46,817 nt of DNA from Candidatus Bipolaricaulota bacterium (lineage in GTDB: Bacteria > Bipolaricaulota > Bipolaricaulia > Bipolaricaulales > Bipolaricaulaceae). Location of the stretch: contig JAUQPF010000045.1 in assembly GCA_030550535.1 (NCBI GenBank), positions 1 through 46,817 of the forward strand, in the 5' to 3' direction. The position numbers and the translations under genes are program-made. Each line of letters begins with the position of its first letter. The stretch's first letter is position 1. The notes below the pieces were generated by a model. That model saw only the letters and a program-made list of their open reading frames with translations. It was not told the origin of the DNA and made no database searches. Below are positions 1-46,817 of the stretch, piece by piece.

Positions 1-3
1 GCC

Positions 4-77
4 TGGGAGATCGGCTAATGGTAGGCCGGCGGGCTCTGGACCCGCTAGTGGGGGTTCGAATCCCTCTCTCCCAGCCA
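4..77 (+). tRNA. tRNA-Gln (anticodon CTG)
   Basis: A complete cloverleaf can be folded. The acceptor stem TGGGAGA (4-10) pairs with TCTCCCA (67-73), the anticodon stem is GCGGG/CCCGC, and the loop CTCTGGA gives anticodon CTG, which reads CAG. The T-arm is GGGGG-TTCGAAT-CCCTC, the discriminator is G74, and CCA is encoded at 75-77. The U1-A72 start is typical of bacterial tRNA-Gln. The 3' half (45-77) is antisense to the end of fchA. No terminator is visible downstream, because that DNA is fchA coding sequence. Confidence 0.96.
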
Positions 78-662
78 AAGGGAAAGCTCCTCCTCAAGCG
101 GCGCCAGCACGAACGCGGCCTTCTCCTCCGCCAAGTCCGCGAGTTCCGCCCGCGCTTGCCCTAATTCCGCCCGGAATTTCTCGTCCTGGATGCCCTGAGC
201 GTTGGCGTCCACGGTGTACAGGGCCGCGAGGCACGCGGCCCAGGCCAGACGGGCCGCGCAGGCCAGATCGCTGCGCGCGCTCTTGGGACAAAGGGGGATG
301 AGGCGCTCCGCGAGGTCCATGAGGGCCAGGGATTTCTGGGCCACCTCCAAGGGGACGCCGGCGGCCCGGGTGAGGGCCTTCGCGAGGGCCTCGCCCCCGG
401 ATTTCTGGGCCGCTACCACAGCGGCATAGGCCTCAGCATCCGCTTGGCCTAGCTCCAAAAACTTCTTCACGAAGGCCTCGGCGCGTTCCACGGCCTCGCC
501 CACGGGCCGGCCGCGTTTTTGGGCCAGGGCTGCCACCTTGCGCACCAACGCGGCGGCCAAGGCCCCGCCCAGCGCGGCCGTGGTTCCCCCGCCCGGGACG
601 GGCTCCGTGGACCCCAGCGCGGCAAGGAAGGATTCGATCGTGGTGTCCGTAAACTTCTCCAT
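45..662 (-). CDS. fchA: Methenyl-THF cyclohydrolase / cyclodeaminase family (FchA-like), 205 aa
   Basis: Member of the formiminotransferase-cyclodeaminase C-terminal family. As a stand-alone protein the family supplies 5,10-methenyl-THF cyclohydrolase or formimino-THF cyclodeaminase activity in the cytosol. The N-terminal glycine-rich motif PVPGGGTTAALGGALAAALV (about residues 21-40) and the all-helical remainder fit the family, as does the length. The ATG at 662 has AAGGAGG at 671-677. It is the last gene of a minus-strand run behind an ABC exporter, 58 bases away. The C-terminal tail ending ERDSNPH is read from the antisense of the tRNA-Gln gene, and its TAG stop (45-47) lies in the tRNA variable loop. 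The cyclohydrolase role is favoured because FolD in this window lacks cyclohydrolase residues. Cyclodeaminase activity cannot be excluded. Confidence 0.88.
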   Translation of the reverse strand: MEKFTDTTIESFLAALGSTEPVPGGGTTAALGGALAAALVRKVAALAQKRGRPVGEAVERAEAFVKKFLELGQADAEAYAAVVAAQKSGGEALAKALTRAAGVPLEVAQKSLALMDLAERLIPLCPKSARSDLACAARLAWAACLAALYTVDANAQGIQDEKFRAELGQARAELADLAEEKAAFVLAPLEEELSLWLGERDSNPH

Positions 663-720
663 CGAACCCGCCTCCTTGGCCTGTAGGATGCCACGAACGG
701 GGCCTTCCCGACAAACCCGC

Positions 721-1569
721 TCAGTACATGGTCTGCATGTCCAAAAGGCCGCGGCGCGCGGCCACCCGCTCGGCCGCCCGGAAAATCCCCACGGAGAGGG
801 CGATCCCCAGGACGGTGGCCCCCGTCAGGATCAAAAGGAGCTGGGCATCCGAGAGCGCCGAAAGCTCAGGGTGCAGGCCCTGCCCGAGGAGGGCCCGGCG
901 CAAGGCCTCCAGCCAATAGGTGGGCGGGAGCCCTAGGCCCAAAGCCCGGAAGGGGGAGGGCAAAAGGGAGAGGGGGAAGGCTGTGCCGCAAAGGAGGTAG
1001 AGCCCGCCGGCCACCACGTCGCCCACCATCCAGCCGTGCCGGGCAATGAGGAGGGAAACCCCCGCAAGGAGGATTCCGTAGAAGGCCAGAGCCGCCAAAC
1101 CCAAAGGGAGCCCGACCAGAAGAAGCCCAGGGTTCCGGAAGGAGAGCTGCACGCGCAGGAACACGATCCCGAAGGCCAAGGTGATGAGGACGGAGATCGT
1201 GGCCACAAGGGTCTTGGCCATGCCCCGGCCCAGGAGGTACCCGTAGAAGTGCATGGGCGCCATGTACGCGTACTTGAGCATGCCGTAGTGCTCGCGGTCG
1301 TCGGTAACGGTCCAGCTTATGCCGGAAAGGACGTTCACCACGTAGAGGTAGAAGGTCGTCCCGAGGAACACCTGGGGGAAGAGGGGGTTTTGGAGGCCAC
1401 CCTGGGCCACCACAAGGTACATGAAGACGAGGATGAGCACCCCCGCCACGGGTTTGATCACGGAATAGATGGCGAAGAGGAAGGGCTCGGTCCAGTTGGA
1501 CTCGATCTGCCATCCGAGCCATGTACCGACCTTGAACCCTTGCCAGGCCTCGCGCAGCCGGCGCATCAC
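721..1569 (-). CDS. ABC-2 type transporter permease, 282 aa
   Basis: Integral membrane subunit of an ABC-2 exporter. It has six or so hydrophobic segments, for example around residues 38-55, 75-95, 110-135, 143-170, 180-200 and 240-260, in the DrrB/NatB-like arrangement. The start reads GTG-ATG (1569-1564) and overlaps the TGA of the upstream permease by 4 bases, so translation is probably coupled. With the next gene it would form a heterodimeric membrane domain driven by the ATPase at 2378-3382. The substrate cannot be read from the sequence; drug, lipid or polysaccharide export are all possible. Confidence 0.88.
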   Translation of the reverse strand: MMRRLREAWQGFKVGTWLGWQIESNWTEPFLFAIYSVIKPVAGVLILVFMYLVVAQGGLQNPLFPQVFLGTTFYLYVVNVLSGISWTVTDDREHYGMLKYAYMAPMHFYGYLLGRGMAKTLVATISVLITLAFGIVFLRVQLSFRNPGLLLVGLPLGLAALAFYGILLAGVSLLIARHGWMVGDVVAGGLYLLCGTAFPLSLLPSPFRALGLGLPPTYWLEALRRALLGQGLHPELSALSDAQLLLILTGATVLGIALSVGIFRAAERVAARRGLLDMQTMY

Positions 1570-2381
1570 TGCCCCCTTAGGGTGAGGCGGCCCTCGCGCC
1601 GGGCTAGGTCCTCAAAGAACCGCAGCCCCCGGTGGGCGAGGAAAATAAAAAGGACCGCGAGCCCCGCAAGGATCCCCAGCTCCGTTTCCACGGGAAGAAA
1701 GCGGAATTGCTCCATGAGGCGAGGGTAGAGGAGCTGGCGGAGGGCATCGAGGCCCAAAGTGATGGGGATCACCGAGGCGGCCAGGGCCACCCAAAAGCCC
1801 AACGCCCGCACGGGGAAGTAAAAGCCGGAGAAGAGGTAAACGGGCTCCATGAAGAGGTTGGAGAGGTGCCAGGCCTCTCGGCCCCAAAGGAGGAACACCG
1901 AGCTCAGGAGCATCCCCAGGCCGTAGAGGGCCACGAGGGTCAGGAGGAACACGCCGAAGAAGAGGGCCCCGTGGCTCACCTGAAGGGGGATGCGGAAGAG
2001 GAGGGCCCCGACGAGGATCACGCCGGCGGCGCGCACGGTGGTGGCCGTGAGCCCTCCCACGGCCATGCCCAAAAGGATGGCCATGCGGGAGGTGGGCGCG
2101 ATGAGGTAAAGCTGAAGGTTCCCGCTCTCCTTCTCCCAGTAGAGCTGGCTGGCCATGCTCCAAAGGACGTTCATCCAGTAGGCGATCATGGCCCCGCCCA
2201 GGACGGCGAAGCCCGCGAACTCCGGGGGCGCCCCGATCGCCCGGTAGATGTAGACGTAGGCGGAAACCTGAAGGAGCGGAAAGAACACGTCAAAGACCAC
2301 CCAGCTTTTCTCGCGCCACACCCCGATGAAGCGGGGGTAGGCTCGCCCCACCACGGTGCGCCAGAACGTGCGCCAGCTCAC
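1566..2381 (-). CDS. ABC-2 type transporter permease, 271 aa
   Basis: Second integral membrane subunit of the same exporter. It shows the usual ABC-2 pattern: a short basic N-terminus, a hydrophobic segment near residues 28-48, and further segments around 60-78, 103-125, 138-160, 168-190 and 235-250. The GTG start overlaps the ATPase stop as GTGA (2381-2378), and its stop overlaps the next permease. This tight ATPase-permease-permease order is typical of DrrAB-like systems with split permeases. The substrate is unknown. Confidence 0.88.
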   Translation of the reverse strand: MSWRTFWRTVVGRAYPRFIGVWREKSWVVFDVFFPLLQVSAYVYIYRAIGAPPEFAGFAVLGGAMIAYWMNVLWSMASQLYWEKESGNLQLYLIAPTSRMAILLGMAVGGLTATTVRAAGVILVGALLFRIPLQVSHGALFFGVFLLTLVALYGLGMLLSSVFLLWGREAWHLSNLFMEPVYLFSGFYFPVRALGFWVALAASVIPITLGLDALRQLLYPRLMEQFRFLPVETELGILAGLAVLFIFLAHRGLRFFEDLARREGRLTLRGQ

Positions 2382-3382
2382 GGCGTTCCCTCCGTGAGCC
2401 TCCGGCCCACAAGGGCGAGGAACACGTCCTCTAAGGTGGGCTCCTCTTTGCGGAGCTCCGCGAGCTTGGCCCCCGCCTCTTGCAGCCGAGAAAGCACGGA
2501 CACAAGCACGCCCTCTTCCGCGAGGATGAGGTCCAGGCGCAGGCGGCCGTCCTCGGCCTCCTGGGCCAGGGCCCGCACGCCCGGCATCCCGTCCAGGGCC
2601 GCCCGGGCATCGGCAACGCCCTCCACGTACAGGCGGAACACGGCCTCGCGCTGGAGCATGTGCTTCAATTCCGAAGGGGCAGCGCAGGCGAGGATCCGCC
2701 CCCGGTCGATGATGGCCACCCGGTCGCAGAGCTCATCGGCCTCGTGCATGTAGTGGGTGGTGAGGAGGATCGTGCGGTCCGGGTGCTCCCGAAGCCAATT
2801 TCGCACGAACTCACGGATGGTGCGGGCCGTCTGCACATCCAGGCCCAGCGTGGGCTCGTCCAAGAAAAGGATCTCCGGGTCCGTGAGGAAACCCCGCACG
2901 ATGTTCATCTTCTGGCGCATGCCGGAGGAGAGGTGGTAGACCTTGGTCTTGGCGCGGTCCGCCAGGCCCACGAGGGAAAGAAGCTCCCGGATGCGGCGGC
3001 GGGCCTCCCGGGAGGGGATCCCGTAGAACTGGGCGAACATCCAGAGGTTCTCCTCCACGGTGAGGAGGCCGTAGCCGGAGGTCTCCCCCCCGCAGACCAT
3101 GTTGATGTGCCGGCGCACCTCCGCGGGGTTCGCCACCACGTCCACCCCGGCCACGAAGGCCCTCCCGGAGGTGGGGGCAAGAAGGGTGGCGAGGATCTTG
3201 ATGAGCGTGGTCTTCCCTGCGCCGTTGGGCCCCAAAAGCCCAAAGAGCTCGCCGCGCGGGACCTCCAGGTTCACCCGATCCAGGGCGAGGATCTCCCGCC
3301 GGCCCTCCCGGGCCTCCCGTTTGCGCAGACGGAAGACACGGGTGAGCTCCTCCGTCTTCACCGCCAGGGCTTCCTGGGCCAT
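2378..3382 (-). CDS. ABC transporter ATP-binding protein (DrrA/CcmA-like), 334 aa
   Basis: Cytosolic ATPase of the exporter. Visible motifs are Walker A GPNGAGKT (residues 51-58), a signature variant LSSGMRQK in place of LSGGQ, Walker B ILFLDEPTLGLD, and the H-loop in LLTTHYMHEADEL. About 90 residues follow the nucleotide-binding domain; this C-terminal extension is common in DrrA-type proteins and may help regulate the dimer. The ATG at 3382 starts the operon ATPase-permease-permease-fchA. It is divergent from the small gene at 3438, with 55 bases between them. Export is inferred from the ABC-2 class. Confidence 0.92.
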   Translation of the reverse strand: MAQEALAVKTEELTRVFRLRKREAREGRREILALDRVNLEVPRGELFGLLGPNGAGKTTLIKILATLLAPTSGRAFVAGVDVVANPAEVRRHINMVCGGETSGYGLLTVEENLWMFAQFYGIPSREARRRIRELLSLVGLADRAKTKVYHLSSGMRQKMNIVRGFLTDPEILFLDEPTLGLDVQTARTIREFVRNWLREHPDRTILLTTHYMHEADELCDRVAIIDRGRILACAAPSELKHMLQREAVFRLYVEGVADARAALDGMPGVRALAQEAEDGRLRLDLILAEEGVLVSVLSRLQEAGAKLAELRKEEPTLEDVFLALVGRRLTEGTP

Positions 3383-3388
3383 AAGGCC

Positions 3389-3419
3389 TTGAAGTGTACC
3401 CCATCCCGCCGCGTAAACT
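3389..3419 (+). promoter_or_regulatory. Possible promoter for the small gene at 3438
   Basis: TTGAAG (3389-3394) and TAAACT (3414-3419) are separated by 19 bases, a little long for a sigma-70-type promoter. A GGAGGGG ribosome site follows at 3421-3427. This is weak evidence based only on motif match and position. Confidence 0.35.
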
Positions 3420-3437
3420 TTGGAGGGGTGGTGGCCT

Positions 3438-3647
3438 ATGCGGCTTCCGAGGTTCCTGTTCCGCGTTCACGACGAGGACGTGGAGGAGGAGGCCCGCCTC
3501 ATCTGCCGGGTGTTGGGGATCGAGGACGTGGAGATCCGCCTGGACGACACGGTGGCCGAGGCCTGGCTGGAGGATTATGAAGCCAACCGCACCATCTACG
3601 GCCTCGAGAAGATCCGGGAGTACCTGGAGAACCTCGTGCGCGGCTAG
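3438..3647 (+). CDS. Small acidic hypothetical protein, 69 aa
   Basis: I do not recognise a family. The ATG at 3438 is chosen over an upstream in-frame ATG at 3420 because GGAGGGG lies about 10 bases before it. The product is rich in Glu/Asp and Arg, and is predicted as alternating helix and strand: a basic start MRLPRF, a DEDVEEEAR helix, a GIEDVEIRLDD strand-like part and a terminal YLENLVRG helix. It has no cysteines apart from one in LICRVLG and no membrane segment. It stands alone between divergent and downstream genes, followed by its own terminator. The compact size, own ribosome site and terminator suggest a real gene. Confidence 0.65.
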   Translation: MRLPRFLFRVHDEDVEEEARLICRVLGIEDVEIRLDDTVAEAWLEDYEANRTIYGLEKIREYLENLVRG

Positions 3648-3652
3648 GGACA

Positions 3653-3674
3653 AGGGGGCTTGAGCCCCCTCTTT
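3653..3674 (+). terminator. Rho-independent terminator
   Basis: AGGGGGC (3653-3659), loop TTGA, GCCCCCT (3664-3670), then CTTT. It sits 5 bases after the stop of the small gene and before the mobB promoter. The T-run is short, so its strength is uncertain. Confidence 0.7.
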
Positions 3675-3710
3675 CCGGCCCCAGGCGCCGCGGAGACCCG
3701 GGCCCTCCCC

Positions 3711-3716
3711 TATAAT
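3711..3716 (+). promoter_or_regulatory. -10 box upstream of mobB
   Basis: A perfect TATAAT lies 23 bases before the mobB GTG, with GAGGAGG between them. No convincing -35 is seen at 16-18 bases. The bases after the box (TCCCGGCC) resemble those after the TATAAT of glmS and of the nuclease gene at 22754. Confidence 0.55.
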
Positions 3717-3739
3717 TCCCGGCCGTCCGAGGAGGCCCG

Positions 3740-4219
3740 GTGAAAGTTCTCGCGGTCATTGGGCATCAGGGCGCGGGGAAGACGGCCCTCATTTGCCAGC
3801 TCATCCCCGTTTTGCGCGCCCGCGGGTACCGCGTGGGCACCGTCAAACACGTGGGCCCCGAGGTGGAGCCCGACACCCCCGGGAAGGATACGTTCCGCCA
3901 CAGGGAAGCCGGCGCGGAACGCGTCCTCCTCTACTCGGAGCACCGGGGCGCCCTCTTTTGGGACCACCAGGGCGATCCCCTTGAGGCCTACCTTTCCCGC
4001 TACATGAGCGACCTGGACCTTGTGCTCCTCGAGGGGTTCAAAACCTCGGGCTTTCCTAAGATCGAGGTGTACCGGAGCGGCGAGCCCCTGGCCGGGAGGA
4101 TCCCGGTGCTCGCGGTGGTCACGGACCGGCCGGCCCGTGTGCCCGACGGCACGCCCATCCTCCCCCCGGACCCCGAGCTCGTGGCCGACTTCCTTGAGAC
4201 CGAGCTCCTCGCGGATTGA
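3740..4219 (+). CDS. mobB: Molybdopterin-guanine dinucleotide biosynthesis protein MobB, 159 aa
   Basis: P-loop GTP-binding accessory protein for attaching guanine nucleotide to molybdopterin. Walker A is GHQGAGKT (residues 8-15). The family-typical VGTVKH follows, then the block DLVLLEGFKTSGFPKIEVYR, which closely matches MobB. The start is GTG at 3740 with GAGGAGG at 3729-3735. The length is normal for MobB. It begins a plus-strand run with an MFS transporter and a C39-like peptidase, which have no evident link to molybdenum. Molybdoenzyme subunits occur elsewhere in the window (30489-32444 and 43206-46817), so a molybdenum cofactor user is present. Confidence 0.93.
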   Translation: MKVLAVIGHQGAGKTALICQLIPVLRARGYRVGTVKHVGPEVEPDTPGKDTFRHREAGAERVLLYSEHRGALFWDHQGDPLEAYLSRYMSDLDLVLLEGFKTSGFPKIEVYRSGEPLAGRIPVLAVVTDRPARVPDGTPILPPDPELVADFLETELLAD

Positions 4220-4229
4220 TCCAGCCTCC

Positions 4230-5405
4230 ATGACCCTTTCTAGGGACGCCCGCCTTTTCCTTTTGAGCTCAACTCTCGGGAGTTTCGCGGGGAGCTTCAA
4301 CGGCCTCTACTTCAACCTCTACCTCAAGGACTTGGGGTACGGCCAGGATTGGATCGGCCTTCTCACCGCAGTCTCTTCCCTCGTGGTGGTGGCCTCGGCC
4401 CTTCCCTTGGGGATGGGAGCGGGCGCGGTGGGCTACAAGCGCCTCCTCCTTTTGGGCATGGGCCTGTCGGCGGTGGGCATGGCCCTGCCCGCCTTCGTTC
4501 CCCTTCCGGGGTGGTTGGTGACGGCCGCGGTGGTGGGCGGGTTGGGCGGGGCCATGGGCGCGGTGGTGGGTGGGCCGCTCTTGGCGGAGCTGGCGGAGGA
4601 CGAGGGCCGGACCCGGCTTTTCGGCCTGCAGGCCGGTGTTTCCGTTCTTGCGGGCATGGCCGGCTCCGCCCTGGCCGGAGTTCTCCCCCGCCTCTACGCC
4701 TCCCTCTGGGACCTGCCTCCCCAAGGCCCTGAGGCCTACCGCGCCGTCATCCTCACCGGCTTTCTCCTTTACCTTGGGGCCTTCGCGCCCCTGGTGCGGC
4801 TGCGAAGCGGAAACGCCCCCCATGCCCTGGCGGCCCTCCCCCGCTTTCACACCTACCGTCGCTTCGCGTGGAATTTGACCATGATCAACGGCCTGATCGG
4901 CCTTGGGGCGGGTCTGATCATCCCCTTCGTGAACCTCTTCTTCCGCCTGCGCTTTTCTTTGCCGGACCATCTCCTGGGGCTCGTGTTCGCCCTGAACTCC
5001 CTCCTCATCGGCCTAGGGAACCTGGCCTCACCCTTTTTGGCCCGGCGGTTCGGGCGGATCCGCGTGGTGGTGGCCTGCCAGGCCCTCTCCCTCCCGTTCT
5101 TCTTCCTCTGGGGCTACGTGCCTGTGGCCTCCCTTTCCATCCTGGGGTACCTCGTGCGCACAACGCTCATGAACTTCGCCGGCCCCATGTTCTCCGTGGC
5201 CGTGATGGAAGCGGTTCCCGCGGAGCTCCGGAGCAGCGCCTCCGCCATAAACCTCATCGCTTGGCAAGCGGGCTGGGCCCTGGGCGCGCTCGTCTCCGGC
5301 TTCGTCCAGGTGCGCTGGGGCTTTGCCCCCCTCTTTCCCGCCACCGTTCTCCTCTACACCTTGGCCATCCTCATCACCCGACAGGTCTTCCGGGAGCCCC
5401 AATGA
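4230..5405 (+). CDS. MFS transporter, 391 aa
   Basis: Twelve-helix major facilitator protein. The sequence starts MTLSRDARLFLLSS and has repeated hydrophobic segments of 18-22 residues throughout. After the second helix there is an MGAGAVGYKRLLLLG loop in the position of the MFS A-motif. A longer central loop (about residues 165-210) divides two six-helix halves, and the second half has the A-like loop ARRFGRIRV. The ATG at 4230 lies 10 bases after mobB. The stop overlaps the next start as ATGA. The substrate cannot be inferred. Confidence 0.88.
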   Translation: MTLSRDARLFLLSSTLGSFAGSFNGLYFNLYLKDLGYGQDWIGLLTAVSSLVVVASALPLGMGAGAVGYKRLLLLGMGLSAVGMALPAFVPLPGWLVTAAVVGGLGGAMGAVVGGPLLAELAEDEGRTRLFGLQAGVSVLAGMAGSALAGVLPRLYASLWDLPPQGPEAYRAVILTGFLLYLGAFAPLVRLRSGNAPHALAALPRFHTYRRFAWNLTMINGLIGLGAGLIIPFVNLFFRLRFSLPDHLLGLVFALNSLLIGLGNLASPFLARRFGRIRVVVACQALSLPFFFLWGYVPVASLSILGYLVRTTLMNFAGPMFSVAVMEAVPAELRSSASAINLIAWQAGWALGALVSGFVQVRWGFAPLFPATVLLYTLAILITRQVFREPQ

Positions 5406-6187
5406 GGCTTGGTCTTTCCCTCATCCTGATCCTGGTGTTCCTGGCCGCGGTGGGCTTTCCTCCGCCCCCTTTGGACCCTCCTCCGGAGCGGCTCCTCCTC
5501 CTGGGCCTTCCCGCGTGGGGGCCAAGCTGGCTGGAGAAGGAGGGCCGAAGGATCCCCGCGGGCTGTGGCCCCGAGGCCGCCCGCCTCCTCCTTTGGTACT
5601 GGGATGTCCGCTTGGGAACGAATCTCGTGCGAAACGATCCGGAGGGGGCCCTGGTCAAGCTCCATAGCGGGATGGGGACCGTAACCGTGGTGTGGGAGGG
5701 CACGGAACAAGGGCTCACCTGGCCCTGGAAGTTCGCCCAAGGACTGGAAAGCTACGCGCGCACCGCGTGGCCTGCGGCCCGCGTGCACAGCCTCAGCGCT
5801 CCTTTGGACGAGGTCTTCGCCCGGGCCGTGGAGCTCCTGGCGGGGGGCAACCCCCCGGTCCTCCTCTTCGACTGGGAGGGTCGGGGCGGCCTCCTCCCCA
5901 ACCACTACGCCCTGGTGGTGGGCTACGACCGCCGCACCAAGGAGCTCGTGGTCAACCCGGGCTGGGGCTATCCCTTTCAGAGCGTTCCCTTCACCGATCC
6001 GCGGATCGGCCCCGTACAGCTCTTCTGGCTTGAGGGGATGGATGCACCTTGGGAGGAAGCCGCCCCAGGCGTGGAGGGGTGCCCTGCCGTGCGCGCCTAC
6101 GAAAAAGGGGACGAGTTCATCCCCTGGTGCGAAGCCCATCGGGCCTTGCTCCTAGGCCCCGGCCTGCTCCTCCTTCTTTGGGACTAG
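5402..6187 (+). CDS. Secreted C39-like (papain-fold) cysteine peptidase, 261 aa
   Basis: A hydrophobic N-terminal signal or anchor (about residues 3-19) is followed by a proline-rich spacer and a domain resembling the Peptidase_C39_2 family. Likely catalytic residues are C55 in IPAGCGPEAARLLLWYW, H168 in LLPNHYALVVGYD and N185 in VVNPGWGYP. This Cys-His-Asn order is that of bacteriocin-type and other papain-like peptidases. It has no ABC domain, so it is not a C39 exporter. The C-terminus is also hydrophobic (LLLGPGLLLLLWD). It is translationally coupled to the MFS gene by ATGA. The 3' end overlaps the convergent hydrogenase protease gene by 36 bases. The substrate is unknown. Confidence 0.75.
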   Translation: MRLGLSLILILVFLAAVGFPPPPLDPPPERLLLLGLPAWGPSWLEKEGRRIPAGCGPEAARLLLWYWDVRLGTNLVRNDPEGALVKLHSGMGTVTVVWEGTEQGLTWPWKFAQGLESYARTAWPAARVHSLSAPLDEVFARAVELLAGGNPPVLLFDWEGRGGLLPNHYALVVGYDRRTKELVVNPGWGYPFQSVPFTDPRIGPVQLFWLEGMDAPWEEAAPGVEGCPAVRAYEKGDEFIPWCEAHRALLLGPGLLLLLWD

Positions 6188-6613
6188 CTCCGGGATTTCC
6201 GTGAGCCGACCCGCCGCGAGGAGTTGAACCAGGCGGTCCAGGGCCTCCGCGACCTCGGGGCTCAGGCCCTCTCCCAGGCCGCGCTCCTTGGGCTCTACGC
6301 CGATCAGGACCGCTTGGGAAATCCCCGAAAGGGCAAGGAGCAAAGGCAGGGGGAGGCCGTGGGTGGAAGCGAGCATGGTGGAGGCCTGCAGGAGGGGAAG
6401 GCGCCGGATGCTCCCGGGCGGAAGGCCCATCTCCGCGGCGTCCACCACCACGAGGAGATCGGGAGCAAGTTTCCCCACGATCCCGAGGGCGTTCTCCAGA
6501 CTCTGCGCGGGAATTGCCACCCAATCCGTTCCCTTAAGCCGCTCCGCGAGCCGAAGGCCCAGGGCGTCGTCGCGTCCAAGCGGATTCCCAACCCCCAGGA
6601 GAACCTTCCTCAC
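6152..6613 (-). CDS. Hydrogenase maturation protease (M52 / HyaD-HycI family), 153 aa
   Basis: Endopeptidase that removes the C-terminal tail of a NiFe-hydrogenase large subunit after nickel insertion. The sequence opens with GVGNPLGRDDALG. The expected metal-contacting residues are D16, D58 (in VVVDAAEMG) and H85 (in STHGLPLP), matching the E/D16-D62-H93 pattern of HybD/HycI. Length is normal. The GTG start overlaps the crp-like stop as GTGA. No hydrogenase structural gene is in this window, so its substrate must be encoded elsewhere. It is the last gene of the DUF502-accD-accA-crp run. Confidence 0.87.
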   Translation of the reverse strand: MRKVLLGVGNPLGRDDALGLRLAERLKGTDWVAIPAQSLENALGIVGKLAPDLLVVVDAAEMGLPPGSIRRLPLLQASTMLASTHGLPLPLLLALSGISQAVLIGVEPKERGLGEGLSPEVAEALDRLVQLLAAGRLTEIPELVPKKEEQAGA

Positions 6614-7362
6614 AGGAGGTTTTCCCTGAGGAAAGTGCGGAAGGGGTGGGCCAGAGCTTGGAGCTCCTCCAGGCGCAGGATGAGGATGCGGCGTCCCGGC
6701 AGGGCGAGGATGCCCCGGTCCTTGAACTCGGAGAGGATGCGCACCGCGGTCTCCGTAGAGACGCCGGCCATCTCCGCAAGCTCGCTGCGGGGAAGCTCCA
6801 CCCCCACGTCCAGGCCCTCGGGCGTCTCCCGGCCGAAGGCCCGGGCCAGCTCCAAGAGCACGCGGGCCATGCGCTCCTTGGCCGAACGGGCGGTGATCTC
6901 CACGAGCTTGTCCCCGAAGGCCTTGAGCTCCCGCGAGAGCTTCTCAATGAGGCGCAGGGCCACGTCGGGATACCTCTTGAGGAAGGCCAGGAAGTCCTCG
7001 CGCGCAATGAACATGAGGCGGGAGGGCTCCAAAGCCTTGGCGTAGCAGGTATAGGTCTCCCGGTCGAACAAGGTCTTCTCGCCCAGGATTTCGCCCGGGC
7101 CAAGAAGCTTGAGGATTTGGGAGTGGCCGGCCTTCACGCGCTTGGCGAGCTTCACTTTGCCCTCGCAGAGGATGTAAAGGCCGAAGGCCGGAAGACCCTC
7201 GTGGAAGATGAGCTCGCCCGCCTCCACCTGAAGGGGGCGCATGAGGGAGGCGAGTTCCCGGCGCGCGGCCTCAGGGAGACCCTCGAAGATATAGGAGCAC
7301 GCGTGGCCGCAGGCCTGGCAGAGCTCCTGGGCCTTAGGCGCCTGGACCTTGAGCTCCCACAT
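6610..7362 (-). CDS. Crp/Fnr-family transcriptional regulator with N-terminal cysteine cluster, 250 aa
   Basis: Two-domain regulator: a cyclic-nucleotide-fold sensor (about residues 30-150) and a winged helix-turn-helix around 190-240 (ELAEMAGVSTETAVRILSEF). The N-terminus carries C15-X2-C18-X3-C22, with two further cysteines inside the sensor fold (LYILCEG and TYTCYAK). This resembles the Fe-S ligands of FNR, though the spacing differs from E. coli FNR. Redox or oxygen sensing is an inference. The ATG at 7362 is the best start. It has no clear ribosome site but lies 29 bases inside the end of accA, so coupling is likely. It overlaps the hydrogenase protease gene by 4 bases, so that gene is a candidate target through autoregulation. 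Confidence 0.87.
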   Translation of the reverse strand: MWELKVQAPKAQELCQACGHACSYIFEGLPEAARRELASLMRPLQVEAGELIFHEGLPAFGLYILCEGKVKLAKRVKAGHSQILKLLGPGEILGEKTLFDRETYTCYAKALEPSRLMFIAREDFLAFLKRYPDVALRLIEKLSRELKAFGDKLVEITARSAKERMARVLLELARAFGRETPEGLDVGVELPRSELAEMAGVSTETAVRILSEFKDRGILALPGRRILILRLEELQALAHPFRTFLRENLL

Positions 7363-8281
7363 GGCGATAGCGGTTGTACCGCGCACGGAGGAGTTCGTCC
7401 AGGGAAAGACGGGACAGTTCCTCCAGGTATCGAAGGACCGCCCGGCGCACTCCGTCCACGGTGGCGGAAAAGTCCGTATGGGCTCCGCCGAGGGGCTCGG
7501 GGATGACCTCATCGATCACCCCCAGCTCATGAAGGTCGTGGGCCGTGAGCTTGAGGGCCTCCGCGGCCTTGGGGGCGACCTTTGCGTCCTTCCAGAGGAT
7601 GGAGGCCGCGCCCTCCGGAGAGATCACGGAATAGGTGGCGTTCTCCAGCATGAGGACGCGGTCGGCGGCGGCCAGGGCCACGGCCCCGCCGGAGCCGCCC
7701 TCGCCCAGGATCACGGCCACCGTGGGGGCCGGGTGCCGCAGCATCGTCCAAATGCAAGCGGCGATGGCACCCGCCACGTTGTGGGCCTCGGCCTGCACCC
7801 CAGGATAAGCACCTGGGGTGTTGATGAGGGTGAGGAGGGGGAGCCGAAGCCGGGCGGCTACCTCCATGAGGCGCTTGGCCTTCCAATACCCCTGGGCCGA
7901 GGCCATGCCGAACCGGCTGGCCCGCTGCTCCTCGGGGGTAGCGCCGCGGTGGTGAAAGAGGAGAACCAGACGCTTCCCGCCCAGGCGGGCCAGTCCCCCC
8001 CGCAGGGCCGGATCGTCGCCCACCACCCGATCCCCGCGCAGCTCATAGAAGGCTTCGCAGAGGGCTTGAACGAAGGGGAGGCCGCTGGGGCGGTCCGGCC
8101 GGCGCGCCAGCTGCACCCGTGCCCAGGCCGAAAGGTCCAAATAAAGCTGCTTGCGAAGCTCCGCGATCTTCCTCTCCAGGACGGCCAGCTCCTCGTGGAG
8201 GTCCAGACCGTCCTGCTCCGCCAGGCGCCGGAGCTCCGCCGCCTTCTCCTCCAGAACCTTCAGGCGCTCCTCGTCCGTCAC
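7334..8281 (-). CDS. accA: Acetyl-CoA carboxylase carboxyltransferase subunit alpha, 315 aa
   Basis: Carboxyltransferase alpha subunit, which with AccD moves the carboxyl group from biotin to acetyl-CoA to give malonyl-CoA in fatty acid synthesis. It has an N-terminal helical part (LAVLERKIAELRKQLYLDLS). A crotonase-like core follows with LPLLTLINTPGAYPGVQAE, the oxyanion region GEGGSGGAVALAAADRVLML, and YSVISPEGAASILWKDA. Length is normal. The start is GTG, overlapping the accD stop as GTGA. The 3' end overlaps the crp-like gene by 29 bases. The accD-accA order is common in bacteria. BCCP and biotin carboxylase genes are not in the window. Confidence 0.96.
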   Translation of the reverse strand: MTDEERLKVLEEKAAELRRLAEQDGLDLHEELAVLERKIAELRKQLYLDLSAWARVQLARRPDRPSGLPFVQALCEAFYELRGDRVVGDDPALRGGLARLGGKRLVLLFHHRGATPEEQRASRFGMASAQGYWKAKRLMEVAARLRLPLLTLINTPGAYPGVQAEAHNVAGAIAACIWTMLRHPAPTVAVILGEGGSGGAVALAAADRVLMLENATYSVISPEGAASILWKDAKVAPKAAEALKLTAHDLHELGVIDEVIPEPLGGAHTDFSATVDGVRRAVLRYLEELSRLSLDELLRARYNRYRHVGAQGPGA

Positions 8282-9123
8282 GGCTCCTCCGCGAGCACTT
8301 CCAGGACCTTGGCCAGCTCCTCCCGGAGTTTCGCCCGGGGCACCACTTGGTCCACAAGGCCATGCTCGAGGGCGAAGCGGGCGGTCTGGAAACCGGGGGG
8401 AAGGCGTTCGCCCGTGGTTTGTTCGATGACGCGGGGCCCGGCAAAGCCGATGAGCGCCCCCTCTTCCGCCAGGGTCACATCGGCGAGGCTCCCCAAAGAG
8501 GCCAGGACCCCCCCGGTGGAAGGGTAGGTGAGGACGGCGATGTAGGGGACGCCGTTTTGGGCCAAAAGTTCGCGCCCAGCCACCACCTTCACCATCTGCA
8601 GAAGCGCGAGCACCCCCTCCTGCACCCGTGCGCCCCCGGAGGAGACCACGAACACGAAGGGCGTGCGGGCCCGGGCCGCATGGGCCTGGGCCGCGTAGAG
8701 GGCCTCGCCCACGGCCACGCCCATGCTCCCCCCAATGAACCGGAAGTCCAGGACGGCCAGGGTCACGGGATGATCGGCGATCCGGGCCTCCCCGACCACC
8801 GCGGCCTCGTTCAGGCCCGTCTCCTGCCGGGAGCGCGCCAGCCGCTCCCGGTAGGACATTTGATCGGCAAAGCCCAGGGGATCCTCGGGCACCGCAGGCA
8901 GGGGAAGTTCCCGAAAGCTCTCAGGGTCAACAAGGGAAACGATGCGCTCCCGCGCGGAGAGGAAGAAATAGGCACCGCAGCGGGGGCAAACGTACTGGTT
9001 CTCCTGGAGCTTGCGCTTGAAGATGAGTTCCCCGCAGGCTTCGCAGCGGACCCACAGAGGCTCGCGCGGCCCGCTGACCTCCACCTCCACGTACCGCTCC
9101 CTTTTATCCTTGCGAATCGGCAC
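8278..9123 (-). CDS. accD: Acetyl-CoA carboxylase carboxyltransferase subunit beta, 281 aa
   Basis: Beta subunit partner of AccA. It carries the characteristic N-terminal four-cysteine zinc ribbon C27-X2-C30-X15-C46-X2-C49. The crotonase-fold core includes FRFIGGSMGVAVGEAL and VVSSGGARVQEGVLALLQM. The start is GTG at 9123, with GAGGAGG about 6 bases upstream inside the end of the DUF502 gene. It overlaps that gene by 20 bases and accA by 4 bases, so the cluster is tightly coupled. Length and motifs are normal. Confidence 0.96.
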   Translation of the reverse strand: MPIRKDKRERYVEVEVSGPREPLWVRCEACGELIFKRKLQENQYVCPRCGAYFFLSARERIVSLVDPESFRELPLPAVPEDPLGFADQMSYRERLARSRQETGLNEAAVVGEARIADHPVTLAVLDFRFIGGSMGVAVGEALYAAQAHAARARTPFVFVVSSGGARVQEGVLALLQMVKVVAGRELLAQNGVPYIAVLTYPSTGGVLASLGSLADVTLAEEGALIGFAGPRVIEQTTGERLPPGFQTARFALEHGLVDQVVPRAKLREELAKVLEVLAEEP

Positions 9124-9748
9124 CCTTCGCCTCCTCGGGGAGCGCGAACCCTCCGGAGAGGATGAAGCCCATCCCCTCCTCCACGCTCATGGGGACAGGC
9201 CGGACTCGCTCCTTGGGCACAAAGAGGACCCAGCCCGAAAGGGGGTTGGGGGCTGTGGGCAAGTACACAGCAGAGAGATCCTGCCCCAGCGCCGCGCCCA
9301 CCTTTTCCACCCGCTCCGCCGTGAGCACGCCTAAAACATAGCTTCCAGGTTGGGGGAACTCCACCAAGACCATGTGGCCCTGGGGGGAGGCCTCGGGCCG
9401 CAGGACCAGGCGCGCCAGCTGGCGGCTGGCCCAGTAGAGCTTGCGAACCAGGGGGATGCGGAGAAAGGCGGCCTCGGTGGCCTGCACCACCCGACGGCCC
9501 AACCAGTGCCGCCCCACCGCCCCCACCAGGAGCACCACCCCCAGGCTCACCAGGACCTCCAGGCCCGGGATGTAAAACCCAAGGGACCGCCGCATGAGCT
9601 GGGCAAAGGGCGTGTGCGGGCCGAACACCCCGTAGGCCAGGCGGTAGACGAGCCACAGCACGTACGCGGTGAGGGTGAGGGGGAGGAGCACCACGAGCCC
9701 AGTCAGAAAGCAATCCTTGAGGCTTCGCAGGATGCGCACCTTGACCAC
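9104..9748 (-). CDS. DUF502 family membrane protein, 214 aa
   Basis: Uncharacterised integral membrane family found in many bacteria. It has two N-terminal hydrophobic segments (about residues 14-37 and 62-80), then a soluble domain with family-typical strings: IPLVRKLYWASRQL, VLVEFPQPGSYVLGVLT and VYLPTAPNPLSGWVLFVP. The GTG at 9748 is taken as the start; a second in-frame GTG three codons later is also possible. It heads the run leading into accD and accA, and is divergent from acsA. Function is unknown. The position suggests a membrane- or lipid-related role, but that is inference. Confidence 0.85.
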   Translation of the reverse strand: MVKVRILRSLKDCFLTGLVVLLPLTLTAYVLWLVYRLAYGVFGPHTPFAQLMRRSLGFYIPGLEVLVSLGVVLLVGAVGRHWLGRRVVQATEAAFLRIPLVRKLYWASRQLARLVLRPEASPQGHMVLVEFPQPGSYVLGVLTAERVEKVGAALGQDLSAVYLPTAPNPLSGWVLFVPKERVRPVPMSVEEGMGFILSGGFALPEEAKGADSQG

Positions 9749-9793
9749 CCCAGGGATTTGTACGCCTCGGAAGGGCGAAAGACAACGGCTCCG

Positions 9794-9821
9794 TTGAAGG
9801 CCGTTCTAGACCGAGTATTAT
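9794..9821 (+). promoter_or_regulatory. Sigma-70-like promoter of acsA
   Basis: TTGAAG (9794-9799), a 16-base spacer and TATTAT (9816-9821), about 43 bases before the GTG start of acsA. It lies in the 115-base gap between the divergent DUF502 and acsA genes. Confidence 0.6.
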
Positions 9822-9863
9822 GGAGGTTGGTTTCGCGCACACCCCATGCCAGGAGGTGGTAAG

Positions 9864-11810
9864 GTGAAGTGGGTGCAGCCTGACCCCAAGCGGGAGAACT
9901 GGTACTGGCCAACGGAGGCCATGAAGGCCCGAGCCTGGGTCTCCGACCCCAAGATCTACGAGGAGGCCGCGGCCGATCCCGTGGCCTTCTGGGCCAAGCG
10001 CGCCGAGGAGATCGTGTGGTTCCAGAAGTGGTCGGAGACCTACGTGGACGAACCTTACGCCTACAAGTGGTTCGTGGGAGGGAAGCTCAACCTCTCCTAC
10101 AACTCCATCGATCGCCATGTGGAGGCCGGCAAAGGGGACAAAGTGGCCCTGATCTGGGAGCCGGAGCCGCCCGACGAGCCCAACCGCATCCTCACCTACA
10201 AGGACCTTCTGGTCGAGGTCTCTCGGCTGGCCAACGCCCTCAAGCGCCTGGGCATTAAGAAGGGCGATCGCGTGGGGATCTACCTTCCCATGATCCCGGA
10301 GGCCGTGATTGCCATGCAGGCTTGTGTGCGCATCGGCGCCGTGCACACCGTGGTGTTCTCCGCGTTCTCCGCGGAGTCCCTGCGCGACCGCCTTGTGGAC
10401 TCCGGGGCCCGCCTCCTCATCACCGCCGACGGGTACTACCGCCGCGGCAAGCTCATCGACCTCAAGCCCCAGGCCGATCAAGCCCTCACGGGAACGAAGG
10501 TGGAAAAGGTGATCGTGGTGCGCCGCACCGGCCACCCCGTCCCCATGGACCCCAAGAGGGACCTTTGGTACCACGAGCTCGTTTCGGGCGAGAAGGACTA
10601 CTGCCCGGCGGAGCCCCTGGATAGCGAGGACCTCGCCTTCATCCTGTACACCTCGGGGACCACGGGGAAGCCCAAGGGCGTCATGCACACCACGGGCGGC
10701 TACGCGGTCCAGGTCTACACCACGGCCAAGTGGGACTTCAACCTCCACGAGGACGACGTGCACTTCTGCACGGCCGACGTGGGCTGGATCACCGGCCACT
10801 CCTACCTCAACTACGGCCCCCTCATGAACGGCGTGGCCACCGTGGTCTACGAGGGCTCCCCGGACTACCCCGACTTCGGCCGCATGTGGCAGATCATCGA
10901 AAAACACAAGGTGACCGTGTACTACACCGCACCCACCGCCATCCGCATGCACGTGAAATGGGGCGACGAGTGGCCCAAAAAGTACGACCTCTCCACGCTG
11001 CGTGTCCTCGGGACCGTGGGCGAGCCCATCAACGAGGAGGCCTGGCTTTGGTACTTCAAGCTCATTGGGGGAGAGCGCTGCCCCATCATCGACACCTGGT
11101 GGCAGACGGAGACGGGCGCCACCTGTGTCCAGGCCCTGCCGGGGATCGGGCCGTTCATCCCCACCGTGGCGGGGAGGCCCTTCCCCGGGATCCGCGCCAA
11201 GATCGTGGACGCGGGGGGCACGCCCGTTAACGTCGGAGAGGGCGGGTACCTCGTGATCGAGCCGCCCTTCCCGCCGGCCCTCACCCGCGGGCTTTACGGC
11301 GACCCCGAGAAGTTCAAGGCCACCTACTTTGGGGAGTTCGGGCCCAGGCTGTACTTCACCAAGGACGGGGCGCGCATGGACGAGATGGGCAACATCCGCA
11401 TCACCGGCCGCGTGGACGACGTGATGAACGTGGCCGGCCACCGCTTGGCCACGGCCGAGGTGGAGGACGCCCTCTCCCAGCACCCCTTGGTCTCCGAGGT
11501 GGCCGTGGTCTCCCGCCCCGACGACATCAAAGGCGAGGTGCCCGTGGCCTTCGTGCTCCTCAAGGCCGGAGCCCAGCCCTCCGAGGACCTCAAAAAGGAG
11601 CTCATCAAAACCGTGGACAAGTACATCGGACCCACTGCCCGTCCGGCGGAGATCTACTTCGTGGAGGACGTGCCCAAGACCCGCTCGGGGAAGATCATGC
11701 GCAGGATCCTCAAGGCGCTCGTGCGGGGCGAGCCGGTGGGGGACATCACCACCCTGCGCAACCCCGAGTGCGTGGAGGAGCTCAAGCGGCTCGTGGGCTA
11801 CAAGGGCTGA
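9864..11810 (+). CDS. acsA: Acetyl-CoA synthetase, AMP-forming, 648 aa
   Basis: Converts acetate, ATP and CoA to acetyl-CoA, AMP and PPi through acetyl-AMP. Visible motifs are the P-loop YTSGTTGKPKGVMH (from about residue 261), the hinge-region GRVDDVMNVAGHR, DTWWQTETGA, and the C-terminal KTRSGKIMRRILKAL. K610 in the last motif is the lysine acetylated by GNAT enzymes in well-studied Acs proteins. The start is GTG at 9864, because AGGAGG (9851-9856) lies 7 bases before it. An in-frame ATG at 9846 has no such site. It is a single gene with its own promoter and a strong terminator. The ACD-GNAT fusion at 15877 is a plausible regulator. Confidence 0.97.
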   Translation: MKWVQPDPKRENWYWPTEAMKARAWVSDPKIYEEAAADPVAFWAKRAEEIVWFQKWSETYVDEPYAYKWFVGGKLNLSYNSIDRHVEAGKGDKVALIWEPEPPDEPNRILTYKDLLVEVSRLANALKRLGIKKGDRVGIYLPMIPEAVIAMQACVRIGAVHTVVFSAFSAESLRDRLVDSGARLLITADGYYRRGKLIDLKPQADQALTGTKVEKVIVVRRTGHPVPMDPKRDLWYHELVSGEKDYCPAEPLDSEDLAFILYTSGTTGKPKGVMHTTGGYAVQVYTTAKWDFNLHEDDVHFCTADVGWITGHSYLNYGPLMNGVATVVYEGSPDYPDFGRMWQIIEKHKVTVYYTAPTAIRMHVKWGDEWPKKYDLSTLRVLGTVGEPINEEAWLWYFKLIGGERCPIIDTWWQTETGATCVQALPGIGPFIPTVAGRPFPGIRAKIVDAGGTPVNVGEGGYLVIEPPFPPALTRGLYGDPEKFKATYFGEFGPRLYFTKDGARMDEMGNIRITGRVDDVMNVAGHRLATAEVEDALSQHPLVSEVAVVSRPDDIKGEVPVAFVLLKAGAQPSEDLKKELIKTVDKYIGPTARPAEIYFVEDVPKTRSGKIMRRILKALVRGEPVGDITTLRNPECVEELKRLVGYKG

Positions 11811-11818
11811 GCGCCGTA

Positions 11819-11852
11819 GGGGGCGGGGAAAACCCGCCCCCTTTTTCTTTTT
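11819..11852 (+). terminator. Strong rho-independent terminator after acsA
   Basis: A perfect 9-base stem GGGGGCGGG (11819-11827) pairs with CCCGCCCCC (11833-11841) around a GAAAA loop, followed by TTTTTCTTTTT. It lies 8 bases after the acsA stop and directly before the ribosome site of the next gene. Confidence 0.93.
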
Positions 11853-11865
11853 GAGGGAGGAGGGC

Positions 11866-13110
11866 ATGGGGAAAGCGCGGGTGTTCGGACTGCCGCTGAC
11901 CCAAGGGCGCTGGATCTTCGTGGCCCTGGGCTTTCTGGCCAACGTGTGCATGGGCTCGGTCTACGCGTTCAGCGTCTTCCGCAAACCCCTGGAGAACCTG
12001 TGGGGGATTTCGGCCACCCAGAGCGGGCTTCCCTTCATGATCTTCCTCGCGGTGTTCGCCCTGGGGATGGCCTTCGCCGGAAGCCTCGTGGAGAACTGGG
12101 GGCCGCGCAAAACGGGGATCCTTGGGGGCGTCCTTGTGGGAACGGGTTGGATCGCCGCCGGTTTTTCCCCAAACATTTGGATCCTGACCCTCTTTTACGG
12201 GGTGGTGGCGGGGGCCGGGGTGGGCGTGGCCTACGGTTGCCCCATCGCCGTGGCGGGCCGGTGGTTCCCCGACCGCCGGGGCCTGGCCGTGGGGCTCACC
12301 CTCGCGGGATTCGGCGCCTCCGCCCTCTTCGTAGCGCCCATCATGAGCCGCCTCATCGCCCAATTCGGCCCTTTGCGCACGTTCACCCTTCTTGGCGCCG
12401 TGTTCCTTGTGGTCATGGTGCTGGTGGCCCTGCCCCTGCGCTATCCCGAAGCTCCGCCCGTCAAGCCCAAGGAGACGAAGGGGCGCAAGACGCCGGAGGA
12501 GGCCCGCTCCTTGGACCGGAGGGCGATGGTGCGCACGCCCACGTTTTGGGCCCTGTGGCTGGCCTACACCCTCGGCTGTTTGGCGGGGCTCATGGCCATC
12601 GGCATAGCCGCGCCCTTCGGACAGGAGGTGGCCCAGCTTTCCGCGGGGCTTGCCGCCGCGGCCGTCTCGGTGTTCGCCCTGTTCAACGGGGTGGGACGCC
12701 CGCTCTTCGGCTGGCTCACCGACCGGCTCTCCCCCCGCAACACCGGCCTCCTCTCCTTCTCCCTGATCTTGATCGCGGCCTTCCTCCTTTACGCGTTGGG
12801 CCACCACGTGGCCGTCTATTTCCTGGGCTTTGGCCTTCTTTGGCTGAACCTGGGGGGGTGGCTGGCCCTCGCGCCCACGGCCACCGCCACGTTCTTCGGC
12901 ATGAAGCACTACGGCAAGAACTACGGGATCGTGTTCACCGCGTACGGGGCGGGCGCCATCCTGGGAAACGTCCTCTCCGGCCTCATCCGCGACCTCACCG
13001 GATCGTACCGCTCCGTTTTCCCCTGGGTGATGGTCCTGGCGCTCGTTGGGGCTGGGGTCGCGCTCTGGGGGCTCAAGCCCCCCAAAGCCGAGGCCTTGGC
13101 CAAAAGGTGA
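11866..13110 (+). CDS. OFA-family MFS transporter (oxalate/formate antiporter-like), 414 aa
   Basis: Twelve-helix MFS protein resembling the oxalate:formate antiporter family. The N-terminal GRWIFVALGFLANVCMGSVYAFSVFRKPL is typical: a first helix with Tyr-Ala-Phe-Ser-Val-Phe. The amphipathic segment AGRWFPDRRGLAVGLT and the second-half loop FGWLTDRLSPRN also fit. The ATG at 11866 follows GGGAGGAGGG (11855-11864). An in-frame TTG at 11851 lies in the terminator T-run and is rejected. The substrate could be a monocarboxylate such as acetate, formate or oxalate. Neighbours acsA and the formate-THF ligase genes make acetate or formate attractive, but this is inference. Confidence 0.85.
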   Translation: MGKARVFGLPLTQGRWIFVALGFLANVCMGSVYAFSVFRKPLENLWGISATQSGLPFMIFLAVFALGMAFAGSLVENWGPRKTGILGGVLVGTGWIAAGFSPNIWILTLFYGVVAGAGVGVAYGCPIAVAGRWFPDRRGLAVGLTLAGFGASALFVAPIMSRLIAQFGPLRTFTLLGAVFLVVMVLVALPLRYPEAPPVKPKETKGRKTPEEARSLDRRAMVRTPTFWALWLAYTLGCLAGLMAIGIAAPFGQEVAQLSAGLAAAAVSVFALFNGVGRPLFGWLTDRLSPRNTGLLSFSLILIAAFLLYALGHHVAVYFLGFGLLWLNLGGWLALAPTATATFFGMKHYGKNYGIVFTAYGAGAILGNVLSGLIRDLTGSYRSVFPWVMVLALVGAGVALWGLKPPKAEALAKR

Positions 13111-13116
13111 GCGCGC

Positions 13117-14013
13117 TCAGGGCTCGCGCGGGAGGCTCAGCTGGGCCTCACAGGCCGCCACAACGTTCCAAAGAAGCATGGCCACGGTGACCGGTCCCAC
13201 CCCGCCGGGTACAGGGGTTATGGCCTCCACCTTCTCCCTTAGGGCCTCAAAATCGGTGTCGCCCATAAGGCGGAACCCCGTCCGCATCGTAGGATCCGCA
13301 ACGTAGTTCACCCCCACATCCACCACCACGGCGCCTTCGCGCACCATGTCCGCGGTCACCGCGCGGGGCGCCCCCACAGCCACCACGAGGATGTCCGCCT
13401 GCCGGGTGAAGCGTGCAAGATCCAGGGTTCCCGTATGGCAAACGGTGACGGTAGCGTTGGCTCCGGGCTTTTTCTGGAGGAGGAGCGCGGCCAAGGGCTT
13501 CCCCACGGTGTTGCTGCGGCCGCAGACGACCACGTGTTTCCCCTCCGGCGGGTAGCCGCTGCGCACAAGGAGTTGCCAAACAGCGTGCGCCGTGCAGGGG
13601 ACGAGGTAGGGCTCGCCCAAAAGCAACCGCCCCATGTGCCAAGGGTGGAGGCCCTCCACATCCTTTCGGGGATCGAGGGCCTCCGAAACCCGAACCGCCG
13701 AGATGTGCGGCGGGAGGGGCTGGTGCACAAGGATTCCGTGGACCTCGGGGGCCTCGTTCAGCCGCGCGATGAGATCCAGAACTTCTTGCTCCGAGGCGTC
13801 CGAGGGCAACGCGTGGGTGTGCACCCGCACGCCCAACCTCTGGGCCGCGCCCTCCTCCTGCCGCGTGTAGGCGGAGGAGGCCGGGGCCTCGCCCACGCGG
13901 ACCACGGCAAGACCAGGGATCACCCCCCGTAAGGCCAGCCTCTGCAGGCGCGCCCGCAGCTCCGCGTAGATCTCCTCGGCCACGGGCTTCCCCCAAAGCA
14001 GGGTGGCCGCCAT
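13117..14013 (-). CDS. folD: FolD-type methylene-THF dehydrogenase, cyclohydrolase residues missing, 298 aa
   Basis: FolD normally carries out both NAD(P)-dependent 5,10-methylene-THF dehydrogenase and methenyl-THF cyclohydrolase. The fold is intact: PGLAVVRVGEAPAS, VVVCGRSNTVGKPLAALLL for dinucleotide binding, VVDVGVNYV, and TPVPGGVGPVTVAMLLWN. Aligned without gaps to E. coli FolD, however, the catalytic lysine after SSAY is Glu (E53), the partner Gln is His (H97 in GILVHQPLP), and the Asp of DVDG is Glu (E120 in KDVEGLHP). In the human enzyme the equivalents K56, Q100 and D125 are needed for cyclohydrolase. Probably a dehydrogenase-only enzyme. It lies 3 bases after fhs in the same operon. 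Confidence 0.93.
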   Translation of the reverse strand: MAATLLWGKPVAEEIYAELRARLQRLALRGVIPGLAVVRVGEAPASSAYTRQEEGAAQRLGVRVHTHALPSDASEQEVLDLIARLNEAPEVHGILVHQPLPPHISAVRVSEALDPRKDVEGLHPWHMGRLLLGEPYLVPCTAHAVWQLLVRSGYPPEGKHVVVCGRSNTVGKPLAALLLQKKPGANATVTVCHTGTLDLARFTRQADILVVAVGAPRAVTADMVREGAVVVDVGVNYVADPTMRTGFRLMGDTDFEALREKVEAITPVPGGVGPVTVAMLLWNVVAACEAQLSLPREP

Positions 14014-14016
14014 GTT

Positions 14017-15780
14017 TCAGATCAACCCCCGGACTTGCCCGGTCTCCACGTCCACGTCGATCCGGCGGAAGGCCGGGTCGGAGGAGGTCCCGGGCATGAG
14101 GGCGATGTCCCCCGCCACAGGGCAGAGGAACCTGGCCCCGGTGAAGACGAGCACGTCCCGCACGGGAAGCACCCATCCTTTGGGGACACCCTTCCAGTTG
14201 GGATCGTGGGAGAGCGAGAGGTGGGTCTTCACCATGACCGTGGCGAACTCCTCAAGCCGTACGATATCCGCGAGCCCTTCGAGCTTCTCCTTGGCCTCCG
14301 GACTCCATTCCACGCCGTCGGCCCCATAGACCTCGCGGGCGATGCGCTCCACCCTCTCCTGAACGGGCGCGTCCGCCTCGTAGAGGAACCGAAAATCGCT
14401 GGGGTCTTGGCAGGCCTCCAAAACGGCGTCCGCAAGCTCCAAGGCGCCCTCGCCCCCTTTGAGCCAGTGCTCGCCCACGGCGAAGCGCACCCCTGCCTCC
14501 CCCTCCACCGCCCGGCGGACGAGGCGGATCTCCGCCTCACTATCCGTGGGAAAACGGTTCAGGCAGACCACCGGGCTCACCCCCGACCTCTTCACGATCC
14601 CGATGTGGTGGAGGAGGTTGGCCAAGCCCTTCTCCACGAGCTCCAGGTTCTCCCGCTCGTAGACCTCAGGCAGGGGCCGACCGGGCGCGACCCGCGGGCC
14701 GCCGCCATGCATCTTCAGGGCCCGCACGGTGCACACGATCACCGCGACCTGGGGCCGCAGCCCGCTCAACCGGCACTTCACGTTCCAGAACTTCTCAAAG
14801 CCGATATCCGCGCCGAAGCCGCTTTCCGTCACGTGGTACTCGAAGAGTTTCAGCCCCAAAAGATCACCGAGGATGGAGGACTGCCCGAGGGCGATGTTGG
14901 CGAAGGGACCGGTGTGCACGAGCACGGGCTGGTACTCCACGGTGCAGCACAGGGTGGGATGGAGGGCGTGGCGCAGGAGCGCAGCCATGGCCCCTGCCAC
15001 CTCCAGGTCCTCGCACGTGACGGGGCGGCCGCGCCGGTCGTAGGCCACCGTGATGCGCCCCAAACGCTCGCGCAGATCCCTGAGGTCCTTGGCGATGGCC
15101 AGGATGGCCATGATCTCGCTGGAGGGCGTGATTTGAAACCCGGACTCCATGGGGATTCCGTTGCCTTTTCCCCCCAGCCCGATGACGATGTGGCGCAGGG
15201 CCTGGGCGCAGAGGTCCAGGGCCCAGCGCATCTCCACGCGCCGCGGGTCGATGTCCAACCGCCGCAACCCCCGTCTTTCCAGGTCCGCGTCGGAGTAGGT
15301 GGCCTCGTGGTGGAGCCGGGCGGTGAGGGCCACCATGGCCAGGTTATGGGCGTTGGTCACGGCGTCCATGTCGCCCGTGAGCCCCAGGGAGAACTCCGCG
15401 CGGGGGATGAGGAGGGCTTTCCCCCCGCCCGCGGCCGTCCCCTTCACGTTGAACGTGGGACCTGCCGAGGGCTGGCGGATGCAGCCGCCCGCGTTCTTCC
15501 CGCGCTTGGCGAGCCCCTGGATGAGGCCCAGGGTGGTGGTGGTCTTCCCCTCCCCAAGGGGGGTGGGGGTGATGGCCGTGACCACGATGTACTTCCCATT
15601 GGGACGCGCACCAAGACGCGCAAGGATCTTGCGGTGGTCGAGTTTGGCCACGCGGCCGTAGGGGATGATCTCGTCCTTTCGCAAACCCAGCCGCGCGGCC
15701 CACTCCTCCGGGGTGGGCATGTGCTTCTCCGCTTCCTCCGCGATCTCCCAGTCCCGCAGCTTCAGGGGATCAGCGGGCAT
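14017..15780 (-). CDS. fhs: Formate-tetrahydrofolate ligase, 587 aa
   Basis: Activates formate with ATP and THF to 10-formyl-THF, the entry step of the methyl branch of the Wood-Ljungdahl pathway and also used in C1 assimilation. The P-loop is [16 protein letters not shown]. Other family blocks are [60 protein letters not shown], and the C-terminal [18 protein letters not shown]. It is about 30 residues longer than the common 555-560 aa form, and QPSAGP replaces the usual QPSLGP. The ATG at 15780 has AAGGAGG at 15786-15792. It is followed immediately by folD and preceded by the ACD-GNAT gene. Confidence 0.96.
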
Positions 15781-15876
15781 ACACGCCTCCTTAAGGGACG
15801 GGCGGGGACGGGATCCTGAAGCGGACGTTCCAAACGCAGCCTCCGAAGCATGAGGGTTGGCCCAAGGGCGCAGCGG

Positions 15877-18561
15877 CTACCCCAAGGGCTTGGCCGCCAG
15901 GATCACGCTCTCCTCCGTCTTGTACTCCAGCTTGAACCCGCGCTTCTCGAAGATGCGGATCATGCGGATGTTGTCCGGCGTGGTCTCCGCCGTGACCTTG
16001 CGGATGCCCCAGCTGCGCGCGATCTCCAGACAATAATCCGTGAGGATCCCCCCAAGCCCCTTGTTCTGCCAGGGGTCGGCCACGAACACGGCGTACTCCG
16101 CCCGGGTGCGGTCCGGATCGGAGATGAGCCGGCCCACCCCGATCATCCGCTTCCTTCCGCCCTCCTCCACGATGCCCACGATGGCCATCTCCCGGTCGTA
16201 GTCGATGAAGCAATATGGAATGGCCATCTGGTGGGTGGTCTCCTTGAAGATGTAGCGGAAGCGGAAGCGAATAGACTCGCGGGAGGAGATGGCGAGCATC
16301 TCATGCCAGAGGGGCTCGTCCTCCGGACGGATGGGCCTGAGGAGCACCTTCGTTCCGTCCTTGAGGGTCACCCCGCGCTCGTACCCCTCGGGGTAGGGGC
16401 GGATCACGAGGTGGCTGTAGGGCCGGGGCGGCTGGCGCAGGGCCTCCGCGTCCACGATCACCCGGGCGTCGATGGCCACCACCTCCTCAGGCGTGACCAA
16501 AAGCGGGTTCACGTCGATCTCCTGGATTTCCGGAAAGTCCGCGACCAGGTAGGAAAAGCGCCTGATGACCTCCACGAGCTTCTCCACGTTCATGCGGGGC
16601 CGGCCGCGGAACCCTTGGAGGAGAGGCCAAATGCGCAGGGACTCCACAAGGTGCGTGGCCAGGCGCTCGTTGAGGGGAGGAAGGCCCAACGCCCGATCCT
16701 GCAGGACTTCGGCGGTCACCCCGCCTGCGCCCACCATGATCACCGCCCCAAAGGTGGGGTCCTTCTTGGCCCCCAGGATCAGCTCCACCCCCTGCGGAAC
16801 CGGGGCCATGCGCTGCACCGTGACCCCCTCGATACGGGCCTCCGGCCGCCTGGCCCGCACGTTCTCCAGGATCTGGCGAAAGCCCTGACGCACCCCCTCC
16901 GCCGTGCGGATCCCCAGGAGAACCCCGCCCACGTCCGTCTTGTGCAGGATGTCCGGGGACTGGATCTTGAGCACCACGGGGAACCCCAGTTTTTGGGCCA
17001 CCGCCACGGCCTCCTCCTCGGTGCGGGCAAGCTCCGGCATGGTCACGGGGATCCCGTAGGCGGCCAGAAGCTCCTTGGCCTCGCGCTCCCCCAGGGCTTT
17101 GGTCTTGGCGAACCGGGGGAGGAAGGTCTCGCGAATCTGTTTCCGGTCCAAAGCGAACTCCACGGGGATTTCCCTGGGGGTTTGATAAAGGAGATCGAGG
17201 TTGCGGCCGTAGTCCACAAGGTGCATGAACGCCTGCACGGCCTGGTCGGGGGTGAGGTAGGTGGGGATGCCCGCTTGGTTCAGGATTCGGATGCCCTCCT
17301 GCACGGAAGCCCCGCCCATCCAGGCGGCGAGGATGGGCTTGCGCACCCGCCGGGCCACCTCGGCCACGGCCTGGGCCGTCCCGGTGGGATCGGTCATGGC
17401 CTGCGGGGTGAGGATGACGAGCACGGCATCCACGCCGGGATCCTGGAGCACGATCTCCACGGCCTTGGCGTAACGCTCGGGCGAGGCATCGCCCAGGACG
17501 TCCACGGGGTTCCCGTGCGACCAAAACGGGGGGAGGACCTGGTTGAGCCTCTCCAAGGTTTCCTGGGACAGTTCGGCCAGCTGGCCGCGGCGGGCGATGA
17601 GGGCATCGGTGGCCATGACCCCGGGGCCGCCGGCGTTGGTCACGATGGCCAGCTTCGCCCCTAAAGGCGGCCGCACCCGCGCCACAAGCTCCGCGGTATC
17701 GAAGATGTCGCTGATCTCGTAGACGCGCACGGCGCCGGCGCGACGGAAGGCCGCGTCGTACACGGCATCCTCCCCGGCCATGGCCCCCGTATGGGAGCTC
17801 GCGGCCCGCGCGGACTCCGCAAACCTCCCGGCCTTGTACACCACGATGGGCTTGGTGCGGGCGAACGCCCGCGCCGCGGACATGAACCCCCGCGCCTCCG
17901 TGATGGACTCCACATAGAGGATGATGGAACGCGTGCGCTCGTCCTGGCCAAAGGAGTCGATGAGGTCGCCGAAGTTCACGTCCACCATGTTCCCGATGGA
18001 GACGAAGTGGGAAAAGCCAATCCCCTCCTCGATGGCCCAGTCCAGGACCGAGGTGCAGAGGGCTCCGGACTGGGAGATGAAGGCCACGTGGCCATCGGGC
18101 GGCATGGCCGCGGCGAAGCTCGCGTTGAGACGCAGGGAGGGCACGATGATCCCAAGGCAGTTGGGGCCGATGATGCGCAAGCCCGGGAACTCGCGGGCCT
18201 CCGCCTTCACCCGCTCCTCGAGCTTGCGGCCCTCTTCCCCGGTCTCCTTGAACCCCGCGGAGATGATGATGAGCCCCAGAATCCCGGCCTCGCCGCACTG
18301 GCGCACAAGATCGGGCACGGTGGGCGCCGGCGTGCAGATGATGGCCAAATCCGGGGTGCGCGGGAGGCTTTTCACATCGGGGTAAGCGTGGATGCCCTGG
18401 ACAGCCTCGTGGCGGGGGTTCACGGGGTACACCACGCCCGGGAACCCCGAGCCCACCAGGTTCTTGAGCACGGTGTAGCCCACGCTCCCCGGGTTGTTGC
18501 TGGCCCCAATGACCGCGATGCGCTGGGGTTTGAAGATCTTGTCCAAGTTAAGGATGCTCAA
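15877..18561 (-). CDS. ADP-forming acetate-CoA ligase (alpha-beta fusion) with C-terminal GNAT acetyltransferase, 894 aa
   Basis: The order is a CoA-binding Rossmann domain (about 8-140, IAVIGASNNPGSVGYTVLKN), succinyl-CoA ligase-like domains with the SSHTGAMAG motif (phospho-His H257), an ATP-grasp beta part from about residue 500 with LHKTDVGGV (H540), and a GNAT domain from about 740 with the acetyl-CoA motif QNKGLG (832-837). E. coli PatZ has the same order but Asn-Thr where His is found here. This protein may therefore be a working ADP-forming ligase (acetyl-CoA to acetate plus ATP) joined to a lysine acetyltransferase. The start is TTG at 18561, supported by GGAGGG about 9 bases upstream. 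It precedes fhs-folD by 96 bases. The acetyltransferase target could be AcsA. Confidence 0.9.
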   Translation of the reverse strand: MSILNLDKIFKPQRIAVIGASNNPGSVGYTVLKNLVGSGFPGVVYPVNPRHEAVQGIHAYPDVKSLPRTPDLAIICTPAPTVPDLVRQCGEAGILGLIIISAGFKETGEEGRKLEERVKAEAREFPGLRIIGPNCLGIIVPSLRLNASFAAAMPPDGHVAFISQSGALCTSVLDWAIEEGIGFSHFVSIGNMVDVNFGDLIDSFGQDERTRSIILYVESITEARGFMSAARAFARTKPIVVYKAGRFAESARAASSHTGAMAGEDAVYDAAFRRAGAVRVYEISDIFDTAELVARVRPPLGAKLAIVTNAGGPGVMATDALIARRGQLAELSQETLERLNQVLPPFWSHGNPVDVLGDASPERYAKAVEIVLQDPGVDAVLVILTPQAMTDPTGTAQAVAEVARRVRKPILAAWMGGASVQEGIRILNQAGIPTYLTPDQAVQAFMHLVDYGRNLDLLYQTPREIPVEFALDRKQIRETFLPRFAKTKALGEREAKELLAAYGIPVTMPELARTEEEAVAVAQKLGFPVVLKIQSPDILHKTDVGGVLLGIRTAEGVRQGFRQILENVRARRPEARIEGVTVQRMAPVPQGVELILGAKKDPTFGAVIMVGAGGVTAEVLQDRALGLPPLNERLATHLVESLRIWPLLQGFRGRPRMNVEKLVEVIRRFSYLVADFPEIQEIDVNPLLVTPEEVVAIDARVIVDAEALRQPPRPYSHLVIRPYPEGYERGVTLKDGTKVLLRPIRPEDEPLWHEMLAISSRESIRFRFRYIFKETTHQMAIPYCFIDYDREMAIVGIVEEGGRKRMIGVGRLISDPDRTRAEYAVFVADPWQNKGLGGILTDYCLEIARSWGIRKVTAETTPDNIRMIRIFEKRGFKLEYKTEESVILAAKPLG

Positions 18562-18592
18562 GGTGCCCTCCGCGGAAGTTTAGGGCAAAGGC

Positions 18593-19294
18593 ATGGGGCA
18601 CGAAAGGGCGGAGCTCGAGCGGTGGAAGAGGGAGGCGGCGGAGGCCGCCCTGGAGCGGGTGCGGCCGGGGATGGTGGTGGGGCTGGGCCATGGCTCCACC
18701 GCCCGCTACGCCCTCCTTGGGCTGGCGGAGCTGTGGCGCGCCGGAAGGCTCCCGGGGATCCGGGTGGTCCCTTGTTCCCGGGCTGTGGAGGAGGAGGCCC
18801 AAGCCCAGGGGCTCCCCCTCACCACCCTGGAGGAGCATCCGGAGGTGGACCTCACCATCGACGGGGCCGACGAGATCGACCCCAAACTCAACGTGATCAA
18901 GGGTGGGGGCGGCGCGCTTCTTCGGGAGAAGATCGTGGCCCAGGCCAGCCGCCGCGAGGTGATCGTGGCCGACTTCACCAAGCTCTCCCCGGCCCTGGGC
19001 ACGCGCTTCCCCGTCCCCGTGGAGGTGCTCCCCTTCGGCTGGCGCAGCCAGGCCCGGTTTTTGGAGAAGCTCGGAGCCCGCGTTTCCCTGCGCACCGATC
19101 CCTCCGGGAAGCCCTACCTCACGGACCAGGGGAACTACATCCTGGATTGTTGGTTCGGGCCCATTCCCGACCCTTGGGAGCTGGCGCGCAAGCTGGAGGG
19201 AAGGGCGGGGATCCTCGAGCACGGGCTGTTCCTGGGCCTGGTGCACGAGGCCTTCGTGGCCGGCCCGGAGGGCCTGCGCCACCTCACCCCCTAG
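18593..19294 (+). CDS. rpiA: Ribose-5-phosphate isomerase A, 233 aa
   Basis: Interconverts ribose-5-phosphate and ribulose-5-phosphate in the pentose phosphate pathway. Family motifs are MVVGLGHGSTARYAL, DLTIDGADEIDPKLNVIKGGG (catalytic Asp/Glu region), ALLREKIVA and a C-terminal DQGNYILDCWFGPI. The first two-domain part and length are normal for RpiA. The ATG at 18593 is 31 bases from the divergent ACD-GNAT start. No clear ribosome site precedes it (AAAGGC only). It is followed 33 bases later by prfA, probably co-transcribed. Confidence 0.95.
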   Translation: MGHERAELERWKREAAEAALERVRPGMVVGLGHGSTARYALLGLAELWRAGRLPGIRVVPCSRAVEEEAQAQGLPLTTLEEHPEVDLTIDGADEIDPKLNVIKGGGGALLREKIVAQASRREVIVADFTKLSPALGTRFPVPVEVLPFGWRSQARFLEKLGARVSLRTDPSGKPYLTDQGNYILDCWFGPIPDPWELARKLEGRAGILEHGLFLGLVHEAFVAGPEGLRHLTP

Positions 19295-19327
19295 CCCTTC
19301 CTTTCCCCATCCGGTAGGCTTCTTTCG

Positions 19328-20401
19328 ATGGAGAAAATCCTGGCCAAGGTGGACGAGCTTGCGCAGGAGCTTGGGCAGCTGGAGCGGATCCTGGGGGATC
19401 CCTCCGCTCCCTCCCGGCCGGATTTCCCCGAGCTTTCCCGGCGCTACAACCGCCTGCGCCTCCTCGTGGAAAAGGGCGCGGAGCTCCGCCGCCTCCTTCA
19501 GAACATCCGGGAGGAGGAGGAGCTTCTGCGCGAGACCCAGGACGAGGAGCTGGAGCGGGCCCTGCGCCAGGAACTCGAGCGCGACCGGGAAAGAGCGGAG
19601 CTCCTGGCCCGCGAACTCCGGCGCCTCCTGGTTCCCCCCCATCCCGACGACCACAAGAACGCCATCGTGGAGATCCGGGCGGGCGCGGGCGGGGAGGAGG
19701 CCGCCCTCTTTGCGGCGGACCTCTTCCGCATGTACGCCAAATACGCGGAGAAGAAAGGGTTCCGCGTGCGCGTCCTGGACTCCCACCCCACGGACCTTGG
19801 GGGCTTTAAACAGATCGTGTTCGCCGTGGAGGGGCCGGGGGCGTACGGCCTCTTCCGCTATGAATCCGGGGTCCACCGGGTCCAGCGGGTCCCCGTGACC
19901 GAGGCCTCCGGCCGCATCCACACCTCCACGGCCACCGTGGCCGTCCTCCCCGAAGCCGAGGAGGTGGAAGTGGAGATCCGCCCGGAGGACCTCAAGATCG
20001 AGACCTTCCGGTCCTCGGGCCCGGGCGGCCAGCACATGCAGAAGAACGAGACCGCAGTGCGCATCACCCACCTTCCCACGGGGATCGTCGTCACCTGCCA
20101 AGAGGAGCGCTCCCAGCACCGCAACAAGGAGCTCGCTCTACGGGTGCTGCGCACGAAGCTTCGGGAGCTGGAGGAGCAGAAAAAGGAGGCGGAGCTCCGG
20201 GAGAAGCGGCGGCGGCAAATCGGCACAGGCGAGCGCTCCGAGAAGATCCGGACCTACAACTTCCCCCAGAACCGGGTGACCGACCACCGCATCGACCTCA
20301 CCGTCTACCGCCTGGAGGACGTCCTTGAGGGCGACCTGGACCTGATCGTGGAGCGCCTCCTTTCCGAGGAGGCCAGTCGCCTGCTGGCGGGAGAGGCCTA
20401 G
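19328..20401 (+). CDS. prfA: Peptide chain release factor 1, 357 aa
   Basis: Class I release factor for UAA and UAG stops. It has the codon-recognition tripeptide PVT (in [16 protein letters not shown]), which is the RF1 form rather than the RF2 SPF. The peptidyl-hydrolysis motif is GGQ (Q235 in [18 protein letters not shown]). The N-terminal coiled-coil is highly charged. Length is normal. The ATG at 19328 follows rpiA by 33 bases. The stop overlaps the convergent smpB stop by 4 bases. No prmC methyltransferase gene follows, unlike the common prfA-prmC arrangement. Confidence 0.96.
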
Positions 20402-20858
20402 GGCAGGTAGCGCTTCATGGCCTCGCGGGCCCGGCGCTCCTCTTCCTCCTCGATGAGTTTGCGGCGCTTGTCGGCCTTGGTGAGGCCCTTGGCCAGGGCC
20501 AACTCCACCTTGGCAAACCCCCGCTCGTTGAAGTAGAGGCTTAAGGGAACCAGGGTGTAGCCGGCGCGCCCCACCTTCCCGATGAGCCGGGCGATCTCCC
20601 GCTTCTTTAGGAGAAGCTTTTTGGGGCGGTCGGGGTCATGGCCGAAATGCCCGGCCTGCTCATACGGGGCGATGTGCATCCCATAGAGCCAGACCTCGCC
20701 GCCCTCGACCTTGGCGTAGGCCTCCTCCAGGGAGACCCGCCCCGCCCGCAGGGACTTCACCTCCGAGCCCTTGAGGACGAGACCGGCCTCGTAGGTCTCC
20801 TCGATCGCGTAGTCCCGACGAGCCCGGCGATTGCGGGCCACGATCCTGCGCTCGCCCA

Positions 20859-20862
<4 letters not shown>
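20398..20862 (-). CDS. smpB: SsrA-binding protein SmpB, 154 aa
   Basis: tmRNA-binding protein needed for trans-translation and ribosome rescue. Typical blocks are [55 protein letters not shown], and a basic C-terminal tail with [17 protein letters not shown]. The start is GTG at 20862 or ATG at 20859. The two are adjacent and overlap the glmS stop, so translation is coupled to glmS. The ssrA (tmRNA) gene was not found in this window. The 3' end overlaps prfA by 4 bases. Confidence 0.95.
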
Positions 20863-22670
<1,808 letters not shown>

Positions 22671-22671
22671 G

Positions 22672-22741
22672 GCCCGGCATTATAGCCCTAAGGTGATGTG
22701 GCCCATGTTCGCCGGTGTCCTACGGGCGTATAATGCCGGGC
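22672..22741. promoter_or_regulatory. Symmetrical divergent promoters of glmS and the nuclease gene
   Basis: GCCCGGCATTATA (22672-22684) and TATAATGCCGGGC (22729-22741) form a perfect 13-base inverted repeat with a 44-base centre. Each arm contains a TATAAT -10 box facing outward: minus for glmS, plus for the nuclease gene. No good -35 is seen. With 17-base spacers the two -35 regions would overlap at the centre (about 22702-22711). Partial symmetry continues inward (GCCCTAAGG against the complement of CCTACGGGC). Confidence 0.65.
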
Positions 22742-22753
22742 GAAGGAGGGGGC

Positions 22754-23278
22754 ATGCGCGAAGCCGAGGTGCGGGCGTTGCTTGTGGACCCAGCTACTCG
22801 CAGTCCCGTGCTTCTCCTCAAAGACCGCAACTCCACAAAAGCGATGCCCATTTGGATCGCCGAGCCGGAGGCCATGTCCATCGCCTTGGAGCTGCAGGGC
22901 CAGCGCTTCCCCCGCCCCCTTCCCCACGACCTCATGAAGGAGCTCCTTGTGGCCCTCGGCGCCTCGCTCGAGCAGGTGGTCATCACCCAGATCAAGGATG
23001 GGGTGTTCTACGCCAAGCTCGTGATCCGCGATGCCCAAGGGGAGATCAAGGAGCTGGACTCTCGGCCCTCGGACGCCATCGCCTTGGCCCTCCGCACCCG
23101 CTCCCCCATCTTCATCGCCGAAGAGGTCTTCGAACAGGCGGCCATCGAATCCCCCTTCGCGGAGGAGGAACAGTTCGAGAAGTTCGTGGAGCAGGAGTTT
23201 TCCCTCGCGGAGATCAGGCGCCGGGTGCAGGGAGAGCTGGGATCCGAATCCAGCGGGTCGGAAGAGGATCAAGGCTGA
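22754..23278 (+). CDS. Bifunctional nuclease family protein (DUF151), 174 aa
   Basis: Matches the bifunctional nuclease (DUF151) family, often called bfn: PVLLLKDRNSTKAMPIWIAEPEAMSI, VVITQIKDGVFYAKLVIRD and LDSRPSDAIALALRTRSPIFI are typical. Members are reported to have DNase/RNase activity, and many are uncharacterised. The ATG at 22754 is chosen because AAGGAGGGG (22743-22750) precedes it; an in-frame upstream start at 22715 lies before the -10 box. The C-terminal 45 residues are very acidic and Ser-rich. The 3' end overlaps the convergent gene at 23214 by 65 bases. Confidence 0.9.
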   Translation: MREAEVRALLVDPATRSPVLLLKDRNSTKAMPIWIAEPEAMSIALELQGQRFPRPLPHDLMKELLVALGASLEQVVITQIKDGVFYAKLVIRDAQGEIKELDSRPSDAIALALRTRSPIFIAEEVFEQAAIESPFAEEEQFEKFVEQEFSLAEIRRRVQGELGSESSGSEEDQG

Positions 23279-23882
23279 GGAGTTCCCGCAGTTCCAAGCC
23301 CGCGTTGACCGCCTCCACGACCACGCGTACCTCGACCTCCGCGCTTTGACCCTCGCGCAGGACCACCCGCTCGGGGAGCGAAAAGTCCCCCGCCGTTTGG
23401 ACTTCCACCTCCGAAAACGGCCCCGCAAGACCGCGGAGGACGAACGTGCTTTCCTTTGGCCATCGCACCTCCACCCCCTCCCGAGGGGACAGGGAAAGGA
23501 AGGCCTCCAGCGCCTCCAGGGGAAACCGCGCCTCAAGGCCCAGTCCCAAGCGGGGCCGAAAGTGCACGAAAAGCCACCCTCCCTCCACCGGCCGCAGGGT
23601 GTAGACCTCGCCCGCCAGCTCCAGGGGTTCCTCTAACTCCAGGCGCACGGCGGCCCCCGCCAGGTAGAGGAGGCGGAGGCGAAGCGGGGGCTCACCCGAC
23701 CGCAGAACCGTCACCCCGGCCCTGAGGTCGCGCACCCTCTCCCAGGCGCGCCAGACCTCGGCCAGCCGTTGCTGGGCCCAAAGGGGGGATTCCGGGCTCA
23801 AGTACGGCCAGAGGGCCGCCACCACGGCCGCCGCCAGGGCTACCCCCAAAACGAGGAGCAAAACGCTCCAGTTCACGAGCAC
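23214..23882 (-). CDS. Hypothetical membrane-anchored protein, 222 aa
   Basis: I do not recognise the family. A single hydrophobic segment near residues 6-26 (WSVLLLVLGVALAAAVVAALWPYL) should anchor the protein or act as an uncleaved signal. The rest is beta-rich and extracytoplasmic, with alternating hydrophobic strands such as LRLRLLYLAGAAVRLELEEP, reminiscent in outline of LolA/LolB-like lipoprotein-carrier folds. That similarity is only visual. The start is GTG at 23882, preceded by AAAGAGGG about 8-10 bases upstream. A second GTG at 23876 is possible. The last 20 codons overlap the end of the nuclease gene. It is divergent from pgk. Confidence 0.6.
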   Translation of the reverse strand: MLVNWSVLLLVLGVALAAAVVAALWPYLSPESPLWAQQRLAEVWRAWERVRDLRAGVTVLRSGEPPLRLRLLYLAGAAVRLELEEPLELAGEVYTLRPVEGGWLFVHFRPRLGLGLEARFPLEALEAFLSLSPREGVEVRWPKESTFVLRGLAGPFSEVEVQTAGDFSLPERVVLREGQSAEVEVRVVVEAVNAGLELRELLSLDPLPTRWIRIPALPAPGA

Positions 23883-23905
23883 GATGATATCCCTCTTTCC
23901 TGCAG

Positions 23906-23934
23906 TTGCCGAGCCCAGGAAAAACGCGTAGAAT
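23906..23934 (+). promoter_or_regulatory. Promoter of pgk
   Basis: TTGCCG (23906-23911), a 17-base spacer and TAGAAT (23929-23934). The expected transcription start is near 23941, leaving about 12 bases of leader before the ATG at 23953. GGTGATC (23943-23949), complementary to the 16S 3' end, lies in that leader. Confidence 0.65.
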
Positions 23935-23952
23935 GCAGGTTTGGTGATCCCC

Positions 23953-25134
23953 ATGAAATTGCGCACCGTAAGGGAGATCGATCCGCGGGGAAAGAAGGTT
24001 TTGTTCCGCGCTGATTTGAACGTGCCCCTCACCGACGGCAAAGTGGCCGACGACTCCCGCATCCGTGCCGTGCTTCCCACGCTCAAGTGGCTTTTGGAGC
24101 ACGGGGCGCGGGTGGCGGTGTGTTCGCATCTGGGGCGGCCGGAGGGAAGGGTTGTGGAGGGCCTGCGCCTAAAACCCGTGGCGGAGCGGCTGGAAAAGCT
24201 CCTGGGCAAACCCGTCCCCGCCCTCCCCGTGTGCATCGGCCCTGAGGTGCGCAAGGCCGTGGAGGCCCTCAACCCCGGGGAGCTTCTGATGCTGGAAAAC
24301 GTGCGGTTCCATGCGGAGGAGGAGGCCAACGACCCCAAGTTCGCCAAGGCGTTGGCCGAGCCCTTTGACATCTTTGTGAACGATGCCTTCGCCACCGCCC
24401 ACCGGGCCCACGCCTCCACCGTGGGGGTCACCCGCTACCTCCCCGCTTACGCCGGGTTCCTCATGGAGCGGGAGGTGGAGGTCCTCTCCGGGCTCCTCAC
24501 CCATCCCCGCCGGCCCTTCTACGTGCTTGTGGGCGGAAAGAAGGCGAGCGACAAGCTCGGGGTGCTCAAGGGGCTTTTGCCCCGGGTGGACGGCTTCCTC
24601 ATCGGCGGCGGGGTGGCCTTCACCTTCCTCGCCGCCCAAGGGCTCAAGGTGGGGAAGTCCGTGGTGGAGGAAAAGCTCATCCCCACCATCAAAGAGCTCA
24701 GCGAGGAGATCAAACGCCAGGGGAAGGAGCTGCACCTTCCCGTGGACGTGGTGGTGGCCCCGGAGCTGCGGGAGGGCGTGGAGATCAAGGTGATCTCGGT
24801 GCAGGCCATCCCCGAGGGCTGGATGGGCTTGGACATTGGGCCGGCCACCATCGGCCGGTTTGCCGAGGTGATCCAGCGGGCGGGCACGGTGGTCTGGACC
24901 GGCCCCATGGGCGCCTTCGAGGTCCCTCCCTTCGGAAAGGGCACGGAGGCCATGGCCCGAGCCCTCATCAGCTCCGAGGCCTTCACCGTGGTGGGCGGCG
25001 GGGAGACCGGGGAGGCCGTGGAGAAGCTGGGGCTTTCGGAGAAGTTCGGGTACGTGTCCACGGGCGGGGGAGCCACCCTGAGCTTCCTCCAGGGGGAGCC
25101 CATGCCGGCCCTGGAGGCCTTGCGCGCCGACTGA
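23953..25134 (+). CDS. pgk: Phosphoglycerate kinase, 393 aa
   Basis: Glycolytic and gluconeogenic kinase exchanging phosphate between 1,3-bisphosphoglycerate and ADP. The start block KVLFRADLNVPLTDGKVADDSRI matches PGK with Ala-Asp-Leu for the usual Val-Asp-Phe. Others are VCSHLGRPEGRV, LLENVRFHAEEEANDP, VNDAFATAHRAHAST, VGGKKASDKLGVL, WTGPMGAFEVPPFGKGT, and the terminal VVGGGETGEAVEKLG plus STGGGATLSFLQG. The ATG at 23953 fits the family N-terminus; in-frame TTG 23941 and GTG 23944 are alternatives. A single gene with its own promoter, followed by tRNA-Gly. No gap gene lies beside it, unlike many gap-pgk operons. Confidence 0.97.
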   Translation: MKLRTVREIDPRGKKVLFRADLNVPLTDGKVADDSRIRAVLPTLKWLLEHGARVAVCSHLGRPEGRVVEGLRLKPVAERLEKLLGKPVPALPVCIGPEVRKAVEALNPGELLMLENVRFHAEEEANDPKFAKALAEPFDIFVNDAFATAHRAHASTVGVTRYLPAYAGFLMEREVEVLSGLLTHPRRPFYVLVGGKKASDKLGVLKGLLPRVDGFLIGGGVAFTFLAAQGLKVGKSVVEEKLIPTIKELSEEIKRQGKELHLPVDVVVAPELREGVEIKVISVQAIPEGWMGLDIGPATIGRFAEVIQRAGTVVWTGPMGAFEVPPFGKGTEAMARALISSEAFTVVGGGETGEAVEKLGLSEKFGYVSTGGGATLSFLQGEPMPALEALRAD

Positions 25135-25146
25135 CCCCGGGGCGGG

Positions 25147-25152
25147 TATAAT
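25147..25152 (+). promoter_or_regulatory. -10 box of tRNA-Gly
   Basis: A perfect TATAAT lies 12 bases before the mature tRNA 5' end. No -35 at 16-18 bases is convincing. Confidence 0.6.
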
Positions 25153-25163
25153 AGTGACCGGAC

Positions 25164-25239
25164 GCGGGCATAGCTCAGTTGGTAGAGCGTCGGCGTCCCA
25201 AGCCGAAGGCCGCGGGTTCGATTCCCGTTGCCCGCTCCA
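25164..25239 (+). tRNA. tRNA-Gly (anticodon CCC)
   Basis: A full cloverleaf folds: acceptor GCGGGCA/TGCCCGC, D-arm GCTC-AGTTGGTA-GAGC, anticodon stem TCGGC/GCCGA with loop GTCCCAA giving anticodon CCC (reads GGG), and T-arm GCGGG-TTCGATT-CCCGT. The discriminator is U73, as expected for bacterial tRNA-Gly, and CCA is encoded. The ribosome site of the udg gene starts 5 bases after the CCA, so tRNA and mRNA are probably made as one transcript and separated by processing. Confidence 0.97.
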
Positions 25240-25254
25240 GCGCGGAGGTCCCTT

Positions 25255-25857
25255 TTGTCCCCCTTTTCGCCCACCCTTTCCCATCTTGAGCAGCGCGTGC
25301 GCGCTTGCCGCCGCTGCGCCCTGGCCCAGACCCGCACGAACCTCGTGTTCGGCGAGGGGAAAGCGCCCACCGAGTTGATGCTCATCGGCGAGGCCCCGGG
25401 CGAGGTGGAGGACCAGACCGGCCGCCCCTTCGTGGGGCCGGCAGGCCAGCTCCTCACCCAAATCCTCCGGAGCGTGGACATCCCCCGGGAGGAGGTGTAC
25501 ATCACGAACGTGGTGAAGTGCCGCCCCCCGGGAAACCGTGTGCCCACACGGGAGGAGATGAGCGCCTGCTGGGAGTGGCTCGCGGCACAAATCGGGCTTG
25601 TGCGCCCCCGAATCATCGTGACCCTGGGGAACACCCCCACCCACTGGCTTTTGGGCCGCTCTGAGGGCATCAACGAGCTGCGCGGCCGCTTCTACCCCTG
25701 GAAAGGGGGAATCGAGGTCTTCCCCATGTTCCACCCAAGCTACCTCCTGCGAAACCCCAGCAAGGAAAAGGGGAGCCCAAAGTACTTGACATGGCAGGAC
25801 ATCAAGGCGGTGAAGGCGAAGCTTTGCGCCCTCCGCTCCCCGACCCCACCGAGCTGA
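25255..25857 (+). CDS. Family 4 uracil-DNA glycosylase (4Fe-4S), 200 aa
   Basis: Removes uracil from DNA. The four cluster cysteines are visible: C18-X2-C21 near the N-terminus (ACRRCALAQTR), then C89 (NVVKCRPPGN) and C105. Catalytic-site motifs are IGEAPGEVEDQTGRPFVGPAG and FPMFHPSYLLRN. This family is typical of thermophiles but also widespread. The TTG at 25255 is chosen because GGAGGT lies 5 bases upstream. A more upstream in-frame TTG lies inside tRNA-Gly and is rejected. The last 67 bases overlap the TPR gene. Confidence 0.93.
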   Translation: MSPFSPTLSHLEQRVRACRRCALAQTRTNLVFGEGKAPTELMLIGEAPGEVEDQTGRPFVGPAGQLLTQILRSVDIPREEVYITNVVKCRPPGNRVPTREEMSACWEWLAAQIGLVRPRIIVTLGNTPTHWLLGRSEGINELRGRFYPWKGGIEVFPMFHPSYLLRNPSKEKGSPKYLTWQDIKAVKAKLCALRSPTPPS

Positions 25858-26318
25858 CGGCGGCGGAGCGGCGGGAGCTGGTGCAGCGGGCCCTGGCCCA
25901 GGCCGAGGAACTCCGCCGGGCCAAGCGCCACAAAGAAGCCATCGACCTCCTCGTGGACCTCCTGCGCTACGGCGAGGAGAAGGCCACGATCTATTTCCGG
26001 CTGGGGAACGTGTATTTTGACGCCGGGGACCTTTCCCGCGCGGAATACGCGTACCGGCGAGCCATCCAGGAGGACCCTCGCCATGCCTCCGCCCACCACA
26101 ACCTGGGCGTGGTCTACCGCAAACAGGGCAAGATCGCGGAGTCCGTGAAGATGCTGAAGAAGGCCCGGCGTCTGGAGATGCGCTACCCTAGGCCTGTGGA
26201 GCTCACCCCCGAACAAAAAAGGATCCTGTGGCGGTTGGCCTGGCCCATGATGCTCGTGCCCTTCCTCCTTGTGGCCCTCTTCTTCCTCCTCGCCTGGCTC
26301 GTCGGAAGGCTCACCTAG
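25791..26318 (+). CDS. TPR-repeat protein with C-terminal membrane anchor, 175 aa
   Basis: Two to three tetratricopeptide-like helical pairs lie at about residues 35-125, clearest in ATIYFRLGNVYFDAGDLSRA and ASAHHNLGVVYRKQGKIAES. They are followed by a C-terminal transmembrane segment (about residues 150-172, PMMLVPFLLVALFFLLAWLV). The soluble part would face the cytoplasm as a tail-anchored scaffold. Start choice is uncertain: ATG 25791 lies in the udg coding region, and TTG 25824 is possible. It overlaps udg by 67 bases, and its end overlaps the convergent ThiF-like gene by 8 bases. The binding partner is unknown. Confidence 0.78.
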   Translation: MAGHQGGEGEALRPPLPDPTELTAAERRELVQRALAQAEELRRAKRHKEAIDLLVDLLRYGEEKATIYFRLGNVYFDAGDLSRAEYAYRRAIQEDPRHASAHHNLGVVYRKQGKIAESVKMLKKARRLEMRYPRPVELTPEQKRILWRLAWPMMLVPFLLVALFFLLAWLVGRLT

Positions 26319-27312
26319 CGATGTACTGGTCGTACAAGGCCTGCGCGCGCTGGGGGTCCTTGACGCCTTTGACGAGCGCCCGGCCGTCGGCGAAAACGGT
26401 GAGGGCCGTACCCTCAAGCTCCGCAAACAACACGCCGTGACGGAGCTCAACCCGCCCCAACGCGGAGAGGCGGGCCGCAAGATCCCCTAAGTCCAGGACA
26501 GCTTTCCCTTTGGGCAAGATCTGCAGAACGTCCCCGCAGAGGAACACCACCCGCGAGCCCTCCCTAAGGAAGGCGAAATCGTGCCCGACACACGTGGGAC
26601 AAGCGGGGTTACGCTTCACCTCCACCGTTTGAACGCGAAGTTCCCAAAGGTCCAGGTACAGGAGGGTGCCCAAAGGGGCCTCGGGCCCGCGGAGCAAAAG
26701 CCGCAGGGCCAGCCCAGCCTGGAGCGCGGCCAAGGCCTTGGGCACCGGGCCGAGGATCCCGGCCTCGGCGCAGGTGGGGATGGACCCGGGCGCGGGCGGG
26801 TTGGGAAAAAGGCAGCGCAGGCACGGCCCGCGTTCGGGCCAGATGGCCATGGTCAGGCCGTACGTGGCCAAGACCGCCGTATAGACCCAGGGCTTTTCGT
26901 GCTTCACGCAGGCGTCGTTCACCACGTAGCGCGTCTCCAAGTTGTCCAGGCCGTCCACCACGAGGTCCACCGTGGGCACGAGTTCCTCAGCCAAAGGGCC
27001 GTCGAAGTGGACCACGTGGGCTTCGATTTGGGCCTCGGGGTCCAGGGCCCGCAGCCTCTCCGCAGCCGCTTCGGCCTTGGGCCGGCCCACGTCGGCCGGC
27101 CCAAACAGGGAAACCCGATGCAGGTTGTGCTCCTCCACGAGGTCCCGGTCCACAAGGACGAGGTGGCGCACGCCCGCGCGCAGCAGGGCCTCGGCGGTAT
27201 GGGTTCCCAGGGCCCCGCAGCCGGCCACAAGCACCCTTTTTCGGGCAAGCCTCCGCTGGCCCTCCGCGCCCACCTGGGGAAGGACGATCTGCCGAAGGAA
27301 ACGCCCGTTCAT
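26311..27312 (-). CDS. ThiF/MoeB-family adenylyltransferase with C-terminal extension, 333 aa
   Basis: E1-like enzyme that adenylates the C-terminus of a sulfur-carrier protein (ThiS or MoaD type). It has the nucleotide-binding GCGALG (31-36), R/N region [11 protein letters not shown], metal and substrate loop [18 protein letters not shown], two zinc pairs C164-X2-C167 and C238-X2-C241, and a candidate catalytic C181 in [13 protein letters not shown]. About 80 residues follow the second zinc pair ([19 protein letters not shown] to the end), forming an extra domain of unknown role, not a clear rhodanese. The ATG at 27312 has no obvious ribosome site. No ThiS/MoaD gene is adjacent. Confidence 0.88.
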
Positions 27313-27386
27313 CCCCGGCGATTGTGGAGGGAAGTGTGCGCCCAGGCCACCCCAAGCGGGTAGACTTCCGCGGCGAAGGAGGCGCG

Positions 27387-28025
27387 ATGCAGATCTACTT
27401 GGACACGGCGAAGGTAGAAGAGATCCGGGAGTTCGCGTGGCTCATCGATGGGGTCACCACGAACCCGACCCTCGTGGCCCAGGCGGGACGGCCTTTCCGC
27501 GCGGTGCTCGAGGAGATCTGCGGGCTTGTGCGGGGCCCGGTTTCCGCGGAGGTGGTGGCCCAGGACGCGGAGGGCATGGTGCGCGAGGCCCAGGAGCTCG
27601 CCAAGATCGCCGACAACATCGTGATCAAGATCCCCCTCACCGTGGAGGGCTTGAAGGCCGTGAAGCGGCTCAAGGCCCTGGGGATCAAGACCAACGTGAC
27701 CCTGGTGTTCTCCGCCCCGCAGGCCCTTTTGGCCGCCAAATGTGGGGCGGACTACGTTTCGCCCTTCGTTGGGCGCATCGACGACCACGGCGGGGACGGA
27801 ATGAGCGTGGCGGCCGAGATCCTTCAAATTTTCCGCAACTACGGTTTTCCCACGCAGGTGATCGTGGCCAGCGTGCGGCACCCTGGGCACGTGGTGGCCG
27901 CCGCCACCCTGGGCGCGCCCATCGTCACCGTGCCCTACCCCGTGCTCCAGCGGCTCTTCCAGCACCCCCTCACCGACCAGGGGATCGCCCGGTTCCTCAA
28001 GGACTGGGAGAAGGTCCCCCGCTAG
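27387..28025 (+). CDS. Transaldolase-family protein (fructose-6-phosphate aldolase / short transaldolase), 212 aa
   Basis: Class I aldolase of the short transaldolase/FSA group, acting on sugar phosphates through a lysine Schiff base. K81 in [14 protein letters not shown] is the expected base. Other blocks are [56 protein letters not shown] and [10 protein letters not shown]. The ATG at 27387 follows AAGGAGG (27376-27382), with a TAGACT at 27361-27366 as a possible -10 box. An earlier in-frame start lacks a ribosome site. It overlaps the convergent lipoprotein gene by 4 bases. It may work with rpiA in pentose metabolism. Transaldolase and aldolase cannot be separated by eye. Confidence 0.92.
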
Positions 28026-28849
28026 GGCGCGAAGTACAGGGGCTGCCGAAGGAGCTCCGCCCAGCCCTCCCAGTAGGGGGGCAAGGTATCCCATTCGTTG
28101 GGCGGGGTGTCGTCCGTGCAGTGCACAAAGCCAATAAAGGGCGTGCGCCGCAGCACCTCCTCCGCGGCGGAAAGATCCGGCACCCCCCAGACCAGGATGG
28201 CGAAGCGTTCCTTAGGGTAGCGGCGAACGTAGTCCGGGAACGTGTGGGCAAGGAAGTTCGTGTAGCTGTCCTCGAAGACCACGATCACGTCGCCCACGCC
28301 CTCCCTGAGGTAGTCCTCGTCAATGGTGGTCCCGGGGTTCAACACCACCCGCGCGAAGCCCTTTTCCTTGGCGTAGGCATAGAGCTCCTGGTAGTAGGGA
28401 AGCCAGGCCGCCGAGGAGTTCACCCCGTCGTAGAAGATCCCACGCACCCCGTAGGGGATGAAGTATTCCGCATAGACGTCGACCTCAGCCTTCACGTCGC
28501 TCAGGGGTTTTGCGCCGTAATTCGTCCAGACGTAGCCGAGCATGAAGATGCCGGCCGCCTGAAGGTCCGAAAGCCCCCGCTGGTAGTCGCTGTTGGGCGG
28601 GCCGCCGGGGCCGCTGGCGGGGTTGATGATGGCCCAGATCTCCGCGGTTTGGGCAGCCCGGGCCACCCGAGGCCACTGATAGCCCGGCTCCCCAAGCCAC
28701 CACATCGGGTAGATGTAAAGCGGAAGGAGAATCGTTCTCCCCACCGGGGAGAAGCTGCTAACGGAACGGACCCAAAGACACCCGGATAGCCCAAGGGCGA
28801 TCCCCAAAAGAGCGCTGACTGCCAGAACCTTCCGCACCATGCTTTTCAT
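28022..28849 (-). CDS. Spherulin-4-like / glycoside-hydrolase-like lipoprotein, 275 aa
   Basis: An N-terminal lipoprotein signal with lipobox LSGC ([24 protein letters not shown], split as [14 protein letters not shown] then LSGC) indicates export and lipid anchoring. The mature part resembles the spherulation-specific family 4 group, a TIM-barrel fold related to glycoside hydrolases: [59 protein letters not shown] and VFEDSYTNF. Acidic residues D/E in IFYDGVN and VVFEDSY are candidates for catalysis. The ATG at 28849 is chosen for the signal; ATG 28840 is also possible. It follows tsaD by 10 bases. The substrate is unknown. Confidence 0.8.
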
Positions 28850-28859
28850 TTTAAGCAAG

Positions 28860-29861
28860 CTAGCGCCAGCCGTGAAGGGGGAGGTTCGCGTCGGGAGCGA
28901 GGGAAAGGGGATCGGAGCGGCCAAGGACGGTGTAGCGGTGGTGGGCGCAGGCCGCGACGGTGGCGGCGTTATCGGTGCAGAGCTCCGGGGGCGGAAAGAA
29001 CACCTCCACCCCCCGTTCGGCGGCGCGCGCGGGGAACGCTTCGCGCAAGCGGCGGTTGGCCGCAACCCCCCCGGCCACCACGATGCGCCGCAGCTGAAAC
29101 CGCTTGGCCGCCCGCAGCGCCTTCTCCACCAAGACCTCCACCACCGCCTCCAGGAAGGAGGCGCAAAGGTCAGGGAGGGGCGCGCCGGGGTGCTCGCGCA
29201 GCCAATACACGGCGGCGGTCTTCAGGCCCGCGAAGCTCATATCCAGGCCGCTTTCCAGCATGGGCCGGGGGAAGGGGATGCGCTGGGGATCGCCCTCTTG
29301 GGCCAGGGCGTCGATGTGCGGGCCGGCCGGATAGGGGAGCCCCAGAAGGCGGCCGAACTTGTCCAGGGCCTCCCCGGCCGCGTCGTCCCGGGTCCCGCCC
29401 ACCACCCGGTACTCCCCCCATTGGGAGACCGCCACAAGGAGGGTGTGGCCACCGGAGACGATCAGCCCCAAAAAGGGCGGCTCCACCGGGGGGTCTCTGA
29501 GCCGCAGGGCGAAGAGATGGGCCGCAAGATGGTTGACCCCCACCAGGGGGATCCCCCGCGCGAGGGCCACGCCCGCCGCATAGGAAACCCCCACAAGGAG
29601 AGGGCCGATCAAGCCCGGCCCGTACGTCACGCCCACGAGCCCAAGGTCCCCCCAGGAAACCCCGGCCTGGGCCAGGGCCTCCAGGGCTAAAGCCGGAAGC
29701 TTGCGCAGGTGGTCGCGGCTTGCGGCCTCCGGCACCACCCCGCCGTAGCGCGCGTGGAGGTCGGCCTGGGAGTAAACGAGGTTCACCAAGATCCTTCGGC
29801 CATCCTCCAAGATGGCCACGGACGTCTCGTCGCAGGAGGTCTCAATCCCCAGGACAAGCAT
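28860..29861 (-). CDS. tsaD: tRNA N6-adenosine threonylcarbamoyltransferase TsaD, 333 aa
   Basis: Transfers threonylcarbamoyl to A37 of ANN-decoding tRNAs, with TsaB, TsaC and TsaE. It has the ASKHA start LVLGIETSCDETSVAIL, the metal-binding H111-X3-H115 (NHLAAHLFAL), VSGGHTLL, DDAAGEALDKFGRLLGLPYP and VVAGGVAANRRLR. Length is normal. The ATG at 29861 is 2 bases after the hpt stop, so it is co-transcribed. TsaB and TsaE are not in the window. Confidence 0.97.
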   Translation of the reverse strand: MLVLGIETSCDETSVAILEDGRRILVNLVYSQADLHARYGGVVPEAASRDHLRKLPALALEALAQAGVSWGDLGLVGVTYGPGLIGPLLVGVSYAAGVALARGIPLVGVNHLAAHLFALRLRDPPVEPPFLGLIVSGGHTLLVAVSQWGEYRVVGGTRDDAAGEALDKFGRLLGLPYPAGPHIDALAQEGDPQRIPFPRPMLESGLDMSFAGLKTAAVYWLREHPGAPLPDLCASFLEAVVEVLVEKALRAAKRFQLRRIVVAGGVAANRRLREAFPARAAERGVEVFFPPPELCTDNAATVAACAHHRYTVLGRSDPLSLAPDANLPLHGWR

Positions 29862-29863
29862 CC

Positions 29864-30430
29864 CTAGGCTTCCCGGATGTACTCGGGCTTGAGGACCCCA
29901 ATGAACGGAAGGTTCCGGTAGAGCTCGGCGTAATCGAGGCCGTATCCCACCACGAACACGTTTTCGGGCACGACGAAGCCCACGTAGTCCACGGGGACCG
30001 CCACCTCGCGGCGGTAGGGTTTGTCGAGGAGGGTGCAGACCTTAAGGGAAGCGGGTTCGCGGGCCTGGAGGCTGCGGAGGATGTGGCGGAGGGTATGGCC
30101 GGTGTCCACGATGTCCTCCACGATGAGGACGTCCCGGCGGCCCACCGCACAGTCCAGGTCCTTGAGGACCCGCACCTCGCCTGGGCTTGTGCCGTTGCGG
30201 TAACTGGAGACGGCCATGAAGTCGTAGTGGATGGGGATGTCCAGATTCCGGATGAGGTCGGCCATGAAGGGGAGGGCTCCTTTGAGGAGGCCCACCACAA
30301 GAAGGGGCCGGCCGAAGGGGTCCTTCTTCCCGCCGTTCCGGTAGTCCCGGGAGATCTGGGCCCCAAGCTCCCGCACCCGCCGTTGGATCTCCTCCGCGGA
30401 AAAAAGCACCCGCTCGATGTGCTCGCGCAT
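29864..30430 (-). CDS. hpt: Hypoxanthine phosphoribosyltransferase, 188 aa
   Basis: Salvages hypoxanthine or guanine with PRPP to IMP or GMP. It has the PRPP-binding motif VLIVEDIVDTGHTLRHIL, the flexible loop around DFMAVSSYRNGTSPGEVR, and the base-binding region DYVGFVVPENVFVVGYGLDYAE. The ATG at 30430 lies 58 bases after the FAD-subunit gene of the purine cluster on the same strand. Its place behind a purine importer and purine-oxidation genes fits a salvage branch, though hpt-tsaD may equally be a housekeeping pair with its own promoter. Confidence 0.95.
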   Translation of the reverse strand: MREHIERVLFSAEEIQRRVRELGAQISRDYRNGGKKDPFGRPLLVVGLLKGALPFMADLIRNLDIPIHYDFMAVSSYRNGTSPGEVRVLKDLDCAVGRRDVLIVEDIVDTGHTLRHILRSLQAREPASLKVCTLLDKPYRREVAVPVDYVGFVVPENVFVVGYGLDYAELYRNLPFIGVLKPEYIREA

Positions 30431-30488
30431 CGGCCTTCCCTCGCTGGCGAAAAAGGGGAAAAAGGATACCCCAGGGCCGACGGGGATG

Positions 30489-31340
30489 CTAGGGGCCGGC
30501 TTGCAGGGCCTCGGCCAGGGCGAGAAGGAGGCGGCCGGCCACCTTCCGGCGGTACTCCGCGGTGGCCCGAAGATCGGAGATGGGTTGGGTGGCCGCAGAG
30601 AGGACGGGCACGAGATCCTCCCAGGCCTCCGGCGCGAGGGGCCGCCCCACCAGGGCCTCCTCCACGTCCCGCGGCCGGAGGACCGTGGGCGCCACGGAGC
30701 CCAAGGCCAGCCGGGCCCGCTCCACCCGCCCGTCGCGCACCCACACCAACGCGCCCAAGGAAGCCACAGCGATGATGAGGGCCCGCCGCCGCCCCACCTT
30801 GCGGAAGAAGCTCCGAGGGTGCCCCTCCGGATAGGGGAGGAAGACGGACCGTACGAGCTCCCCTCTCTCCAAGGCCGTCTTCCTTGGGCCTACGAGGAAC
30901 TCGGGGATGGGAAGCTCCCGTTCGCCCCGCGGCCCCACGAGGCGCACCCGGGCCTCAAGAAGGGAGAGGGCCACGAGGCTATCGCCCGCGGGCGAAGCGG
31001 TGACGAGGTTTCCCCCCAGGGTCCCCATGGCCCGGATGGCCGGGGACCCAATGGTGCGCAGCACCGCCCGCAGGATGGGGAAGCGCTCCGTGGCCGGATG
31101 GACCAGGAGCTCGGCATGGGTGAGGGCCGCGCCGATCTCCAGGCCCTCAGGGCCCTCCCGCAGGATCCGCAGCTCCGGAAGCTCGCCCACGTACACCAAA
31201 AGCTCGGGCTTCTCTTGGCCCTTGCGGATGGCCACGAGGAGATCCGTGCCGCCCGCCAGGGGCCTCCCGCCCTCCTCGAGGTACCGCAGGGCCTCCTCTA
31301 GGCTCCTGGGCTTCACCGCGGGGATCGGGCGCAGCCGCAC
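30489..31340 (-). CDS. Xanthine dehydrogenase-type FAD-binding subunit (CoxM/XdhB family), 283 aa
   Basis: Medium subunit of a molybdenum hydroxylase. It binds FAD and passes electrons from the 2Fe-2S subunit. FAD-binding motifs are PLAGGTDLLVAIRKG (29-43) and the TIGSPAIRAMGTLGGNLVTA pattern near residue 100, with the C-terminal domain IIAVASLGALVWV. The start is GTG at 31340, with a very strong AAGGAGGTGA just upstream. The first 28 bases overlap the MocA-like gene. A second copy of this family lies at 43206. This copy has no large subunit beside it in the window. Confidence 0.92.
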   Translation of the reverse strand: MRLRPIPAVKPRSLEEALRYLEEGGRPLAGGTDLLVAIRKGQEKPELLVYVGELPELRILREGPEGLEIGAALTHAELLVHPATERFPILRAVLRTIGSPAIRAMGTLGGNLVTASPAGDSLVALSLLEARVRLVGPRGERELPIPEFLVGPRKTALERGELVRSVFLPYPEGHPRSFFRKVGRRRALIIAVASLGALVWVRDGRVERARLALGSVAPTVLRPRDVEEALVGRPLAPEAWEDLVPVLSAATQPISDLRATAEYRRKVAGRLLLALAEALQAGP

Positions 31341-31960
31341 AGGGCTTCACCTCCTTGGAGGTCCTCCCGACGGTCCACGTCCAGGATCACGCCGGGGTCG
31401 TCCCAGGGAATGAGCTCGCAATCCGAAAGAAGGGCCCGGGCGCCCACGTCGCCCCGGAGGGCGAGGAGCTTGGGGCGCAGGGAAGCCGGCAGGTACACGG
31501 GGAAGCCCCGCCGGCCCGCGAAACAGGGGGCCACGGGGTGCGGGCCGGCGCGGGAAAGCACCGCCCGGGCGGCCTCCTCCGGCACCCAAGGCATGTCCCC
31601 CAGGAACACGAGCACCCCGGCGTCCACCTCTTCCGCGGCACGGCGCAAAGAAGAGCCCAAGCCCTCAGGCCAGTCCGGGTTGTAGAGGATGCGCCAGGCG
31701 TACTTCCCCCTCATCTCCACCCGCTCCCCCCAGAGGGACAGGAAAGAGGCATGCGCGCTTTCCCCAAAGGCTCCAGGGAAGAGGGCGGCGAGGATTTCCT
31801 GGGCGTGGGCACCCAGAACGAGCACACGCTCCGCCAGAGGAAGGCGCTCCACGAGCTCCAGGACCCGGGCCAGCAGAGGCTTTCCCTCCAGGGGGGCGAG
31901 GAGCTTGGGGGCGGGGCCGAAGCGGCGGCCGGGGCCCGCGGCCAAAACCACACCCGTCAC
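31313..31960 (-). CDS. Molybdenum cofactor nucleotidyltransferase (MocA/YgfJ-like), 215 aa
   Basis: NTP-transferase-fold protein. The start TGVVLAAGPGRRFGPAPKLL is the nucleotide-binding motif of MocA/MobA enzymes, and FLGDMPWVPEEAARAVL carries the metal-binding Asp. MocA adds CMP to molybdopterin for xanthine-dehydrogenase-type enzymes; YgfJ relatives occur in selenium-dependent hydroxylase clusters. The GTG at 31960 is chosen because it lies 1 base after the 2Fe-2S subunit stop and directly before the motif. It sits between the CoxS and CoxM genes, which supports a maturation role for the hydroxylase. The nucleotide cannot be assigned by eye. Confidence 0.88.
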   Translation of the reverse strand: MTGVVLAAGPGRRFGPAPKLLAPLEGKPLLARVLELVERLPLAERVLVLGAHAQEILAALFPGAFGESAHASFLSLWGERVEMRGKYAWRILYNPDWPEGLGSSLRRAAEEVDAGVLVFLGDMPWVPEEAARAVLSRAGPHPVAPCFAGRRGFPVYLPASLRPKLLALRGDVGARALLSDCELIPWDDPGVILDVDRREDLQGGEALCGCARSPR

Positions 31961-31961
31961 C

Positions 31962-32444
31962 CTAGGATTCCGCACCTTTTTCCTCCCGCAGCCTCCGTGC
32001 CGCCAAAAGCACCGCGTCCACGATCTGCTCATAGCCCGTGCAGCGGCAGAGGTTCCCGGAGAGCCACGCCCGCACCTCCTCCCGCGTGGGGTTCGGATTT
32101 TCCAAAAGGAGGGCGTAGGCGGCCATGAGGAAGCCCGGCGTGCAAAAACCGCACTGCACCCCGGCCGTCTCCACCAACGCCTCCTGAAGGGGATGGAGCT
32201 TCCCGCCCTGGGCAAGCCCCTCCACGGTGAGGACGTCCTTCCCCTCCACTTGGAGGGCGAGGGTGAGGCAGGAAAGGCGGGGCTTTCCGTCCACAAGGAC
32301 GGTGCAGGCGCCGCACTCGCCCTCGCCGCAGCCCTCCTTGGTCCCGATGAGGCCGAGGTCCTCGCGCAGAAGATCAAGGAGGCGCCGGCCCGGAGGGACC
32401 TCCACCTCCACGGGGCGACCGTTCAACCGGAACTTCAGGCGCAT
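31962..32444 (-). CDS. Xanthine dehydrogenase-type 2Fe-2S subunit (CoxS/XdhC-like), 160 aa
   Basis: Small iron-sulfur subunit of a molybdenum hydroxylase. The plant-type ferredoxin cluster uses C39, C44, C47 and C59 (EGCGEGECGACTVL ... LSC). The C-terminal helical 2Fe-2S cluster uses C98, C101, C133 and C135 (VQCGFCTPG ... NLCRCTGY). All eight ligands are present. The ATG at 32444 overlaps the threonine-synthase-like gene by 10 bases. The next gene is the MocA-like enzyme, then the FAD subunit. A second copy of this family is at 44054. Confidence 0.95.
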   Translation of the reverse strand: MRLKFRLNGRPVEVEVPPGRRLLDLLREDLGLIGTKEGCGEGECGACTVLVDGKPRLSCLTLALQVEGKDVLTVEGLAQGGKLHPLQEALVETAGVQCGFCTPGFLMAAYALLLENPNPTREEVRAWLSGNLCRCTGYEQIVDAVLLAARRLREEKGAES

Positions 32445-33670
32445 CGCTCCACCGCCTCCCGCACGGCCCGAAGATCGGGGCGGATGAGCGGGGGCTCGGG
32501 AAGATCCCGCGTCACGCCCTGGGGATCCTTGAGCCCGGAGCCGGTGATGATGAGCACCACCCGATCCTTTTGGCCCAAAGCGCCCTCCCGAACGAGGCGC
32601 AGGAGGGCAGCATAAGGCGCAGCTCCCGAGGGCTCAGCGAACACCCCCGCCCGGCGGGCCAGCTCCCGCGCCGCCGAAAGAAGCTCGGGGTCGCTCACGG
32701 TCACATAGCCCCCGCCCGTCTCCGCCACGTACTTCACGGCCTTGACCACGTCCGCAGGCTTCCCCACCCGGATGGAGTCCGCCAAGGTCTCCGCGGGCTC
32801 CTCCGCAGGAAGAATGGGCGCGCCGCGTTGGAAGCGGGCGAAGGCGTGGGCCACGGCGGCCGCGCCCGCGGCCTGGACCCCGAACACCTTGGGCACGCGC
32901 GGCGCAAGCCCCGCCTCCCTCAGCTCCAAAAAACCCTTGCACACCCCCGCGATCACCGCGCCGTCGCCCACGGCCACCACCACCGCCTCCGGCACGTCCC
33001 CCAGCTCCTCCCAGATCTCGAAGGCCACGGTTTTATTGCCCTCCACCACCATGGGGTTGAGGCCGTCGGAGCGGTTGTACCAGCCGAACTCCTGGGAGGC
33101 CGCGAGGGCCAGAGCGAAGGCCTGGTCATAGTTTCCGTCCACGCGAAACACGAAGGCGCCGAAGGCCACAAGCTGGGCGATCTTCGGGGCCGGAGCGTTC
33201 TTGGGGACGAAGATGTAGCAGGGGACCCCGCCGGCGGCACAGAAGCCCGCAAGGGAGCTCGCGGCGTTCCCCGTGGAGGCGCAGGCCAAGGCCTTGCGTC
33301 CCAGCCTTTTCGCCACGGCCACGGTGACGGCCGTGCCCCGGTCCTTGCAGGAAGCCGTGGGCTGCAGGGTGTCGTCCTTGATCCAAAGGGCCCCAAGCCC
33401 CAGCTCCTCGGCCGCCTGGGCCCAGGGGTACAAGGGGGTGCCGCCCGCGCGCAGCCGCACCGCGTGCTCCTCCCCCACCGGGAGGAGCTCGCCGTAGCGC
33501 CAAAGGGAAAAGCGCGCGGGGTCCGGGAAGCGCCGCAGGGGTTTATCCCGGTCATAGAGGACTTCGAGGTTCCCGGCGGGGAAGCCGCACCGAGGGCAGA
33601 AGTAGTCCACGGACCAAGGCGGGAACTCCCGGCCGCAGGTCACGCATCGCAAGGCCTTAGGCTCCGCCAC
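32435..33670 (-). CDS. Threonine synthase-like PLP enzyme, 411 aa
   Basis: Fold-type II PLP enzyme similar to ThrC, with an N-terminal zinc ribbon C9-X2-C12 and C25-X2-C28. The PLP lysine is K109 in TASCKDRGTA, where most threonine synthases have SFKDRG or SYKDRG. The CASTGNAASSLAGF phosphate-binding region and the IITGSGLKDP C-terminal signature are present. The start is GTG at 33670 with GAGGTGA upstream. It overlaps ygfK by 14 bases and the 2Fe-2S gene by 10 bases, inside a purine-catabolism run where diaminopropionate ammonia-lyase (YgeX, also PLP type II) often stands. Either a true ThrC or a paralogue with a new substrate. Confidence 0.85.
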   Translation of the reverse strand: MAEPKALRCVTCGREFPPWSVDYFCPRCGFPAGNLEVLYDRDKPLRRFPDPARFSLWRYGELLPVGEEHAVRLRAGGTPLYPWAQAAEELGLGALWIKDDTLQPTASCKDRGTAVTVAVAKRLGRKALACASTGNAASSLAGFCAAGGVPCYIFVPKNAPAPKIAQLVAFGAFVFRVDGNYDQAFALALAASQEFGWYNRSDGLNPMVVEGNKTVAFEIWEELGDVPEAVVVAVGDGAVIAGVCKGFLELREAGLAPRVPKVFGVQAAGAAAVAHAFARFQRGAPILPAEEPAETLADSIRVGKPADVVKAVKYVAETGGGYVTVSDPELLSAARELARRAGVFAEPSGAAPYAALLRLVREGALGQKDRVVLIITGSGLKDPQGVTRDLPEPPLIRPDLRAVREAVERCA

Positions 33671-36600
33671 CGCTCACCTCCCAGAGGTGGGGAAGGCTCT
33701 CCCGCAGGCCCCGAAGGAGGAGGGCCATCTCCCAGGCGGCCCGAAGCGACCGCGTCCCCAAGAAAGGCTTCTTGAGCGCAAGCTCGCGCACACGCAGCTC
33801 TCGGTCGAGTTTAACGCGGAGGTAGGGGTCTTCGAACACGAGGATCTCCCCCTCCTGCCCGATCCGCGCTTCCTCCCCGTCTTCCCGGCGATGGAGGACG
33901 CCCCGGGCGAGGAGGAAGGCGTTGCGCTCCTCCGCCCGCCAGGTTTCCTCGTGGAAGTACAAGCGAGGCTTGTCCTGGTAGGGTTTCCCCTCGTGAACAC
34001 AGAACGTGGCGCAGTTGCCGCAATCGTTGCAGAGATCGTCCAGGTGGAGGATCTGGCGGGCCTGGGTGATGCGGAGCTCCTCCTCGCCCACCACGCGGAG
34101 CGCCCCGTCCTTTACGGCCACTTGGGGGACGCGCCAGGTTCCCGTGGGGGCGAGGTAGGCCACGTTGGCCCTGTTCGGGCAGACCTCCACGCATTTGTCG
34201 CAGAGGGTGCGGCATTGGAGGCACCGCTCGGCCTCCGTTTGAGCGGCCTTGGGGGAGAGGACGCGCTCCACCGGGCGAAAGCCCCGCCGCAGCCGCACCG
34301 GCAGGGCATCAGGACCGAAGGGCATGACCTTCCGGGCCTTTCGAACCCTGAGAACCCGGGGCTCTTGGGGAGCGGCGGGCACGGGGAGCTCAGGAAGAGC
34401 TAAACCGAGCTTCTTGAGGATGGCGAGGGCCGCGCAGCGGCCGTCGGCCACGGCCTCGATCACCGTGGCTGGGCCGCGCACGGCGTCTCCGCCGGCCCAC
34501 ACCCGGTAGAGGTTGGTCTCGCCCGTCTCCGGGTCCACGGCGAGGCGCCCATCGGGATGGAGGACCAACCCGGTCCCGTCGAAGAAGCGCACCTCGGGGC
34601 GTTGGCCCACGGCCACGATCACGGAATCGCAAGGGATACGGAACTCCGTGCCCGGGATGGGCTCCGGCTTGGGGCGGCCGTCGGGCCCGGGCTCGCCCAG
34701 GCGGTTGCGGAGGCACCACAGGGCCGCGACCTTCCCGCCCCGCCGGGCGATGCGCAGGGGGGTCGCAAGCTCCACAAGCTCGTTCCCCTCGCGCAAAAGC
34801 TCCTCCACCTCCTCGGGATGGGCGGGCATCTCCGCCCGGCTGCGGCGGTACACCACGGTCACCGGCCTTCCCGTGAGGCGCCAGGCCGCCCGGGCCGCGT
34901 CCATGGCGGTGTTTCCCCCGCCCACCACCACGACCTTCTCCCCAAGGTCCGGCCGTTCCCCCTGGGCCAGGGCCCGGAAGAGCGCGAGGGCCCCGAGCAC
35001 GCCCGGCCCCTCCTCCCCGGGGATCCCCAGCTTCGCCTCCCCCGGGAAGCCCGGGGCCAGGAAAACCGCGTCAAACCCGCGATCCAAAAGCTCGGCGGCC
35101 GAGGCCAGCGGGCGGTTGTAGAAGAACTTCACGCCCAGGCGCTCCAAGCGGGCCACGTCCTGCCGCAGAGCCGCCCTGGGCAGGCGGAACTCCGGGGCCA
35201 AGGCGATCATGCCCCCGGGCCCCGGCCCGGCCTCGAACACCTCCACCTCCACCCCCGCCAAGGCCAGGTAGAAGGCGCAGGAGAGTCCCGCGGGACCCGC
35301 GCCCACCACGGCCACCCGGCGTCCGGTGGGCGGAAGCGGCATAAGCTCCACCCGCCCGCGCTCGGCGGCAAACCGCTTGAGGGCCCGGATGGCCACGGGC
35401 TTCTCGTAGTTCCAGCGGGTGCAACGCCTCTCGCAGAACGCGGGGCAAACGTAGCCCGTCACGGTGGGAAGCGGGTTGCGGGCGAGGATGGCCTGGAGGC
35501 TCGTCTTGGGATCGCCCGCGGCGAGCCAACCCACGTACTCGGGCACGTCCTGGCAGGTGGGGCAGGCGGCCACACAGGGCGCGGCAATGCAGTCAAAGAA
35601 GGCAAGCCCGTCCGGGATCTTCGGGAGCTCCCCGAGGAAGAAGCCCCTTTGGTAACGCGGGTTACGCAGGCTCTCCTCCGCGGCCCGGCGGAGGTTCTCC
35701 GCCCGGTTCCGCGTGAACTCCGCGAGGTTCTTGGCCCGGGCTTTGGCCATGGCCTCCCGCAGCTCCGCCAGCCACTGGGAGAAGCGGGCGTACCCGCCGG
35801 GCTTGAGGAGGTCCGTGCAGGCCGTAACCGGAAGCGCCCCGCAGGCGATGAGGACAGGGAGGTTCAGGGCGTCCGCCCCGCCCGAATAGGAGACGTGGAT
35901 GTCGCCGTCCAAGTCCTGAAAGAGCCGCCAAAAGAGGTTCAGGGTCACGGGATAGAGGGCCCTTCCGGACATGTAGATCTCCTCCCCGGGGAGCACCCCG
36001 CGGTGGTTGGCCATGGCCAGCGTGTTGGTGAGCTTCACCCCAAACACAAGCCCCAGGGCCTTGGCCTTGGCCTGAAGCCTACGGATCAGGGGCAGGGCTT
36101 GCTCGTACTGGAGATCGTGCTCGAACACCCGCACCGGGATGTGGATCTCCCGAAAGCCCAAACGGTCGTGGAGGATGCGCATCACCCGATCGTGGCCAAG
36201 GAGGGTGGGGTTCAACTTCACGAAGGTGTGAAAGCCCCGCTCCAGGAGGAACTCGGCGATGGCCTCGATCTCCTGAGGGGGGCAGCCGTGCATGGTGGAG
36301 AGGGTCACGCTCCGGGAGACCTGGGAGGGGATGTCCAGGTCCGCGTATTCCGGGAACTCCCGGCGCAGGGTTTCCCGCACCTCCTCAAGAACGTTCCGCG
36401 CGTCCACAAGCGCGGCGAGGAAGCCCTGAATCTTTGGGCTTTTGATCCCCTCGAGGTTGTAGCCCACGCTCATGTTGAACACGGTGCCCAAGGGGCGGCC
36501 CTCCCAGCCCAGGGCCTTGCGGAGCACATGGATGAGGGCCCAGGCGTGGATGTACTCACGCGCGGCCTCCTCCACCCGCAGCTCTTGCGACCACTCCACG

Positions 36601-36920
36601 TTGTAGCCCTCGTCCGCCGCGTCGATGCAGGGCCGAGGGATGGTGAGGTCATCGAGGACCTGAACGGTCTTGAGCTCGATGAACCTCCCTCCGCAGAGCC
36701 AGGCGGCCACGATGTTCTGGCTCATCTGGGTGTGGGGGCCGGCGGAAGGGCCGATGGGCGTGGCCAAAAACTCCCCGAAAATCTCGGTGTTAAAGGGCTC
36801 GGGACGGGGCTCGTAGAAGAGCTCCCTGGGGATGCCGAAGACAGAGCCCTGGTGCCGCAGCTCCAAAAGGGCCCAACGCAGAAGCGCCCGGAACGAAAGG
36901 GGACGAAGCTCCGTGGGCAT
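33657..36920 (-). CDS. ygfK: YgfK-type putative selenate reductase / glutamate synthase-like oxidoreductase, 1087 aa
   Basis: Large multidomain flavo-iron-sulfur protein. The N-terminal 400 residues form a dihydroorotate-dehydrogenase-like barrel (VSRSVTLSTMHGCPPQEIEA, GVKLTNTL, VSYSGGADALNLP). A GltD-like part follows with cysteine sets C444/C449/C453/C456 and C492/C496/C500. Two Rossmann motifs are VAVVGAGPAGLSCAFYLA (537-554) and VVVVGGGNTAMDAARAA. The C-terminus has two ferredoxin-like 4Fe-4S sets: C900/C903/C907/C910/C914 and C964/C967/C970/C974. This matches YgfK, found with ssnA and selenium-dependent xanthine dehydrogenase. The named selenate activity is unproven for most members. The ATG at 36920 is 12 bases after ssnA. 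Confidence 0.93.
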   Translation of the reverse strand: MPTELRPLSFRALLRWALLELRHQGSVFGIPRELFYEPRPEPFNTEIFGEFLATPIGPSAGPHTQMSQNIVAAWLCGGRFIELKTVQVLDDLTIPRPCIDAADEGYNVEWSQELRVEEAAREYIHAWALIHVLRKALGWEGRPLGTVFNMSVGYNLEGIKSPKIQGFLAALVDARNVLEEVRETLRREFPEYADLDIPSQVSRSVTLSTMHGCPPQEIEAIAEFLLERGFHTFVKLNPTLLGHDRVMRILHDRLGFREIHIPVRVFEHDLQYEQALPLIRRLQAKAKALGLVFGVKLTNTLAMANHRGVLPGEEIYMSGRALYPVTLNLFWRLFQDLDGDIHVSYSGGADALNLPVLIACGALPVTACTDLLKPGGYARFSQWLAELREAMAKARAKNLAEFTRNRAENLRRAAEESLRNPRYQRGFFLGELPKIPDGLAFFDCIAAPCVAACPTCQDVPEYVGWLAAGDPKTSLQAILARNPLPTVTGYVCPAFCERRCTRWNYEKPVAIRALKRFAAERGRVELMPLPPTGRRVAVVGAGPAGLSCAFYLALAGVEVEVFEAGPGPGGMIALAPEFRLPRAALRQDVARLERLGVKFFYNRPLASAAELLDRGFDAVFLAPGFPGEAKLGIPGEEGPGVLGALALFRALAQGERPDLGEKVVVVGGGNTAMDAARAAWRLTGRPVTVVYRRSRAEMPAHPEEVEELLREGNELVELATPLRIARRGGKVAALWCLRNRLGEPGPDGRPKPEPIPGTEFRIPCDSVIVAVGQRPEVRFFDGTGLVLHPDGRLAVDPETGETNLYRVWAGGDAVRGPATVIEAVADGRCAALAILKKLGLALPELPVPAAPQEPRVLRVRKARKVMPFGPDALPVRLRRGFRPVERVLSPKAAQTEAERCLQCRTLCDKCVEVCPNRANVAYLAPTGTWRVPQVAVKDGALRVVGEEELRITQARQILHLDDLCNDCGNCATFCVHEGKPYQDKPRLYFHEETWRAEERNAFLLARGVLHRREDGEEARIGQEGEILVFEDPYLRVKLDRELRVRELALKKPFLGTRSLRAAWEMALLLRGLRESLPHLWEVSGGGA

Positions 36921-36932
36921 GCCCCACCCCCT

Positions 36933-38255
36933 TCAGAGCTTGGCCCAGATCTCCTGGGCCTTCCTGCGGGCGCGGGCAAGCACGGCCCTCTCCTCGATCC
37001 CCTCGATCCGGCCATCCCGCAGGCGGATTTGGCCGGCCACGATCACCACGCTTGGGCGCAGGCCCTCGCTGATGTTGGCAAAAAGGAGGTGGGAAAGGAG
37101 GTTTCCTCCGGAAAGCGGGGTGGGCGGCGCGTAGTCCCAAAGGACGAGATCCGCAGCATACCCCTCCTGCAGCCTTCCGAAGGGAAGACCGAAGGCCTTT
37201 TCCGCCAGGGCGTAGTTCTGGGCGAGGATTTGCTTGGCGGCTTCATCGCCGAGGGCCAAGGGATCGCCGTTGGCGTGGTGGGCCAAAAGCCGCGCCGCAA
37301 GGAGCTCACCCAGCATGTCGCACCCAAACCCGTCCGTCCCCAAGGCCACCGGAATCCCTCGTGCCAGCATCTTCTCCACCTGTGCCGCGCCCACCGCGTT
37401 GTTCATGTTGGAGCGGGGGTTATGCGCCACCGTGGGCTTCTTCTCCGCCAAGAGCTCGAGCTCCGCCTGGGAAAGCTGGATCCCATGGGCAAAGATGGTC
37501 TTATCCTGGACGATGCCGAAGCGGTCCAGGCGCTCGGCCGTGCGCTCCCCGTACTTCTGGAGGGCATCGAGGGGGTCCTCCTTCCCCTCGGCGAGGTGGC
37601 CGTGGTAGCCAAGCCCCAAGGGTTCCGCGGCCTCCCGGCACTTGGCCAAGGTCTCCTCGGAGAGGGTGAAGGAGGCGTGAAGGCCAAAATGCGCGGCGAA
37701 TTGCCCGGGGACCCGCTCCTCCTTGGCGAAGCGCACGTTCTCCTCGATCCCTTGATCCCGCTCCATGGGGCCGCCACGATCGGTGACCTCGTAGCAGAGA
37801 TCCCCCCGTAGCCCAAGCTCCGAAAGGGCCTTCTTGATCTGGGAGAGGGAGCCCAGGATGGCCGAAGGAGAGGCATGGTGGTCGAAGATCACGGAAACAC
37901 CGCGGCGGAGGTGGGCCATCCCGCCCACCAAGGCCGAAAGGTACACGGCCTCCAGGTCCAGCGCCCGATCGAGCTTCCACCAAAGCTGCTCCAGGATCTG
38001 GCCGAAGCTCTTAGGGGAGAAGGCCTTGAGAAAGATCCCGCGGGCCAGGGAGGAGTAGAGGTGGGCATGGGCGTTGACGAGGGCGGGGGTGAGGAGCTTC
38101 CCCTCCCCGGGGATGTGGGTGGCGCCGGGGACCGCAGGGGCAGGGCCCTCGCCGACCTTGCTGATCCGGCCGCCCTCCACCACCACATACCCGCTCTCCT
38201 TGAACGTTCCGAAAAAGTCCGCTAGGCAAGCGCGGTCGATGACAAGTGTGCCCAA
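36933..38255 (-). CDS. ssnA: SsnA-type aminohydrolase, 440 aa
   Basis: Amidohydrolase-superfamily enzyme of the SsnA group, related to guanine and chlorohydrolase-type deaminases. Metal ligands are visible: H63-X-H65 in NAHAHLYSSL, later histidines in YHGHLAEG and FAHGIQLS, and the Asp in LGTDGFGCD. SsnA genes accompany ygfK and xanthine dehydrogenase in purine-using anaerobes; the substrate is not established. The start is TTG at 38255, supported by AGGAGGTGA about 5 bases upstream. That ribosome site lies directly after a terminator hairpin, so expression depends on readthrough from the importer genes. Confidence 0.92.
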   Translation of the reverse strand: MGTLVIDRACLADFFGTFKESGYVVVEGGRISKVGEGPAPAVPGATHIPGEGKLLTPALVNAHAHLYSSLARGIFLKAFSPKSFGQILEQLWWKLDRALDLEAVYLSALVGGMAHLRRGVSVIFDHHASPSAILGSLSQIKKALSELGLRGDLCYEVTDRGGPMERDQGIEENVRFAKEERVPGQFAAHFGLHASFTLSEETLAKCREAAEPLGLGYHGHLAEGKEDPLDALQKYGERTAERLDRFGIVQDKTIFAHGIQLSQAELELLAEKKPTVAHNPRSNMNNAVGAAQVEKMLARGIPVALGTDGFGCDMLGELLAARLLAHHANGDPLALGDEAAKQILAQNYALAEKAFGLPFGRLQEGYAADLVLWDYAPPTPLSGGNLLSHLLFANISEGLRPSVVIVAGQIRLRDGRIEGIEERAVLARARRKAQEIWAKL

Positions 38256-38267
38256 CGTTCACCTCCT

Positions 38268-38299
38268 AAAGAAAAGGGGGCCTGCGGGAGCAGGCCCCC
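38268..38299 (-). terminator. Rho-independent terminator between the importer and catabolic genes
   Basis: A perfect 10-base stem GGGGGCCTGC / GCAGGCCCCC (38276-38285 and 38290-38299) around a 4-base loop, followed on the minus strand by TTTTCTTT. It lies 16 bases after the binding-protein stop and immediately before the ssnA ribosome site. Confidence 0.9.
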
Positions 38300-38315
38300 T
38301 TCCCGCCCGTTCCGT

Positions 38316-39461
<1,146 letters not shown>

Positions 39462-39542
39462 CCTTCACCTCCTCCTTCTGCTGGAAGTTCCCCTTGCCCT
39501 TCCCTGCTGCACTCCTTTTTTTCTCCCGGCTCCCACCCCCTT

Positions 39543-40472
39543 TCAGCGCTCGCCGCGCACGTAGGGTACTCCAAGGGCCCCGGGCGCGCGCCGACGCCAA
39601 CGCGCGCCCCCAAAGCCGCTCAGGGCCAGAACCACCACGGCAAAGAGATAGGGCATGAGCTTGAGGAGTTCGGGTGCAAGGAAAGCCTGAAGGCGGTAGG
39701 AAAGGTGGTAGAGGGCGCCGAAGAAGAGGGCGCCCCAGATGGCCTGCAAGGGATCCCAAGCGGCGAAGATGGTGAGGGCGATGACGATCCAGCCCATCCC
39801 CGCGGTCATCCCCTCCGTCCAGGCCGGGCGATAGGCCACGGAGAGGTAGCCCCCGCCCACCCCGGCCAGGAGCCCCCCGAACACCACGCACAAATAGCGC
39901 ACGAGGGTCACGTTGATCCCCAAAGCATCGGCCGTGGCCGGGCTTTCGCCCACCGAGCGGATGGCCACCCCCCAGCGGGTGCGGAAAAGCAGGAGCCAAA
40001 GGAGGAACGCCAGGACGATCCCGATGTAGGTGAGGACGGTCTGATTCTGAAAGAGCATGGGGCCCACCACGGGGATGCGGGAAAGGCCGGGTAGGGCGAG
40101 GCTGGGCAGGGTGGCCGCGAGGGGTTTGCCCTCCCAGCCCCGGCCCAAAAGACCGGCCAGCCCCAGCCCGAAGATGGAGAGGGCCAACCCGGACACGTAC
40201 TGGTTGGCCCGCAGGGTCACGGAGAGGAAGGCGTGGAACAGGGCGGCCACCCCGCCCACTCCGGCGGCGGCGAGCAGCCCCAGCCCCGGCGAACCCGTCT
40301 GGAAGGCTACGGCGAAGGCCGTGAAGGCCCCGAGGATCATCATCCCCTCCACACCCAGGTTGATCACGCCCGAGCGTTCCGCAGAGATCTCCCCGAGCGT
40401 CCCCCAAAGGAGAGGAACACCGAAGGCCAACGCGCGGCTCACCGTGCTTACGAGCCAATCTGCCCAGACCAT
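39543..40472 (-). CDS. ABC transporter permease (nucleoside/simple-sugar type, NupQ-like), 309 aa
   Basis: Integral membrane subunit of the BPD_transp_2 family (RbsC/NupQ-like). It has eight to ten hydrophobic segments and the family strings GEISAERSGVINLGVEGMMILGAF and ANQYVSGLALSIFGLGLAG. The coupling region RTRWGVAIRSVGESPATADALGINVTLVRY would contact the ATPase. The ATG at 40472 overlaps the upstream permease by 25 bases. The binding-protein gene follows after 81 bases. With the BMP protein the likely cargo is a purine nucleoside or nucleobase. Confidence 0.93.
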   Translation of the reverse strand: MVWADWLVSTVSRALAFGVPLLWGTLGEISAERSGVINLGVEGMMILGAFTAFAVAFQTGSPGLGLLAAAGVGGVAALFHAFLSVTLRANQYVSGLALSIFGLGLAGLLGRGWEGKPLAATLPSLALPGLSRIPVVGPMLFQNQTVLTYIGIVLAFLLWLLLFRTRWGVAIRSVGESPATADALGINVTLVRYLCVVFGGLLAGVGGGYLSVAYRPAWTEGMTAGMGWIVIALTIFAAWDPLQAIWGALFFGALYHLSYRLQAFLAPELLKLMPYLFAVVVLALSGFGGARWRRRAPGALGVPYVRGER

Positions 40473-41554
40473 GCCCGTCCCTTTCGCGCCAGGCCCACCC
40501 GCCAGGAGAGGAGGATCTCAAAGCCGATGAGGCAGAAGAAGATGAGCCCTTGGAACACCCCTACGATCTGGAAGGGAAGCCCCAGGGCGATGCGCATGTG
40601 GTCGCCGGCGGCAAACAGGAGACCAAAGAAGAGGGCCGTGAACACGGCCACCAAGGGGTTCCCCCGGGCCAGCCAAGCCACGATGATCGCGGTGTACCCG
40701 TAACCCATGGAGATGTGGGAAGGGCTGCGCAGCATGCGGTGGATGCCGGCCACCTCGCCCACCCCGGCCAACCCGGCCAGGCCCCCCGAAAGGAGCATCA
40801 CCAAGGCGAACACGGCCGTGAAGTTGATGCCGGCGTAGCGGGCGGCTTCAGGGTTTTGGCCGGCCACCCGGATCTCGTAGCCCAGGCGCGTGCGGGCCAA
40901 AAGGAAGGCCACCCCCAGGGCCAGCACCACCCCCAACGCCAGGGTCACCCAATGCACGCGCGTTCCCGGAAGCCAGCCAAGCTGCGCCGTAAGGGGGAAC
41001 CGGTCGGTATAGGCAAAACCGCGCATGGTGGGGCCCTTCCAGGGCCCGTGCACCAACCACTCCACGATGTAGGCCATGACGTAGTTGAGCATGAGGGTGG
41101 AGATCACATCGTTCACGGCAAGCTTGACCCTGAGGAGCGCGGGGATCACCGCCCAAAGCCCACCCGCCAAAAAACCGCAGAGGAACATGAGGGGAAGGCG
41201 CCATCCCTCCGGAACGGGGAGGAAGAGGGCCACGCCGGTGGCGGCCACCGCGCCCGCCAGAAGCTGCCCCTCGGCCCCGATGTTCCAAAACTGGGCCCGG
41301 AAGGCCAGGGTCAACCCCACCCCGCACAGGATGAGGGGGATGGCCCGGCGCAACACCTCCGAGAAGCTCGGCCAGGAACCAAAGACCCCGCGGCCGATCT
41401 GGGCGTACGCCTGCCACGGGTTCCTTCCGTAACCGTAGAACACGGCCGCGGCCAGAAGAAGGGCGAAGACCACCGCCCCCAGGGAGACCCCAAGCACGGC
41501 CGCTCGGGAGGGGGACAATCGTGGCTCCAGCACGAAGGGCCCCAAACGCCTCAT
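40448..41554 (-). CDS. ABC transporter permease (nucleoside/simple-sugar type, NupP-like), 368 aa
   Basis: Second membrane subunit of the importer, longer at the N-terminus than its partner. It has about ten hydrophobic segments and the family strings VLRRAIPLILCGVGLTLAFRAQFWNIGAEGQLLAG, VNDVISTLMLNYVMAYI, and the coupling loop RTRLGYEIRVAGQNPEAARYAGI (each read in parts). Start ATG 41554 overlaps the ATPase stop as ATGA. The order ATPase-permease-permease-binding protein is common for NupOPQ/BmpA systems, although the binding protein is often first. Confidence 0.93.
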   Translation of the reverse strand: MRRLGPFVLEPRLSPSRAAVLGVSLGAVVFALLLAAAVFYGYGRNPWQAYAQIGRGVFGSWPSFSEVLRRAIPLILCGVGLTLAFRAQFWNIGAEGQLLAGAVAATGVALFLPVPEGWRLPLMFLCGFLAGGLWAVIPALLRVKLAVNDVISTLMLNYVMAYIVEWLVHGPWKGPTMRGFAYTDRFPLTAQLGWLPGTRVHWVTLALGVVLALGVAFLLARTRLGYEIRVAGQNPEAARYAGINFTAVFALVMLLSGGLAGLAGVGEVAGIHRMLRSPSHISMGYGYTAIIVAWLARGNPLVAVFTALFFGLLFAAGDHMRIALGLPFQIVGVFQGLIFFCLIGFEILLSWRVGLARKGRAWSGQIGS

Positions 41555-43119
41555 GTTCCCTCGCTTCGGACCGGGGAGCGCCGCTCCCCTGCCATCATGA
41601 GCCCGATCTCCTCCAGGCTCGCCTCACCCGCGGACACGATGCCCATGATCTCCCCGCGGAACATGACGGCGATGCGGTCCGAAAGCTCCAGGATCTCCTC
41701 GAGGTCCTCGGAGACGAGGAGCACGGCGGCTCCCTCCTCCCTTTGGCGCAAAAGCAGCTGGCGAATCTGTTCGGTGGCCCCCACATCCAGGCCGTAGGTG
41801 GGATGGGCGGCGATCACCACCGCCGGCCTCCCCGAGAGCTCCCGGGCCAGGATCAGGCGCTGGATGTTCCCTCCCGAGAGGAGTTTCGCGGGCGTGCGGA
41901 GGCTTGGGGTCAGGATGGCGTACTCCTCCACGGCCCGGTGGGCGAAGCTCCGGATGGCCCGGGGGCGCAAAAGCCCCCGCCAGCAGAACGGCGGCCGATG
42001 GTGCCGCTTGAGGATGAGGTTCTCCTCCACGGGGAGGGCCGGAACGATGCCCATGCGGATCCGCTCCTCTGGGACATGGGCGCAGCCCAGGTCCGAAAGG
42101 AGACGGGGCGAACGGTTGGTGACCTCCCGCCCCAGGAGGAGGATCTTCCCCCGCTCGGCCCGGCGGAGCCCCGTGAGGACCTCCACGAGCTCGCGTTGCC
42201 CGTTCCCCGCGACCCCCGCGATCCCCAAAATCTCCCCGCGGCACACGTGGAAGGACACGCCCTTCAGGGCCCAAAGGCCGCGGTCGTTGCGGGCATAGAG
42301 GTCCTGAACGCGAAGGGCCGCCTCACCGGGCTGGCAGGTGCTCTTGGTGAGCCGGAAAACCACCTCCCGCCCCACCATCATCCGCGCAAGCTCCGTTTTG
42401 TTGGTCTCCTGGGCTAGAACCGTGCCCACCACCCTTCCGCGGCGCATGACGGTGATCCGATCGGCCACGGAAAGGACCTCGTCGAGTTTATGGGAGATGA
42501 AGATGATTCCGTGGCCGTCCTCCTTCATGCGGGAGAGGACCTTGAAGAGCTCCTGGGCCTCCTGGGGGGTGAGGACGCTTGTGGGCTCATCGAGGATGAG
42601 CACCTCGGCCCCGCGGATGAGGGCTTTGAGGATCTCCACGCGCTGCTGTTCCCCGGCGGAGAGCTCCCACACCCGGCGATCGGGGTCCACCGGAAGGCCG
42701 TAGCGCTGGGAGAGCTCCCGAATTTTTTGGGCCACGGCCCGGGCGGGGGCCCAAAACGGCGTGCCCGCAAGGCCCAGGGCCACGTTCTCCGCCACGGTGT
42801 GGGGGAGGACGAGCTTGAAGTGTTGGTGGACCATGCCGATGCCCCAGCGGATGGCGTCGCGGGGGGAGCGGATGTCCGCGCGCCGCCCCTTGACCCAGAT
42901 CTCGCCGGAGTCCGGGCGGTAAAGGCCGTAGAGGATGTTCATGAGGGTGGTCTTCCCCGCTCCGTTTTCGCCCAGGAGGGCGTGGACCTCGCCGGGACGG
43001 AGCTCGAAGGTCACGCGATCGTTGGCCACGACACCGGGGAAGCGCTTGGTGATGTCCTTGAGAAGCACGAGGGCGGGCCGCGAGGGGAGCGGAGTTGGGG
43101 CATGAAGGCGGCCCACCAT
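41551..43119 (-). CDS. ABC transporter ATP-binding protein (two ATPase domains, NupO/RbsA-like), 522 aa
   Basis: Fused double ATPase of the nucleoside-type importer. The first domain has Walker A GENGAGKT (50-57), signature LSAGEQQRVEIL and Walker B VLILDEPTSVL. The second domain has the usual degenerate Walker A (GVAGNGQREL), signature LLSGGNIQRLILARELS and AAHPTYGLDVGA. This asymmetric pattern is normal for RbsA/NupO. The ATG at 43119 lies only 8 bases after a TATACT box on the minus strand, so the transcript may be leaderless. GGAG sits in that interval. It is the first gene of the long purine run and divergent from the FAD-subunit gene at 43206. Confidence 0.94.
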   Translation of the reverse strand: MVGRLHAPTPLPSRPALVLLKDITKRFPGVVANDRVTFELRPGEVHALLGENGAGKTTLMNILYGLYRPDSGEIWVKGRRADIRSPRDAIRWGIGMVHQHFKLVLPHTVAENVALGLAGTPFWAPARAVAQKIRELSQRYGLPVDPDRRVWELSAGEQQRVEILKALIRGAEVLILDEPTSVLTPQEAQELFKVLSRMKEDGHGIIFISHKLDEVLSVADRITVMRRGRVVGTVLAQETNKTELARMMVGREVVFRLTKSTCQPGEAALRVQDLYARNDRGLWALKGVSFHVCRGEILGIAGVAGNGQRELVEVLTGLRRAERGKILLLGREVTNRSPRLLSDLGCAHVPEERIRMGIVPALPVEENLILKRHHRPPFCWRGLLRPRAIRSFAHRAVEEYAILTPSLRTPAKLLSGGNIQRLILARELSGRPAVVIAAHPTYGLDVGATEQIRQLLLRQREEGAAVLLVSEDLEEILELSDRIAVMFRGEIMGIVSAGEASLEEIGLMMAGERRSPVRSEGT

Positions 43120-43127
43120 GGTGCTCC

Positions 43128-43157
43128 AGTATAGCGGGGCGGCGGGTTGATGGTCAA
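43128..43157 (-). promoter_or_regulatory. Promoter of the importer operon
   Basis: On the minus strand TTGACC (43157-43152), an 18-base spacer and TATACT (43133-43128), 8 bases before the ATG. The -35 is part of an 11-base dyad TTGATGGTCAA (43147-43157), a candidate operator. Confidence 0.65.
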
Positions 43158-43158
43158 G

Positions 43159-43188
43159 TTGTCTTACAGCTACGGCCTGGGCTATACT
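43159..43188 (+). promoter_or_regulatory. Promoter of the second molybdenum hydroxylase operon
   Basis: TTGTCT (43159-43164), an 18-base spacer and TATACT (43183-43188), with AAAGGAGG at 43194-43201 before the GTG at 43206. It is back-to-back with the importer promoter, with one base between their -35 boxes, so one regulator could control both. Confidence 0.6.
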
Positions 43189-43205
43189 CGCCCAAAGGAG
43201 GCGCG

Positions 43206-44057
43206 GTGCGGCTGCGCGGTGTCAGGCGCTACCACTGGGCCCGGGACGTGGATGAGGCCCTCTCGCTCCTCTCCGCCTACCAGGGGAAGGGCGCCTTCCT
43301 CGCCGGGGGGGTGGATCTCGCGCGCTCCCCTCGCACGGATCTAGAGGGCCTCATCGACCTCACCGGGGCGGGCCTCTCCTACATCCGCGAGGACGGCAAA
43401 GGGCTGCACCTTGGGGCCACTGCCACCCTCGCCGAGATTCTCTCCTCCGCCCAGGCCCAGGAGTACGCGGGCGGGATCCTTCGGGAGACCCTGCGCCTTG
43501 TGGCCTATCCGGCCCTGCGGAACATGGCCACCCTGGGCGGGGCCGTCGTCTCCGCCCATCCCTGGGCGGACATCCCCACCCTCCTCGTGGCCCTGGACGC
43601 CGAAGTTCTCTACCGGAACGCAGAAGGGGAGAAACGCATGTCCCTGGCGGAGCTCTATCGCACGGACTTCCGCCGGATCTTCCGGGAAAGCGTGCTTTTG
43701 GAGGTGCTTCTTCCGCCGCTGCCGGGGGCTTTCGCCTTTGAAAAGATCGGGAGGAACGCCGGGGATATCGCGCTCCTCAACGCGTGCGCGGGGCTAGCCC
43801 TGGAGGACGGGCGGATCGCCTGGGCCCGGCTGAGCGTGGGCGCCCGCCCCGAACGGGGGGAGAGGCTTCCCTGGCTCGAGGAGGCCCTGGTGGGGGAACG
43901 GCCGAGCGAGGCCCTGTGGCGAAAGGTGGAGGAGGAGGTGAGGGCGCGGATCGAAGTGGGGAGCGATCGGCGGGCCTCGGAGGCCTGGCGGCGGGAGGTG
44001 GCCGGGGTTTTGGTGCGGCGGGCCCTGGCCCGCGCCGCGGGAAAGGCGGGCACATGA
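43206..44057 (+). CDS. Xanthine dehydrogenase-type FAD-binding subunit (CoxM/XdhB family), second copy, 283 aa
   Basis: FAD-binding medium subunit of a molybdenum hydroxylase. FAD-site motifs are FLAGGVDLARSPRTDLEGLIDL in place of the usual GGTDL, and AYPALRNMATLGGAVVSAHPWADIPT. The VDLARS variant at the first motif differs from the copy at 30489 (GGTDLLVAI). The start is GTG at 43206, 4 bases after AAAGGAGG; earlier in-frame starts lie upstream of the promoter. The stop overlaps the 2Fe-2S subunit start as ATGA. It leads a CoxM-CoxS-CoxL operon. Confidence 0.92.
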   Translation: MRLRGVRRYHWARDVDEALSLLSAYQGKGAFLAGGVDLARSPRTDLEGLIDLTGAGLSYIREDGKGLHLGATATLAEILSSAQAQEYAGGILRETLRLVAYPALRNMATLGGAVVSAHPWADIPTLLVALDAEVLYRNAEGEKRMSLAELYRTDFRRIFRESVLLEVLLPPLPGAFAFEKIGRNAGDIALLNACAGLALEDGRIAWARLSVGARPERGERLPWLEEALVGERPSEALWRKVEEEVRARIEVGSDRRASEAWRREVAGVLVRRALARAAGKAGT

Positions 44058-44527
44058 AAATCTACTTCGAGCTCAACGGGAAGCCCCAGTACGTGGAGGT
44101 GGAGGCCGGGGAGTCCCTTCTTTCCCTTCTTCGGCGCCTGGGCATGAAGTCGGTGAAGGAGGGCTGCGGGACAGGCGAGTGCGGAACCTGCACCGTTCTC
44201 CTTGAGGGGAAGCCCGTTCGCTCCTGCCTGACTTTCGCCCCAAAAGTTCAAGGGAAGCGGGTGACCACGCTCGAGGGCCTGGGAACCCTGGAGGATCCTC
44301 ATCCCCTCCAGCGGGCCTTTGTGGAAGCCGGCGCGGTACAGTGCGGTTTTTGCACTCCGGGCATGATCCTTACGGCCTATGCCCTCCTTCAGGAAAACCC
44401 CGATCCCACCCCCCATGAGGTGCGGGAATATTTGGTGGGAAACCTCTGCCGCTGCACGGGTTACGTGAAGATCGTGGACGCCGTGCTTCTGGCGGCGCAA
44501 TGGAAAAGGGAGGGACAATGGCGGTGA
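44054..44527 (+). CDS. Xanthine dehydrogenase-type 2Fe-2S subunit (CoxS family), second copy, 157 aa
   Basis: Small 2Fe-2S subunit. All eight ligands are present: C38, C43, C46 and C58 (EGCGTGECGTCTVL ... RSC), and C97, C100, C132 and C134 (VQCGFCTPGM ... NLCRCTGY). The ATG at 44054 overlaps the FAD-subunit stop (ATGA), and the end overlaps the large-subunit start by 10 bases. It is a diverged paralogue of the copy at 31962, with the same domain order. Confidence 0.96.
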   Translation: MKIYFELNGKPQYVEVEAGESLLSLLRRLGMKSVKEGCGTGECGTCTVLLEGKPVRSCLTFAPKVQGKRVTTLEGLGTLEDPHPLQRAFVEAGAVQCGFCTPGMILTAYALLQENPDPTPHEVREYLVGNLCRCTGYVKIVDAVLLAAQWKREGQWR

Positions 44528-46817
44528 TCGCGACCCGGACCTGGGAAGTGGTGGGCCAAAACGTGCTCAAGGTGGACGGGATTCCCCTCGCCACCGGCCA
44601 GCCCAAGTTCACCTTGGACATGGACCTTCCCGGCGCCCTCGTGGGCAAGATCCTTTATTCGCCCCACGCTCACGCGGAGATCGTGGCCATCGACACAAGC
44701 GAGGCGGAGAAGGTCCCGGGCGTGGCCTGCATCCTCCACCACGGGAACGTGCCCCGCGTGCCCTACACCACGGCGGGACAAGGCTGGCCGGAGCCTTCGC
44801 CCTACGATACCGTGCTCTTCGACAAAAAGGTGCGGTACGTGGGCGACCGGGTGGCCGCGGTGGCCGCCGAAACCGAGGAGGCCGCGCTCGAGGCCCTGCG
44901 GAAGATCCGCGTGGAATACAAAATCCTTCCCGCCGTGTTCACGGTGGACGAGGCCCTGGCCCCAGGGGCTCCCGTGATCCACGACGAGCCCGATGCCCAA
45001 GGGATCTATGACGCCTCCCGCAACATCGCCGCCGCCGTGGACATCGTCATTGGGGATGTGGAGCGGGCCTTCGCCGAATCCGATGTGGTGGTGGAGGAGA
45101 CCTGTGAGATCCCTTACTCCCAGCATTGCGCCCTCGAGCCCCATTGCGTCCTGGCCTACTTCGACGAAGACGGGCGCCTCGTGATCCGCACCTCCACCCA
45201 GGTCCCGTTCCACGTGCGGAGGATCGTGTCCCGGGTGCTGGGGATCCCGATGTCCCGCATCCGGGTGGTGAAGCCCCGCATCGGTGGAGGGTTTGGCTCC
45301 AAACAGGAGGTCATCCTGGAGCCGGTGGCCGCGGCCTTGGCCCTGCGCACCGGCCGACCCGTGAAGATGGCCCTAACGCGGGAGGAGGTCCTCGTTTCCA
45401 CGCGCACGCGCCACCCTTACCGGGTGCGGGTGAAGCTTGGGGCCAAAAGGGATGGCACGCTTCATGCCATGGAGATGGAGGCCCTGGGGAACACCGGGGC
45501 CTACGGGGCCCACGCCGGCACTGTGCTCTACAACGTGGGCTCCAAATCCCTCCCCCTCTACAACAAGGCCAAGCACGTGCGTTTCCACGGGAAGGCGGTG
45601 TACACGAACCTCCCCGTGGCCGGGGCCTACCGGGGGTATGGAGCCACCCAGGCCTTCTTCGCCCTAGAGGTGGCCATGGACGAGCTCGCGGAGAAGCTCG
45701 GTTTGGACCCGCTGGAGCTCCGCCTCAAAAACCACATCCGGGAGGGGGAGACCTCCCCGATCTTCGAGAAATTGGGGGAGGGTCGGGAGGGGAAAGCCCA
45801 GATCATCCGGTCCTGTAAGCTCTCCGAGGCGCTGCGGATCGGCGCGGAGCGCATCGGTTGGTACGAGAAGAGACGCCGCCCCCGCCGGGAGGGCTCCTGG
45901 GCCTACGGGGTGGGCCTGGCCTGTGCCATGCAGGGCTCAGGCATCACCGGGATCGACATGGCCGCGGCCACCCTCCTCATGAACGAGGACGGCTCCTTCC
46001 GCCTCTTGGTCGGGGCCACTGACCTGGGCACGGGATCCGACACGGTCCTCGCCCAGATCGCCGCTGAGGCCCTGGGCGTCCCCGCGGAGAAGATCGTGGT
46101 CTACTCTTCGGACACGGATTTCACGCCGTTCGACACCGGGGCCTACGCCTCCAGCACCACCTACGTCTCGGGGAACGCCGTGCTCCGCGCCGCTGAAGAG
46201 GTGAAGCGCCAAATCCTGGAGGTGGCGGCGGAGATGCTGGAGGAACCCGTGGAAGCGCTCACCCTGGAACGGGAGCGGGTGGTGAGCCGGCGCACGGGGA
46301 GGTCTGTCTCCTACGAGGAGATCGGGCATCGGGCCACCTACGTAGCGAACCAAAGGCAGATCGCGGCCACGGCCTCCTTCACCTGCCCGGAGTCGCCCCC
46401 GCCTTTTGCCGCCTTCTTCTGCGAGGTTGCCGTGGACACGGAGACGGGCGCAGTGCGGGTGGAGAAGTTCGTGGCTGTGGCCGACTGCGGCCAGCCCATC
46501 CACCCCAAGCTCGCCGAGGGGCAGTTGGAGGGCGCGGTGGTCCAGGGGATTGGCCATGCCCTCTACGAGGAGATGCTCTTTTCCGAGCGGGGAAGCTGTG
46601 TAAACCGCACCTTCTTCGACTACCGCATCCCCACGGCCTTGGATGTGCCGGAGATCGAGGCCATTTTGGTGCCTTCGGAGGAGCCCACAGGACCGTTTGG
46701 GGCCAAATCCATCGCGGAGATCGGGATCAACGGCCCCCTTCCTGCGATCTCCAATGCCATTTACCATGCGGTGGGCGTGCGCCTCACCCGCGCTCCCTTC
46801 ACTCCCGAGCGCGTGCT
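44518..46817 (+). CDS. Xanthine dehydrogenase-type molybdopterin large subunit (CoxL/XdhA family), partial (766 codons, 3' end outside window)
   Basis: The frame stays open from ATG 44518 to the window edge, with GGAGGG 5 bases upstream. It begins with the N-terminal a/b-hammerhead domain (DGIPLATGQPKFTLDM, SPHAHAEIVAIDTSEAE, VRYVGDRVAAVAAE). Cofactor-domain motifs are RIGGGFGSKQE (about 255-264), VAGAYRGYGATQAFFALE (about 367-384), LVGATDLGTGSDTVLAQIAAE and FGAKSIAEIGING with the candidate catalytic E734. GGGFGSK replaces the GGGFGGK of many family members. The family size suggests only a short C-terminal piece is missing. Purine hydroxylation is inferred from the neighbouring importer, ssnA and ygfK. 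No in-frame TGA is seen, so no selenocysteine. Confidence 0.93.
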   Translation, partial: MAVIATRTWEVVGQNVLKVDGIPLATGQPKFTLDMDLPGALVGKILYSPHAHAEIVAIDTSEAEKVPGVACILHHGNVPRVPYTTAGQGWPEPSPYDTVLFDKKVRYVGDRVAAVAAETEEAALEALRKIRVEYKILPAVFTVDEALAPGAPVIHDEPDAQGIYDASRNIAAAVDIVIGDVERAFAESDVVVEETCEIPYSQHCALEPHCVLAYFDEDGRLVIRTSTQVPFHVRRIVSRVLGIPMSRIRVVKPRIGGGFGSKQEVILEPVAAALALRTGRPVKMALTREEVLVSTRTRHPYRVRVKLGAKRDGTLHAMEMEALGNTGAYGAHAGTVLYNVGSKSLPLYNKAKHVRFHGKAVYTNLPVAGAYRGYGATQAFFALEVAMDELAEKLGLDPLELRLKNHIREGETSPIFEKLGEGREGKAQIIRSCKLSEALRIGAERIGWYEKRRRPRREGSWAYGVGLACAMQGSGITGIDMAAATLLMNEDGSFRLLVGATDLGTGSDTVLAQIAAEALGVPAEKIVVYSSDTDFTPFDTGAYASSTTYVSGNAVLRAAEEVKRQILEVAAEMLEEPVEALTLERERVVSRRTGRSVSYEEIGHRATYVANQRQIAATASFTCPESPPPFAAFFCEVAVDTETGAVRVEKFVAVADCGQPIHPKLAEGQLEGAVVQGIGHALYEEMLFSERGSCVNRTFFDYRIPTALDVPEIEAILVPSEEPTGPFGAKSIAEIGINGPLPAISNAIYHAVGVRLTRAPFTPERV

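Follow-up and report, generated by a model that had tools for sequence, protein, structure and literature searches.

Yeast MTD1 is the classic dehydrogenase-only, NAD-dependent methylene-tetrahydrofolate (methylene-THF) dehydrogenase, and in Clostridium perfringens FolD is reportedly a monofunctional dehydrogenase, with the cyclohydrolase activity coming from FchA. The Pfam family PF04961 (FTCD_C) covers both FchA methenyl-THF cyclohydrolase and formimino-THF cyclodeaminase. A dehydrogenase-only FolD accompanied by FchA has already been reported from C. perfringens, and the dehydrogenase-only enzyme as such is known from yeast; for C. perfringens, the title of the published study assigns the dehydrogenase to FolD and the cyclohydrolase to FchA (Aluri, Sah, Miryala, and Varshney 2016, Microbiology 162:145-155; cited in PMC7219735). 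The residues concerned have been probed in bifunctional enzymes. In E. coli FolD, the Q98H mutant keeps about 1% of the cyclohydrolase and 8% of the dehydrogenase activity, and K54N has undetectable cyclohydrolase and 19% dehydrogenase (PMC5688156). In the human enzyme, K56E is reported to raise the KM of the dehydrogenase reaction more than 6 times and to leave the isotope ratio almost unchanged, and the general base of the cyclohydrolase is still under debate (PMC9173628). Human Asp125 binds the pterin ring of the substrate and serves both activities (PMC6443876, PMC3368264, PMC3338484); in Pseudomonas aeruginosa FolD, Arg234 forms a salt bridge with Asp121 (PMC3338484).

The window analyzed here is a stretch of 46,817 nucleotides (GenBank assembly GCA_030550535.1, contig JAUQPF010000045.1) from a Bipolaricaulota metagenome-assembled genome (MAG) of 1.41 Mb in 56 contigs, 91.75% complete. 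Its folD (Table 1) encodes a full-length two-domain FolD (PF00763, 118.5 bits, above the cut-off), for which the AF2 model (pLDDT 93.4) predicts the FolD fold (TM score against FolD/MTHFD structures, about 0.9). Alignment with E. coli FolD (reference sequence from NC_000913) placed E53, H97, and E120 at K54, Q98, and D121, so that the lysine of YxxxK, Gln98, and Asp121 (E. coli numbering), the residues of bifunctional FolDs, are all replaced, and the minus-strand codons agree. The initial annotation had made the same three assignments, which hold, from an alignment described as gap-free, which it is not: a one-residue gap before position 33 offsets the two numberings by one. Tyr49 (E. coli Y50), the dinucleotide motif GRSNTVGKP (GRSxxVGKP), and PVPGGVGP are present, confirming that the dinucleotide and folate-fold motifs are intact, and the window FolD has the pattern expected on sequence of a dehydrogenase-only enzyme, namely, cyclohydrolase residues replaced and dinucleotide site intact. 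A second FolD with intact Lys, Gln, and Asp, raised at the outset as the case that would speak against such an enzyme, was not found; a PF00763 search of the whole 92%-complete assembly returned this single gene.

Table 1. Features of the window discussed in the text
Feature	Position	Strand	Remarks
PF04961 protein (FchA/formimino-THF cyclodeaminase family), candidate stand-alone methenyl-THF cyclohydrolase	45..662	-	PF04961, 120 bits, over cut-off
MFS monocarboxylate transporter	11851..13110	+	convergent neighbor of folD; of the lactate type (SfMCT), in the oxalate/formate antiporter superfamily
folD, methylene-THF dehydrogenase with cyclohydrolase residues replaced	13117..14013	-	complete 298-aa ORF; E53, H97, E120; also H126, A142, Y237
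folD codon 120, GAG (Glu)	13654..13656	-	pterin-binding Asp replaced
folD codon 97, CAC (His)	13723..13725	-	conserved Gln replaced
folD codon 53, GAG (Glu)	13855..13857	-	catalytic Lys replaced
fhs, formate-tetrahydrofolate ligase	14017..15780	-	immediately upstream of folD and on its strand, with 3 bp between the two genes; 1010 bits against NCBIfam NF010032, above the cut-off
Acyl-CoA synthetase (ADP-forming) with a fused acetyltransferase domain	15877..18561	-	upstream of fhs
Molybdopterin-dehydrogenase FAD subunit	30489-31340	-	
MobA-like	31313-32377		
PLP enzyme	32435-33670		
YgfK	33657-36920		
SsnA	36933-38255		
Nucleoside-type ABC transporter	38316-43119		
Molybdopterin-dehydrogenase FAD subunit	43095-44057	+	

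The FolDs of 100 genomes of the phylum were gathered and aligned, and a tree was built. This places the window FolD in a clade with 27 further sequences (56 to 71% identity, SH-aLRT 99-100). All 28 nearest FolDs keep the Tyr, Lys, Gln, and Asp, including that of the same-genus sister G001 (71% identical), and the window FolD departs from only 7 of the 81 positions that are invariant in the clade (D43A, K53E, Q97H, D120E, N126H, P142A, and R237Y). The loss of the three residues is thus private to the window lineage and not a drifted trait of the clade. That Lys, Gln, and Asp should all be among the seven changes has a chance probability of about 4e-4. Over residues 141 to 270 the window FolD is as similar to the other FolDs of the clade as G001 is (against G002, for example, 0.79 and 0.81, respectively), but over residues 1 to 140 it is about 5 points less similar to them than its sister. 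Compared with G001, the gene has a dN of 0.21 and a dS of 0.70, giving a dN/dS of about 0.3; the data depict a gene that is being maintained while its folate site has changed, and not one in decay. The exact E/H/E triplet occurs in one MAG only, and a sequencing artefact is unlikely, given seven changes at invariant sites, an open frame, and normal constraint.

These data also bear on the possibility that the window FolD is on its way to complete loss of function or has taken on another role, the dehydrogenase being weak or gone as well. Several of its other changes (D43A, N126H, P142A, and R237Y) also sit around the folate pocket, and Q98H alone cuts the dehydrogenase of the E. coli enzyme to 8% (PMC5688156). 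However, the frame is intact and co-directional with fhs, the level of constraint and the conservation of the dinucleotide domain are those of a functional gene and of the sister protein, the structural model is a confident FolD fold, and this is the sole FolD of a genome with SHMT, GcvT, and Fhs. Moreover, two of the changes are found in working homologues, R237Y in human MTHFD2L (7QEI) and D120E in yeast MTD1. We therefore consider decay or repurposing improbable.

As to what the substitutions would do, the window H97 is the very change made in E. coli Q98H. At the columns of E53, H97, E120, and H126, yeast MTD1 (sequence of 1EDZ, identical over 320 residues) carries T57, Y98, E121, and Y127. 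Owing to the Q98H and K54N precedents, the T/Y/E of MTD1, and the conserved dinucleotide domain, which shows normal constraint, a dehydrogenase-only window FolD is very likely, as first proposed. The two halves of this statement differ in strength: the cyclohydrolase has in all probability been lost, and the dehydrogenase, for which constraint and precedent speak, has probably been retained. The third residue calls for a correction. Human D125 had been listed among the residues needed for cyclohydrolase, which is too strong, since this pterin-binding aspartate plays a part in both activities. In the window FolD the replacement of Asp by Glu at position 120 keeps the carboxylate, and Y237 and E120 are the counterparts of Arg234 and Asp121 of P. 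aeruginosa FolD. One could also imagine that the E/H/E site still hydrolyzes methenyl-THF by another chemistry, with E53 or H97, for instance, as the general base; Glu and His can both act as bases, and the base of the normal reaction is itself debated (PMC9173628). Set against this, the same Gln-to-His change leaves only about 1% of the cyclohydrolase in E. coli (PMC5688156) and MTD1, with E121, is monofunctional, which makes such an activity very improbable.

We then considered the PF04961 protein of the window, initially annotated as a stand-alone FchA-type cyclohydrolase. It is a member of PF04961, the core of the family (PxPGGG, D75, D132, and N154) being kept, but the narrower assignment to FchA is less secure: the protein scores 64.8 bits against the NCBIfam FchA equivalog NF045657, for which the cut-off is 275 bits, it is devoid of the LPK...R loop found between helices in FchA (7VG4) and in FTCD, and a glutamate formiminotransferase (FTCD_N, 253 bits) is encoded in the same genome. 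The NF045657 cut-off was likewise missed by eight further PF04961 proteins from the phylum (at most 238.9 bits). The PF04961 proteins of the window's genus (that of the window, L058, L059, L061, and L128) are 10 residues shorter at the LPK...R loop, which is deleted, and carry T for the conserved N at position 150, so that they may act on a substrate other than that of the rest of the family; the G001 protein has the same deletion and T150, yet the G001 FolD is intact.

Since the formiminotransferase is also present, the window protein may be a formimino-THF cyclodeaminase paired with it. There would then be no enzymatic cyclohydrolase: Fhs would make 10-formyl-THF directly, SHMT and GcvT would supply methylene-THF, FolD would only reduce the methenyl-THF arising from formimino-THF, and spontaneous hydrolysis would take care of the rest. 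This would fit the presence of FTCD_N in 86 of 100 phylum genomes, the apparent anaerobic purine-catabolism cluster of the window (30489-44057), and the resemblance to Thermotoga maritima TM1560, which is annotated as a cyclodeaminase, likewise lacks the LPK...R loop, and is the best PDB sequence match. The name of TM1560 is itself an annotation, however, and the predicted fold of the window protein matches Methylorubrum extorquens FchA (7VG4) and TM1560 (1O5H) equally well, with TM scores of about 0.85 and 0.88. Gene order also argues against a cyclodeaminase: the PF04961 gene lies 51 to 57 bp from folD, with fhs adjoining, in G004, G012, and G022, whose FolDs lack the lysine (K-less), and about 1 to 1.6 kb from folD in five other genomes, while in none of the tabulated phylum genomes is it within 15 kb of FTCD_N. 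On this evidence we regard the cyclodeaminase reading as rather unlikely and give a modest preference to the PF04961 protein being a working cyclohydrolase.

Whether it replaces the FolD activity is a separate matter. The neighboring folD and PF04961 genes of the three K-less genomes make a replacement plausible, as suggested initially, but do not prove it, the family occurring together with an intact FolD in relatives, including G001 and G007 of the window's genus. The proposed correlation between loss of Lys, Gln, and Asp and presence of fchA was examined across the phylum for the lysine: PF04961 was found in 8/8 K-less but also in 57/69 K-bearing genomes (P = 0.34) and, among genomes at least 90% complete, in 6/6 and 24/26, respectively. 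FchA presence was therefore rejected as a predictor of lysine loss; taken over the whole FolD set, PF04961 permits the loss without predicting it.

The surroundings of folD place the enzyme in a pathway. The order of fhs and folD is the same in G001, and besides Fhs the window genome encodes SHMT, GcvT, the formiminotransferase, and one formyltransferase-domain protein. In this genome (G000:C3, L143:2782-6129, plus strand), SHMT (residues about 60 to 480) and the aminomethyltransferase GcvT (about 725 to 1070) lie in one 1116-residue frame, with another weak match to GCV_T in between; the two enzymes, each of which handles methylene-THF, thus appear to be fused. A formate/oxalate antiporter was considered for the MFS gene next to folD and rejected, its best model being a lactate transporter. 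The initial annotation had combined Fhs, FchA, and FolD into a split methyl-branch pathway. The fhs gene is indeed there, but neither acetyl-CoA synthase (PF03598) nor methylene-THF reductase (PF02219) was found in the 92%-complete window genome, and acetyl-CoA synthase was not found in G001 either, so that a Wood-Ljungdahl methyl branch is not supported. With both of these enzymes missing, the most likely role of the route is to link serine and glycine with formate and 10-formyl-THF.

Within the phylum, acetyl-CoA synthase was found in 0/8 K-less and 29/69 K-bearing genomes (P = 0.02, uncorrected), but only four independent pairs are available on the tree, the second trait differing in an average of 1.2 of them, and its absence was not upheld as the driver of lysine loss. 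The enzyme is patchy in Bipolaricaulota, occurring in 36/100 genomes and changing about 13 times along the FolD tree; in several of the genomes that carry it, some 3 kb separate acsB and folD.

Taken together, we favor, with a probability of roughly 0.68, a reading in which the window FolD has become dehydrogenase-only by point substitution. The window lineage would have lost the cyclohydrolase by replacing the catalytic Lys with Glu, the Gln that positions it with His, and the pterin-binding Asp with Glu, and FolD would now interconvert methylene-THF and methenyl-THF with NAD(P). The step from methenyl-THF to 10-formyl-THF would be carried out by the PF04961 protein, by spontaneous hydrolysis, or by both, and Fhs would tie 10-formyl-THF to formate and ATP. 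At one end of the route would be serine and glycine, perhaps together with formimino-THF derived from the degradation of purines or histidine, and at the other formate and 10-formyl-THF; flux could run either toward formate and ATP or from formate.

On a quick FolD tree from which the trait columns had been left out, the FolD lysine changes four times in the phylum, each time in genomes that have PF04961 and lack acetyl-CoA synthase: K to E in the window genome (G000); K to I or L in G004, G012, and G022, where the Gln is also lost; K to Q with D to E in G025, G027, and G082; and K to T with Q to E in G081. G004 belongs to the window's genus, and since its FolD is a different one, only 43% identical to the window FolD, the site disappeared along separate routes in two members of this genus; the placement of the G004 protein is unsure, some branches of the tree being long. 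D to E is seen in 4/8 K-less and 0/75 K-bearing FolDs and P142A in 7/8 and 10/75, counts that ignore relatedness. We would tentatively suggest, with doubt slightly outweighing confidence, that FolD became dehydrogenase-only at least four times independently in Bipolaricaulota, two of these events falling in the genus of the window (G000 by point substitution, G004 by way of an unrelated K-less folD beside a PF04961 gene), always with PF04961 and without acetyl-CoA synthase, and with a recurrent D to E/P142A signature of which D to E is common to yeast MTD1.

Other variants were seen in the same alignment. In 28 phylum FolDs (for example, L021, L023, L028, L080, and L097), K and D are kept and Q is replaced by E, and 25 of 26 such genomes have PF04961; G069 (L096/L097) and G087 (L098/L099) each encode two FolDs, one K/Q/D and one K/E/D. 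In the clade formed by L024, L027, and L031 (G012, G022, and G004) with L025 (G023), GxG(R/A)-VGLP, with a one-residue deletion, replaces GRSxxVGxP, which suggests a changed cofactor use, alongside Lys and Gln loss in three of the four. The folD frames of L111 (G078) and L120 (G036) look broken or shifted in the N-terminal half and may be assembly errors.

Every NCBIfam name among the matches of the window FolD denotes a bifunctional enzyme, and with this default annotation metabolic models of genomes of this kind assign to it an activity that it probably lacks. The phylum offers natural replicates of the same loss together with a large Q to E class, so that natural variants can be used to test what Lys, Gln, and Asp each do. 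In the open-access literature, we found no description of such a recurrence within one phylum, of a private in situ loss inside an otherwise intact clade, or of the D to E association.

The closest known systems each share part of this proposed arrangement. The E. coli mutants match it in that Q98H equals H97 and loss of the Lys removes the cyclohydrolase while the dehydrogenase stays (PMC5688156), but they are single laboratory changes, with Asn and not Glu for the Lys, whereas the window FolD is a natural triple variant. In yeast MTD1, as in the window FolD, Lys, Gln, Asp, and the N are all replaced, D to E being common to both; MTD1 is, however, a distant protein (phmmer E value of 1.2e-05) with an altered nucleotide domain and other residues at two of the three positions. 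M. extorquens, with MtdA and FchA, and acetogens, with Fhs, FchA, and FolD, resemble the arrangement proposed for the window in having a stand-alone PF04961 cyclohydrolase and a separate dehydrogenase, but MtdA is of another family and the acetogen sets serve the Wood-Ljungdahl pathway, which was not found here. C. perfringens belongs to another phylum, and the activity of its FchA has reportedly been measured, yet it is reported to have the set of three that is proposed here, namely, a dehydrogenase-only FolD, a separate FchA, and Fhs for formate activation.
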